A DNA stretch of 41,920 bases from positions 1-41,920 of IMG/VR virus record IMGVR_UViG_3300022818_000030, one strand, 5' to 3'. Within the stretch, counting starts at the first letter, position 1, and the number at the start of each line of letters is the position of its first letter. Both the position numbers and the translations under genes were made by a program. The notes under the pieces were generated by a model. It was not told where the DNA came from. It did not search any database and worked only from the letters and a program-made list of their open reading frames with translations. Source of the stretch: a virus. Positions 1 to 41,920 of this stretch are shown here, piece after piece.

Positions 1-35
1 ACAATATGATTTCCGTACTTACAGTTAGCGGTCAT
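1..35 (-). CDS. Partial third copy of the 69-aa Cys protein (cut by window edge)
   Basis: Only the first 11 codons are present, reading MTANCKYGNHI, identical to the start of the genes at 434-643 (minus) and 3410-3619 (plus). The ATG at 35 follows the same AGAAAG ribosome site and 8-base spacer. The gene runs off the left edge, so whether it is complete cannot be seen. It follows the 101-aa gene in the same order as on the plus strand at 3050-3619. Confidence 0.55.
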   Translation of the reverse strand, partial: MTANCKYGNHI

Positions 36-79
36 ATTATCTGCTTTCTGCACATTATCCCAAGTGCGGGGCTGTATCA

Positions 80-89
80 GGTGTATCGG
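80..89 (-). repeat. Degenerate copy of the 14-bp dispersed motif
   Basis: On the minus strand this reads CCGATACACC, directly after the stop codon of the 101-aa gene. It is the half-conserved variant also found at 3356-3369 and 684-697. Confidence 0.5.
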
Positions 90-395
90 TTATTCCGGGT
101 GCGCTTTCAACCAATTAGCGGCATATTTGTCGCCGGGATAAGCACTGGCATAGGTCGCAATCACCTTCCTTGCCTCGGCGTAGTCGGCGGGGGGTTGTGC
201 GAGTTCGTCTGTTATATCCTTTCCGCTCATTGCGTCTTCGTCCATAACGCGCTTGATATGATCTGAAACATACTGCTGCGCTTCTTCCAGGGTGATATTG
301 AAGCGGGCGCATACTTCCAAGGCGACATGGTAGGGATAAATTCCAGACTTGCCGTGCTGTTCCTCGTTGATAAAATCCATTATTTTCGTAATCAT
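90..395 (-). CDS. Hypothetical 101-aa acidic protein (left copy)
   Basis: I do not recognise a family. The protein is 101 residues, mostly helical by composition, with a central acidic stretch (MDEDAMSGKD) and a C-terminal segment rich in Ala and Tyr. The start is the ATG preceded by AGAAAG with 8-base spacing. The same protein, with no visible residue change, is encoded on the plus strand at 3050-3355. It is followed closely by the 69-aa gene in both places. Identity of both copies implies very recent duplication or an assembly artefact. Confidence 0.7.
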   Translation of the reverse strand: MITKIMDFINEEQHGKSGIYPYHVALEVCARFNITLEEAQQYVSDHIKRVMDEDAMSGKDITDELAQPPADYAEARKVIATYASAYPGDKYAANWLKAHPE

Positions 396-433
396 GTTAT
401 TTTCTTTCTCGCCATAACCCAGGCGGGGGCTAA

Positions 434-643
434 TTACCGAGGCGTATCGGTTAATTCAAGTTCCCGCAAATTCAGAATCTTGGTGATTTTGCTGTCCGGG
501 TAGTATTTCTGCAAGTGTTCCAAATAACAAGCGGGGCAGGTTGGCGTATTTTCGGAGACGCCATTTTCAAGGTCGGTATAGATATAAAGTGCTGCCGGGT
601 GCATGTCTACAATATGATTTCCGTACTTACAGTTAGCGGTCAT
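434..643 (-). CDS. Hypothetical 69-aa Cys-containing protein (left copy)
   Basis: A small protein with one Cys near the N-terminus (NCKYGN) and a CPAC pair mid-protein, compatible with a small zinc site, though only three cysteines are visible. I prefer the ATG (MTANCKYG) over a GTG 18 bases upstream because AGAAAG sits 8 bases ahead of it, as in the neighbouring cassettes. The last codons (LTDTPR) are written by the dispersed motif CCGATACGCCTCGG. An identical copy is at 3410-3619. Function unknown. Confidence 0.65.
   Translation of the reverse strand: MTANCKYGNHIVDMHPAALYIYTDLENGVSENTPTCPACYLEHLQKYYPDSKITKILNLRELELTDTPR
437..450 (-). repeat. Dispersed motif CCGATACGCCTCGG
   Basis: Full 14-base match on the minus strand. 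It overlaps the last codons of the 69-aa gene and is followed by TAATTAGC, then the next gene's ribosome site. Confidence 0.75.
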
Positions 644-662
644 ATTATCTGCTTTCTGCACA

Positions 663-1130
663 TTATCCCAAGTGCGGGGCTGTATCAGGTGTATCGGTTA
701 TTCCGGGCTGCTCCTGGCTGTTACGATCTGCTGCGGGCTGTACCCAACCGGCAGTCTTCACAAGTAGACTGGCAACATCGGCATATTCGTTCCCAAACGT
801 CGAATCCATCATCATTTGCGTTGTTTTACTGCCAATCACGTACATGCTGGCCGCATCCTGGTCGTCTACGTTTGGCAGTAAGCCGGTTGCGCGCAATTCG
901 GCGGCGACACCGGCGGCGAACGACTCGCGCGCCTTGTCCCATCTACGATTAGCCAATGCACGGGCCTGCGTGGGTAAAAGCGGCGCTCCCTTGACTATTA
1001 CCCCCGTTTCCACGTCTGCTTCGGCCCCATTCGCCAACACGCGCACGTTTGGCACATTGGCGCGCGCCCTGTCTGCCCATTCACGATTAGCCTGTACTGC
1101 TTCCATCTTCTGGGCAATTGTTTTAGCCAT
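663..1130 (-). CDS. Hypothetical 155-aa protein, first gene of the left minus-strand operon
   Basis: A 155-residue Ala-rich protein with a helical N-terminus and no motif I can assign. It is the first gene behind a good promoter (-10 at 1206-1211) that shares its operator with the scaffold/capsid promoter at 35 kb, so it is probably a late gene. A packaging role, such as a small terminase subunit, would fit the position because the terminase and portal genes should lie just beyond the left edge, but no residue supports it. The C-terminal end (GITDTPDTAPHLG) is encoded by the shared linker sequence, so the tail of the protein looks borrowed from the cassette junction. Confidence 0.75.
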   Translation of the reverse strand: MAKTIAQKMEAVQANREWADRARANVPNVRVLANGAEADVETGVIVKGAPLLPTQARALANRRWDKARESFAAGVAAELRATGLLPNVDDQDAASMYVIGSKTTQMMMDSTFGNEYADVASLLVKTAGWVQPAADRNSQEQPGITDTPDTAPHLG

Positions 1131-1193
1131 TGGCCGTATGTCCTGGGGGGATTGCGTTATCTATAGCCATAACTCAGCGTATATCTTCCAATA

Positions 1194-1235
1194 TTCAACA
1201 CTTGAATTATAACATACAACAGGTGATATATGTAA
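1194..1235 (-). promoter_or_regulatory. Late-type promoter with TTCAA/TTGAA dyad (left operon)
   Basis: Minus strand: TTACAT, 18-base spacer, TATAAT (1211-1206). The dyad TTCAACACTTGAA (1194-1206, plus-strand reading) abuts the -10 and covers the start site. About 27 of 29 bases around it are identical to the promoter at 35321-35350. It drives the genes at 663-1130 and beyond. Confidence 0.7.
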
Positions 1236-1252
1236 CTCGCGCAACGTGACAT

Positions 1253-1285
1253 TTGACACGTGTAACTGTCGCCCGCAAGTAGTAT
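1253..1285 (+). promoter_or_regulatory. Possible promoter for the rightward accessory genes
   Basis: A consensus TTGACA (1253-1258) overlaps the palindrome ACACGTGT (1256-1263). No good -10 lies at 17 bases; TAGTAT lies 21 bases away. Some promoter is needed here for the plus-strand genes from 1328, but the exact elements are uncertain. Confidence 0.35.
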
Positions 1286-1327
1286 TATATCCTTAGTTAT
1301 AACCTGATGCAGCGAAAGAGATATGAG

Positions 1328-1621
1328 ATGAAACGAAGCGAATTAATCAGCCTCTGCGAAATAACGGGAATACTGCTTATAGACCAGGGCGACTCGGTTT
1401 CAGTAGACGCCCCTACTGGATTTATCCTGATGGGCATTGGTCTCCACTCCTCTACAATCAATACTCACGGATGGAAACGCGAAGAAGTATACGAGGACTT
1501 AGCCAACGATATTGGCGGCGGTGTAGAAAAATGCACCGACCCCGATTGTGATAGTTGCGTAAAAGAACCCATGAGCTTTGATGAAATAGCCGCCCTATAT
1601 CGCGGTACCCGACTGGCCTAA
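1328..1621 (+). CDS. Hypothetical 97-aa protein
   Basis: No family recognised. The protein has a short N-terminal helix (MKRSELISLCEITG), a middle part with Gly and hydrophobics, and a pair of close cysteines (CTDPDCDSC) that could bind a metal. I choose ATG 1328 rather than the upstream in-frame ATG at 1307. GAAAGAG lies just ahead and ATATGAGATG resembles the start-associated sequence (GATGAGATG) seen before many genes here. It is the first gene of the rightward accessory cluster. Confidence 0.65.
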   Translation: MKRSELISLCEITGILLIDQGDSVSVDAPTGFILMGIGLHSSTINTHGWKREEVYEDLANDIGGGVEKCTDPDCDSCVKEPMSFDEIAALYRGTRLA

Positions 1622-1641
1622 TCCCCTATCTATCTGGAGGT

Positions 1642-1857
1642 ATGACAATGACACGCTATCACAAGATCATAAATCACGGTTTGCACACTTGCGCTGATTG
1701 CGGGGAAGTTGTAACCCGTGCCCATATTTGCCCTTGCGCGAAAATGGGCTGTCCTTACTGCGGAAAACTGGTTAGGGTTTATTTTCCCCAAGGGGACACC
1801 CCCACTAACGCGCCCCATTTTGAACAACACATCTGCATTCCAGCGAGGGCGCAATGA
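1642..1857 (+). CDS. Small zinc-ribbon protein, 71 aa
   Basis: A 71-residue protein with CADCG, CPC and CPYCG motifs and a C-terminal His/Cys, enough ligands for one or two zinc knuckles. Such microproteins are common in phage accessory regions and usually have no assigned role. GGAGG sits 4-8 bases before the ATG. Its stop overlaps the start of the next frame (ATGA at 1854-1857), so the two are translationally coupled. Confidence 0.7.
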   Translation: MTMTRYHKIINHGLHTCADCGEVVTRAHICPCAKMGCPYCGKLVRVYFPQGDTPTNAPHFEQHICIPARAQ

Positions 1858-1937
1858 CACCCCAAGAGCTAGCCACCTTACTGCTACACAATCTCGCAGA
1901 GGTTGACCGCCTTATAGCTCTAGTGAGGACGCAATGA
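1854..1937 (+). CDS. 27-aa microprotein coupled to its neighbours
   Basis: A 27-codon frame with ATGA overlaps at both ends (with the genes ending at 1857 and starting at 1934). It encodes one amphipathic Leu-rich helix. The chained start-stop overlaps are the only evidence that it is translated; it may serve mainly to carry ribosomes through. Confidence 0.45.
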   Translation: MTPQELATLLLHNLAEVDRLIALVRTQ

Positions 1938-2074
1938 AACGCTGCACTCACGTCCACATCTGGGCAACTGGCGAATTACTGCCTTATTCTTACGACCTCA
2001 TAGCCCGATTGTTTGACCTGGGCGAGGGTTATACCCTAATCTATTCTGATGGAACTACTAGTCAAACGAGGTGA
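1934..2074 (+). CDS. Hypothetical 46-aa protein
   Basis: A 46-codon frame beginning in the ATGA overlap with the preceding microprotein. The sequence MKRCTHVHIWATGELLPYSY is soluble and mixed in character; no family is recognised. The gene ends 5 bases before the start of the RHH gene, so the whole run 1642-2282 reads as one coupled set. Confidence 0.5.
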   Translation: MKRCTHVHIWATGELLPYSYDLIARLFDLGEGYTLIYSDGTTSQTR

Positions 2075-2078
2075 TGAG

Positions 2079-2282
2079 ATGGAAAAATATACCGATGAAA
2101 TTACCGATACGCCTCGGCAATATAGCGCCGGTGGCCTAAAGCGCGCCTGTATTCATTTGGGCGACCGCGACCGCGCTGCCCTTAGGGTTATACGTGAAAA
2201 ATTAGATTTACAGTCTAACGCCCTTGCCGTTCGGTATTCAATCAGGCTACTAGCCAAAAAACTCTTAGAGAGTAGCAAATAA
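2079..2282 (+). CDS. Ribbon-helix-helix-like small DNA-binding protein, 67 aa
   Basis: The C-terminal half (about residues 27-64) has the character of a CopG/Arc-type RHH domain: a short strand (ACIHLGDRDRA), a helix (LRVIREKL), and a second helix after an S/N turn (NALAVRYSIRLLAKKL). I chose the ATG after GAGGTGATGAG, matching the phage's start-associated sequence, over an in-frame ATG at 2049. The dispersed motif CCGATACGCCTCGG falls near the N-terminus and encodes TDTPR. RHH proteins usually act as dimeric repressors; a role as local autoregulator is inference. Confidence 0.6.
   Translation: MEKYTDEITDTPRQYSAGGLKRACIHLGDRDRAALRVIREKLDLQSNALAVRYSIRLLAKKLLESSK
2104..2117 (+). repeat. Dispersed motif CCGATACGCCTCGG
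   Basis: Full match. It lies 25 bases inside the RHH gene, close to the junction with the preceding 46-aa gene. Confidence 0.75.
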
Positions 2283-2944
2283 TGGATAACCAAATGTCCC
2301 CGCCACACATGAATTTATGGTTTTTAAACGAACGAGCTAAGATGAACGATAACACAACCCTGCAACTCATCATCAATAATAAATCCCTCGAAGATTTGGG
2401 TATAAGCAAAGAATATAAAGAAGAAATATTAGCCAAAATCCTAGAGATAGTACGCCCAGCTACCAAACTAATCTCAAGAACTGCATTTGAAGGAATTGTT
2501 ACGCAAGCGCAAGAAGACAATAAGACCCGCGAGCTACAAATAATACAGCACCGCACACACGAACAAAGACTAAGTGAGCAACACGCCACAATCAGCCACA
2601 ATTACGGATATCTGATCATCGAGGCAAGAAAACATTGCCCAAGTGCAACAATGGAATTTGCTATCGAACCCAACGAAATTGTTTACGAGCCGGGGATTTA
2701 TTTCCTAATTCAAGAACGGCAAGGGTTGGTTTATATAGGAGAGGCACAGAATATAGGCAAGCGACTAAACACCAATCACCACGTTTATAAATCAGGCGAT
2801 TTCTTAGTTGGTCAAGTTTATTCGTTGCCAAATTCTGAAAGCAGAAAAGACGTAGAAATGGAACTTATACAACTATTTAGGCCCCCACAAAATAAACAGA
2901 TAAACCGGTGGAGTATTCCCCGATACGTCTCGGAACCTGGCTAA
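2282..2944 (+). CDS. GIY-YIG endonuclease family protein, 220 aa
   Basis: The C-terminal part carries a GIY-YIG nuclease domain. GIYFLIQERQGLVYIGEAQN gives the GIY and YIG signatures, followed by a conserved Arg (GKRL) and a downstream acidic position (VEMELIQLFRPPQNKQIN) with Glu and Asn where the family has its metal-binding Glu. The first ~120 residues are a charged, partly coiled-coil region, probably for DNA or partner binding. GIY-YIG enzymes cut DNA on one strand through a Tyr/Arg/Glu centre and occur in homing, repair and phage restriction roles. The start overlaps the RHH stop (TAATG). The last residues (PRYVSEPG) are encoded by the dispersed motif. It might be a free-standing homing-type nuclease that mobilises the adjacent cassettes; this is speculation. 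Confidence 0.75.
   Translation: MDNQMSPPHMNLWFLNERAKMNDNTTLQLIINNKSLEDLGISKEYKEEILAKILEIVRPATKLISRTAFEGIVTQAQEDNKTRELQIIQHRTHEQRLSEQHATISHNYGYLIIEARKHCPSATMEFAIEPNEIVYEPGIYFLIQERQGLVYIGEAQNIGKRLNTNHHVYKSGDFLVGQVYSLPNSESRKDVEMELIQLFRPPQNKQINRWSIPRYVSEPG
2920..2933 (+). repeat. Dispersed motif CCGATACGTCTCGG
   Basis: Exact 14-base form, writing the last codons of the GIY-YIG gene and followed by AACCTGG. The same AACCTGG flank follows the oppositely oriented core at 7958-7971. Confidence 0.8.
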
Positions 2945-3049
2945 ACTCCCCTATCCCGCCCCTTGATTGCTAACCACTGGACGCGGGAGGCACGGATAGC
3001 ACCCTCTCTTACTCCCCGCCTTTGGGTAAATAGGCAGAAAGAAAATAAC

Positions 3050-3355
3050 ATGATTACGAAAATAATGGATTTTATCAACGAGGAACAGCACGGCAAGTCT
3101 GGAATTTATCCCTACCATGTCGCCTTGGAAGTATGCGCCCGCTTCAATATCACCCTGGAAGAAGCGCAGCAGTATGTTTCAGATCATATCAAGCGCGTTA
3201 TGGACGAAGACGCAATGAGCGGAAAGGATATAACAGACGAACTCGCACAACCCCCCGCCGACTACGCCGAGGCAAGGAAGGTGATTGCGACCTATGCCAG
3301 TGCTTATCCCGGCGACAAATATGCCGCTAATTGGTTGAAAGCGCACCCGGAATAA
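3050..3355 (+). CDS. Hypothetical 101-aa acidic protein (right copy)
   Basis: Same protein as 90-395 on the minus strand. The frame is open for 29 codons upstream, but I place the start at the ATG with AGAAAG 8 bases before it, because identity with the left copy begins exactly there and the upstream codons differ. It is preceded by a 105-base intergenic stretch after the GIY-YIG gene that ends in the cassette linker CCCCGCCTTTGGGTAAATAG. Confidence 0.7.
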   Translation: MITKIMDFINEEQHGKSGIYPYHVALEVCARFNITLEEAQQYVSDHIKRVMDEDAMSGKDITDELAQPPADYAEARKVIATYASAYPGDKYAANWLKAHPE

Positions 3356-3369
3356 CCGATACACCTGAT
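3356..3369 (+). repeat. Degenerate dispersed motif CCGATACACCTGAT
   Basis: It begins immediately after the stop codon of the 101-aa gene and opens the linker to the 69-aa gene. The same form is at 684-697 on the minus strand. Confidence 0.55.
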
Positions 3370-3409
3370 ACAGCCCCGCACTTGGGATAATGTGCAGAAA
3401 GCAGATAAT

Positions 3410-3619
3410 ATGACCGCTAACTGTAAGTACGGAAATCATATTGTAGACATGCACCCGGCAGCACTTTATATCTATACCGACCTTGAAAATGGCGTCTCCG
3501 AAAATACGCCAACCTGCCCCGCTTGTTATTTGGAACACTTGCAGAAATACTACCCGGACAGCAAAATCACCAAGATTCTGAATTTGCGGGAACTTGAATT
3601 AACCGATACGCCTCGGTAA
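3410..3619 (+). CDS. Hypothetical 69-aa Cys-containing protein (right copy)
   Basis: Identical to 434-643 on the minus strand: NCKYGN near the start, a CPAC pair, and LTDTPR at the end. Its two flanking linkers (3356-3409 and 3603-3658) are diverged copies of each other: motif, then CCCCGC, then TGGG, then AGAAAG, then ATG. This is what makes the gene look like a movable cassette. Function unknown. Confidence 0.65.
   Translation: MTANCKYGNHIVDMHPAALYIYTDLENGVSENTPTCPACYLEHLQKYYPDSKITKILNLRELELTDTPR
3603..3616 (+). repeat. Dispersed motif CCGATACGCCTCGG
   Basis: Full match at the end of the 69-aa gene, followed by TAATTAGC as at the left copy. Confidence 0.75.
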
Positions 3620-3658
3620 TTAGCCCCCGCCTGGGTTATGGCGAGAAAGAAGAATCAA

Positions 3659-3886
3659 ATGAACACAAAATACTTCGTAAAGACTCGGAACTTCTATTGT
3701 CGTAAATGGGTAAAACGCCTCTTGGAACTCGCCCCCTCAAATCGTGGCGACTTCTACGAGGACGGGGACGCGAAGCTGTACGTTGAAACCGCCTCCCCCG
3801 TTCGCGCCTACGACAGCGCCGCAATAAACCTATTTGGCGAGTTCGCCAATACAAACTTTCAAGGAGACGGACACCATGTCAATTAA
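3659..3886 (+). CDS. Hypothetical 75-aa basic protein
   Basis: A 75-residue protein with an N-terminal basic aromatic stretch (KYFVKTRNFYCRKWVKRLL). No family recognised. The start is the ATG behind GAGAAAG, again in cassette-linker context. The gene at this position differs from the one following the same linker on the minus strand (the 101-aa gene), so two different genes occupy equivalent slots. Confidence 0.6.
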   Translation: MNTKYFVKTRNFYCRKWVKRLLELAPSNRGDFYEDGDAKLYVETASPVRAYDSAAINLFGEFANTNFQGDGHHVN

Positions 3887-3959
3887 ACACTTTGCCACCT
3901 GCGTTCTATGCGCTCTTATAGCATGTCTAATGCTGTCCTGTTTGTTCATCTACGGATAA
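3876..3959 (+). CDS. 27-aa membrane microprotein
   Basis: A 27-codon frame overlapping the preceding gene by 11 bases, behind AAGGAG. Nearly the whole product is one hydrophobic segment (TCVLCALIACLMLSCLFIYG), so a single-span membrane peptide is likely. Four cysteines lie in it. Confidence 0.5.
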   Translation: MSIKHFATCVLCALIACLMLSCLFIYG

Positions 3960-3971
3960 AGGAGATTAACC

Positions 3972-4259
3972 ATGAACTGCCCTAAATGTGGACACGCGAA
4001 AGAAAAGCACAATAACCACTGTAATCAGTTTATAAATAGTGGGACGGAATTATGCAAGTGCCCCCACTCAAACGATAAGCTAACAATATTTGAACTCGAA
4101 GCGCGCAACGCCAAACTGGCGGAGGCGCTAAAAAACCTCGCTGATATATTTCCGCCCACAGAAAGTTTCTATGAAGATACAGAAAAAACGATTCATTGGA
4201 GCGACGAAACAATCGCAATAATCGAAGAGGCCCGCGCCACCCTAAAGGAGATACTATGA
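3972..4259 (+). CDS. Zinc-knuckle plus coiled-coil protein, 95 aa
   Basis: The N-terminal third has CPKCGH, a downstream C/H cluster and CKCPH, fitting a zinc site. The remainder (about residues 40-95) is a heptad-like helix (IFELEARNAKLAEALKNLA). The ribosome site AAGGAG is clear. Its stop overlaps the next start (ATGA at 4256). A structural or regulatory microprotein is plausible; no specific function can be assigned. Confidence 0.65.
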   Translation: MNCPKCGHAKEKHNNHCNQFINSGTELCKCPHSNDKLTIFELEARNAKLAEALKNLADIFPPTESFYEDTEKTIHWSDETIAIIEEARATLKEIL

Positions 4260-4780
4260 TACTCAAACCGAATGACATTATGCAAGAAGGGGACGTAATC
4301 CACGATTTTCTTGGCAGCATCAAAGTGTTCGAATCTACTGGCCTTCCGGTTGGAGGCTTGGTTGTCGAGCGCCCCGAAACTCCCGATACGTCTAGTGAGC
4401 GCGACGCAATCAACCCACTAATAGACAGCATAGAAGAAGATTTTAGACAACAGGACAGGGATATAGCCGAACTCCGTAGGAGTAAGATATTCCTACTCCA
4501 CGAAATAGCCAAACTGTGTAAGGAAAACTTCGCCCTGTTCAAGGCGTATCAAGTCCTCTTTGACCACAACGAGAAGGCTAATGCACGGATCGAATACCTG
4601 GAAGCCATGCGGGAACCATGTCTCAAGCGCGAAGAGGACGACGACCCGGACGAGGACGAACTTACCAGTTGGCGCAGAAATTACAAACGCGTCAAATATT
4701 CTAAAGAGGAGGACGAACTAGCCAACAACGCTGGCTGGCTCGGGACTTACGAACACGCCGATCATTGTACGGAAGATTGA
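4256..4780 (+). CDS. Hypothetical 174-aa coiled-coil protein
   Basis: It starts in the ATGA overlap with AAGGAG upstream. The N-terminal ~45 residues look like a small beta domain (DVIHDFLGSIKVFESTG). The rest is charged coiled coil with a very acidic patch (EEDDDPDEDE) near residue 130. The dispersed motif variant CCGATACGTCTAGT (4383-4396) lies at the boundary between the two parts and encodes PDTSS. No family recognised. Confidence 0.6.
   Translation: MILKPNDIMQEGDVIHDFLGSIKVFESTGLPVGGLVVERPETPDTSSERDAINPLIDSIEEDFRQQDRDIAELRRSKIFLLHEIAKLCKENFALFKAYQVLFDHNEKANARIEYLEAMREPCLKREEDDDPDEDELTSWRRNYKRVKYSKEEDELANNAGWLGTYEHADHCTED
4383..4396 (+). repeat. Dispersed motif variant CCGATACGTCTAGT
   Basis: Eleven of 14 positions match the consensus. 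The CTAGT ending is shared with the copy at 18441-18454. It lies between the N-terminal domain and the coiled coil of the 174-aa protein. Confidence 0.6.
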
Positions 4781-4804
4781 GTATAATCAGAAAAGGAGAA
4801 TGAA

Positions 4805-5104
4805 ATGAGTGACGATATAAAGATTCCAAAGTCGTGGAAAGAACTAGAAAACGAGAACGCCAAACTCCGCAACGATGCAGACAGATGGAAAGATGCGGCG
4901 AAGAACATTACTATAAGGGCGAGAGATTTAAGCATGGCGCTTGACGAGGCGAATAAACGCTGCAAGGGGATGGCGAGATATTTTCGCGGGATTGAAAAGC
5001 ATTTTGAGAAGTCGCCATATTCTATGACTTCGATAGAGTACGGCGAAATAATAGACAGAATAGATGCCGCGTTTCGGCTGGAAGCGCACCCGGAGGTGAT
5101 ATAA
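4805..5104 (+). CDS. Hypothetical 99-aa coiled-coil protein
   Basis: A charged, helical protein with a heptad run (WKELENENAKLRNDADRWKDAA) in the first half. AAAGGAG precedes the ATG. The C-terminal HPEVI recalls the AHPE ending of the 101-aa cassette gene, which may be chance. No function assigned. Confidence 0.6.
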   Translation: MSDDIKIPKSWKELENENAKLRNDADRWKDAAKNITIRARDLSMALDEANKRCKGMARYFRGIEKHFEKSPYSMTSIEYGEIIDRIDAAFRLEAHPEVI

Positions 5105-5122
5105 TCTGCGCAGGAGGCTAAA

Positions 5123-5248
5123 ATGTACTCAACGTTTCCCCCGGAGTTGGTTCTGCTTGTAAAGTTGCTGTTTTTCCCCGCGCTGTGCTTTATATTCTTC
5201 GTCGTCCCCCTGGTGCTTTACAATATTTTCAAGAAAAAGGAGAAATAA
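5123..5248 (+). CDS. 41-aa single-span membrane protein
   Basis: The frame starts behind AGGAGG. Residues 8-36 are strongly hydrophobic (ELVLLVKLLFFPALCFIFFV), followed by a basic tail (FKKKEK), giving a predicted single-span protein with a cytoplasmic C-terminus. The tail codons include the AAGGAG that serves the next gene. Confidence 0.6.
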   Translation: MYSTFPPELVLLVKLLFFPALCFIFFVVPLVLYNIFKKKEK

Positions 5249-5249
5249 A

Positions 5250-5426
5250 ATGGACACAGAAATTAGCGCAATTGACAAACTGATTGAAACCTACGGACAC
5301 TATATCTTTACGGCAAAAAACGAACAGGCCATGGAAGGTCTTATTTCGCGCGCCGAAGAAGAGGTAAAGAAACTCCGCGAAGAAAACGCAGAGATGCGAA
5401 AGGAGTTAGAGAAACGCCCCGCCTAA
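5250..5426 (+). CDS. Hypothetical 58-aa coiled-coil protein
   Basis: Starts one base after the preceding stop, with AAGGAG inside that gene. The C-terminal half is a heptad helix (EEEVKKLREENAEMRKELEK). Its stop codon (5424-5426) overlaps the stop of the convergent gene at 5423-5989, so the two transcription units meet with no spacer or terminator between them. Confidence 0.6.
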   Translation: MDTEISAIDKLIETYGHYIFTAKNEQAMEGLISRAEEEVKKLREENAEMRKELEKRPA

Positions 5427-5989
5427 CCCAGCCAATCCGCAAGTTTCGCGAACAAATCCGCCTGGACGCTCATATAAACCTGGGCGTCCTTTCTTATCCC
5501 CTCCGGTACCCCCGCGCCCTCAAAATCCTGGTACATCCGCCCTGTGAGCCTCTCCACCTTGCGGATAATGCGCTTAATCCCCTTCTTCTCGTCTTCGCGG
5601 TACTGACTCGACACTTCCGCGCTCAGGTCTCTAACAGACATTGACTCGGAGGCGGCCAACTCCAACCACTCAAAGACAACAGAATTTTCCAGATCGAATC
5701 GCTCGCGTAGGGAATACATCACCCCCCAATGGCTAGACGATAAGCCAATATCCTCGGACTTTCCACGGTACTTCTCAATATCCTCTCTTAATCTCCACGC
5801 ATCGCGCATCGAGTACACAGAATCGCTAGACTTCTTTAGCCTCCGCGCAAGGGATTCGGTCAACCCCTTGGTATAAGCAGGCAATTCGCTGTATGCTGTC
5901 TCAATTGCTCTACATAGCTCCCAACGCGAAATCTCAAAGGAATCGCCCAACAAACCTATTTGTTCGACAATCTGTTCCAAGTCGCTCAT
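5423..5989 (-). CDS. Hypothetical 188-aa helical protein, ParB/KorB-like C-half
   Basis: The middle part (SSHWGVMYSLRERFDL, then FEWLELAASESMSVRDLSAEV) resembles a helix-turn-helix arrangement found in phage and plasmid proteins. A similar arrangement is visible in the 248-aa protein at 12834-13580 (QLREVAPLED, then LNLANECGWSKDRLREEV). This suggests a DNA-binding or replication-associated role, but I cannot name the family. It is the last gene of the minus-strand run that begins at 9647. Confidence 0.6.
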   Translation of the reverse strand: MSDLEQIVEQIGLLGDSFEISRWELCRAIETAYSELPAYTKGLTESLARRLKKSSDSVYSMRDAWRLREDIEKYRGKSEDIGLSSSHWGVMYSLRERFDLENSVVFEWLELAASESMSVRDLSAEVSSQYREDEKKGIKRIIRKVERLTGRMYQDFEGAGVPEGIRKDAQVYMSVQADLFAKLADWLG

Positions 5990-6063
5990 TCAAAACTCTC
6001 TTTCACTAGCAGATTAAGCCCGTCATACCACTCCAGCATATTAGTGTGACCGTACCTGTCGCA

Positions 6064-6306
6064 TTACGATTCCCAAAATCTACAGCGATTCTTATACGAA
6101 TTAGCATAAGGATGGCACTCCGAGCAAACGGCCTGTAAATTGTAGATACTGTCCAGTTCTTTGTGTCGCTTCATTTTGTGAAAAAGGCAGTGGTGCAACT
6201 CGCGCCACGGAGCCATACCGCAGACCTCGCAGTAAATCCCCCTATCTCGCGTTATCTGCTCTCTAATATCCCCCCAATCAAAGCCCCCTTTATCCGGGCT
6301 ACTCAT
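6064..6306 (-). CDS. HNH endonuclease, 80 aa
   Basis: A compact HNH protein. CEVCG (about residue 27) and CSECH (about 60) give the zinc ribbon; ELHHCLFHK supplies the first His pair; LQAVCSECHPYAN supplies the Asn/His end of the beta-beta-alpha metal fold. HNH nucleases cut DNA using one metal ion and in phages often sit near packaging or homing loci. Its start overlaps the end of the preceding nuclease gene by 8 bases, so it belongs to the same transcript. Confidence 0.75.
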   Translation of the reverse strand: MSSPDKGGFDWGDIREQITRDRGIYCEVCGMAPWRELHHCLFHKMKRHKELDSIYNLQAVCSECHPYANSYKNRCRFWES

Positions 6307-6592
6307 CTATTTTCAGCGCCATGAAAGACGCAGCACCCGCCAGCCCCTCTACGATATGATATTTCCCCCCCTGTGCCTCTATCCGTTGACTCAATTCAAG
6401 TTCGTCCGGGGTCAATTTCCAGCTAGTTTCAGGATTCTTTATCTCCACAACACTTACGCACCCATGATGAATAAGCAGTCCGTCAAATCCTTGCCCCGGA
6501 ACCATTGGAATCCATATACAGCCACAGGCGCGCCAAAACTCAACTATCTCTTTCTCGTTGGAGTCGCGTTTGTTTGTATTCTTGTATGTCAT
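6299..6592 (-). CDS. PD-(D/E)XK nuclease, VRR-NUC/resolvase-like, 97 aa
   Basis: The core reads GFDGLLIHHGCVSVVEIKNP: an Asp, then E-x-K on the next strand, followed by a helix with Gln (LSQRIEAQGG) and a closing strand (YHIVE). This is the minimal PD-(D/E)XK plan of VRR-NUC-type phage nucleases, which act on branched or damaged DNA. I choose the ATG at 6592, which overlaps the upstream stop (ATGA), over a GTG at 6622. Confidence 0.75.
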   Translation of the reverse strand: MTYKNTNKRDSNEKEIVEFWRACGCIWIPMVPGQGFDGLLIHHGCVSVVEIKNPETSWKLTPDELELSQRIEAQGGKYHIVEGLAGAASFMALKIDE

Positions 6593-6798
6593 AATCCCTT
6601 GGAGAAATTCAGATGCACCCACTTCCGAACCGATTTAATGCCCTCTTCGCTCCCGTCCCATCCACTTTCGTCTTCGTCTTCGTACTTGAATACTATTTGT
6701 CCATCGTCTACCATTTTTCCAAACTTATTTTCGGAACGCACATATCCAAGCCATATACCGATGATAAGGAAAGCGAGCGAGCGGATAGCAGTTGTCAT
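6589..6798 (-). CDS. 69-aa membrane-anchored acidic protein
   Basis: The ATG at 6798 overlaps the stop of the exonuclease gene (ATGA) and has AAAGGCGG ahead, so I prefer it to an earlier in-frame start at 6843. Residues 6-19 (RSLAFLIIGIWLGYV) are a membrane segment or uncleaved signal; the remainder is acidic (EDEDESGWDGSEEG). No family recognised. Confidence 0.6.
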   Translation of the reverse strand: MTTAIRSLAFLIIGIWLGYVRSENKFGKMVDDGQIVFKYEDEDESGWDGSEEGIKSVRKWVHLNFSKGL

Positions 6799-7658
6799 TT
6801 TTCCGCCTTTGTATTGTGATAGACACACCCGCACGAACCGCATCTAAACTCGGCATACTGCCTCACGGCGGCTTGATATAAACCGACGCTCTTTATATCT
6901 TTCGACATACAGACAGGACAAACGCCAGCCACCTTTGAATATGACGAGAAGCGGGGGTGATTGGGAATCCAGCTTTTCATCTTCTCGTACACGGTCTCTA
7001 GTAATTCCACATCGCGTTGGTTGTACTCACTCATTTTATCGAGGGCTTTTTTATCGCCTCGGTCGCAATCAACCCACAACTGAAATTCCGTCTTTATCTT
7101 GCGTCCCGCCCCCAAATATTCTCCGATGTAATCCAGGCTGTTGTATGTGAGGCCGAACGCTCTCTTCGCCGCATCGCAAGTGTCAATGACTCGGTAGCTT
7201 GAGGGTTGAGAAAAGCCGTGTCGCCAAAATCTCGCATTGAGTTTTGGAATGTCGAACTTTCTCCCGTTCTGGACAATGACGACATCGCAGCCGTCGAGCA
7301 GTTTCCAAATGGATTGACAAATGCGCTTATCATCTCTTGCCACCGCCTCTTTGGGGGTGAGGCAGTCCGTAATCATTCTCTCGTCGGACAACCATTTTGC
7401 ACTCCACGCTAAAACGCTCCAGTCCTTTATTAGTTGCTCTTTCCGAATATCTTGATCCCACGTTCCCCACGAATACGCCACAAGCGGGAGAGTCTCGATG
7501 TCAAAGACAAGGACAGCCGGGAACACCTCGTCAATTACATCCTGTTCGCTAAACCTTCTCCCGCAAGAAGAACACTTATACCTCTGCCTTTTTCCTCCCA
7601 CATTGAACGCAAATCCCTTTCTGTGAACACTGAGCGAGTTACAGTAAGGACACTTCAA
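6795..7658 (-). CDS. DEDDy 3'-5' exonuclease with zinc ribbons at both ends, 287 aa
   Basis: The central domain has the three exonuclease motifs of the DnaQ/DEDDy class: FDIETLP (D53, E55), NGRKFDIPKLN (D136) and YNQRDVELLE (Y212, D216). These enzymes remove 3' nucleotides with two metal ions and occur as polymerase proofreading domains or as free nucleases; no polymerase domain is present. A CPYC/CSSC ribbon (C3, C6, C29, C32), like those of transposase-associated InsA-type fingers, forms the N-terminus. A second CPVC/CGSC ribbon (C247, C250, C273, C276) forms the C-terminus. It overlaps the next gene by ATGA. A role in recombination or degradation of host DNA is likely. Confidence 0.75.
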   Translation of the reverse strand: MKCPYCNSLSVHRKGFAFNVGGKRQRYKCSSCGRRFSEQDVIDEVFPAVLVFDIETLPLVAYSWGTWDQDIRKEQLIKDWSVLAWSAKWLSDERMITDCLTPKEAVARDDKRICQSIWKLLDGCDVVIVQNGRKFDIPKLNARFWRHGFSQPSSYRVIDTCDAAKRAFGLTYNSLDYIGEYLGAGRKIKTEFQLWVDCDRGDKKALDKMSEYNQRDVELLETVYEKMKSWIPNHPRFSSYSKVAGVCPVCMSKDIKSVGLYQAAVRQYAEFRCGSCGCVYHNTKAEK

Positions 7659-7680
7659 TTGTTAGATTCCTTATCTTCGG

Positions 7681-7935
7681 CTATTCCGTCCACATTTCGG
7701 GATGCTGTTCGCGAATCCAGTTGATGTAGCAATCCCCAATTATTGACAGGTTATCAAGCGGTTGCCCCCCGTGTAAATATCTATCGAAGCGATCATTGGT
7801 TGAGCGGACAGTGCGCTCTTCTTGGCCTTTGCGCGTGCGCTTTAGCCACGTATCACCCCATCGGACTGCATCGGCCTCAAGTTTCACCTTGAAGGCATCC
7901 ATAAACTCTGGTAGAAAATCCGTTGTTTTTGGCAT
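7681..7935 (-). CDS. Conserved phage protein, 84 aa
   Basis: The pattern RWGDTWLKRTRKGQEERT followed by RFDRYLHGGQ and a final IGDCYINWIREQHPE is, as I recall it, typical of a widespread short phage protein of unknown function often found near replication or lysis genes. GAAAGGATAACGAA precedes the ATG. The dispersed motif (7958-7971) lies between this gene and the endolysin stop. Confidence 0.65.
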   Translation of the reverse strand: MPKTTDFLPEFMDAFKVKLEADAVRWGDTWLKRTRKGQEERTVRSTNDRFDRYLHGGQPLDNLSIIGDCYINWIREQHPEMWTE

Positions 7936-7957
7936 TTCGTTATCCTTTCACCAGGTT

Positions 7958-7971
7958 CCGATACGTCTCGG
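7958..7971 (+). repeat. Dispersed motif CCGATACGTCTCGG
   Basis: Exact 14-base form. On the minus strand it reads CCGAGACGTATCGG, immediately after the endolysin stop, followed by AACCTGG and the ribosome site of the next gene. Confidence 0.8.
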
Positions 7972-8673
7972 TTATCGAGCGTTAATTTCAATCGTCTTTA
8001 CGCGGTATTCGAGGTCTGTTACTCGCTGTTCAATTGTTTTCACTGGTACTGAAACAATTGAACAAAAGGTTTTCAATTGGTCTAGCGTCCCTTCGTAGCG
8101 GTTCAGGTCTATCTGCAAACTCTCAACGCCGTAATCCACCCCGTAACCCTTTGGCGTGTACTGCCAGAAAACGTAGCCAGTCCACGGAGCGGGGATGAGC
8201 GGCTTAGGAGCGTACCAATTCGCCACCCAGAGAGGAAATCGTTTCCAATACGGGTCTGTACTCCCGTATGGAGTCCAGAATCCAACGCCGGTGTAAATCA
8301 TCGGGATGCGCCCGGTCAGTTCCTCCACCCGACTCACAAAGTCTAGTAAATGAGACAAGGGGTAGGCAGGAATGTTCTTCTGTTCTTCGTAATCAACAAT
8401 GGGGGGCATGTCGGGCGGGTCGTTCTTGAACACAGAGCAGAAATAATCAGCCTGTTCCTTCCCGGTCTTTGTCCAATCCAGGTAGTGATAGCATCCACGA
8501 ATAAGCCCCGCGGCTTTTGCGTTCGCCCATGATTCTGTAAACTCAGGGTCGGTATAGGTCGCCTGGGACGCCTTAATAATGACAGCCGGAGTCAAGGTTT
8601 TCATCTTCGCGAAGTCTATCAACTTCGGCGTACTTGGTGCATCTTGCCATTTACTTATATCGGGAATAATCAT
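7972..8673 (-). CDS. Endolysin, GH25 family muramidase, 233 aa
   Basis: Residues 1-190 are a glycoside hydrolase 25 domain: PDISKWQ at the start (D5), IIKASQATYTDPEF, a GCYHYLDW strand, the catalytic pair in PIVDYEEQ (D94, E96), and VFWQYTPKGYG near the end. GH25 enzymes cleave the MurNAc-GlcNAc bond of peptidoglycan. The last ~40 residues (KTIEQRVTDLEYRVKTIE) form a short coiled coil in place of a cell-wall-binding repeat, perhaps for oligomerisation. There is no signal peptide, so release depends on the holin. I chose ATG 8673 because GCGAAAGGATAAGC precedes it. It lies directly downstream of the holin-like genes. Confidence 0.9.
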   Translation of the reverse strand: MIIPDISKWQDAPSTPKLIDFAKMKTLTPAVIIKASQATYTDPEFTESWANAKAAGLIRGCYHYLDWTKTGKEQADYFCSVFKNDPPDMPPIVDYEEQKNIPAYPLSHLLDFVSRVEELTGRIPMIYTGVGFWTPYGSTDPYWKRFPLWVANWYAPKPLIPAPWTGYVFWQYTPKGYGVDYGVESLQIDLNRYEGTLDQLKTFCSIVSVPVKTIEQRVTDLEYRVKTIEINAR

Positions 8674-8686
8674 GCTTATCCTTTCG

Positions 8687-9121
8687 CTATTTTGCAAGCA
8701 TTTGAATTATCCAGAAAAGAACACCGCCCCCAAGAGTGGACAACATCATAAGCAGCGGGGTGGAAAGTCCGGAACGCCCTTTATCCTCATACTGTTTCTT
8801 CTCGACCTCGTCGAGCCGGCTCGTGATGGGATTGATGACCTCCGATAGCGATTTTGCGTTTGCCGACCTGGTAGCTTCTACTACTTCTCGCAAAGTCTTG
8901 GCCACTTCTTCGGTTTGCCTAGCGGCAGAAGCCTTACTCTCGCCAGCCTCGCTATTAGCTTGTTTAAGCGCCTCTGCATTTGCTCTCAGGATTGCGTCAA
9001 TCCGGTCAGTCTCGGATTTTGCCGCGGCTTTTGTATAGGCGATATGATCAGCTAAGGCGGTTTCAATGCCCCAAACTTTTGCGGCGAGTTTCGTAATGCT
9101 AATTTGTTCGTCTTTTGTCAT
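8687..9121 (-). CDS. Holin-associated membrane protein, 144 aa (XhlA-like layout)
   Basis: A long helical region (about residues 20-110, with repeated Ala/Glu/Lys and ITSRLDEVEKK) is followed by a C-terminal membrane segment (MLSTLGGGVLFWIIQMLAK). This is the architecture of XhlA-type hemolysin/holin partners and of some spanin-like proteins. Start: ATG 9121 behind GAGGAATC; longer in-frame extension is rejected because it runs into the hairpin region. Position between holin and endolysin supports a lysis role. Confidence 0.65.
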   Translation of the reverse strand: MTKDEQISITKLAAKVWGIETALADHIAYTKAAAKSETDRIDAILRANAEALKQANSEAGESKASAARQTEEVAKTLREVVEATRSANAKSLSEVINPITSRLDEVEKKQYEDKGRSGLSTPLLMMLSTLGGGVLFWIIQMLAK

Positions 9122-9135
9122 GATTCCTCGATGTA

Positions 9136-9205
9136 GAGAACAGGGGCTATCCCGATACAGCCTGTCGCTTTGATGGACAGCGGATGGGCCTCGCCCCTGT
9201 TTCTC
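9136..9205. promoter_or_regulatory. Long inverted repeat between holin genes
   Basis: GAGAACAGGGGC (9136-9147) pairs with GCCCCTGTTTCTC (9193-9205), leaving one bulged base. A second stem, CTGTC/GACAG (9162-9166 with 9176-9180), sits inside. It fills the 88-base gap between the two lysis genes and could attenuate transcription or set the ratio of the two products. The minus-strand side lacks a clear U tract, so simple termination of the holin transcript is not obvious. Confidence 0.6.
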
Positions 9206-9209
9206 GTTT

Positions 9210-9647
9210 CTATCCCCCAATCTGGGGTATTTCTTCAATAGGCGGCAATGGCGCGGAAGGATTGTCGCCCGATGTGGTGGTGGTCGTAGTGGTGACGGTG
9301 GGAGTGTGTTCGTAAGCATCCAAAGAGGTCAGCACCGCGGCCTCTACAAGCCCCGACAGCAACAATACGTTCACCTTGATTCCCTGCTTATCGAGAAATT
9401 TCTGCGCCAAACCAATAGCATAGAATTTCTTGTCGGTAATTAGTTCGGCGGCTCCGGCCTGTTCTGCCGCGTCAACAGCAATGCCGACGGCGATACGGAT
9501 TGAGTCCATCGTGTCGGCATTTATCTTGCTACCCATCTCGCGGATCTTCTGCGCCAGCCACACAGTTAAAGCCATAGCCAGAATCGGGAGGGTGGCGGCT
9601 AGAATATTTTGAGCCAGATTCCAGAAAAACGTAGCATATTCATTCAT
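9210..9647 (-). CDS. Holin, LLH / phage_holin_6-like, 145 aa
   Basis: One N-terminal membrane segment (NILAATLPILAMALTVWLAQ, about residues 13-32) is followed by a helical cytoplasmic domain with an AVGIAVDAAEQAG stretch and LAQKFLDKQGI, as in LLH-family phage holins. The C-terminus is a Thr run and a Pro-rich tail (APLPPIEEIPQIGG). Holins time lysis by forming membrane holes that release the endolysin. It is the first gene after an extended -10 promoter (9691-9719), so this lysis group has its own promoter. Confidence 0.75.
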   Translation of the reverse strand: MNEYATFFWNLAQNILAATLPILAMALTVWLAQKIREMGSKINADTMDSIRIAVGIAVDAAEQAGAAELITDKKFYAIGLAQKFLDKQGIKVNVLLLSGLVEAAVLTSLDAYEHTPTVTTTTTTTSGDNPSAPLPPIEEIPQIGG

Positions 9648-9690
9648 GTGTTTTATCCTTTCGAAAGGTTGAGTAGATTAATCTATACAA

Positions 9691-9719
9691 ATTATAACAT
9701 AGGTTGGATAAGAACTGAC
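9691..9719 (-). promoter_or_regulatory. Promoter of the lysis/nuclease run (minus)
   Basis: Minus strand: TGTTATAAT, an extended -10 with TATAAT at 9696-9691, and TCAGTT at the -35 position with a 17-base spacer. It reads into the holin gene (start 9647). Confidence 0.6.
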
Positions 9720-9740
9720 TACTGTATATATTCCCCGCTA

Positions 9741-9749
9741 TGTTATAAT
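9741..9749 (+). promoter_or_regulatory. Extended -10 promoter of a putative RNA gene
   Basis: TGTTATAAT on the plus strand, with a perfect TATAAT at 9744-9749; no good -35 is visible. Transcription would start near 9756 and read into a gene-free structured stretch. It is divergent from the lysis promoter 45 bases away. Confidence 0.55.
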
Positions 9750-9754
9750 TGAAT

Positions 9755-9945
9755 TTGTCGGTACATTGAGGGCGACCCGCCACTAAGACGTATGGCGCGG
9801 CAGTCTCCGCAGATGCGGTAGCAGGTGAAACACCCACAACCAGCGCACAGTTGAGCGACCTGAATACCGATCTAACGCGCCGTTGCCATCCCCTAAGATG
9901 GGCCGCGCAAAAAGCAACACCCTCCACGTTATGGAGGGTGTCTGC
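9755..9945 (+). ncRNA. Putative structured RNA downstream of the integrase
   Basis: No convincing gene lies in 9648-9999. Behind the extended -10 the sequence folds by eye into a closed multi-branch structure. TCGGTA (9758-9763) pairs with TACCGA (9865-9870), extended by TTGAGG with CCTGAA. Inside are CGCCA/TGGCG (9778-9782 with 9793-9797), CCGC/GCGG (9807-9818) and GGTG-AAA-CACC (9824-9834). Downstream, GCGC and CCATC/GATGG (9877-9908) form another arm, then the ACACCCTCC hairpin follows. It matches no RNA family I can name. The alternative is that this is an integration (attP) region with protein-binding repeats. Confidence 0.5.
9912..9941 (-). terminator. Intrinsic terminator of the integrase transcript
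   Basis: ACACCCTCC (9917-9925) and GGAGGGTGT (9933-9941) form a 9-bp stem with a 7-base loop. On the minus strand it is followed by TGCTTTTTGCG. It lies about 60 bases after the integrase stop. On the plus strand it has no U tract but may still end the structured RNA. Confidence 0.75.
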
Positions 9946-9999
9946 ATTGACCTACGAAACTACTATAGTTTTCAATAAACCATGGCGTTTTCGCCTTAA

Positions 10000-10932
10000 T
10001 TACCGAGACGTATCCAGTTTGTCGCGGAACGGCAAGTGCAGCTTCGCCAGCGCATCAATCATTCGACTCTCGCCTCTTTTGTCATAAAGCATCGTAGTCG
10101 CCGTGGACGAATGTCCCGCTATTTTCGCCACAGTCACTGCATCGGTAACATCGAGGAGGTTGCTTATACTTGTGCGCCTTAAGTCGTGCGGAGTCGCGTT
10201 ACTTATCCCGGCCTTCTTCATCCTACGACCTATCATTTTGTAAACGGTTATGGGGGACATAGGCAACACTTTTTCTTTCAATTGGCAGAATAGAGGGCCA
10301 ACATCATTTCCACGTTCGTTTAGCCAATCCTCCAATAGCTCTTTCTCGCCATTCTGCAAAAACTCTACCCGGTCTTTATTTCCCTTGCCGTGGAGAATAA
10401 GTCTGCCAATTCCCGGTTTGTAATCTGGCTGATAGTCCGAGAGTTGAACGGTAGTAACTTCGGAGCGACGAGCCGTGTAGAGTACCATTACCATTAACAT
10501 CGCGGCATCCCTTATCCCATAATCGTCTGTGCAAGTCGCCAGCAAAGCCCCCACCTCTTCGGGGGACAGCATCCTGCCCGCAACGCTATGTCCGGCTATT
10601 CTGCCTAGATCAACCGCTCTCATGTAGTCCTCGCTCGACATCTGCCCCATCCGCCACGCGGCCTTTAACGTCCCTTTTACGGCGGCTATATAGCGCCTTG
10701 AGGTAGCGGGGGCATATTCAGATAGTAACCAGGTTTGTAAAGCCGAAGTATGCTCGTACCGAAGCGCCGACCAGTTGAAAGCATCCAGGTCTTTATCACT
10801 CGTTCCCAACAGCTTTTGAACCACATATCCCAGCGCCTCCCGTTGAGTTTTCCGACTAACCTCAGAGTTTAGCGACCTGATATAAACCTCTGCGGGATTG
10901 GGCTTGGCTTCTAAAACGGTTATGTTTTCCAT
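10000..10932 (-). CDS. int: Phage integrase, tyrosine recombinase family, 310 aa
   Basis: The catalytic set is visible: Arg in LYTARRSEVT (R155), Lys in HGKGNKDR (about 183-186), HDLRRTS (H249, R252), GHSS (H274) and the nucleophile in TMLYDKRG (Y283). Residues ~10-110 are the SAM-like core-binding domain; an arm-binding domain is short or absent, so the protein is closer in size to XerC/D than to lambda Int. It should catalyse integration and excision of the phage DNA. The dispersed motif writes the last codons (LDTSR). A strong terminator follows. AAGGAGGCGTAG lies before the ATG, inside the end of the upstream gene. Whether it also acts on the dispersed motifs is an open question. Confidence 0.93.
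   Translation of the reverse strand: MENITVLEAKPNPAEVYIRSLNSEVSRKTQREALGYVVQKLLGTSDKDLDAFNWSALRYEHTSALQTWLLSEYAPATSRRYIAAVKGTLKAAWRMGQMSSEDYMRAVDLGRIAGHSVAGRMLSPEEVGALLATCTDDYGIRDAAMLMVMVLYTARRSEVTTVQLSDYQPDYKPGIGRLILHGKGNKDRVEFLQNGEKELLEDWLNERGNDVGPLFCQLKEKVLPMSPITVYKMIGRRMKKAGISNATPHDLRRTSISNLLDVTDAVTVAKIAGHSSTATTMLYDKRGESRMIDALAKLHLPFRDKLDTSR
10003..10016 (+). repeat. Dispersed motif CCGAGACGTATCCA at the integrase end
   Basis: It overlaps the last integrase codons. With its TAATTA flank it is part of a 21-base stretch that recurs identically at 17229-17249. Confidence 0.75.
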
Positions 10933-11358
10933 CTACGCCTCCTTATTCGCTTCCAGCCATGCGGCGGCGGCCTTGATGGCGCGTAAGGTGTTTGCCCCGC
11001 CCCTCGAGTACAATTGAGATACTAAAATCATCACCCTCCTCGCCTCGTCCAGTTCGGCACGGAGTTGGTTTCGTTCAGCCGCAAGATTTCCCATCGTTGA
11101 TAATCTATCTTTCAGCCAAGCAAGTACCGCTTTTGGGTCGTCCGCAAATTCAGACCCGCCAGGAGTTAGGCTTTCAAACGATTTCAGTTCGGCGTGGAGG
11201 CGGGCGATTGCATCGCTTTGAGTGAGTGCAACCCCGTGCCATTGCTCGCCATCCGCGAGTTCGGCGGCGGCACAAACCGGACACAATTTAGGTGCAAAGT
11301 CGGCAGGATAGTAGACATTCTTACACTTGGGGCATTCCATAACAGAATATGCGCTCAT
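10933..11358 (-). CDS. Zinc-ribbon coiled-coil protein, 141 aa
   Basis: The N-terminus carries CPKC and CPVC (residues 9-33), a rubredoxin-like zinc ribbon. Residues ~50-125 are a helical coil (LHAELKSFE, LAAERNQLRAELDEARRVM). The C-terminus AAAAWLEANKEA resembles the end of the 153-aa protein at 21298-21759 (FAAAAWLEANPAQ), suggesting a shared domain. The gene is tightly coupled to the integrase (TAGATG). The start is preceded by the extended leader GAAAGGACGATGAG seen at several genes. Function unknown; association with integrase expression is inferred from position. Confidence 0.7.
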   Translation of the reverse strand: MSAYSVMECPKCKNVYYPADFAPKLCPVCAAAELADGEQWHGVALTQSDAIARLHAELKSFESLTPGGSEFADDPKAVLAWLKDRLSTMGNLAAERNQLRAELDEARRVMILVSQLYSRGGANTLRAIKAAAAWLEANKEA

Positions 11359-11426
11359 CTCATCGTCCTTTCACTAATCCAGATTTAGTATAACTTATGT
11401 ATTATAACATATAATACAAGTTCTTT

Positions 11427-11669
11427 TTACACCCTCCGGAGCCTCCCTTGCGTAAGAAGGGCAAAGCAAAACGCTCCACCGGCGATTATCTCCCACCTTA
11501 GCGGGGCATGGAGCATCACCAAGTCCAACGCCAAAGCCCCGACCCCCACACGAATACCAAACTTCAACAAAAAGACAACAGGGATATACCTCTGTAAAAA
11601 TACCCATCTGCAATACCAGAGGATTAGTTTACGATCTCTCTTCCTCATGTGGCGCAGTCTGTATGGCAT
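11427..11669 (-). CDS. 80-aa membrane protein next to the repressor
   Basis: A basic N-terminus (MPYRLRHMRKRDRK) is followed by two hydrophobic stretches (ILWYCRWVFLQRYIPVVFLL and, after a short loop, IIAGGAFCFALL). The frame overlaps the 3' end of the repressor gene by 41 bases. I choose ATG 11669 with GGAG upstream; a TTG at 11684 and an ATG at 11648 are alternatives. The position beside the repressor recalls superinfection-exclusion or lysogenic-conversion genes, but there is no sequence support beyond the membrane character. Confidence 0.55.
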   Translation of the reverse strand: MPYRLRHMRKRDRKLILWYCRWVFLQRYIPVVFLLKFGIRVGVGALALDLVMLHAPLRWEIIAGGAFCFALLTQGRLRRV

Positions 11670-12024
11670 GTCCCCGTTCTCCAATCCTCTTCGTTGCGAC
11701 AGATTCGATCATCCCCAATACCATCGCTCTTTCCTCGGGCGTCATCATGGATAAATAGTGCGCTCCCATTTGAACGTCTTCTTCTATCTCCGCGATTTTG
11801 GGCAAGTGACCCGCGACTCTATAAACAACATCCAGGGGGAGTTCCAGGGCTTTCGACAATCCCTTACATACCTCAAGTCCTATTCCTCTATCCCCGCTTG
11901 AGATTAGATAAATCGCGCTGGCGGACAGTCCCGCCTTCGACGCTAATTTCGAGCGTGTCCAACCGCGTTTGTCGGCCTGTTCATCAACCCACTTCATAAA
12001 ACTGCTGTTATCCATAGCGTACAT
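11629..12024 (-). CDS. XRE/cI-like repressor, 131 aa
   Basis: Residues ~8-70 are an HTH_XRE domain: WVDEQADKRGWTRSKLASKAGLSASAIYLISSGDRGIGLEVCKGLSKALELPLDVVYRVAG, with the recognition helix around residues 33-42. The C-terminal part is helical (EIEEDVQMGAHYLSMMTPEERAMVLGMIESV) and has no autoproteolytic Ser/Lys pair, so it is not a LexA-type self-cleaving repressor. It is transcribed away from the early promoter at 12069-12097, the classic arrangement of a lysogeny switch. AAAGGAGTATAAA precedes the ATG. It most likely silences the rightward early genes. Confidence 0.85.
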   Translation of the reverse strand: MYAMDNSSFMKWVDEQADKRGWTRSKLASKAGLSASAIYLISSGDRGIGLEVCKGLSKALELPLDVVYRVAGHLPKIAEIEEDVQMGAHYLSMMTPEERAMVLGMIESVATKRIGERGHAIQTAPHEEERS

Positions 12025-12068
12025 TTTATACTCCTTTCTTCATTCTGTGGTAAAGACTTATATAACCC

Positions 12069-12097
12069 TTGACACGGGTCACATCTTGTGAGATACT
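12069..12097 (+). promoter_or_regulatory. Early rightward promoter with an internal operator
   Basis: TTGACA (12069-12074), 17-base spacer, GATACT (12092-12097). The spacer contains the inverted repeat TCACATCTTGTGA (12079-12091), placed so that a bound repressor would block polymerase. It faces away from the XRE repressor gene and drives the genes from 12136 onward. Confidence 0.75.
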
Positions 12098-12135
12098 ATT
12101 ACTAGAGTTGTATAATAATCAACAGGAGAAACCAA

Positions 12136-12291
12136 ATGAGCGAAGACAAATTCATAACAATCCGTATTGAAACAGAGATTAGGGCCGCGCTTCTCGAACT
12201 CGCCGCCACCGACCGGCGCTCCTGCCCCCTCGAAATTCGGTGGCTGGTCGAAAAAGAAATCCAGCGGCGGGCCGAGGAGAAGAAACAATGA
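12136..12291 (+). CDS. Arc/RHH-like 51-aa protein, first early gene (Cro position)
   Basis: The sequence KFITIRIETEIRAALLELAATDRRSCPLEIRWLVEKEI has the strand-helix-helix form of an Arc/MetJ-type RHH domain over residues 5-45. AGGAGAAACCAA precedes the ATG. It is the first gene after the early promoter, the place of Cro in lambdoid phages, so it may oppose the repressor; this is inference from position. Its stop overlaps the next start (ATGA). Confidence 0.65.
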   Translation: MSEDKFITIRIETEIRAALLELAATDRRSCPLEIRWLVEKEIQRRAEEKKQ

Positions 12292-12410
12292 CCTACGCCA
12301 TTGCCTACTGCCTGTTCCGCCTCGAAGATGCCCGCCGGTTCGCAAAGATAGAACACGACACATCTGGCATCGAGAGATGGACGAAAGAACTTGAGAAAGC
12401 ATCGAAGTAA
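12288..12410 (+). CDS. Hypothetical 40-aa protein
   Basis: Begins in the ATGA overlap with the RHH gene. The product is a short helical peptide (MTYAIAYCLFRLEDARRFAK) with no recognised family. Coupling to the upstream gene is the main evidence for translation. Confidence 0.5.
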   Translation: MTYAIAYCLFRLEDARRFAKIEHDTSGIERWTKELEKASK

Positions 12411-12443
12411 CCATAGTCATAATATAGCGCATAAAGGAACAGC

Positions 12444-12689
12444 ATGGATAAAAAGCGCACGAAAAGCAAGGAAAGCATGTCAGATAAGCCGAAACCATGG
12501 CCTTACCAAGCCTCCAACGCCCGTGATAGATCAGCAGAAGAAGCACTCGCAATCTGCCGTTACGTCTCGGAAATTATCGAGGCGACCAACGACCCGACCA
12601 TCTTGAAGTCGGCAGCCCACGCTCTCAAGAGCGCCAACCTCATCCTGCGCCACCTGGTACAAGAGGGCGCGCCAATCAGACCGGAGTAA
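12444..12689 (+). CDS. Hypothetical 81-aa protein
   Basis: A basic N-terminus (MDKKRTKSKESMSDKPKPWP) leads into a helical domain (SAEEALAICRYVSEIIEAT, ILKSAAHALKSANLILRHLV). AAAGGAACAGC precedes the ATG. A one-mismatch copy of the dispersed motif (CCGTTACGTCTCGG, 12557-12570) encodes RYVSE within it, the same pentapeptide the motif writes in the GIY-YIG gene. No function assigned. Confidence 0.6.
   Translation: MDKKRTKSKESMSDKPKPWPYQASNARDRSAEEALAICRYVSEIIEATNDPTILKSAAHALKSANLILRHLVQEGAPIRPE
12557..12570 (+). repeat. Dispersed motif variant CCGTTACGTCTCGG
   Basis: One mismatch from the full form. It lies in the middle of the 81-aa gene, so it is one of the few copies not at a gene junction. 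Confidence 0.5.
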
Positions 12690-12693
12690 GACC

Positions 12694-12834
12694 ATGAACC
12701 TTTGGCAGAGAATTTGGAGATGGACAACCTATTGCGAATACTACTCCTACCCAAGTGGCGCAAAAATTTGGCGCACAAAGTTCCGGCTCTTTCGCTTATT
12801 CAATAAACCGATAAGAAAGGTGGTTATAAAGTAA
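12694..12834 (+). CDS. Hypothetical 46-aa basic aromatic protein
   Basis: A short protein rich in Trp, Tyr, Arg and Lys (MNLWQRIWRWTTYCEYYSYP). GGAG lies upstream and the stop overlaps the next start (TAATG). No family recognised. Confidence 0.5.
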   Translation: MNLWQRIWRWTTYCEYYSYPSGAKIWRTKFRLFRLFNKPIRKVVIK

Positions 12835-13580
12835 TGGACAACATAATTCAGTTTGAATCCGCAAATGTAAAAATCACTCCGTTCTCAATCGAATTTACCA
12901 ACGGAACGAGTTTCGAGGAGTGGCAATCGGTTTACGAGAAGTTGGAGCAGTTCGATGGAATTATGCAACTCTACATCGGGGACTGCCTGAACTTCGGACA
13001 ATATAACTATGGGTCAAAATACGTTTCCTTTATGGAACACAGTAAATACGACTATTCGACCCTTGCCCATTTCTGCTCTGTTGCAAGGCGCTTCCCGCCT
13101 GGTCTGCGAGAGACTTTTGGCGCTAGCGCCAAAACCCCCACATTCACACAGTTACGGGAGGTTGCCCCACTTGAAGATACAAAGGCCATTCAACTCTTGA
13201 ATTTGGCAAATGAGTGCGGGTGGAGTAAGGATAGGTTGCGGGAAGAAGTGCAGAAGATTCGCCACCCCGAAATCATACCGGAAATTCCAGAAGAACGAGG
13301 CGTATCGGAAACTATTTATCCCGCCGGAAGAAAAGCCCACAGCCTGAAAACGTGGCCGTTATATTTTCAGGCAATTTGGGACGGCTCCAAGACTTTTGAT
13401 ATTCGTCTGAATGACCGCGACTTCATTCCCGGCGACCTCGTGATTCTTGAGGAATACGACCCGAACCTCAAGACCTATTTGGGAAGGACATTAACAAAGA
13501 AAATAGGTTTCCTGATTCAGGGCGAATGGGGTCTTCCTGAAAACACGTGCTGTTTCTCCCTACTGGAGGCAACCAAATGA
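12834..13580 (+). CDS. Two-domain protein: ParB-like N-domain fused to DUF3850 (ASCH/PUA-like), 248 aa
   Basis: Residues ~20-150 resemble a phage/plasmid HTH-containing domain (LYIGDCLNFGQYNYGSKY, FTQLREVAPLED, LNLANECGWSKDRLREEV). Residues ~165-248 match the DUF3850 pattern: HSLKTWPLYFQAIWDGSKTF, then IRLNDRDFIPGDLVILEEYD, then a final strand set. DUF3850 is an ASCH-like fold thought to bind RNA or modified nucleotides. The join carries the dispersed motif (13295-13308, encoding RGVSE), as if two cassettes were fused there. A perfect 20-bp palindrome lies in the N-domain coding region (13115-13134). The start is in a TAATG overlap. Confidence 0.75.
   Translation: MDNIIQFESANVKITPFSIEFTNGTSFEEWQSVYEKLEQFDGIMQLYIGDCLNFGQYNYGSKYVSFMEHSKYDYSTLAHFCSVARRFPPGLRETFGASAKTPTFTQLREVAPLEDTKAIQLLNLANECGWSKDRLREEVQKIRHPEIIPEIPEERGVSETIYPAGRKAHSLKTWPLYFQAIWDGSKTFDIRLNDRDFIPGDLVILEEYDPNLKTYLGRTLTKKIGFLIQGEWGLPENTCCFSLLEATK
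13115..13134. repeat. Perfect 20-bp palindrome TTTTGGCGCTAGCGCCAAAA
   Basis: Every base pairs with its partner across the centre. It lies inside the 248-aa gene and encodes part of FGASAKT. It could be a protein-binding site or extrude a small hairpin. Confidence 0.9.
13295..13308 (+). repeat. Dispersed motif variant ACGAGGCGTATCGG at a domain junction
   Basis: Thirteen of 14 positions match the reverse form CCGAGGCGTATCGG. It sits exactly between the HTH-like and DUF3850 domains. Confidence 0.65.
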
Positions 13581-13873
13581 ACGCGTCCTATGCCCAAGCA
13601 ATCCCATCTTCTCGAATAGCACACCGACTTCGCTCTTCCAACCCGGAGGCGATTGAAGAAGAGAGAGACAACTTCTGTACGTTCTGCATGTCCAAGGAGC
13701 TAAAGGGAATCGCCTATCGAAATTTGAGAGAAGCGTGGGAAGCCTATAACTTCCAAAATCCTCTTGCGGTTGCCGAGACAGTCACGGGAAATGAATTGCC
13801 CACAAGTCCCTTTGACTTCGGGATAGAGCCAAGCGGATGGGTGAGCAACGTAAGCGATTCGGATCATTGGTAG
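13577..13873 (+). CDS. Hypothetical 98-aa protein
   Basis: It starts in an ATGA overlap behind GGAGGCAACCAA. The protein has a basic N-terminus (SSRIAHRLRSSN), a CTFC pair near residue 35 and a helical LREAWEAYNF. The C-terminus is acidic (VSDSDHW). No family recognised. Confidence 0.6.
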   Translation: MNASYAQAIPSSRIAHRLRSSNPEAIEEERDNFCTFCMSKELKGIAYRNLREAWEAYNFQNPLAVAETVTGNELPTSPFDFGIEPSGWVSNVSDSDHW

Positions 13874-13885
13874 AAAGGATACCAA

Positions 13886-14086
13886 ATGCACAATCTATGG
13901 GCGTGGTTATTAACTTTAGTTTCGGGTTGGATTCACAGAACGCGGGACGAGTCAATTGATGTCCCGTGGGAACCTCGCAAACATTGGGGTAGCGGACACC
14001 ATTTTAGACATTCAACCAAATGTCGCAAAAACAGATGTCGGCGCGCTTCGCGTCAAATTGGGTTCAAGAGCAAGAAAGGAAAATGA
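13886..14086 (+). CDS. Doubtful 66-aa frame with hydrophobic start
   Basis: ATG 13886 has GAAAGGATACCAA upstream, a standard ribosome site here. The N-terminus MHNLWAWLLTLVSGWIH is membrane-like, but the rest is His/Arg-rich and atypical. A second overlapping frame (13920-14087) reads more like a protein in composition (NIGVADTILDIQPNVAKTDV) yet lacks a good start. One frame may be the remnant of a frameshifted gene. Confidence 0.35.
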   Translation: MHNLWAWLLTLVSGWIHRTRDESIDVPWEPRKHWGSGHHFRHSTKCRKNRCRRASRQIGFKSKKGK

Positions 14087-14087
14087 T

Positions 14088-14237
14088 ATGACCCTAATTA
14101 TCGCCGCAATTGCATTCATCGAACTTGGCCGGGTCGCAGGGGCGTTGATAAAACTGCCCCCACTCGTAATCGTTGCCGCGTGTGTTTTAGCGCAGATCGG
14201 CGTGATTGTACTGAACAATCGAAAGGTGCGCAAATGA
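14088..14237 (+). CDS. 49-aa membrane protein
   Basis: AAAGGAAAATGAT precedes the ATG. Two hydrophobic runs (MTLIIAAIAFIELG and LPPLVIVAACVLAQIGVIVL) suggest one or two membrane spans. The stop overlaps the next start (ATGA). Confidence 0.55.
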   Translation: MTLIIAAIAFIELGRVAGALIKLPPLVIVAACVLAQIGVIVLNNRKVRK

Positions 14238-14464
14238 ACCATAAGGAATTTGTGGATTGCCTTGAAGAAGGGCAGCGCGGCTTGGACAGAGACGCGAAAC
14301 ATAAGTCAGAGAAAGATGCCCTGAGCGTACAGATTCGCATATTGCGGGAGGCGCTGGAAAACATATTAAATGGCGTTGTGGAACTAACAACCTATCACAA
14401 ACTAACGTCATACGGTCAGCGATTGATTGATAGCGCCCACGCCGCGCTAGAGGCAACGAAATGA
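14234..14464 (+). CDS. Hypothetical 76-aa helical protein
   Basis: A charged helical protein (EEGQRGLDRDAKHKSEKDAL, then ILREALENILNGVVELT) whose end SAHAALEATK resembles other small genes in this cluster. Both ends are ATGA-coupled. No function assigned. Confidence 0.6.
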   Translation: MNHKEFVDCLEEGQRGLDRDAKHKSEKDALSVQIRILREALENILNGVVELTTYHKLTSYGQRLIDSAHAALEATK

Positions 14465-14748
14465 ACACATGCGAGAATTGTAAATACTGGCACGGTAAAA
14501 ACAGTAACCACATCACGACGTTCTTGTGCGGCGGCGTTGACGACGACTTGGCCTATACCTCCGCCGATATGTCCTGCCCCCGCTTCGAGCCGAAGGAGCC
14601 AGAAATCCCCGCCGCGCTGAAAGACTGGAAACCGGTGTGGCACAAATCAGAAGAAATGGCCCGCGCAGGCAGGTTTCTTGCCAACGAACACAACAGCGAA
14701 TCGCCCTACAAGTTATTCCTGTTCGGTTGGTGGACAGAGTTGCCATGA
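14461..14748 (+). CDS. Small Cys-rich (zinc) protein, 95 aa
   Basis: Residues 4-42 carry CENCKYW, an isolated Cys in FLCGG and CPRF, a four-Cys arrangement suited to one zinc ion; similar short CxxCxxW-type proteins are frequent in phages. The rest is Trp-rich with no known domain. ATGA-coupled on both sides. Confidence 0.6.
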   Translation: MNTCENCKYWHGKNSNHITTFLCGGVDDDLAYTSADMSCPRFEPKEPEIPAALKDWKPVWHKSEEMARAGRFLANEHNSESPYKLFLFGWWTELP

Positions 14749-14837
14749 AACGCGCCCTGTCCGAACTCACCCCGATAGACTATTTCGCCGCTGTCGTGTT
14801 CGTCGCCGTGTTGATCGCCGTCAAGTTGTTCTTGTAG
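14745..14837 (+). CDS. 30-aa single-span membrane microprotein
   Basis: Starts in the ATGA overlap. After MKRALSELTPIDYF the remainder (AAVVFVAVLIAVKLFL) is one membrane segment. Function unknown. Confidence 0.5.
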   Translation: MKRALSELTPIDYFAAVVFVAVLIAVKLFL

Positions 14838-14851
14838 AAAGGAAAATAACA

Positions 14852-15166
14852 ATGAACATAACAATTTCGGATTCTAAAAACTTTGTAAGTCACATCTGCA
14901 TTGCGTGCGGTACTGAGTTTTTCTTTCTGGAAGCATTTGACCGTTCCCTGAAAGAATGCAAAAACAGTTTCTACTGCCCCAACGGACACCCTCAAAGTTA
15001 CATAAAGTCGAAGTCTGAAGAGGTTAGAGAGGTGCTTGAAAAGTCCCTCGCGCGCAAAGACGAATATATCCAGACCCTGTACGACCAACGCAACGAAGCC
15101 ATGAAAGAGGCGCGCAAGGCCGAAAGCGCATTAAAGAAACTCCAACCGAAGGGAACGACGAAATGA
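14852..15166 (+). CDS. Zinc-ribbon coiled-coil protein, 104 aa
   Basis: CIACG (about residue 15) and FYCPNGH (about 45) give a zinc ribbon; residues ~55-98 are a coiled coil (EEVREVLEKSLARKDEYIQTL). GAAAGGAAAATAACA precedes the ATG. The ribbon-plus-coil plan recurs in at least three small proteins of this phage (also 3972-4259 and 10933-11358). Confidence 0.65.
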   Translation: MNITISDSKNFVSHICIACGTEFFFLEAFDRSLKECKNSFYCPNGHPQSYIKSKSEEVREVLEKSLARKDEYIQTLYDQRNEAMKEARKAESALKKLQPKGTTK

Positions 15167-15432
15167 CACCCGATGGACTTGAAATCTTACGAGAACACGC
15201 ACCAAAACCGCTGACTTGGGAAGAGCTTGCCACCATCTACGATAAACAGACCGGTGGACACGCACGAACACAGCTACCGGACAAGATTTTTGATTGGGCA
15301 GAAAAACAAACCGACAAGTTTGTGGTAGATAGCGACGGGTTTTTATGCCTTATCAAAAAGGACGACGCGGAGCGCGAGGCGGAAGAACGCGACCGGCAGT
15401 CAGAAATCTCATACGCCCGCTACGGGCACTAG
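15163..15432 (+). CDS. Hypothetical 89-aa protein
   Basis: ATGA-coupled to the preceding gene. The central sequence (LTWEELATIYDKQTGGHARTQLPDKIFDWAEKQ) suggests a small alpha/beta fold; the C-terminus is charged. No family recognised. Confidence 0.6.
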   Translation: MTPDGLEILREHAPKPLTWEELATIYDKQTGGHARTQLPDKIFDWAEKQTDKFVVDSDGFLCLIKKDDAEREAEERDRQSEISYARYGH

Positions 15433-15454
15433 CCGAAAGGCAGAAAGGTTTGAA

Positions 15455-15709
15455 ATGAAAGAAGAAAAGGTAATAACAACCCACTTGGATGAAATCAAGG
15501 ACTATGACTGGCTTTCATATTCCACCGGTGGCGACGACATCTCTTTTGTCGCTGACGCCAAAACCGCAGCCGAAGCCGCAAAGTTGTGGAAGATGACACC
15601 CGAGGCGGTGGCGGCAATAAAAGAAGCCCTTGCGTTTATGTCAGAAACGATCATCGAACGCGTCGCGGAAGATTTGAAAGACTTGTTTGAAGCCATCCAT
15701 GCGAAATAA
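15455..15709 (+). CDS. Hypothetical 84-aa helical protein
   Basis: Acidic N-terminus (THLDEIKDYDWLSY) followed by Ala-rich helices (DAKTAAEAAKLWKMTPEAVA, IIERVAEDLKDLFEAIH). AGAAAGGTTTGAA precedes the ATG. No function assigned. Confidence 0.6.
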   Translation: MKEEKVITTHLDEIKDYDWLSYSTGGDDISFVADAKTAAEAAKLWKMTPEAVAAIKEALAFMSETIIERVAEDLKDLFEAIHAK

Positions 15710-15715
15710 TCAACC

Positions 15716-15733
15716 GGCGGACGTTTATCCGCC
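15716..15733. other. Intergenic hairpin
   Basis: GGCGGA and TCCGCC form a 6-bp stem with a 6-base loop in the 44-base gap before the 217-aa gene. No U tract follows, so it may protect or process the transcript rather than end it. Confidence 0.45.
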
Positions 15734-15753
15734 ACCTAGAAAAGGAGAACGAA

Positions 15754-16407
15754 ATGAGCGAAGAACTTACCACCCGAATTGAAGCGTACCGAAAGCGCGC
15801 CGCGGAACTTGCCCCGGCAAGCGAAGCCGGTGGAATAGCGTTCGGGACTGTATATGTCGGTGGAGTACCGATAAACGTCACCGCGAGGGCGAACAACCCC
15901 TACGATGCAATCCGTAGCCTTTGGTCTGCCCTCGACCTGGCTCACGAAGCCATGCCGATGGAGTTTGAGAAACCACTTCCCCCCCAGGCTCCCCCGCCCA
16001 CCGGGCGCGTGGTGGCAGAGTCCCCTCCAACGAAAGCCGATCCGAAAGAACCGGTTTACACCAACGTCCCCGATCCATTCTCCGACAGCCCCGAAGTACC
16101 TCCCCCCCCTGCTGGGAAGGAATACATCATCTTTGATGCGGACAAGTTAATCATCCTGCCTCAACCGGACGAGAAAGTCACCCTTGAGTTTTATGCCGGG
16201 ACGGACAAGTACCCAAAGGTCAAGGTCAATAAATGGCCGTGGGAAGGCGCAGAAGGACTTCTGCGGCACGTCACCAGCGCAGACGTAGCCAAACCCGCCA
16301 CGCTCTCGCTCAAATGCCGCGTGTACTATACCATCGGAAAGCAGTTCACGCTCGATAACGGCAAGACCGGGAACTACAAGGACGTGCATCACGTCCGCCC
16401 GATCTAG
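15754..16407 (+). CDS. Hypothetical 217-aa protein, two domains joined by a Pro-rich linker
   Basis: Residues 1-70 resemble a small alpha/beta domain (GIAFGTVYVGGVPINVTARANN, then AIRSLWSALDLAHEA). Residues ~72-128 are a Pro-rich, probably unstructured linker (PPQAPPPTG, VPPPPAG). Residues ~130-217 look like a beta-rich domain (LIILPQPDEKVTLEFYAG, LKCRVYYTIGKQFTLDNG). It is the largest unknown of the early operon. A single-stranded-DNA-binding or recombination-accessory role would fit the position but has no direct residue support. Confidence 0.65.
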   Translation: MSEELTTRIEAYRKRAAELAPASEAGGIAFGTVYVGGVPINVTARANNPYDAIRSLWSALDLAHEAMPMEFEKPLPPQAPPPTGRVVAESPPTKADPKEPVYTNVPDPFSDSPEVPPPPAGKEYIIFDADKLIILPQPDEKVTLEFYAGTDKYPKVKVNKWPWEGAEGLLRHVTSADVAKPATLSLKCRVYYTIGKQFTLDNGKTGNYKDVHHVRPI

Positions 16408-16465
16408 CATTCTCCTCTCCTCCTGCCCCGCCGGTCGGGTGAAAATAGGCCGGTAGGGATACGAG

Positions 16466-16744
16466 ATGAACATGAATTGTCCTTATTGCGATGCAGACGT
16501 CGAAGCATCTGAAGATAGCAACGAAACTAATATTCCCCACGAAAACGAATGTCCGAATTGTGGGATGAATTTCATTTACTACGTGGAGTTTTATCCATCG
16601 TACAGTCCTAGCAAAGCGCCCTGTCTGAACGGGGAACCACACAATTACATTCCAATTATAGGTGTCCCAAAAGAATACTTTGAACACAAACGCCGCTGTT
16701 CTTATTGCGAGGATGAAATTACGCTGGCAGAGGAGACGAAATGA
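16466..16744 (+). CDS. Multi-Cys zinc protein, 92 aa
   Basis: Three CxxC pairs are visible: CPYC near residue 5, CPNC near 30 and CSYC near 80, giving one or two zinc ribbons with an aromatic middle (NFIYYVEFYPSYSP). TAGGGATACGAG precedes the ATG. The 58 bases upstream (CCCCGCC, GGGT, ATAGGC) partly resemble the cassette linker before 3050. Coupled by ATGA to the next gene. Confidence 0.65.
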   Translation: MNMNCPYCDADVEASEDSNETNIPHENECPNCGMNFIYYVEFYPSYSPSKAPCLNGEPHNYIPIIGVPKEYFEHKRRCSYCEDEITLAEETK

Positions 16745-16905
16745 CCAAGGCGGAACTGCTTTTACTCCCCGGTAAGTTAGTAATGACCTCCTCTGTGATG
16801 ACCCTGCAACGAGCCGAGGCGTTGGCAGAGAAGAAGGGATACAAGTATTGGATGTGGGAGAAACGCACGAAGCGACTGTATGCGAAAGTTATAGAGAAAG
16901 GATGA
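16741..16905 (+). CDS. Hypothetical 54-aa basic protein
   Basis: Short and Lys-rich (AEALAEKKGYKYWMWEKRTK), starting in the ATGA overlap. It ends 4 bases before the next start, and its last codons lie within the GAAAGGATGATGAG leader of that gene. No family recognised. Confidence 0.5.
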   Translation: MTKAELLLLPGKLVMTSSVMTLQRAEALAEKKGYKYWMWEKRTKRLYAKVIEKG

Positions 16906-16909
16906 TGAG

Positions 16910-17230
16910 ATGAAGGTAAAAATTGTTGGTGCACAAATGGATACATACTGGTACGCAGATCGCATCGGGGAAACCTTCGAGGTTGGGGTAACCACCGATA
17001 TTGTTGATGGAATTCTGAAATATCGCATTGGCAATCGCTACATAGATGCCGAAGACGTTCTCGTGGTACGAGAACCAAAGCAAAGAACCAACGACGAGTT
17101 GTTAGAAACACTGTTGAGAAAGGCCATTGATTTATTTGACGGAACGCACGAACTTTGCTATGACGTGATGAGCGAAGAATGGATTTGGAAATATCAAACA
17201 CTCTACGCACTTGACGACCTAAATAAGTAA
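16910..17230 (+). CDS. Hypothetical 106-aa protein with SH3-like N-half
   Basis: The first ~60 residues look like a small beta barrel (KVKIVGAQMDTYWYADRIGE, then YRIGNRYIDAEDVLVV), as in short KOW/SH3-type phage proteins. The C-half is helical. The full start-associated leader GAAAGGATGATGAG precedes the ATG. The dispersed motif follows within 4 bases of the stop, and then the promoter of the structured RNA. Confidence 0.6.
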   Translation: MKVKIVGAQMDTYWYADRIGETFEVGVTTDIVDGILKYRIGNRYIDAEDVLVVREPKQRTNDELLETLLRKAIDLFDGTHELCYDVMSEEWIWKYQTLYALDDLNK

Positions 17231-17233
17231 TTA

Positions 17234-17247
17234 CCGAGACGTATCCA
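17234..17247 (+). repeat. Dispersed motif CCGAGACGTATCCA ahead of the RNA promoter
   Basis: It lies between the stop of the 106-aa gene and the -35 at 17262. With flanks it shares 21 identical bases with the copy at the integrase end. Confidence 0.75.
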
Positions 17248-17261
17248 GAATATAACTGGTG

Positions 17262-17290
17262 TTGCATAAATACATGACCTATGTTATACT
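17262..17290 (+). promoter_or_regulatory. Strong sigma70-type promoter of the leader RNA
   Basis: TTGCAT (17262-17267), 17-base spacer, TATACT (17285-17290). The predicted start is the G at 17297, the first base of the GCGGCG that pairs with CGCCGC downstream. Confidence 0.75.
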
Positions 17291-17304
17291 ATAAGTGCGG
17301 CGAA

Positions 17305-17382
17305 ATGAATGAACGGTATAAGAGCCTTTTTGCTAGGCTTGCGCTGGGATACCCGTTCATCCCGCCGCAAGCGCAGGTCTAG
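17305..17382 (+). CDS. Possible 25-aa leader peptide overlapping the terminator hairpin
   Basis: ATG 17305 opens a 25-codon frame (MNERYKSLFARLALGYPF...) that ends with TAG inside the 3' arm of the hairpin. Only 8 bases lie between the predicted transcript start and the ATG, so translation would be nearly leaderless. A ribosome reaching the stop would cover the 3' strand of the stem and favour read-through. This is a hypothesis from geometry; the frame could be chance. Confidence 0.35.
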   Translation: MNERYKSLFARLALGYPFIPPQAQV

Positions 17383-17400
17383 CAAAAGGGTTTTTGTTTT
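17325..17400 (+). terminator. Terminator/attenuator hairpin with U tract
   Basis: CCTTTTTGCTAG (17325-17336) pairs with CTAGCAAAAGGG (17379-17390). Inside it GCTTGCG pairs with CGCAAGC (17337-17343 with 17366-17372) and GGGAT with ATCCC (17346-17350 with 17359-17363). TTTTTGTTTT follows directly. The 5' leader can instead pair GCGGCG (17297-17302) with CGCCGC (17363-17368) and ATGAACGG (17309-17316) with CCGTTCAT (17353-17360), disrupting the upper stems. This is a typical attenuator layout. Confidence 0.75.
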
Positions 17401-17735
17401 ACCAACGAACTCGCGGGATGCTTCGGACGCGAGGACTACATAAAAGATGTGATCCGGCTTGACCGGAACGGTGAAAATCGAAGCGACCCACTACCTAGAT
17501 AACGCTGGGTCAATCCTCAAGACCGAAAGGCTCCCCGATACAAAGCCAAGAGTGGGCGGGGACGGGCGACCCTAACAGGGTAATCCCGAAAGATGGAGGC
17601 GCAGGCCTTAAAATGACCGACTTCCCCCTTGAAAGAGGGGCTTGACCCTGATAGGGTAGATTCTTTTGAATGAAGTCGCCTTGCCACCAGCGAGGGATGT
17701 ATTTAATAATCTCAGTCCTTAATAAGGAGAATCTA

Positions 17736-18269
17736 ATGACTCAAACACTTCGTAGAGAACTAAGGCTTAAGTTCCACGATATTGTTGTGGATTGCCCCCT
17801 TATTGGCGGGGAAGGAGACGAAACCGAAAGATTGGTAGACGCTCTCGCGGACGCGGCCCTTGAAGTCGCCGGTATCTCGAAGAAGTCTATTCCAGAGAGT
17901 TTTGGCATGGATTGGAAGATAGCCGCCGGGATGTCCGATGAGGAGGTTGCCCGCTCTGCCGCCAAAGAACAGTCCGAGCGCGACCGCGCCTCTCTCTACG
18001 AGCGCGAGATGGGCTACAACCCCTTGAATTGGTGGTCTGACAAGAAACTGACCCGCTTACTTCACTTCCTCATGGATAAAACTCCAGACCAGATTGAAAC
18101 ATTTGCCGCCTGGTCGAAGGCGAAATACTCCAGCCTGACCCCTGTGAAGGCGCGACTAGACCCTGAAAAGGTGATTGATTTGTGGCCTCAGGCATTTTCC
18201 GCACCACAGGAACCCGAACTGCCTTATTTCGTTCCCGACCCAGATGAGAGCAAGTACGTGGTCAAATGA
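17736..18269 (+). CDS. Hypothetical 177-aa protein
   Basis: A helical, acidic protein (LRRELRLKFHDIVVDCPLIG; VDALADAALEVAGISKKS; LLHFLMDKTPDQIETFAAWS) with no recognised domain. ATG 17736 is preceded by AAGGAG, which lies in the small inverted repeat TCCTTAATAAGGA (17716-17728) that could hide the ribosome site. It is the first gene after the structured RNA and may be its regulated target. Frames that extend upstream run into the RNA and are not credible. Confidence 0.65.
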   Translation: MTQTLRRELRLKFHDIVVDCPLIGGEGDETERLVDALADAALEVAGISKKSIPESFGMDWKIAAGMSDEEVARSAAKEQSERDRASLYEREMGYNPLNWWSDKKLTRLLHFLMDKTPDQIETFAAWSKAKYSSLTPVKARLDPEKVIDLWPQAFSAPQEPELPYFVPDPDESKYVVK

Positions 18270-18286
18270 TGAAAGGATGATGAGAA

Positions 18287-18475
18287 ATGACGAAAATGAA
18301 AGAATACCCGATTAATACTCTTTCGCTTCGATTAAATGACACCGACTATCTAGTTAATTTGAGCAGTGGCTTCGCAGTTATTCACACAACGAGCGACCCT
18401 TACATACTGACCATTGAAGTATTACCAAAGGGCGGAGCAACCGATACGCCTAGTAACCCAGCGAAAGGACGATGA
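18287..18475 (+). CDS. Hypothetical 62-aa protein
   Basis: A small beta-type sequence (LSLRLNDTDYLVNLSSGFAV, then PYILTIEVLPKG). The leader GAAAGGATGATGAGAA precedes the ATG. The last codons (TDTPSNPAKGR) come from the dispersed motif variant and the next gene's ribosome site, as in the cassette genes at 0.4-3.6 kb. Confidence 0.6.
   Translation: MTKMKEYPINTLSLRLNDTDYLVNLSSGFAVIHTTSDPYILTIEVLPKGGATDTPSNPAKGR
18441..18454 (+). repeat. Dispersed motif variant CCGATACGCCTAGT
   Basis: It ends the 62-aa gene and sits 22 bases before the next ATG. The CTAGT ending is shared with 4383-4396. Confidence 0.6.
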
Positions 18476-18476
18476 G

Positions 18477-18629
18477 ATGAAATACTTTTGGTTTTTTGGT
18501 TCTTTGTGCGCTTTTGGGTATTCGATATATCTATTGGCCATCAATCAAGATGCGGATGCGGCCTGGTGGATGGCATTGTGCGCTCTTTGGTACGCCTTTT
18601 TTGTTCAAGAAAAGAAGGTTGATAAATGA
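18477..18629 (+). CDS. 50-aa membrane protein
   Basis: Two short hydrophobic stretches (FWFFGSLCAFGYSIYLLA and WWMALCALWYAFFV) separated by an acidic loop suggest a two-span hairpin. GAAAGGACGATGAG precedes the ATG. The stop overlaps the next start. Confidence 0.6.
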   Translation: MKYFWFFGSLCAFGYSIYLLAINQDADAAWWMALCALWYAFFVQEKKVDK

Positions 18630-18838
18630 CCCTCGCCCCCATCTCTAGCCCCGCCCTTGATAGAACCCTCCGCCAAGTGGACGACTTCCAACGAACCGGA
18701 CGGTTGCGCCCCGCGTGGCTAAAACGTAAGGTGGAGGCTGTTTACAGCGGCAATCCGTGGGAGATGCTCGAGGGCTTGCAGGACGAACTCGATGCCCTGA
18801 ACGCGGCGGAGTACAAACCGTATTTAGTGAAAGGATGA
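18626..18838 (+). CDS. Hypothetical 70-aa protein
   Basis: A soluble helical protein (LDRTLRQVDDFQRTGRLRPA, then WEMLEGLQDELDALNAAEY) starting in the ATGA overlap. No family recognised. It directly precedes the RNA ligase gene. Confidence 0.55.
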   Translation: MTLAPISSPALDRTLRQVDDFQRTGRLRPAWLKRKVEAVYSGNPWEMLEGLQDELDALNAAEYKPYLVKG

Positions 18839-18841
18839 ACA

Positions 18842-19768
18842 ATGGAACACGTACATGCTTATCCCTCTGTGATGCAACTGGGGCACAAAATGATTGCCGA
18901 CATATTTTCCGGCCCCGTTTTGGTGGAGGAAAAGGTAGACGGCTCTCAATTCTCGTTTGGGCGAATAAACGGGGAACTTGTCTGCCGGAGTAGTGGTAAA
19001 CAGCAATTGATAGACGCCCCCGATGATATGTTTTCTAAAGTCATTGAAATCGTCAAGACGCTTGATCTGCACCCCGACTGGACATATCGCGGAGAATTGC
19101 TCAACAAACCAAAACATAATACGCTGGTTTATTCCCGCGTTCCAAAACAAAACATCATCATTTTCGACATAAACACAGGGCTAGAGGAGTATATGACCCA
19201 TGAACAAAAAACAGAAGAGGCGAATCGTTTGGGGCTGGAAGTTGTCCCGCTCTTGTTTTCTGGTAAAGTGGACAACTTTGAAGTGTTCAAAGAGTTTCTT
19301 GACAAAGAATCCGTATTGGGTGGGTCTCTAATCGAGGGAGTGGTAATCAAGAATTATGCCCTCTTCACGGCAGAGAAGAAAGTCGCAATGGGGAAGTACG
19401 TGTCCGAGAAATTCAAGGAAGTACATTCCGGCGACTGGAAAGACCGCAATCCAACCAGCAGGGATTTTGAAACCATCCTTGTGGAGAAATATCGCACGGA
19501 GGCGCGCTGGCAAAAGGCCGTACAGCACTTGCGCGAAGCCGGGACGCTTACAGAATCCCCGCAGGACATTGGATTACTGATAAAGGCGGTTCCCGTTGAT
19601 ATTTTGAAAGAGTGCGAGGAAGAAATAAAAGAGACTCTATTCAAACACGTTTGGCCTCATATCTCTCGTGGTTTAACTCGCGGATTACCAGAGTGGTATA
19701 AAGACGAATTGGCTAAAACCGCGTTTCCAACAACTTCCGATACGTCTCCACAAGATAGCAATGGATAA
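18842..19768 (+). CDS. RNA ligase, Rnl2-like nucleotidyltransferase, 308 aa
   Basis: Covalent nucleotidyltransferase motifs are in order: motif I EEKVDGS (K31 is the AMP-linked lysine), motif III TYRGELL (E85), motif IIIa IIIFDIN (about 106-111), motif IV EGVVIKN (E165) and motif V MGKYVSEKFKE (K185, K190). The DGS after the lysine, the RGE motif and the length fit Rnl2-type RNA ligases better than ATP DNA ligases. Residues ~200-308 are helical and specific to this group. The enzyme seals 3'-OH/5'-PO4 ends, usually to repair host-nicked tRNA. It overlaps the helicase gene by 8 bases. Proximity to a large structured RNA is notable. Confidence 0.85.
   Translation: MEHVHAYPSVMQLGHKMIADIFSGPVLVEEKVDGSQFSFGRINGELVCRSSGKQQLIDAPDDMFSKVIEIVKTLDLHPDWTYRGELLNKPKHNTLVYSRVPKQNIIIFDINTGLEEYMTHEQKTEEANRLGLEVVPLLFSGKVDNFEVFKEFLDKESVLGGSLIEGVVIKNYALFTAEKKVAMGKYVSEKFKEVHSGDWKDRNPTSRDFETILVEKYRTEARWQKAVQHLREAGTLTESPQDIGLLIKAVPVDILKECEEEIKETLFKHVWPHISRGLTRGLPEWYKDELAKTAFPTTSDTSPQDSNG
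19737..19750 (+). repeat. Dispersed motif variant CCGATACGTCTCCA
   Basis: Near the end of the RNA ligase gene (encoding SDTS), 24 bases before the helicase start. Confidence 0.65.
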
Positions 19769-21080
19769 ACCCATCAGCAACCGCGAAGCCGAGCAGGGCG
19801 TCCTCGCCGCGGTGATCCGCAACCCGGCACAGTACAAGCCTCTGGCGGACATACTCCAGCCCGACTCTTTCTCGTGGGAGTGTTTTTCGTGGTGTTGGGA
19901 GGCGTTTGCGAAACTGGAAGAACGCGGCTTACGTCTGGATGCAATCACCCTGGCCGACGAATTGGAGCGCGCTGGACGACTTGCGGGATTCCAGTTGCCA
20001 GAACTAAAGCAGTTCACCGGACGCGCGGCTGTGTCGCAACTGCGAGACGTTGAGACCACAGAGGCGGCGACCTCCTATGCCATAAATGTCCAGGATTACG
20101 CCGCGAAACGGAAGCTGGACGAATGGTTTACTCAATATCACAACCAGGCTCATAATGGACGAAAGGCATCAGAAATCGTAACCGATTTTCAGACCGATTT
20201 AAGTACTCTCGTTTTACATTCTGGAAAGACGTTGGCTCATACGGTCAATATGGAGGTCGGTACTGCCAAAGCGGAAGAGGCATCGAAGATAGCGAGTAGG
20301 GGCGAGAGGGCTGCCACAACGGGTTTGCCCGATCTTGATAAACTAGTCTCTCCAAAGAAAAGTGAATTGATAGTCATTGGCGCGCGCCCAGGACAGGGCA
20401 AAACGGGCTTCTTGGGCGATATAGCCATAGCCAACGCGAGATTAGGAAAAAGGGTACTGTCGTTTACAACCGAATCGTCCGACGTAATAGTTGTTCAAAG
20501 GATGATTTCAAAGTTATCTGGTATTGCTGCGGACAGAATCATGGACGGCAAATTGACCGAGGAAGAGTGGGAGAGGTTCCACGTTGCGTCTGCCGAACTC
20601 CGGGAACTCCCCATTACGGTATGCGACTTATCGGACTTGAAGATAGGGCAGATTCGCACAGAGAGCCGAAGAAATCCATACGATTTAATTCTTCTGGACT
20701 ATATCCAGCTAACCAACTCCGACACAAAAAAGGACAGACGCGACTTGGATATTGGCGAGGTTACAGGCGGACTTATTGGTCTGGCAAAGGAATTAGATAT
20801 AGTGGTTTTTGCTGCCGCGCAATTGGGGCGACAAGCAGAGGGGCGGGAACCTGTTTTGGCAGACCTGAGAGAAAGCGGAAGTATTGAGCAGGACGCGAGA
20901 ACCGTTATCTTCATCTATCGCACAGAGGCTTCTTCGGAGATGATAGTATCGAAGCACAATAATGGAGCCTGCGGAAAAGTGCCTGTATATTTCCACCCAA
21001 CCACGATAAGCTATAGCTCTGGGACGTATAACAACATCTCAGAGAAGATAAGCGCAAGAACCCCCTATGCGGACAATTAG
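19761..21080 (+). CDS. dnaB: Replicative DNA helicase, DnaB family, 439 aa
   Basis: Residues 1-110 are the DnaB N-terminal helical domain (NREAEQGVLAAVIRNPAQY is the usual opening). The RecA-like C-domain has Walker A GARPGQGKT (207-215), Walker B LILLDYIQL (about 317) and a DLRESGSIEQDAR motif with the arginine finger region near 380. It should be the hexameric helicase that unwinds the phage fork 5' to 3'. No primase or DNA polymerase is visible in the window, so host enzymes or genes outside the window would complete the replisome. Confidence 0.93.
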   Translation: MDKPISNREAEQGVLAAVIRNPAQYKPLADILQPDSFSWECFSWCWEAFAKLEERGLRLDAITLADELERAGRLAGFQLPELKQFTGRAAVSQLRDVETTEAATSYAINVQDYAAKRKLDEWFTQYHNQAHNGRKASEIVTDFQTDLSTLVLHSGKTLAHTVNMEVGTAKAEEASKIASRGERAATTGLPDLDKLVSPKKSELIVIGARPGQGKTGFLGDIAIANARLGKRVLSFTTESSDVIVVQRMISKLSGIAADRIMDGKLTEEEWERFHVASAELRELPITVCDLSDLKIGQIRTESRRNPYDLILLDYIQLTNSDTKKDRRDLDIGEVTGGLIGLAKELDIVVFAAAQLGRQAEGREPVLADLRESGSIEQDARTVIFIYRTEASSEMIVSKHNNGACGKVPVYFHPTTISYSSGTYNNISEKISARTPYADN

Positions 21081-21095
21081 TGAAAGGATAACAAA

Positions 21096-21293
21096 ATGTG
21101 TTTCCACAAATGGTCAAAATGGCATCAATATGAACACAGTTACACGCTCTACCCAGGAATATCCCATCCGGCGTATGTTTATGGCAAATCATTCCCTAGT
21201 CGCGATATTCGACAACGGCGCACCTGTGAGAAATGCGGAACAATACAAGATGTTCTTGTTGTCGAATATGTACCACTCCAAATGAAAGGATGA
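21096..21293 (+). CDS. Hypothetical 65-aa protein with a CxxC pair
   Basis: GTGAAAGGATAACAAA precedes the ATG. The N-terminus is aromatic/His-rich (MCFHKWSKWHQYEHSYTLYP) and a CEKCG pair lies near residue 45, so with Cys2 and the histidines it may bind zinc. The protein recalls short phage genes beginning CxHxW that carry one zinc site. A different frame over the same bases is rejected. Confidence 0.55.
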   Translation: MCFHKWSKWHQYEHSYTLYPGISHPAYVYGKSFPSRDIRQRRTCEKCGTIQDVLVVEYVPLQMKG

Positions 21294-21297
21294 TGAG

Positions 21298-21759
21298 ATG
21301 AGCGAAACTTATGCAATTGAAAACTGTATTTTTTGGGCGAAGAAAAATGTCCAGCCAGGGGTACGAGATATGGCGCTCCACCAATTGAAACAACTCAAAC
21401 TCGACGCCTCCGGGCATTACATCAAAGGCGGTTCCGAGCTCGTAGAGTTGGAACGGAAAGCCTCTGAATTTGAAGCACTATATAAATTATCAGAGGAAAT
21501 TTCCGATAAGAATGTCCAACTCCGCTCCCAAAATTTAGAACTGGAGGGAGCGATAAGAATTGTAAACAAGGCGTTGAGTACGGCAGTCGAAGGACGCGAT
21601 GCCTACGCTGTATCTTTCTATGCCTCACAGAAGCGGGTGGAGAGCGCGAGGGAAGTGATGGAAAAATACAGGGACATCGAAGACGATTATGATTGCTTCG
21701 CCGCCGCCGCATGGCTGGAAGCGAACCCTGCGCAAACCGACCCTGTTATCGGATGCTGA
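21298..21759 (+). CDS. Hypothetical 153-aa coiled-coil protein
   Basis: Residues ~45-125 form a long coiled coil (LVELERKASEFEALYKLSEE, then VQLRSQNLELEGAIRIVNKA). The end FAAAAWLEANPAQ is like the end of the zinc-ribbon protein encoded beside the integrase. The start is behind GAAAGGATGATGAG. Function unknown. Confidence 0.65.
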   Translation: MSETYAIENCIFWAKKNVQPGVRDMALHQLKQLKLDASGHYIKGGSELVELERKASEFEALYKLSEEISDKNVQLRSQNLELEGAIRIVNKALSTAVEGRDAYAVSFYASQKRVESAREVMEKYRDIEDDYDCFAAAAWLEANPAQTDPVIGC

Positions 21760-21929
21760 AAATGACACTCGCAGATGCTATCACTCAGAAGATAGTCGCG
21801 CCCGTCTTGTGTGACGGCTCTCGGATATGGGTCTGTACCAAGTGTGGTCAGTATTTAATTTACTACCTTAATCGCTACCACTTCACCTGCAAATGTGGCA
21901 TACTTGAGAAAATGCCCGCGACGGGGTAA
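21753..21929 (+). CDS. 58-aa zinc-ribbon protein
   Basis: CTKCG (about residue 28) and CKCG (about 46) form a compact zinc ribbon with aromatic residues between (YLIYYLNRYHF). The start overlaps the preceding stop (ATGCTGA); the ATG at 21762 is an alternative. No function assigned. Confidence 0.55.
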   Translation: MLKMTLADAITQKIVAPVLCDGSRIWVCTKCGQYLIYYLNRYHFTCKCGILEKMPATG

Positions 21930-21960
21930 CGTCCGGGCACATGACCGAAGAAGGTCTTCG

Positions 21961-22351
21961 ATGAACGAAATTATAACACAATCCCCAGAAGAAATAAAAG
22001 AGAAGGAGCGCGCATATAGCGCCGTATATTATGCCGCGCACAAAGAAGAGCGCGCCGCCTATAAAAAACATAAACGCGCCAACCACCGCGCGGAGGTATT
22101 GAGCCACTACGGCGGTAAATGTGCTTGTTGCGGAGAAACCACCTATGAGTTTTTTGGCAATAGACCACATAAACGGCGGAGGCGCGAAACACAGAAAAGA
22201 AGTCGGTCGCAGCAGCCACGATATGATTGGATGGTTAATAAAAAGCAACTATCCCGACGGCTTCCAAATCTTATGCCATAATTGCAATCAAGCCAAGGGG
22301 TTCTATGGGGAATGCCCGCATCAAAAAAAGGGAGATGACAAGCATGGATGA
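21961..22351 (+). pseudogene. HNH endonuclease with a frameshift in a T6 run
   Basis: Two frames together spell an HNH protein of about 130 aa. The first gives a basic helix region (EERAAYKKHKRANHRAEVLS) and GKCACCGE. The second gives LAIDHINGGGAKHRKEVG and GFQILCHNCNQAKGFYGECP, with the DH and N-x-x-C-x-x-C of the HNH fold. The frames join at the T run 22150-22155; one T fewer would restore a continuous EFLAIDH reading. It is a real inactivating indel, a sequencing error, or less likely a slippage site. Such HNH proteins are common free-standing phage nucleases. Confidence 0.75.
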
Positions 22352-22439
22352 CTTTCTATCATTCCCCATGTGGAATTGGATAAGTCTTGTTTTCGCTCGA
22401 AACCGCAATGCGGGCAGGATACTCCCCCCACGACTTTAA
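22344..22439 (+). CDS. 31-aa microprotein
   Basis: A short frame overlapping the end of the HNH gene by 8 bases, MDDFLSFPMWNWISLVFARN plus a basic tail. GGGAGATG lies upstream. It is the last plus-strand frame before the convergent structural block; evidence for translation is weak. Confidence 0.35.
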   Translation: MDDFLSFPMWNWISLVFARNRNAGRILPPRL

Positions 22440-22479
22440 CGAGAGGGCGTTTGCAAACAGGGCAGAGGCGTTTCATTCG

Positions 22480-23250
22480 CTAAATCCCGTAATGAATATT
22501 GCCCGACACGCCCGACGCCAGTGATTGGTTATCCGTAATGTTGGCGTGAAACACACAGTACCGCGTTGTCCCAGATGTTGCAATCACTATTCCAACGGAA
22601 TTTGTGTCAGTGGCAACACAGTTACCCATGATAATGTTAGTCACAGTCTTTGGGGTTGGCATGGTCGAGGGTTGTGCATAGGACATAACGGCATTAGTAC
22701 CGGCCTTCGTTCCGGTGGCGCGCCACCAATGATGTACTAACCTACCGTGAATTGAAAATACACTGAGAGTTGTTGTGGGTTGTCCGCCGATGCTATCGTC
22801 GAACTCTGCCACCGTCCATGCTAAACTGGCAGTGTTGAAATAGTCAGGAAATCCAACCGGACTCGACGCCTTGCTGTAAAAGGGTACCGTAATTGCGGAA
22901 TTGGCAATGGGGTAATCCGAACCACCCGTTACGGTTAAAACCGTGTCTTCAACCTTTACAACAGAAAAATACCTATATCCCGCGTATGTCGCATATTGCC
23001 CGAATCTTAATTTGTCCCCAACGGAATAAATAGATGCCGCGCCCGAGGGAACGAGAATTTTATCCGCCGCGCTGTACCCCCATGCTTGATTCGCCGCAAT
23101 CCAACCACCCCATCCAATGAGTCCGCTGGTAACGAGTTGCGCCAACGTAGACTTTTTAGACGCCGCAACCGCGACCTCTTCGATTTCTGCCAGGTCTGTG
23201 GGTTGAGGCGCGGTCTGCGCGGTCAAATCTGATATTTTCTTGTTAGCCAT
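22480..23250 (-). CDS. Tail fibre/receptor-binding-type protein, 256 aa
   Basis: The N-terminus MANKKISDLTAQTAPQPTDL is the pattern common at the start of phage tail-fibre and virion-associated proteins (KISDLtaa..p..tDl). The remainder is beta-rich with Gly/Ser/Thr repeats and no visible catalytic motif. It is the last structural gene and reads toward the convergent plus-strand block. Receptor binding or decoration is the likely role. Confidence 0.65.
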   Translation of the reverse strand: MANKKISDLTAQTAPQPTDLAEIEEVAVAASKKSTLAQLVTSGLIGWGGWIAANQAWGYSAADKILVPSGAASIYSVGDKLRFGQYATYAGYRYFSVVKVEDTVLTVTGGSDYPIANSAITVPFYSKASSPVGFPDYFNTASLAWTVAEFDDSIGGQPTTTLSVFSIHGRLVHHWWRATGTKAGTNAVMSYAQPSTMPTPKTVTNIIMGNCVATDTNSVGIVIATSGTTRYCVFHANITDNQSLASGVSGNIHYGI

Positions 23251-23253
23251 AGT

Positions 23254-23487
23254 TTACTCCGGTAAAGACATTATTCGGGTCATTTTAGGTACTTGTCCAA
23301 GAACCTGTGCATAAACCATATATGCCGCCCAGACGATCCTTGTATCCCCCGCCACCGTGACTCTCGTATTCCCACCCACGTCTACGCGTGTGTCGTCGTT
23401 CAGGTACGCGGTAGTCTGTACCGTCGCGTACTTGACGGTATCGGGTAACTGAAGCGAGGCGGGGGAGGGAGGTAAAGAGAGGGCCAT
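23254..23487 (-). CDS. Hypothetical 77-aa beta-rich protein
   Basis: The repeated strand pattern TRVDVGGNTRVTVAGDTRIV suggests a short beta-helix or coat-decorating peptide. It sits between two tail-type genes with 1-4 base gaps (TAGATG with the upstream gene), so it is part of the same unit. Confidence 0.55.
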   Translation of the reverse strand: MALSLPPSPASLQLPDTVKYATVQTTAYLNDDTRVDVGGNTRVTVAGDTRIVWAAYMVYAQVLGQVPKMTRIMSLPE

Positions 23488-24192
23488 CTAGCGCACCAAA
23501 GACAAGCCGAATTGTGGAACGCTGGCATTCAAGGCTCCGCCATTGTTCTGATATAAATATGCGATTATATAGTCACTCTGAGAACTAACGCCAATCCAGG
23601 TGCAAAAGGGGTATACGTCCGTTGTGATATTGGATGGCAGAAAACTGAACAATGTTTGCGCGCCGATTTGGACATCATCTTTGTCGTATTGTTTTATAGA
23701 CATAGCCCTTCGTCCGGTTCCGCCCTGTACGAATGTGACTGTTCCAAAAACAAGTAAGTCCCTATTGGCGACGATGCGAACAAAAATCTTTGTTGGAGTT
23801 GCGGCGTCAAATTTCAAATAATCATTTGATTTAGACGTGGCGAAGAAACTAATTGGGGTTTCCGCATTATTTGGAATTGACTGCGCCCCCGAAGTTTTGG
23901 TAAAATTGTACGTCGGGGATATTTCAAAAGTTCCGCGTTGCGCCACGAACCCGTTTAGGAAATTGGGAATATTACCCCCATTCGGCAACCATCCACCGAC
24001 CGCGTCCGCGACGGGGCCAACGCGGTTGAGGTCTTGGCGCAGTTTTTCTATCTCCATCAAATCGGTCATTGTCCCATCCACATAGGAAGTGAGACGGTCT
24101 CCCAACTTAATCATCGGAACCTCTGCTTTCGGAATCAACAACACAATCAGCGCGATTGTCGCAAGAATATTGAACAACCCTTGGGCTTTCAT
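23488..24192 (-). CDS. Membrane-anchored or signal-bearing tail protein, 234 aa
   Basis: Residues 5-21 (GLFNILATIALIVLLIP) are hydrophobic, then comes a short coiled coil (TDLMEIEKLRQDLNRVG) and a beta-rich C-terminal domain (residues ~85-234). Such N-terminal membrane segments are unusual in fibre proteins. It may be a lipoprotein-like or membrane-associated virion or exclusion factor. It has its own good promoter (24216-24244), the only one within this late block that I see downstream of the capsid. Confidence 0.55.
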   Translation of the reverse strand: MKAQGLFNILATIALIVLLIPKAEVPMIKLGDRLTSYVDGTMTDLMEIEKLRQDLNRVGPVADAVGGWLPNGGNIPNFLNGFVAQRGTFEISPTYNFTKTSGAQSIPNNAETPISFFATSKSNDYLKFDAATPTKIFVRIVANRDLLVFGTVTFVQGGTGRRAMSIKQYDKDDVQIGAQTLFSFLPSNITTDVYPFCTWIGVSSQSDYIIAYLYQNNGGALNASVPQFGLSLVR

Positions 24193-24215
24193 TGGGGAAC
24201 CTTTCGATTAGATTA

Positions 24216-24244
24216 ATTATAACCTACCTTAATGAGCGACGTAA
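24216..24244 (-). promoter_or_regulatory. Internal promoter for the last tail genes
   Basis: Minus strand: TTACGT (24244-24239), 17-base spacer, TATAAT (24221-24216). It overlaps the stop region of the upstream gene and starts transcription about 17 bases before the 234-aa gene. Confidence 0.65.
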
Positions 24245-24556
24245 AACCACGCGTTTAAAATAATAGACTTTTCTCTGGGCTTGACAGGTCACGGCAAATG
24301 TATAGCAGTATTCAGCCCCGCTCGAAGCGCCCACTTCATTCGCGATTGTCTTTAGGGTAAGCGTGGTTGTCCCCGTTCCAGACAGCGACCCGGCCAGTAC
24401 CGTAGCGGATACATCCGACCCGTTGCGATAGGCGGACATGAAGCTGTTCGCATCAATCGTAATGACCGCCGGATAGGTGAAGGCAAAGGCGTTGCTCTCG
24501 CCCTCAATCACGACCTCGCCGCTTCCTTTGCATTCCATTGACGTTATTTGACTCAT
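24224..24556 (-). CDS. Hypothetical 110-aa beta-rich virion-type protein
   Basis: Strand-rich sequence (GEVVIEGESNAFAFTYPAVI, then GTGTTTLTLKTIANEVG and CYTFAVTCQAQRKVYYFKRV) suggests an Ig-like or small beta-sandwich domain. Its start overlaps the end of the 153-aa gene (ATGA). A decoration or tail role is inferred from position. Confidence 0.55.
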   Translation of the reverse strand: MSQITSMECKGSGEVVIEGESNAFAFTYPAVITIDANSFMSAYRNGSDVSATVLAGSLSGTGTTTLTLKTIANEVGASSGAEYCYTFAVTCQAQRKVYYFKRVVLRRSLR

Positions 24557-25014
24557 AATAACTCCTTCGCTTTCCTCGCGGCCAACTCCTGTGTGTCTAA
24601 ATCCAACGCATCTATGGTGGTGACTTCGTCCACATAAACCTGTTGCTGGCGCAGTTTTTCAAGGATGTACTGTTCATCCTGTTTATCTTGCGACACCGCT
24701 TCGTCCCCGTGATGTATAAAACTTAAATCCTTAACGGCTACGGCCAACGTCCTTCCGTCTGTCATGGCTACTACAAAGTCTAACTTCTTCCATCCTGGCA
24801 TGCCTTCCGTACCCAAGATGTACTGATATTGATACCCCGCGACTCTGGGGGACTTGTCTAATTCTTTAGAAAGCCTTTCTTCCGCCATGGAGTCTGCCGG
24901 GATGCCCTGAATAAAGCCGGTTAAAGACTCGGCTGGAGCGCCCTCCTGTACGGGTCGAACAATCTCTACGGGAGGTTTCTTCTTGCGAGGCTTTTTATAC
25001 TGAAACTTTGTCAT
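24553..25014 (-). CDS. Possible PD-(D/E)XK-fold protein, 153 aa
   Basis: After a basic Pro/Lys-rich start (FQYKKPRKKKPPVEIVRP), the segment YQYILGTEGMPGWKKLDFVV followed by RTLAVAVKDLSFIH resembles the Asp and x-x-K strands of the PD-(D/E)XK fold, but the Glu before the Lys is absent (VAVKD). It might be a degenerate nuclease carried in the virion block. The overlap with both neighbours (ATGA) shows operon membership. Confidence 0.45.
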   Translation of the reverse strand: MTKFQYKKPRKKKPPVEIVRPVQEGAPAESLTGFIQGIPADSMAEERLSKELDKSPRVAGYQYQYILGTEGMPGWKKLDFVVAMTDGRTLAVAVKDLSFIHHGDEAVSQDKQDEQYILEKLRQQQVYVDEVTTIDALDLDTQELAARKAKELL

Positions 25015-27344
25015 GTCATGTCCATCAAAGACACTGTGATTTTTCCCCTCCAGATACGCAAAATCTTGTTGTAGATTTCTCTGTAAACCGTAGGAGGACT
25101 TATGATGACTTGTCGGTTGTGCAGTTCTGGAAATATCGAAGTCATTCGTATGGCTCCGGGGTACTGTGAGGCATTTCGGAGAAAGGCTAACAAGTCCTCG
25201 GCTTTATGATCCTGCCCGCCCCCCAATGTCTTTCCGCCCACGATGACTCGAAGGTTCCAGATCGGCCTATTGGGAACACGAGTAAATCCATCTATGACCG
25301 TCGCCTCGATAACTGGAGGCGTGGAGGCGGCATCTGTAAGGCATCTGAGCCTGAATCTAAATGCCCGAATGTTCCCAAGGTGCAGTTTTATCGTATCTTC
25401 CGGAGAGGACAGGAGATTCCCGGCATAAACCCATGTCGCCCCGCCGATATTCTCATCCACCTGGTAATCGAACTCTACCCGGATGGTGGAACCGTTCAGG
25501 TTAGACGATGCTACGGTAAACTCGCGAATGTACTTTGCGAGTCTTGCCGCGCTATCATCGAAGGTCGGGGAGACTATCGAAAGCTCGTGCTGGTAGACCA
25601 TATTGGAATCATAGAGTGGGCTGGCAACGTCCTTGGGTAGGTCGAAGTAAAAGATATCTCCCCCCGCATCTATCCATACCCTCGGTTGCCCATCCTCTAC
25701 GGGCTGTACCGCAACGTCGCGGACTCTGTATCCGGCCTGAGGGCACCTGAATATCTCCATGTGTGTAAGTCCGTTGTAGACCTGCACAGATGAGATTCCA
25801 GTAACCCCCGCGTCCATAGCGCAGAACATCCTTGCCGAGTCAAGTGCAAAGGCGGCATACGCCCCTTGTCTTGTCCCCGGAAGCCCCCTGCCTCTCCATG
25901 CTTGACCTACGTCCTCGGCGTTTCCACCGTATTTCCGAAGCAAGGTATTTAACCACGAGAAGTAAAGAACGGAGTTCCAATAAACCGCGGCTTGTCCATT
26001 TCTCGCAGAGGGAGTAGCCTCTATTCCCGAATTCAATTTTGTATAGCGGTCATTTGAAACTATCCCCATCCCATTCTCTTTGAAAACCTGCAATCCAGAG
26101 TCCGTCCACAAGACAGACGTAATCGGATAGGTGTATTCTCCACAGTTTATGGCAGTTCTAAAGACCAACGGATTTGTACCCGCGTTAGCCCTTGCGACCG
26201 TTGTGGCCGTTGCTCCATTGTTCACCTTCCAGATTTGAGGGCCGTCTGCGGCATCGTAACCCAACGCGAGCATGGATGCCATGTTCGTCCCATCATCCGC
26301 CCATGTTGTGGTGTCTGCGCGCCTAATGTTGGTAGATTCACCTTGAGGGAAATAACAAACGAGATCAGAAACCACTGGTCTACCAGAAACAACAGTTAAT
26401 CCATGTCCGGTATGCTCTGTTGCCACACCCGTGGTTGCGAAAGAGAACAGTTGTGAGTTTCCTGTCGCGGGACTTGTTACCGCGAACCACCCTCCCCAAG
26501 ACATGCAGGCGGCCGATACGAACCACGACCTCTGGCTTGTATCCGCAGGAGTCACACGGTAATACATCTTGAACGCGTTGGTGGGATCAGTCCAGGTATC
26601 TCCGTCTGTGCTTACTTTGCTTCCCGTCCCTGCATCGTTGCAACCGACTTCCCAATGGTTCGCCTGTCCATCGGTGGGAGCGCCAAAGACGTAGACATGA
26701 TAAGTCAAAGCAGTTAAGGCTTGCGAAATGGCGAAATCGGCTTCAACCGACGTAAAATCAGTTATATCCGCAGTCGTCTTTGTTACGATCTGAATAACAG
26801 CGCCCGGAGAACCCGCAACGGGAGTACTGTCCGAGGCTAAGACACAAGACAAAACTCCGGGTGTTCCAACCCGCCTTATCCACAACTTGATATGCGTGTG
26901 AGTGGCGGCAGTAGCAGTATAAGAAACGGAGATTCCTGTTGTCGCCCCAAAAAGTTCTTTCCACATCATCGAACCCGGAGCGGTTGCATCCGCAACACGG
27001 AAGCCCGTGGCTCGTTTCCATTGGGGGCAGGGAAGGACATAGCCCGCGGTCAGAGTCCATGCAGCCTCGGCATCGAAGTAACCCGCGGCGGAATCTTCGT
27101 AGTTTCGTACCCCGCGTCCGTCTGTCCACTCGCGCTGTTCAAGCAGGGTTAGAGAGGGGTCGTTGCCATACTTCTTACCGGTACGCGAGAATACGGCTCC
27201 AAAAGACGATTCGGTAGTCCTCTCGTCAATAGAGTATCCTTCTGCCCCTCGGTCTAGTTTCAGTCCCCATTTCTGCCCCCCAAGGTCTAGAATGACATGG
27301 TGGGTGGGATTAGGGTCGGATGGACTTGCGTGTACGTTTGGCAT
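25011..27344 (-). CDS. Large tail protein, 777 aa, beta-propeller-like
   Basis: The N-terminus (DPNPTHHVILDLGGQKWGLKL) and many WD/Gly-rich strand blocks (WFVSAACMSWGGWFAVTSPA; AAVYWNSVLYFSWLNTLLRK; VWIDAGGDIFYFDL) indicate a repetitive beta architecture, probably a propeller or stacked-sheet body of a tail hub or tubular protein. It is the largest gene of the tail block. It follows the 276-aa gene with a TAATG overlap. In short-tailed phages a protein of this size and position often forms the nozzle or needle base; that assignment is inference. Confidence 0.6.
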   Translation of the reverse strand: MPNVHASPSDPNPTHHVILDLGGQKWGLKLDRGAEGYSIDERTTESSFGAVFSRTGKKYGNDPSLTLLEQREWTDGRGVRNYEDSAAGYFDAEAAWTLTAGYVLPCPQWKRATGFRVADATAPGSMMWKELFGATTGISVSYTATAATHTHIKLWIRRVGTPGVLSCVLASDSTPVAGSPGAVIQIVTKTTADITDFTSVEADFAISQALTALTYHVYVFGAPTDGQANHWEVGCNDAGTGSKVSTDGDTWTDPTNAFKMYYRVTPADTSQRSWFVSAACMSWGGWFAVTSPATGNSQLFSFATTGVATEHTGHGLTVVSGRPVVSDLVCYFPQGESTNIRRADTTTWADDGTNMASMLALGYDAADGPQIWKVNNGATATTVARANAGTNPLVFRTAINCGEYTYPITSVLWTDSGLQVFKENGMGIVSNDRYTKLNSGIEATPSARNGQAAVYWNSVLYFSWLNTLLRKYGGNAEDVGQAWRGRGLPGTRQGAYAAFALDSARMFCAMDAGVTGISSVQVYNGLTHMEIFRCPQAGYRVRDVAVQPVEDGQPRVWIDAGGDIFYFDLPKDVASPLYDSNMVYQHELSIVSPTFDDSAARLAKYIREFTVASSNLNGSTIRVEFDYQVDENIGGATWVYAGNLLSSPEDTIKLHLGNIRAFRFRLRCLTDAASTPPVIEATVIDGFTRVPNRPIWNLRVIVGGKTLGGGQDHKAEDLLAFLRNASQYPGAIRMTSIFPELHNRQVIISPPTVYREIYNKILRIWRGKITVSLMDMT

Positions 27345-28174
27345 TATCTACCCCATGTAAGATAGTGGATACGTCTCGGTAATCGAGGAAGTTTATAAAG
27401 TTTCTTCGCTTCCGCCAGGTCGGACAAAACCTTATTGGCCTGGTCTCGGTTATCATCGCCGATACCAACCCATGCAAATAACTCTGTTGCGAATAAGAGT
27501 TGTGCAAGGACGGGATGAATCGCCTCGTCAATTGGGTCGTTGTAAATATTTACCGCAGGATGGACGGTTTCGTATCCAATCCCAACACTATAACCCGCGT
27601 CGAACTGCGGAAGAACCAACGTTCCAACAGCCCCGCCCGCAGAGGGGATGAGGCTATAGTTCGTCACGGCTGTCCACCCATTGTAGTCTGTGTCATTCAA
27701 GTGGGTTTGTACCCGAATGTCAAGATTTTGCGGGTGTAATTTCAGACCAACGGGAAGGGTATATTCGGTCTGGTCTCCAGCAGTTGTGATGGACGTGTCC
27801 CAACGAATGAACGTTCCGGCTCTCTGTAAGGCTAATCCGACTATTTTTTTCAGTTCAGGTAGCGGGAATTGTGGGGAGATGTGCATATAATAATCCCCCG
27901 CTACAATTGCGTCCGTCACGGTTGGAAACGTCATGGTGAACGTGGAGTCTACATAAGCAGAGACGATCCCGATCTTTCCCTCCGGGGATGCACCCGCTCC
28001 ACCTGCATCGTAAGTGACTATGAGCGTCCCGTTCTTCAAGTCCTCTTCGGATTTCTCCGTGAGGGTGGTGTCTGCCAGCGTGGTTGCAGACCCGCCGGTA
28101 GCAACTCCGCGGAAATAGGCAGAACTACCCAGAAGGGCTATTCCATCCTGTATCAAATTCGATAAGGTGTACAT
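27344..28174 (-). CDS. Putative head-tail adaptor-type virion protein, 276 aa
   Basis: The sequence alternates helices (LPELKKIVGLALQRAGTFIR; HPVLAQLLFATELFAWVG; NKVLSDLAEAKKLYKL) with a beta insert (DQTEYTLPVGLKLHPQNLDI). This mix is seen in adaptor/tail-tubular proteins of podoviruses, just before the nozzle gene. GGAGGTCACTGA precedes the start. The dispersed motif encodes PRRIH at the C-terminus. Confidence 0.5.
   Translation of the reverse strand: MYTLSNLIQDGIALLGSSAYFRGVATGGSATTLADTTLTEKSEEDLKNGTLIVTYDAGGAGASPEGKIGIVSAYVDSTFTMTFPTVTDAIVAGDYYMHISPQFPLPELKKIVGLALQRAGTFIRWDTSITTAGDQTEYTLPVGLKLHPQNLDIRVQTHLNDTDYNGWTAVTNYSLIPSAGGAVGTLVLPQFDAGYSVGIGYETVHPAVNIYNDPIDEAIHPVLAQLLFATELFAWVGIGDDNRDQANKVLSDLAEAKKLYKLPRLPRRIHYLTWGR
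27366..27379 (+). repeat. Dispersed motif variant TGGATACGTCTCGG
   Basis: The only copy I find in the structural block. It lies in the last codons of the 276-aa gene, 22 bases before the start of the 777-aa gene on the minus strand, and is followed by TAAT as at the integrase copy. Confidence 0.7.
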
Positions 28175-28244
28175 TCAGTGACCTCCAGCTTACGCTCGCG
28201 GGTCTCGCGTTTCTTTGGGAGTAGGTGAAATCTGTGCAAGTCTC

Positions 28245-28502
28245 TCAACCAGTGAATTCGACGAATTTCTCAACAGGGGTTTTCAGTCCCAGCCTCGTAA
28301 TCTCGTCCAGACATTCTTTCTCGGTGGTGGCGCAAAATAAAACATTGCGAGTCCACGTGAAGCCGGTAGATTCAAATAGAGCAATAACATTCACGCCGTC
28401 ATACACCAGTCGAGTACTTAGTTCATTCGGACTGGACTTAGCAGGAATGTCCACCAAACTACCTTTCGCCCGGACAATTATCGAAGTTGTGAGTAATGAC
28501 AT
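28245..28502 (-). CDS. Hypothetical 85-aa protein
   Basis: A small mixed fold (MSLLTTSIIVRAKGSLVDIP; STRLVYDGVNVIALFE; KECLDEITRLGLKTPVE). I take the ATG at 28502 over a TTG two codons earlier. No family recognised; operon position suggests a virion or assembly component. The 70 bases after it hold only the ribosome site of the next gene. Confidence 0.55.
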   Translation of the reverse strand: MSLLTTSIIVRAKGSLVDIPAKSSPNELSTRLVYDGVNVIALFESTGFTWTRNVLFCATTEKECLDEITRLGLKTPVEKFVEFTG

Positions 28503-28514
28503 AATCAATCTCGA

Positions 28515-29246
28515 TTAATTTGTAGTAACCGTCCAGCCAGCCGCGACGAGCGTGGCCTTGTTCGCCAGTCCCTCGGGGTCAGATGGCGCAGCATTTCCAG
28601 CACCGGACAGGTTCACGGTACAGACCACGCGTCCGCCAATGCCAAGCGAGGTGACAAGGTCAGCAAGAATGGCGTCAATGGCAGCGGCGGGGAGGCTGTT
28701 TATCTGCAAAGACAAAGTTGCCAAACTCCCTTGCGTGGCGAAACTGCCTGCTTCGTAACCGCTGAATTGATTGCTGTTCCCAGACCAAAGTGTCAATAAA
28801 GTACAGGCCGCAAAGCTCGGTGGTTTCCCGCTAAACTGATTGGTGTACCCACGCCAAAGCGTCAAATTATACAGTCTGGAAAAACTCGGCAAATTGTTCC
28901 TACCTATATCGTTATTGACATCAAAACTCGTCACCTTGCTCCAATCCGGGCAACTAAACTTGACCGCCTTCGTACTTCCATCGGCGTAGGTATGGGTCAG
29001 CGCGGTGGCGTGACTTTCCCGCGCAGAACCGTCGCCCCAATCAACCGTCATCGGCCCGCCGCCAGCGGAAAATACCCACGACGGGTCGAAGGTGGACGTA
29101 TTATCCGCGGCGGTGTAGATGACAAAGTCGTTGACTCTATGCGTTATCCCCAGTAATCTTTGTGCTTGCGACACATGATAAGGAGCGGGAAGAACCCGTT
29201 TCGTATTGGTGTTTTTGTATGGACTTGTTCCCTTCCACCTGGTCAT
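28515..29246 (-). CDS. Leucine-rich/BspA-like virion protein, 243 aa
   Basis: A PKD-like strand (TVDWGDGSARESHATALTHTYADG, about residues 68-91 shown in part: VDWGDGS) is followed by repeats of the form SFSRLYNLTLWRGYTNQFSG and TLLTLWSGNSNQFSG. The repeat unit (L-x-L-W-x-G-x-x-N-Q-F-S-G) is that of a right-handed solenoid such as BspA-type LRRs. The C-terminus SDPEGLANKATLVAAGWTVTTN is typical of those surface proteins. A host-binding or decoration role is likely. Confidence 0.6.
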   Translation of the reverse strand: MTRWKGTSPYKNTNTKRVLPAPYHVSQAQRLLGITHRVNDFVIYTAADNTSTFDPSWVFSAGGGPMTVDWGDGSARESHATALTHTYADGSTKAVKFSCPDWSKVTSFDVNNDIGRNNLPSFSRLYNLTLWRGYTNQFSGKPPSFAACTLLTLWSGNSNQFSGYEAGSFATQGSLATLSLQINSLPAAAIDAILADLVTSLGIGGRVVCTVNLSGAGNAAPSDPEGLANKATLVAAGWTVTTN

Positions 29247-29815
29247 GTCTTGCTCCTGTTCTTCTTGGCGACCCTGCGCGCCTTGGCTAAATTCTTCAAT
29301 CTCTCTTGAGACCTAGCTTCTTCTTGCTGTCTTTTCTCTGCTTTTGCCGCATTCGCCTGTTCAAGTCTTCTGAGCAAGACCATGTGTTGAGCAGGGTTTA
29401 CTTTCAACTCCGGCACGGGAGGCGCGGGAATGACTCTGTTGATAGTGACTTGTTGACCGACTGGTTTTTGAATGCGCGGTTGAGGGGTCGGATGAGATTG
29501 CGCCTCGATGTTCTTTCGCATTTCCATTTCAGCATTCATCCTCAATAGAGAGGCATTGGCGTTTATTGACTCGGTTAGTTTTTGAGCCAGAATGACCGAA
29601 AGTTTCATGTCCTCAATGTCCTCTGGTACTCTCGCGATAAATATCTTCGTCTTTTTCCTTGGGCGGTCTCCAGGATCGAAGTCGCTACCAATCGGAGCCG
29701 CGCCGCCGCTGTAAACAAGGATTTCGTTGTAAAGAATCGTGCCATTGTAGTTGCTAGTTGATTGACCGGCATAAGGTGATGAGGCGTTGTATTCAACTGG
29801 GGCAACGTATTCCAC
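29243..29815 (-). CDS. Hypothetical 190-aa charged protein
   Basis: An N-terminal Tyr/Ser-rich part, a helix (EDIEDMKLSVILAQKLTESI), a Pro-rich linker (HPTPQPRIQKPVG) and a basic C-terminal coiled coil (LEQANAAKAEKRQQEEARSQ, ending in KKNRSKT). The start is GTG behind GGAG; an ATG two bases upstream is in another frame. It may link fibre and head proteins; function unknown. Confidence 0.55.
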   Translation of the reverse strand: MEYVAPVEYNASSPYAGQSTSNYNGTILYNEILVYSGGAAPIGSDFDPGDRPRKKTKIFIARVPEDIEDMKLSVILAQKLTESINANASLLRMNAEMEMRKNIEAQSHPTPQPRIQKPVGQQVTINRVIPAPPVPELKVNPAQHMVLLRRLEQANAAKAEKRQQEEARSQERLKNLAKARRVAKKNRSKT

Positions 29816-29817
29816 AT

Positions 29818-30915
29818 TTAGACTCCATAGGTGACGAATGTGTTCGCCGCCGTCTTCCTGGTTCTAAATCGTTGACCGGACGTTCCCCAAAGTCCGCCAG
29901 TCGTGGTACTGTTCGAGGGAATTTTAGCGTTTCCCACAATCGTATGCCCAACCCCCGCGGTCAAGGTGATGATATATGTGGCAACAGTGGCGACATTTAT
30001 TAATATCCAGTCAAACGCCTCGTTAATTCCAATGGTCATACCTGCGTCGCAGAGAGTTCCCGTAGGGAGCGTGTAAGCTACCGCCCCCGCGGGAGTTCCT
30101 ACGACAATTCCCGTGAGAAGGTCAGCGATTGTGAGTGTATTCGCTCCGGTTTCTGCGTCCGGCGCACCCTGTGTTCGTATCCTGACGCCGCCGAGAAGCC
30201 CATGCACTCCTGTTTTTAGAGCGGCATGAGTGGCAACGTGGTCTGTGGCTTCTGTATTTGCTACCCCCACGGCTTCATAACCGTGAGTGTGTGTAGAGAT
30301 AGCCCCGGTTAGTTTCGCTTCTATCTCCGCCTTGGTAATGTCCGCGTTGGCTTGTGCGCCCGCGGGTGCGTGAGCGGAGGTAACGTGCGTTTGGATATTT
30401 GAATTAGCCGCTTCTTTCCCACTCAAGGCCGTATCCAGGCCGGTGATTGTGCTAGTCGCCTGATTGTGCGCTTCGGGCGTGAATGTGGCTGGTTTATCGG
30501 TTATCCCTGCCCAAGTAGTTGTACCGGGTGCGCCATCAGCACCATCCGCGCCGGGAGCGCCGTTGTTTCCCGGAACGCCCTGAATCCCTTGTTCTCCTTG
30601 AGGGCCTGGTACGGTAGAGTCTGCACCATCTACGCCGTCAGAATAATCAACCCCCTTTACTGGCGTAGTCCCGTTAGTTCCATTGGTTCCGTTGGTTCCG
30701 TCAATACCGTCTACCCCTGCCGGAATATGATTTACCCTGTAGTCAAGTGAATTGGTATCCACCGACCCAGTAACCCCCACCTTCGCCTCCAACGCCTCAA
30801 TAGCATCATTGGCGTTACCGTGCTGATCGGTATGTAGAACGCCCTCCGAGTCAAGGGTATCTGCCGGAGAGGGGTTTATAAGAACATCAAGGGCGGTAGG
30901 ATACTGAATGGTCAT
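29818..30915 (-). CDS. Tail fibre with collagen-like repeats, 365 aa
   Basis: Residues ~70-130 are Gly-x-y repeats (GIDGTNGTNGTNGTTP, then PGPQGEQGIQGVPGNNGAPG), a collagen-like triple-helical stalk. The flanks are helical trimerisation-type segments (ALEAKVGVTGSV; ETGANTLTIADLL) and the C-terminus is beta-rich (AYTLPTGTLCDAGMTIGI). Such proteins form trimeric fibres that bind the host. The start overlaps the methyltransferase stop (ATGA). Confidence 0.8.
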   Translation of the reverse strand: MTIQYPTALDVLINPSPADTLDSEGVLHTDQHGNANDAIEALEAKVGVTGSVDTNSLDYRVNHIPAGVDGIDGTNGTNGTNGTTPVKGVDYSDGVDGADSTVPGPQGEQGIQGVPGNNGAPGADGADGAPGTTTWAGITDKPATFTPEAHNQATSTITGLDTALSGKEAANSNIQTHVTSAHAPAGAQANADITKAEIEAKLTGAISTHTHGYEAVGVANTEATDHVATHAALKTGVHGLLGGVRIRTQGAPDAETGANTLTIADLLTGIVVGTPAGAVAYTLPTGTLCDAGMTIGINEAFDWILINVATVATYIITLTAGVGHTIVGNAKIPSNSTTTGGLWGTSGQRFRTRKTAANTFVTYGV

Positions 30916-31478
30916 TTGTCTTCCGACTCGCTTAGTACATCAACTCTCATTGCCACCACGATATTTTGAATGGCGTCAAACTTCTTTCCATCCATCAGCA
31001 GCGTAAATGGGGATTGAAAAGCCCTTTTAGTGATAAGACCGCAAATCTCTACGATTGTCCTGAGGGCGTTGAGGGTAAACGAACACCTGTGATAGTCCCA
31101 TTCGTCTCTTTGTGCCCCGAACATCATACCTTGGATATGTAGACCGTCTCTGTGCTGTAGGATTTGAGAGCATACCCAGTCAAAACTTGGGACAATAATC
31201 CACATTTCTCCCAGGTTCTTGAGTCCGGAGGCCATATTCCTTACCGCCGGAACAACGTTCACTCTGTCCATGTGTTCAAGCATGTGGTTTGAAAACACAA
31301 TATCGAACTGACCGCGAAGTTCCTCTGGAAGGGGTTGAGAAATGTCGTGTATAACATCCGGCTCAACCAAAGGATTGATGTCTAACCGTGTAATATCCTT
31401 GTTTGAAATATCGGGAAAGAACCTGTTGACTATCTCTCCCTTATCTATCCCAGAACCAATATTAAGTAACTTAGGCAT
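30912..31478 (-). CDS. Class I SAM-dependent methyltransferase, 188 aa
   Basis: LLNIGSGIDKGE (residues 4-15) is the SAM-binding Gly loop, ITRLDINPLVEPD the acidic end of strand 2, and FDIVFSNHMLEHM the strand 4 region of a type-11-like methyltransferase. The protein is short for the family. Placed between a glycosyltransferase and a tail fibre, it may modify a sugar on the virion or host surface; the substrate is unknown. It overlaps the glycosyltransferase by 8 bases. Confidence 0.75.
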   Translation of the reverse strand: MPKLLNIGSGIDKGEIVNRFFPDISNKDITRLDINPLVEPDVIHDISQPLPEELRGQFDIVFSNHMLEHMDRVNVVPAVRNMASGLKNLGEMWIIVPSFDWVCSQILQHRDGLHIQGMMFGAQRDEWDYHRCSFTLNALRTIVEICGLITKRAFQSPFTLLMDGKKFDAIQNIVVAMRVDVLSESEDK

Positions 31479-32364
31479 CTGTCGTTCCTTTCATGGCAAT
31501 TGTTTCGTAATCGCTTTCTCCGGTAGGCTTTGACTTCCAGTGATTGCATACAATGGTCGTATCAAGCCACGGTCTTATGCCTACATTTGCACAGAGTTCG
31601 CAGAAGTAGTGGTCTTCTGTTCTGCCATACTCCAGACCAAAGAACGGCCATGCCCTCTTATCAAGTTCCACGTCAAGTTTCGGCAATTCATTTAGAGGAT
31701 AGTGATAGTAGCCGTCTTTCACATAGGCGTCTTTGAACCCGCCGCCTTTGGGGAACTTGTGGTTCCTTACTTTTTTCTTTAGTATCGGAACAATACTTCC
31801 GTCCGGCCTTTGAAAGACTTCGTGTTCGTCCATAATCTTCTGGAACACGCTACGATGAATAAGAGTACATCCCATCCCGATGGAGTCAACCTGGGTCAAT
31901 GCGCCTTTTGCGTAACCATAGTAGGCGTGATATAGACCGCTTCCCCCCGGCTCCAACACATAGGCAATGGGGTTGAATGGATATTTTGGGTTGAAGTACA
32001 GTCCGCCAACAAACGGTTTTCCAAGATTTACAAGTCTGGTAATGGTTCCGGCCTTGTGGGTGGTATCGTCGTCAATCTGAAACAACCAATCGCTACCACC
32101 GTCCATGAACCTTTTGGTAATGGTCACTCGGTTTGCATCCGTAAGTTCGTTGCGTTTCTTTTCTTCCGGGTCGGCAAACGCGGCGTGGGTAAGTATCTGG
32201 TTCTTGTTATGGTCTGGCAATGCGCTACTGAGTGCATATATATGCTTGATTTCTATATTTTTGTCTGCGTCTTCTTGCCTAATACTGTCTATGAGCGGTT
32301 CCCACCAATTCGAGGATTGAAAACCACTACATGCAATACCAACATCTACGGTTGCCTTTGTCAT
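31471..32364 (-). CDS. GT-A fold glycosyltransferase, 297 aa
   Basis: VGIACSGFQSSNWWEPLIDS opens a nucleotide-sugar binding domain. WLFQIDDDTTH (DDD at 98-100) gives the metal-binding acidic motif of GT-A enzymes, and GGLYFNP and DSIGMGCTLIHR are acceptor-loop sequences typical of GT2-like proteins. It should transfer a sugar from a nucleotide donor. Phage glycosyltransferases modify virion proteins, DNA or host surface sugars; here the neighbours (methyltransferase, collagen fibre) favour virion glycosylation. Confidence 0.75.
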   Translation of the reverse strand: MTKATVDVGIACSGFQSSNWWEPLIDSIRQEDADKNIEIKHIYALSSALPDHNKNQILTHAAFADPEEKKRNELTDANRVTITKRFMDGGSDWLFQIDDDTTHKAGTITRLVNLGKPFVGGLYFNPKYPFNPIAYVLEPGGSGLYHAYYGYAKGALTQVDSIGMGCTLIHRSVFQKIMDEHEVFQRPDGSIVPILKKKVRNHKFPKGGGFKDAYVKDGYYHYPLNELPKLDVELDKRAWPFFGLEYGRTEDHYFCELCANVGIRPWLDTTIVCNHWKSKPTGESDYETIAMKGTTDA

Positions 32365-32570
32365 ACCTTAGCCCTTTCGCTTGTGGCCTCTATGATATGG
32401 TCAATATCACTCAACGCCCATAGTAGGTCTCCCAAAACATCGCCAATCGAATCGTCCTCTACGGGATGATTACTTAACCACTCTTTTCTTACCCCACCTA
32501 TGATTCCCTTCGCACTTCTGGCATATTCAAAAATATCTGCTTTCTTGTACGGTTTATTTAGGTCGTTCAT
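32361..32570 (-). CDS. Hypothetical 69-aa protein
   Basis: A helical acidic protein (YKKADIFEYARSAKGIIGGV; DDSIGDVLGDLLWALSDIDH) with no recognised domain. ATGA overlap with the glycosyltransferase. It lies between a zinc-ribbon gene and the sugar-modifying pair. Confidence 0.55.
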   Translation of the reverse strand: MNDLNKPYKKADIFEYARSAKGIIGGVRKEWLSNHPVEDDSIGDVLGDLLWALSDIDHIIEATSERAKV

Positions 32571-32571
32571 G

Positions 32572-32847
32572 TCAGCCCTTTCTTCCGTAATAATCCAAGT
32601 TTGTATGGTCTAAAACATTGTAGATAACAACGTTTGGATTCAATAAGAACTCGCTACTTCTTCCGTGCGCGGCCAGATAGTTGTACGCGGCTTGACAGTC
32701 CTTACACATGGCAATCTTCTGTAAGTTCTGCATAAATCCTTTTAGCTTTTCTGCTGTGGGGTCTTTGCGCGAAGATAGATGCGTTACAAGCACCGGCTTC
32801 CCGCAGCGACGGCATGCGAAAACGGGAATCGTGGCCATTTCAGCCAT
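32572..32847 (-). CDS. Zinc-ribbon protein, 91 aa
   Basis: CRRCG near residue 12 and CKDC near residue 48 form a two-CxxC ribbon with a basic linker (HLSSRKDPTAEKLKGFMQNL). GAAAGGTAGTAGAT precedes the ATG. It is conserved in position after the capsid block but I do not recognise it. A nucleic-acid-binding or assembly role is possible. Confidence 0.6.
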   Translation of the reverse strand: MAEMATIPVFACRRCGKPVLVTHLSSRKDPTAEKLKGFMQNLQKIAMCKDCQAAYNYLAAHGRSSEFLLNPNVVIYNVLDHTNLDYYGRKG

Positions 32848-32877
32848 ATCTACTACCTTTCTGCCTTGCGGCGAAGA

Positions 32878-32897
32878 GGGGAGGTTTTCACCTCCCC
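32878..32897. other. Hairpin after the 171-aa gene
   Basis: GGGGAGGT and ACCTCCCC form a perfect 8-bp stem with a TTTC (minus: GAAA) tetraloop 8 bases after the stop. There is no long U tract, so partial termination or protection of the upstream capsid mRNA is likely. Confidence 0.6.
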
Positions 32898-32904
32898 AAC
32901 TTAG

Positions 32905-33420
32905 TTATTTCTTGGCTTCTTCGACGGCGTAAGCGATGTTGGCGGCGTTGGCTTTGTCGGAGGCGGTTTCCTTAATTTCTACGGCGACCTTGAAGTCAAT
33001 AACAGACTGTGCCGCGGCGATGCGCTTGGCCTCTTCGCTTGTGGCGTAGGCCATAGCCGCATACGCGGCAACGAAAGGCCACTTCTCTTCCGGAGCCATA
33101 GACTCAAGAATGACGCGCTGATAGTGCTTTTTATCAAGTGCTTTCAGCACGACATTGGGTTCCTCGTCCTTCCCAGCTTCTTTCAGAAGGTCTTTGGCAA
33201 GCCCGAAGAACTCATCAAAATATTCCGATGCTTTCTTTGGGGCTAAGGAGGGGTCTTGTTTTACGACGAGAACGGGAACAAGCGCGTCGGCCTTGGCCTG
33301 TTCTTTTCCGGCAATCGTTTCTTTGACGGGAACTGCCTTGGGTGCGGGGATAACCAGCGGTTCCGCCTTTGGCGCGCGAACTACTTTGGGTTCTGGGGTA
33401 TTACCATAGGTACTTTCCAT
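32905..33420 (-). CDS. Hypothetical 171-aa Ala/Lys/Pro protein next to the capsid gene
   Basis: N-terminal Pro/Ala/Lys-rich region (PKVVRAPKAEPLVIPAPKAV), then helices (ASEYFDEFFGLAKDLLKEAG; ALDKKHYQRVILESMAPEEK) and an Ala-rich end. It is flanked by hairpins on both sides, which could give it a separate mRNA level. A head-stabilising, decoration or connector role is suggested by position only. Confidence 0.55.
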   Translation of the reverse strand: MESTYGNTPEPKVVRAPKAEPLVIPAPKAVPVKETIAGKEQAKADALVPVLVVKQDPSLAPKKASEYFDEFFGLAKDLLKEAGKDEEPNVVLKALDKKHYQRVILESMAPEEKWPFVAAYAAMAYATSEEAKRIAAAQSVIDFKVAVEIKETASDKANAANIAYAVEEAKK

Positions 33421-33436
33421 TTTATATCTCCTAAAG

Positions 33437-33461
33437 AGGGGGAGAGATTTCCTCTCCCCCT
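33437..33461. other. Hairpin between capsid gene and 171-aa gene
   Basis: AGGGGGAGAG and CTCTCCCCCT form a perfect 10-bp stem with a 5-base loop 18 bases after the capsid stop. No U tract follows on the minus strand; the next gene's AGGAG follows closely. Probably a transcript-end protector or weak attenuator for the abundant capsid mRNA. Confidence 0.65.
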
Positions 33462-33478
33462 ACTACGTTGCGAAAAGA

Positions 33479-34603
33479 TTAAGTAACTGCGGTTAGCACT
33501 GCGTGAGCCGCGTCCTGTCGAATACACAGGGTGAACTCACCAACCACTTCGCTTTTGTCGTAGTCACCACTCTTGGCAAGAGGCTCTTGCGTGAACGGGT
33601 AGAAGGTCAGGAATCCCGCGTGTTTCGGGTCAATCAGGGGGATTTCCGTGGTCTTTGCCCAGCGGTCAAGAACCAGATTTACGCGCCCGTAGGGGGTAAC
33701 AATCGTTTCAATGACCATGCCAACGGTGTCTTCGCTTCGGTCAACCCTCAAGAACAAGGAACTGTCATAGAAGTTCTTGATTTTCTGGAGGTTTACGGGA
33801 GCGCAGAAGGCATCCCAGGGGCCACTTCCGCCGTCAGCATAGGCCGACATAATAGCCGTCTCGAACTGAGACTGAGCGAGAGACCCACCGGCCACTTTGT
33901 TATTGGTCACGAAGGCCTGATACCCACCCATAGTACGAGGGGTAGTGGCAGAACCGGCTTTTGCGGCGGTGTTGTAGAAGAAGTGCCGCTCCAGCAAACG
34001 CATCAGGGAAGGAATGGCCTTGTTACCTTGATACGCCATCTCATCGGAGATACCGTACTGGGAGATTGATTGCGCGGTACGAGTCGCCTTGACTTCCTGG
34101 TGGAGGATTTGGGTATAGTTACTACCTGAGGTCTTGTCAGTGAAGCCAATGTCGTCGCTCTCTGCACCTTCCAGGCGGGCCTGTCCAACCTTGGTAATTG
34201 CAGCCGAGGCCGCGTGGGTGGCGGTAGCGCCTTGGAAGGCGCGGGTCACGGTAATGACCTCGGTGGCGGGAGCGTTAAGGGAAACCCACATATATTCTGA
34301 ATCAATCAGAATAATGTCGCCTTCCTGAAAATTGTCTGCGTCTGATGCGGTCAGGGCCGTAATTGCCCCGTCCGCAGAGACGGACAGGTTGCCCGTCAGG
34401 GAAATAAGAGTGTCCTCCAGCCATTCGACTACTTTGCCGGGTTTATTGACAAATTGGAATTTGCTAGAAGCGCCGTCGAGTCCACCCAATGCTTCGATCA
34501 TGGGTGCGTCAGACGGGTCAATAAGACTGATTACATCGGTTATGACCCTTTTCTGCGTGGTCGTATCCGAGTAGGTGGTAATGGGTGAAGTCAAACTAGC
34601 CAT
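33479..34603 (-). CDS. Major capsid protein, Su10-like (DUF5309) HK97 fold, 374 aa
   Basis: The opening TTTQKRVITDVISLIDPSDA PMIEALGG pattern (in part: RVITDVISLIDPSDAPM), the insert with ADNFQEGDIILIDSEYMWVS, and the later HQEVKATRTAQSISQYGISD and LMRLLERHFFYN sequences are the hallmarks I associate with the DUF5309/Su10 major capsid family. This protein builds the icosahedral head. A good ribosome site (AAGGAGCC) precedes the ATG. It lies directly after the scaffold-like gene, as in many phages with this capsid type. Confidence 0.85.
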   Translation of the reverse strand: MASLTSPITTYSDTTTQKRVITDVISLIDPSDAPMIEALGGLDGASSKFQFVNKPGKVVEWLEDTLISLTGNLSVSADGAITALTASDADNFQEGDIILIDSEYMWVSLNAPATEVITVTRAFQGATATHAASAAITKVGQARLEGAESDDIGFTDKTSGSNYTQILHQEVKATRTAQSISQYGISDEMAYQGNKAIPSLMRLLERHFFYNTAAKAGSATTPRTMGGYQAFVTNNKVAGGSLAQSQFETAIMSAYADGGSGPWDAFCAPVNLQKIKNFYDSSLFLRVDRSEDTVGMVIETIVTPYGRVNLVLDRWAKTTEIPLIDPKHAGFLTFYPFTQEPLAKSGDYDKSEVVGEFTLCIRQDAAHAVLTAVT

Positions 34604-34623
34604 TATAGGCTCCTTGTTTTAGA

Positions 34624-35280
34624 TTAGTTTGGCAGTCCCTTCTTTCGGTACTCCGCCTGTAGGTCGGAAACGGCTTTGATGTTTCCCCTGAGCTTCGTAA
34701 CCTTTTTCTGGTATTCTGCCTTTAGGTCTGTTGACTCCTGCGTTCCAGAACCACCTGCGGGGGCGGTACGTTGCGCATCGGTCGGAGACGGTTGATTTTG
34801 CTTTTCTTTGGCGCGCCTTGCAACGGCAAGTTCGACTTTATCCGCATCAGTCTCATTTGCGAGGCTGGCGATAAAGGACGCGTCATTGGCATCTAAGCCA
34901 TATTGTGCAGCGATTTTTGTTACCTCAACGACTGGTGTCTGAACCGTGCCACTGCCAGTAGCTTGGTTAGGTTGAGCGCCGTATTTCTGTGCAACGAGTT
35001 CGTCAAGAGCCATGGTTCTTTGGGCTTCCTTGATTTTTTCCTCGTCAACACCGAGAACTCTGGCATACTCAAGAAGCGTCTTTCCGGCTGTTTCTACTCT
35101 GTTTACTGCGGCGTCCTTTCCGCTTTTTAGGGCCTTGAGTTCGCCTTCTGTTGCTTTGAGCCGTGCTTCCATCGCCGCAAGGTTTCCGCTCAAAGGTTGG
35201 TCTGCTGTCTGGGAAGGGCTAGGAGTGGCGCTCCCTCCTCCTGAAACAGTTTGATTTCCCTCATCGGGTGTTGCATTCAT
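34624..35280 (-). CDS. Scaffold-like head assembly protein, 218 aa
   Basis: A Gly/Ser/Pro-rich N-terminus (residues 1-32) is followed by coiled coil (NLAAMEARLKATEGELKALK), an acidic helical middle (VLGVDEEKIKEAQRTMALDE) and a charged C-terminus ending in EYQKKVTKLRGN IKAV-type helix. High charge, helical content and position just before the capsid gene are typical of scaffolds. It is the first gene of the capsid operon behind the 35.3-kb promoter. Confidence 0.7.
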   Translation of the reverse strand: MNATPDEGNQTVSGGGSATPSPSQTADQPLSGNLAAMEARLKATEGELKALKSGKDAAVNRVETAGKTLLEYARVLGVDEEKIKEAQRTMALDELVAQKYGAQPNQATGSGTVQTPVVEVTKIAAQYGLDANDASFIASLANETDADKVELAVARRAKEKQNQPSPTDAQRTAPAGGSGTQESTDLKAEYQKKVTKLRGNIKAVSDLQAEYRKKGLPN

Positions 35281-35328
35281 CGCGTATTACTCCTTTTCTT
35301 TGTAAGGTTCTGTGAACGCTTTCCAATG

Positions 35329-35368
35329 TTCAACAGTTGAATTATAACACAGGTTATCGGTTTTGTAA
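35329..35368 (-). promoter_or_regulatory. Scaffold/capsid operon promoter with TTCAAC/GTTGAA dyad
   Basis: Minus strand: TTACAA (35368-35363), 16-base spacer, TATAAT (35346-35341). The dyad TTCAACAGTTGAA (35329-35341), with 6-bp arms, overlaps the -10 edge and start site. It is nearly identical over about 29 bases to the promoter at 1186-1215. The -35 lies in the last codons of the giant gene. Confidence 0.75.
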
Positions 35369-38300
35369 CGCAAGTCCTATCTCTTTCAGCATGTCGTTCC
35401 CGTCGTAATACCCATTCTGCTGAGCCACATAATCCAGTTGTTGAGAGGCGGCGTAGGATAGGGCTTTCCCCTGCTTCCAATAAGCCAAGATCAACGGAGT
35501 GAGATAGTCCGCGTGAGCATCGCTGAGTATGGCGGAGAAGTCGTCCCAGGTCTTTTGAACAGGAGGTTGGGTCTGCGCCTGTAAGTCGGTCTGTACCTGC
35601 CCTTGGGGAGCGAAGTCGGGTCTGACTTGATAGGGAGGCAAACTTGGTAAGGACTGCGCCTGTTTTACGTAAGCGCGATTAATGCGATCTTCCCACACAG
35701 CCTTTGCATCGCCGTAGGCAGACAGTTCGGGGTGGGCGTCGTAGAACTTTGTCGCCTGTTTTACCGCCGCAAGTCCGTAAGACAACGCGGTGTAGGTGGG
35801 GAATTGCTTCTTGAGCAAGGCGGAGATAACGGTCTGACCCTTGATGTAGGCTCTTAATTCTGGATGCGCGGAGTAGAAGGACTTGGCCTTTGTGGGTTCT
35901 TCGGCTTTTATCCGGTCATACTCACTTTGCACCGCGTCAATTCCCGGATATTGCTGGACAAGGGCTTGAGTCAATTGGTCTTTCGCCGCGGTGTATTGCG
36001 CCAATTCAGGATGCTTCGCATTATAGGCAGCCGTAGCCGCCTCATCCTGTATCTTGAGCGCGTTGTACCGGTCTCGTGTCGCTTGAATGGTGGGGAATTT
36101 CTTATTCAGATCGGCGTACATCTCGTTCCGGTAGTACCTGTCAAGCGTGTCCAGGCCGCCATAGTACTTATAGAGCAATTTGTTCCCGGTTATGTAGGTA
36201 GTCTGGAAGGTCATCGCTTGAGTTACTTCCGGGTGCGCGTCAAGGAACTTCCTGCGATTGATTCCGGGGTCTTGGGAGTAATAGGCATCTATGGTGTCCG
36301 AGATAGTGGCTCCGAACCGCTGAGTAGTGAGGTCGGTCATTTGCTGATAGGCGTTTTTAGCATCCGTCCATTCCTGCCTCGAAGCACCTACTGGCATCTT
36401 TAGCAACCCGCCAATATCCACCATCGCCGCCATAAACCTATCTTTGTCCTGTGGCGTCCATCCAGAGAAAGTACCTTTGTCTGTGTAGAACTTGTCTATC
36501 ATGTCGGAGTTGATTCCGGCGGTATCGAGGAACTCTGTCATTTGACCCGGAGGTATTCTTGACAGGACGTTGTAAGAGAAGGCCGAGTCTCGATCCGGTT
36601 GCGCCTTTCCTCCAACGAGAACAACATCCATGAAAGGATACTGGTCGCGCATCTTATTCCACGCACCCTGGTATTCAGTCGCGGACATCGTAGAACGCAG
36701 AGAGATTAGTTGCCCGTAATCGGAGTAGAACTGGTCAATCTGCATATCTTCTTTCGAGCGGGGCTTAAGTCCTACTCCGCCGAAGGCAGAGACCAATACT
36801 CCGGGAGCTTTCTGTTGAAGTGCCTGTCTAACTGCATCATCCCATTGAGGGCCGGATTGCTGGTTGGCTATGTCTACGCCCTGTTCGGGAGTCAATTCGC
36901 CCTTCTGTACCTGCCACGCCAAAGCCCTTCTGACACTTCTCTGTGTGTAGGGGTCTAATCCGCCTTCAAAGAGATTAACAAACGGGTCAAAGTCTCCATA
37001 GCGAAGTCCTGAAATCGGCGTTCCGGTAGGGAATTTTTGAAGTCCCATTATTGTTGTCAGACTCCGGCCTCCGACTTCAATGTTCATAAGAGATTCAAGC
37101 GCGGCAGTTTGGGGAATAAGTCTTCCCATCCACCTTCCGGATGCATCCGCCTCGCCCTTCTTGTATAGGTTGAGAGCAACCAACCATTGTAGGGGTACGA
37201 ACGGGGTTGGGCCAAACTTACTTATGTCATCCAACGAAGAAGATAGCCAATCCACCCTCTTGTAGGGGTCATTGAAGTCCACCCCGAATAATGAATTTAG
37301 CGGGTTTACAGTCGCTTCAAGGTTGAAGTAAAGAGGATTGTCCGCAGAAGTACCGGGAAGGAACGTGATCGGGATGTTGTATTTCCACCAATCGGGAAGT
37401 CCGGCGTGTTCGTTGGTCATAAACGTCCTGTACTTCGAGTACAGCGACATTACCTGCGGGTCGGAGACGATTCTTTCCAGGAATTTCTTGTAAGTCTGGG
37501 TGTACCAGTATTGGTATGGCATGATGAAACCCGCGGCAACGTCTCCATAGGTCTTGAGGTAGTCGTGGAGCACAAAGTCTCGGAGTTTGTTGGCGTAGAG
37601 TTCTGATTTCAGTCTAACCACCGCGGCCCTATCGCCCATCTCCGTGATCCAACCCTCTGCCGCTTTCATCTGGTCGGGATTGAGTTGGGATTGAGTGGGT
37701 CTGGTCTCTCCCCACTTCGCCTTAATATCATCGAAGGTCTTGTTCAATGCTCCCGTAAATCCCTCTTCGCTGTTGTAGAGGGTTTGGGCGGTACCAGACC
37801 TGTTTCCCGGAACGTAATGAGGCGGAACGGTAGCGGCGTAGGTGACGGCTTGAGACTGGGCTAAGGAGACTTGCTCCAACCGTTTTTCCACCTCCATCTG
37901 CTTGTCTATATTGAGAAGTTTGTCTCCCTCTTGTTGAAGTGCCTCGGTTAGTTTTGTTCCATCCGGAAGTGTTTCGGTTCCCCATCCAGATACGTTAAGT
38001 TTATTTAACTCTTCTACCCGTGCTTGAACAGCGGCACGTTGTTTTATCAAGTCAGGCGCAGCGGTAGGAGTGGTAGGCCGTATGGCCTCCCACAAAACCT
38101 TTCCATTGGCGTCCTCTACTCGGACAACGTAATTCAACGGGATTTCGTCATAGCCTTTTGTAAATACCCCCACCATATCGGGGTTTTTGTTTAATAATTG
38201 CCCCGCGGCGCTTGAGTGCCTTGTTCCTTGTGCGTCTGTAATCCAAACCCCAGCGGTATTGCTGGAAGAAATAGCCGTCCTTATATCTTTTACTTCCTGT

Positions 38301-41300
38301 GGTGTGGCTAACTTTGCGACCACGCCACCCGCTTTTTCTGCCCTCGATACCACGACCGCGTTAAGTGCCTCTGCCCATTGTTTGTCTGTCTTACCGACAA
38401 TCGCCGCCGCAGCCTCAGTCGCGGGAACGTCTGCCATTCTTAGGTAAGGCTGTCCGCCTATCGCAACGCGGTTGATATTTACTTCCTTGAATACAGCCTC
38501 GGCGCGAATGTTCGGCTCAATGCCCTTCTCGTTCCACGACTTCAATTTCCACTGGTTAGTATATTGTCCGCGCCCAAGGCCGTCCAGCATGGTCATGTCC
38601 GCACTTGGAGGGAATTGCGGAGGTAGAGACCTTGAAGCAACCCAAGCCGCGGAGAGTTGGTCTCCCTCATCCTTGAGTTTGTCGAGATTCGCCCACTCGG
38701 ACATCTGATTCGCGCCGGGTTGCAGCGCGAGTTCTACTCCTGCGGTTTTAGCGTACCTCTCAAGGATATTCCTGCCATTCTCCAAATGAGTCATGGCATA
38801 GTCGTCCCACATCTTCCCTTCGGCCTGAAACAGACTCTTCCACAACTCAGTTACAATATTTCGAGAAGTGAGTTCTTCGCCCTTGAGGTCGGAGTATTGA
38901 AGCAGAGACCACGTTTGTCCATTAGATAGCTTGAACTCGTCTTTGAGGATTTGGTCTACTGTCGTGTGGCGGTAAAGAGAATCCCTCAGGGCGACTACGT
39001 GTTCGCGCAAAGCTCCAACGTCTTTAGAGACCGCGCTACCTTTAGGCAAGGTCGCCCATTCACTCGCGAGTTTATAGGCGTCCGCGTCTTTGTTCTGTCT
39101 GCCCAATTCAATGATGATGCGGGTTTTATTGCTCTCGGCAACTTCGTCAAACTTTGCTATGGTTTCGGTGCGTTTGTTTGCAAGTCGGGTCAATAAGTCG
39201 GCTTCGTGTCTGGAAATCGCTTTGCCTACTATCCCATCCGACTGAGCAAGAGCAAGGACTTCTTGCATCTCTTGTGGGACATTCTGCGCCACGCCCACCG
39301 CGCCAACCACCGAGCCTCTTACGATACCAGCCTTGTACTTGGCTAGAATGGCCAGACGAGCCTCTTCAAACTCTGCCGGGTCTTTTGCGGTTGCAATCGC
39401 TTTCTTTACATCAGAGAGCAATCCTACACCTTCGGAACCAAGAAATTTCTCGAAGTCCTTATCGAGTAAACTGTGCCTCCACACTTCCTCTGTACCAGTG
39501 GCTAGTTCGTTGAAGAATGCTTTGGAGACTCTCTTTTGGTGTCCGAAGTTATCGAGAGAGATTTGCCACAGTCTGCGCGCGGTGTCGTCTGAAAGCCCGA
39601 TATCTAACAGGGGTTGCAGAGACGGCATGGTTGCCCGCATGGTGTCTCGTATCATGTTCCGAGACGCCTCGGCAATTATTCCCGCCCCCTGCATGGAATC
39701 ACCCATTGCGCCCATCTTTCCACCCGCGATAATGTTCCATTCCCCTACCGTCAATCCCTTGGCTTTGGTGGAGATTTCAGCCGCCCCGGAGGTGGCCCTT
39801 AAAGCGCCCTCTGGAACGTGGCCGTAAATGTCTGTGAGTTCTTCGTATTTGAGGTTGATGTAACTTCGATAAGCCTTGTCATTGAACATACTGGCAAGGA
39901 CTTCAGCGGTGTTGGATACTGCGTAATCCGCGCCTAAATCATAAGCAATTGCTGTCCCCTGAGAGATTACGTTCCTTACTGGATAGGAGTTCAGCCCCCA
40001 GTTAATATAGACGTTGGAGAACATACCTACCGCTTTGTGCCAACCTCTCCCGATTGCACCTTCGTTGAAGTCATTGGCGATCTTGACGTAGTTGGGAAGT
40101 TCTTTGGTATATCTCTTCGCCCAAACCTCTGTCAGTTTAGATACAGCCTTTCCCTCTGCATCAACAAGTTTCCCCTCAACTTCCGTAGCGGTTTCCAAGG
40201 TCTTTGCGGCGGCTTTCAGGTCGTTCACAGAGGGGACTATCTTCTCTATAGCCTTATCCATGTCTCCCCAAATGAAGGCCGCGAGTTTCCCTCTGTCCTC
40301 TCCAATGGTGTCCTCGAACCACTTACCGAGATCTGCAAGAACGGGGTCAAGTTCCGTTCCGGCTTGCGCCGCGGCTTTCATCTGCTTGTAAGCATCCAGT
40401 CCGTCAATGACCTTATTGATATTTCCGCTTTCTAGCATGGTAGTAGTGAGATGAGCAGTATCTATTGCACCGCGAGATAAAAGCGTTTTTGCGTTTGGAA
40501 GAGTCCGAAGATAATTGTATGCAACCTCAAAGGCCGCATCGTCACCGCGAACCAGTTTTTGATACGCGTCGAGAATGTCCATTCCCTCTGCAATCCCGTT
40601 GTCGAAAGCAGCAAGAAGAATAGCACCGTGAGTACGCCCCAACAATGCCCGACGCATTTCTGTTGTTCCAGCGGCGTAATTTATATCCTGAACGCCTCTA
40701 ATATAATTCTTGGCCCGACGAACGTCTTGTTGTAGGGCAGAGATAGCGTCTAAGTCTCCCGCGGCTTTTCCAAGGGGGGACATGGCCTTTTCCAATTCTG
40801 GAGCAAGGGAGGTCAGGTATTCCGATTCTTGCATCAGTCTACCTTTGCCGAATCCCTTGGCGAAGTCGAATATCTCTCCGAAAGCGGGAATGATTTGTTT
40901 GAACTGCCACCCCATGTTAGACCCAAGTTTTATGGCGACTCTATCTGCTTCCGGCCCCCAGAACTTACCGATGGTCAGTAACGGCTTGGTGGTTCTTGCC
41001 ACGTCTGCGGCCTCAGCGCCAATACCCAATAACTTTCCCCCACGCGCGGGAAGGCTCAGTCCCGCCCACGTAAGCGGGTCTCCGACAACAGACCCGGCCA
41101 GTTCGATCCACGGATTAGCCAACTCCATAGCTAGTTTTTGGGGGTCTTCGCCATTTTGATACCGTCTGTAATATTCCGCCTTCCTCTGCTCGTTGAACAA
41201 GAGGGTGTAAACCGCATTGGAGGCTTGTTCGGCTTCTTGCAAAGCGGGCAGAATATTGGAAGAGGTTATCTTGCCCGTTGCAATCGCCTGAGCGACGCGG

Positions 41301-41920
41301 ATACCGTCGTAAGCAGGAGAGCCTCCGAACATGTCCATCCACTCAGGGTGATCAGGAAGAGAAGAGGCCTGTGCGAGTTTTTCTACGGCGAGTAGAGGGG
41401 CAAATGCGGCCTTTCTAACCAGTTGGTCTCCAATCTGCATGGCATCGAGTCCGCGCATGACCGTAACGCCCAAAGTCCGTTTGCCAATCCCTATCCCGAC
41501 CTGGATGGCGTTTTCTGCCGCCGTTGCAACATTCGCGACAGTGGGGGTTCTTCCAATTGCCTGTCCTTTATCAGAAGTAAGAGCAGTTATCATTGCCGCG
41601 CCGGATTGACCAATCTCGTTCGCGCTAACGCCGAATAGTTCTTTGGCCCAACTGTCCCACTTCAACGTTTTATTCAGAGCGTTCTCAATAGCGGGAGCGC
41701 CTTTTTCTTCCGATGTCTGTTGATCCGGGGTGGGGGTTGGAACGAAGAACTCTGGGGCAAAGATGTTGGCGTAAATCTTCCTAACCCAGCCAGCGAATCC
41801 TTTGACCTTTGAATAGTAGGGTTCTCCAGAACGTCCCGGCTCTGATGGTGTGGTCATCCCAACTGCCATAAACGGCAACGTTGGAGTTCCGGTTGGGGTG
41901 GGTTGGGTTATGGGTTGAGT
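35354..41920 (-). CDS. Giant virion-type protein, 5' end cut by the window edge (>2180 aa)
   Basis: The frame is open to the right edge. The visible TTG at 41878 is unlikely to be the start because a Pro/Thr-rich linker (TQPITQPTPTGTPT) precedes it in frame. The protein is mostly helical with many Ala-rich segments (TANVATAAENA-type; VRKAAFAPLLAVEKLAQASS). No tape-measure hydrophobic pattern or lysozyme motif is evident. Near the C-terminus are four repeats of the form F-Y-x-x-H-P-E-L-x-x-Y (coded at about 35735, 35865, 36005 and 36235). Lying before the scaffold and capsid genes, it may be a portal-linked internal virion or ejection protein, or a large polyvalent protein. Function is not settled. 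Confidence 0.6.
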   Translation of the reverse strand, partial: TQPITQPTPTGTPTLPFMAVGMTTPSEPGRSGEPYYSKVKGFAGWVRKIYANIFAPEFFVPTPTPDQQTSEEKGAPAIENALNKTLKWDSWAKELFGVSANEIGQSGAAMITALTSDKGQAIGRTPTVANVATAAENAIQVGIGIGKRTLGVTVMRGLDAMQIGDQLVRKAAFAPLLAVEKLAQASSLPDHPEWMDMFGGSPAYDGIRVAQAIATGKITSSNILPALQEAEQASNAVYTLLFNEQRKAEYYRRYQNGEDPQKLAMELANPWIELAGSVVGDPLTWAGLSLPARGGKLLGIGAEAADVARTTKPLLTIGKFWGPEADRVAIKLGSNMGWQFKQIIPAFGEIFDFAKGFGKGRLMQESEYLTSLAPELEKAMSPLGKAAGDLDAISALQQDVRRAKNYIRGVQDINYAAGTTEMRRALLGRTHGAILLAAFDNGIAEGMDILDAYQKLVRGDDAAFEVAYNYLRTLPNAKTLLSRGAIDTAHLTTTMLESGNINKVIDGLDAYKQMKAAAQAGTELDPVLADLGKWFEDTIGEDRGKLAAFIWGDMDKAIEKIVPSVNDLKAAAKTLETATEVEGKLVDAEGKAVSKLTEVWAKRYTKELPNYVKIANDFNEGAIGRGWHKAVGMFSNVYINWGLNSYPVRNVISQGTAIAYDLGADYAVSNTAEVLASMFNDKAYRSYINLKYEELTDIYGHVPEGALRATSGAAEISTKAKGLTVGEWNIIAGGKMGAMGDSMQGAGIIAEASRNMIRDTMRATMPSLQPLLDIGLSDDTARRLWQISLDNFGHQKRVSKAFFNELATGTEEVWRHSLLDKDFEKFLGSEGVGLLSDVKKAIATAKDPAEFEEARLAILAKYKAGIVRGSVVGAVGVAQNVPQEMQEVLALAQSDGIVGKAISRHEADLLTRLANKRTETIAKFDEVAESNKTRIIIELGRQNKDADAYKLASEWATLPKGSAVSKDVGALREHVVALRDSLYRHTTVDQILKDEFKLSNGQTWSLLQYSDLKGEELTSRNIVTELWKSLFQAEGKMWDDYAMTHLENGRNILERYAKTAGVELALQPGANQMSEWANLDKLKDEGDQLSAAWVASRSLPPQFPPSADMTMLDGLGRGQYTNQWKLKSWNEKGIEPNIRAEAVFKEVNINRVAIGGQPYLRMADVPATEAAAAIVGKTDKQWAEALNAVVVSRAEKAGGVVAKLATPQEVKDIRTAISSSNTAGVWITDAQGTRHSSAAGQLLNKNPDMVGVFTKGYDEIPLNYVVRVEDANGKVLWEAIRPTTPTAAPDLIKQRAAVQARVEELNKLNVSGWGTETLPDGTKLTEALQQEGDKLLNIDKQMEVEKRLEQVSLAQSQAVTYAATVPPHYVPGNRSGTAQTLYNSEEGFTGALNKTFDDIKAKWGETRPTQSQLNPDQMKAAEGWITEMGDRAAVVRLKSELYANKLRDFVLHDYLKTYGDVAAGFIMPYQYWYTQTYKKFLERIVSDPQVMSLYSKYRTFMTNEHAGLPDWWKYNIPITFLPGTSADNPLYFNLEATVNPLNSLFGVDFNDPYKRVDWLSSSLDDISKFGPTPFVPLQWLVALNLYKKGEADASGRWMGRLIPQTAALESLMNIEVGGRSLTTIMGLQKFPTGTPISGLRYGDFDPFVNLFEGGLDPYTQRSVRRALAWQVQKGELTPEQGVDIANQQSGPQWDDAVRQALQQKAPGVLVSAFGGVGLKPRSKEDMQIDQFYSDYGQLISLRSTMSATEYQGAWNKMRDQYPFMDVVLVGGKAQPDRDSAFSYNVLSRIPPGQMTEFLDTAGINSDMIDKFYTDKGTFSGWTPQDKDRFMAAMVDIGGLLKMPVGASRQEWTDAKNAYQQMTDLTTQRFGATISDTIDAYYSQDPGINRRKFLDAHPEVTQAMTFQTTYITGNKLLYKYYGGLDTLDRYYRNEMYADLNKKFPTIQATRDRYNALKIQDEAATAAYNAKHPELAQYTAAKDQLTQALVQQYPGIDAVQSEYDRIKAEEPTKAKSFYSAHPELRAYIKGQTVISALLKKQFPTYTALSYGLAAVKQATKFYDAHPELSAYGDAKAVWEDRINRAYVKQAQSLPSLPPYQVRPDFAPQGQVQTDLQAQTQPPVQKTWDDFSAILSDAHADYLTPLILAYWKQGKALSYAASQQLDYVAQQNGYYDGNDMLKEIGLALQNR

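Follow-up and report, generated by a model that had tools for sequence, protein, structure and literature searches.

Three unrelated small genes (A, B and C) near the left end of a phage contig are each preceded by a homologous linker of ~55 bp (LA, LB and LC), and on balance we think it probable that this linker is a duplicated regulatory leader, composed of a dispersed motif, an H-type pseudoknot and a Shine-Dalgarno sequence, that serves both translation control and, as a stretch of homology, gene shuffling. The window, i.e. the whole stretch analysed, is a 41.9-kb IMG/VR contig from an otherwise unknown phage that, judged by the genes searched, is not T4-like and that encodes an integrase (tyrosine recombinase) and a Cro/CI-type repressor (11629-12024). 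IMG/VR classes the record as linear, and its ends are therefore unfinished. Family searches of A, B and C yielded no family common to them, indicating that the genes are unrelated; the predicted structures of A and B are of low confidence. Gene B would encode 75 aa if its start were the GTG at 3392.

An earlier note on this DNA placed the 69-aa gene (B) between two diverged copies of one linker, which was confirmed, the copies being LB and LC, and placed the same linker before the 101-aa (A) and 75-aa (C) genes, which is borne out by the alignments. Local alignment of the linker pairs gave scores of 44, 36 and 47, while 1000 shuffles reached at most 30; the three pairs rank top among 861 pairs of upstream regions. 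Within the window, an HMM of the three linkers reached E < 0.1 only at these linkers and their left-end copies. The layout runs from a near-palindromic motif (CCGATACGCCTCGG) through CCCC-N4-T(T)-GGG-N4/5-N4' to the Shine-Dalgarno sequence AGAAAG. This last element is present as had been stated, but it is the ordinary Shine-Dalgarno sequence of the phage, GAAAG(G) being found before many genes. In a sigma-70 consensus scan of the + strand of the linkers, LA and LC had no match and LB had a weak one (9/12), a total near chance.

Features of the window discussed in the text, by position
Feature	Position	Strand	Remarks
Second LB copy (36-89) and second inverted B start	1..99	-	cut at contig end
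Inverted gene A copy	90..395	-	100% identical
Hybrid linker	396..450	-	LC left part (motif, pseudoknot) + LA right part
Inverted gene B copy	434..643	-	100% identical
LB copy	644..697	-	between D and inverted B; identity with 3346-3651 starts at 707
Gene D	663..1130	-	155 aa
Motif copy	2104..2117	+	close to start of 2079-2282 gene
GIY-YIG endonuclease-like gene	2282..2944	+	directly 5' of LA
Motif copy	2920..2933	+	last codons of GIY-YIG gene
Linker LA, 5' of gene A	2992..3049	+	degenerate motif ACGGATAGCACCCTC; Shine-Dalgarno AGAAAG 3036-3041
Predicted H-type pseudoknot in LA	3014..3035	+	CCC-C-GCCU-UU-GGG-UAAAU-AGGC
Gene A	3050..3355	+	101 aa, ATG 3050; family match: none
Linker LB, 5' of gene B	3356..3409	+	motif CCGATACACCTGAT; Shine-Dalgarno 3396-3401
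Predicted pseudoknot in LB	3374..3395	+	CCC-C-GCAC-UU-GGG-AUAAU-GUGC
Gene B	3410..3619	+	69 aa, ATG 3410; small Cys-rich protein; family match: none
Linker LC, 5' of gene C	3603..3658	+	motif CCGATACGCCTCGG 3603-3616; Shine-Dalgarno 3644-3649
Predicted pseudoknot in LC	3624..3643	+	CCC-C-CGCC-U-GGG-UUAU-GGCG
Gene C	3659..3886	+	75 aa, ATG 3659; family match: none
Weaker motif copy	4383..4396	+	2 mismatches; within gene 4256-4780
Motif copy	7958..7971	+	directly 3' of endolysin stop, upstream of Shine-Dalgarno of 7681-7935 gene
Motif copy	10003..10016	-	final codons of tyrosine integrase (LDTSR*)
Motif copy	12557..12570	+	1 mismatch; within an ORF
Motif copy	13295..13308	-	1 mismatch; within DUF3850 gene, opposite strand
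Motif copy	17234..17247	-	right past stop of gene 16910-17230
Motif copy	18441..18454	+	3' end of gene 18287-18475
Motif copy	19737..19750	+	3' end of RNA ligase gene
Motif copy	27366..27379	+	3' end of gene 27344-28174 (opposite strand)
Motif copy	39659..39672	+	within 2174-aa gene; possibly fortuitous

What is new in this follow-up is the covariation of the N4 and N4' arms, which differ among the three linkers yet pair in each; an H-type pseudoknot abutting the Shine-Dalgarno sequence thus appears to be present in every linker, conserved next to the ribosome-binding site as judged by sequence and covariation only. The predicted pseudoknot is found in 3/3 linkers, compared to 0.05 expected per shuffled genome. 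By chance, a 4-bp second stem would arise with probabilities of 0.025, 0.018 and 0.010 in the individual linkers (joint chance ~5e-6), and none of 200,000 joint shuffles had the second stem in all three. When the arms were swapped between linkers, every non-identity arrangement was incompletely paired, and RNAalifold, supplied with a hand alignment of the linkers, selected the same second stem. The short stem 1 consists of three GC pairs that are invariant across the linkers and therefore lends no covariation support; the independent leaders number only three, all within one phage. Nested folds of LB (-9.5 kcal/mol) and LC (-13.4 kcal/mol) are more stable than the pseudoknot (~-4.7 to -6.0 kcal/mol, a rough estimate), and the pseudoknot may therefore require assistance or represent one of two alternative conformations. 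Rfam covariance models found no match in the window at the gathering score and no relevant match in 2890-3700 at E <= 5, while a scan of IMG/VR for the pseudoknot frame gave 21 loci, the second stem pairing in 0/21. Two other candidates, a looser pseudoknot at 15415 and one at 3861, were set aside as possibly fortuitous.

The motif had been described as a part of the linker, and it does occur in all linkers, but it is not limited to them and is spread through the phage. At <=1 mismatch it has 15 matches counting both strands (0.02 expected), and a weight matrix recovers 13 distinct sites, 7 of which are no more than 35 bp from a stop (p 9e-5 against a background of 0.098). The motif prefers gene 3' ends; the C-terminus of gene B (TDTPR*) falls within it. 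In being short sites dispersed near gene junctions, the copies resemble the stoperators of cluster A mycobacteriophages, which are spread through a temperate phage genome in this manner and are asymmetric and mostly one-way (PMC6550527). It is conceivable, if rather unlikely, that the motif is likewise bound by a phage repressor that stops transcription at gene junctions in lysogens, and that the linkers are alike as operators. Such a role would suit the numerous near-palindromic copies lying genome-wide near gene ends, as well as the presence of both an integrase and a Cro/CI-type repressor. However, by eye there is no motif just 5' of the repressor gene, the nearest copies (12557 and 13295) lying inside ORFs; copies of the motif, itself near-palindromic, point both ways (8 along and 5 opposite the gene strand, manual count), unlike the predominantly one-way stoperators; and a repressor site leaves the covarying RNA stem unexplained.

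It is also unlikely, in our view, that the motif represents a very small mobile palindrome, comparable to the Rickettsia palindromic elements, which inserts close to gene ends, rides in reading frames and was inherited by the linkers. The copies at 10003, 17234 and 27366 do have shared flanks (18-21 identical bp), as copy-and-paste would yield, those at 2920, 7958 and 18441 have common downstream bases, and 7/9 same-strand in-gene copies, gene D included, are read in one frame, xDT(P/S). Yet no empty site was seen in a comparison with two relatives, which are too diverged, no associated transposase was identified, and the motif is absent in the relatives and hosts searched.

Relatives were sought in IMG/VR with the proteins of gene A, the MCP, the integrase and the exonuclease. 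Only two were found, both distant, by MCP (61 and 54%), and neither has the motif. The linker pattern had no match in IMG/VR, and tblastn of the left-end proteins against sequenced phages gave no match. When IMG/VR and GTDB genomes were scanned for the motif, isolated matches but no clusters came back, which we read as chance. None of these searches turned up a linker-bearing relative.

At the left end of the contig, 1-707 had been reported as an apparently identical, inverted copy of 3036-3651. Both the identity (100%) and the inversion hold, but the copy is made of two blocks rather than one: 402-707 equals 3346-3651 over 306 nt and 1-409 equals 3036-3444 over 409 nt, each without a mismatch. 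The order leftward is D, LB-B, hybrid LC/LA linker-A and LB-B(start), and that on the + strand is A-B-C. The hybrid linker joins LC to LA in register at the shared AGAAAGAA (402-409), and the second junction, 707/708, lies 10 bp 5' of the LB motif; the frame of gene D crosses this motif (ITDTPDTAPHLG*) and stops within the pseudoknot of the LB copy. As the earlier note had proposed, the gene that follows one linker differs between the strands: LC, in its left part, precedes C on the + strand and A on the - strand. Positions 1-99 are, in addition, an exact 99-nt direct repeat of 609-707, an assembly-loop signature at the contig end that had previously gone unweighed.

It is a serious possibility, falling short of a probable one, that the 1-707 copy is a product of assembly or strain mixture, the contig circling a graph loop (the A-B unit) once and then stopping; A and B would then be single-copy in the phage, and the linkers would still be real. 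The copy sits at the unfinished end of a linear record, its identity is exactly 100% across 306 and 409 nt, and the exact terminal repeat has a length typical of what would be the assembly k-mer. A graph loop would nevertheless still require reads across the D/LB and LC/LA joints, the junctions fall in register between homologous linkers or 10 bp from the motif, places that random chimeras would not favour, and a simple fold-back predicts one jump where two are seen. That the inverted repeat breaks in or beside leaders suggests that the genes are reshuffled through a common regulatory switch, while the contig-end repeat could partly be an assembly effect.

The suggestion that the genes are interchangeable cassettes holds in so far as unrelated small genes form linker-bordered units that are joined at linkers in the repeated copy, but the integron logic to which they had been likened is not supported as a mechanism. 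The attC core (GTTRRRY / RYYYAAC) is absent from LA, LB and LC, and the sole tyrosine recombinase found, which looks like an ordinary phage integrase, scores 28 bits against the cut-off of 265 of the integron-integrase (IntI) model. Although small promoterless genes do lie between similar junctions and the integrase gene shares its 3' end with a motif copy, it is highly improbable that this recombinase shuffles the genes site-specifically with the linkers as attC-like sites: the core is missing, the integrase fails the model, and the junctions, at AGAAAGAA and 10 bp before the motif, have no single fixed point. In its conserved part the linker resembles a regulatory RNA leader, with pseudoknot and Shine-Dalgarno sequence, and not a recombination site.

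Evidence from the sequence establishes that the leaders are homologous, that the predicted second stem pairs in a compensatory manner in 3/3 and that it abuts the Shine-Dalgarno sequence. In the regulatory-leader reading that we favour, copies of the leader would have been placed ahead of three small, mutually unrelated phage genes and the pseudoknot would regulate the translation of each, a stable knot hindering the ribosome and the balance being shifted by a bound phage protein, a ligand or a ribosome finishing the upstream gene. Since the leaders are alike, they may double as short homologies for in-register recombination of gene-leader units. An LC x LA exchange would give an A-B unit of 608 bp, as a tandem or a circle; this unit stands 3' of gene D on the opposite strand and would bring the arrangement closer to PeSL cassettes than to an integron; this recombination is deduced from one hybrid linker at one contig end resembling an assembly loop. 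A bolder version makes the linker a mobile regulatory cassette complete in itself: at its ends the phage would swap, duplicate and invert accessory genes, each newly gained gene coming immediately under shared RNA-level control in a regulon entered by recombination. This version strikes us as doubtful.

Several known systems are similar in part. In T4-type phages, PeSLs (promoter early stem-loops) are described as a short regulatory module that recurs between small genes unrelated to one another and is believed to mediate their shuffling (PMC4503421). LA, LB and LC before A, B and C likewise place one module before unrelated genes; the module here is instead a dispersed motif, a predicted pseudoknot and a Shine-Dalgarno sequence, with no convincing promoter in the linkers. 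The SAS/ESAS repeats of cluster K mycobacteriophages lie just 5' of the start codons of unrelated genes, as do the linkers here, some with an extended inverted repeat, and a role in translation initiation has been proposed for them (PMC3203893). However, SAS (GGGATAGGAGCCC) is unrelated in sequence, the passages on these repeats mention no pseudoknot, and the motif copies here are mostly at gene 3' ends. T4 gene 32 has as its translational operator an H-type pseudoknot of ~28 nt that lies 5' of the Shine-Dalgarno sequence and adjoins a GIY-YIG (SegG) gene (PMC535899), and both traits recur here in the predicted knots and the GIY-YIG gene next to LA. The T4 knot is single-copy, regulates its own SSB gene and is separated from the AUG by an unstructured UUAAA region (PMC535899), whereas three copies here precede three unknown genes and the predicted knot directly abuts the Shine-Dalgarno sequence.

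The predicted pseudoknot is an RNA element without an Rfam match. The wider question is how phages acquire small accessory genes and control them at once. Were one leader to act as translational switch and as recombination homology alike, it would unite gene gain with control.

We compared the ~55-bp linkers (LA, LB and LC) lying upstream of the small genes A, B and C, which have no family in common. Pairwise local alignment of the homologous linkers gave scores of 44, 36 and 47; in 1000 dinucleotide shuffles no linker pair exceeded 30, and these pairs ranked as the top three among 861 pairs of gene-upstream regions. An HMM built from the three linkers reached E <0.1 in the window only at LA, LB, LC and the left-end copies. 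Alignment, shuffling, ranking and HMM agree that one linker type precedes three different small genes, as the earlier note had claimed. The AGAAAG ending the linker is the ordinary Shine-Dalgarno sequence of this phage.

Coordinates and details of features in the window
Feature	Position	Details
Gene A (101 aa, +)	ATG 3050	LA arms S2/S2' GCCU/AGGC
Gene B (69 aa, +)	ATG 3410	LB arms S2/S2' GCAC/GUGC
Gene C (75 aa, +)	ATG 3659	LC arms S2/S2' CGCC/GGCG
Gene D (155 aa, -)	663-1130	
Inverted copy of B (-)	434-643	
Inverted copy of A (-)	90-395	
First identical segment	402-707 = 3346-3651	zero mismatches
Second identical segment	1-409 = 3036-3444	zero mismatches
GIY-YIG endonuclease-like gene	2282-2944	motif copy in final codons
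Integrase gene end, inside motif copy	10003-10016	last codons LDTSR*; nearly unchanged at 17234 and 27366
Possible fourth pseudoknot	15412-15454	CCC-GCTA-C-GGG-CAC-TAGC; upstream of gene at 15455; motif in front absent by eye
Perfect hairpin	3852-3875	TTGGCG-AGTT-CGCCAA; loop could base-pair with the AACT that immediately precedes AAGGAG and ATG 3876
Extended -10-like TATGTTATAAT	1200-1212, 9662, 11372	repeated upstream of several genes
Long reading frame	35354-41920	at least 2174 aa

The near-palindromic motif CCGATACGYCTCGG opens LB and LC, is degenerate in LB and LA, and also recurs alone, with 15 matches at ≤1 mismatch (both strands counted) versus 0.02 expected. A weight matrix recovered 13 distinct sites, and at seven of them a stop codon is no more than 35 bp away, against a background of 9.8% (p = 9e-5); counting the end of the GIY-YIG gene, overlooked by the gene caller, would raise this to eight. 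In two distant relatives the motif was absent save for one match with two mismatches, and elsewhere there were single matches only. Stoperator-like sites (PMC6550527) would account for this dispersal; however, the orientation of the motif is mixed, unlike that of stoperators. The motif copies form subfamilies with common flanks, which suggests that they arose by copying.

The three linkers have a common form, CCC-C-S2-U(U)-GGG-(4-5 nt)-S2'-AGAAAG, that would allow a pseudoknot to form. Stem 1 is identical in all of them, while the sequence of stem 2 differs in all three (n = 3, the sample on which the covariation rests) and yet pairs in all three. Stoperators do not account for this RNA covariation. 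When the loop and third segment were shuffled, the frequencies at which a stem 2 appeared for the individual linkers were 2.5, 1.8 and 1.0%; stem 2 was never obtained jointly in all three linkers in 200,000 trials, the product of the chances being ~5e-6. Exchanging arms between linkers abolished pairing in at least one linker in every arrangement, and RNAalifold, given a hand-made alignment of the linkers, picked the same stem 2. Before GAAAG, the form occurs in the window in the three linkers, in their copies and in one looser case at 15415, compared with 0.05 expected per shuffled genome. For LB and LC, however, nested folding is computed to be more stable than a rough estimate for the pseudoknot, which calls for caution. 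Rfam gave no match for the linker RNA, and at none of the 21 IMG/VR loci with the same fixed letters did more than two of the four stem-2 pairs form. The predicted linker pseudoknot is an RNA element that appears unreported.

At the left end of the contig, the order leftward from gene D is D, LB, B, a hybrid linker, A, LB, the start of B and the contig end, with a repeated A-B unit of 608 bp. The hybrid linker takes its motif and pseudoknot from LC and its right end from LA, with an in-register join at the shared AGAAAGAA, and the junction between D and LB lies 10 bp ahead of the motif. Exchange between alike linkers would give both junctions. The terminal 99 nt of the contig, however, repeat 609-707 exactly, as might happen if an assembler went round a loop and halted at a k-mer. 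The copy may be either a real second one or a population variant. The identity of the inverted copies noticed earlier is exact, at 100%, but their order is rearranged. Taken as a whole, the earlier proposal of shared linkers, inverted copies and integron-like logic holds in part: the last element fails, since the linkers lack an attC core and the only recombinase found does not pass as IntI, and membership in the integron arrays is rejected on both counts.

The window, a linear IMG/VR virus record of 41,920 bp with a GC content of 50%, probably represents a temperate tailed phage, because it encodes a major head protein, a DnaB-like helicase, an RNA ligase, a GH25 endolysin, a tyrosine integrase and a Cro/CI-type repressor. 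The IMG/VR relatives found are distant (two contigs, head-protein identity 61 and 54%), and head-protein identity to sequenced phages is below 30% among the matches listed. The genome is probably incomplete, because the long reading frame is still open at the right end of the contig and neither terminase nor portal genes were recognised in the parts searched. TATGTTATAAT is probably a promoter type of this phage.

By comparison with known systems, the linkers are probably phage regulatory linkers, a known kind here in another form. The PeSLs of T4-type phages (PMC4503421) and the SAS/ESAS of cluster K mycobacteriophages (PMC3203893) are among the nearest models for the linkers. The nearest RNA model is the T4 gene 32 pseudoknot operator (PMC535899); a GIY-YIG gene adjoins both this operator and LA, in the latter case on the upstream side. 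Such an endonuclease could have driven linker duplication through break repair. Judged from sequence, the linker is most likely a duplicated leader for translational control that would double as homology for recombination.
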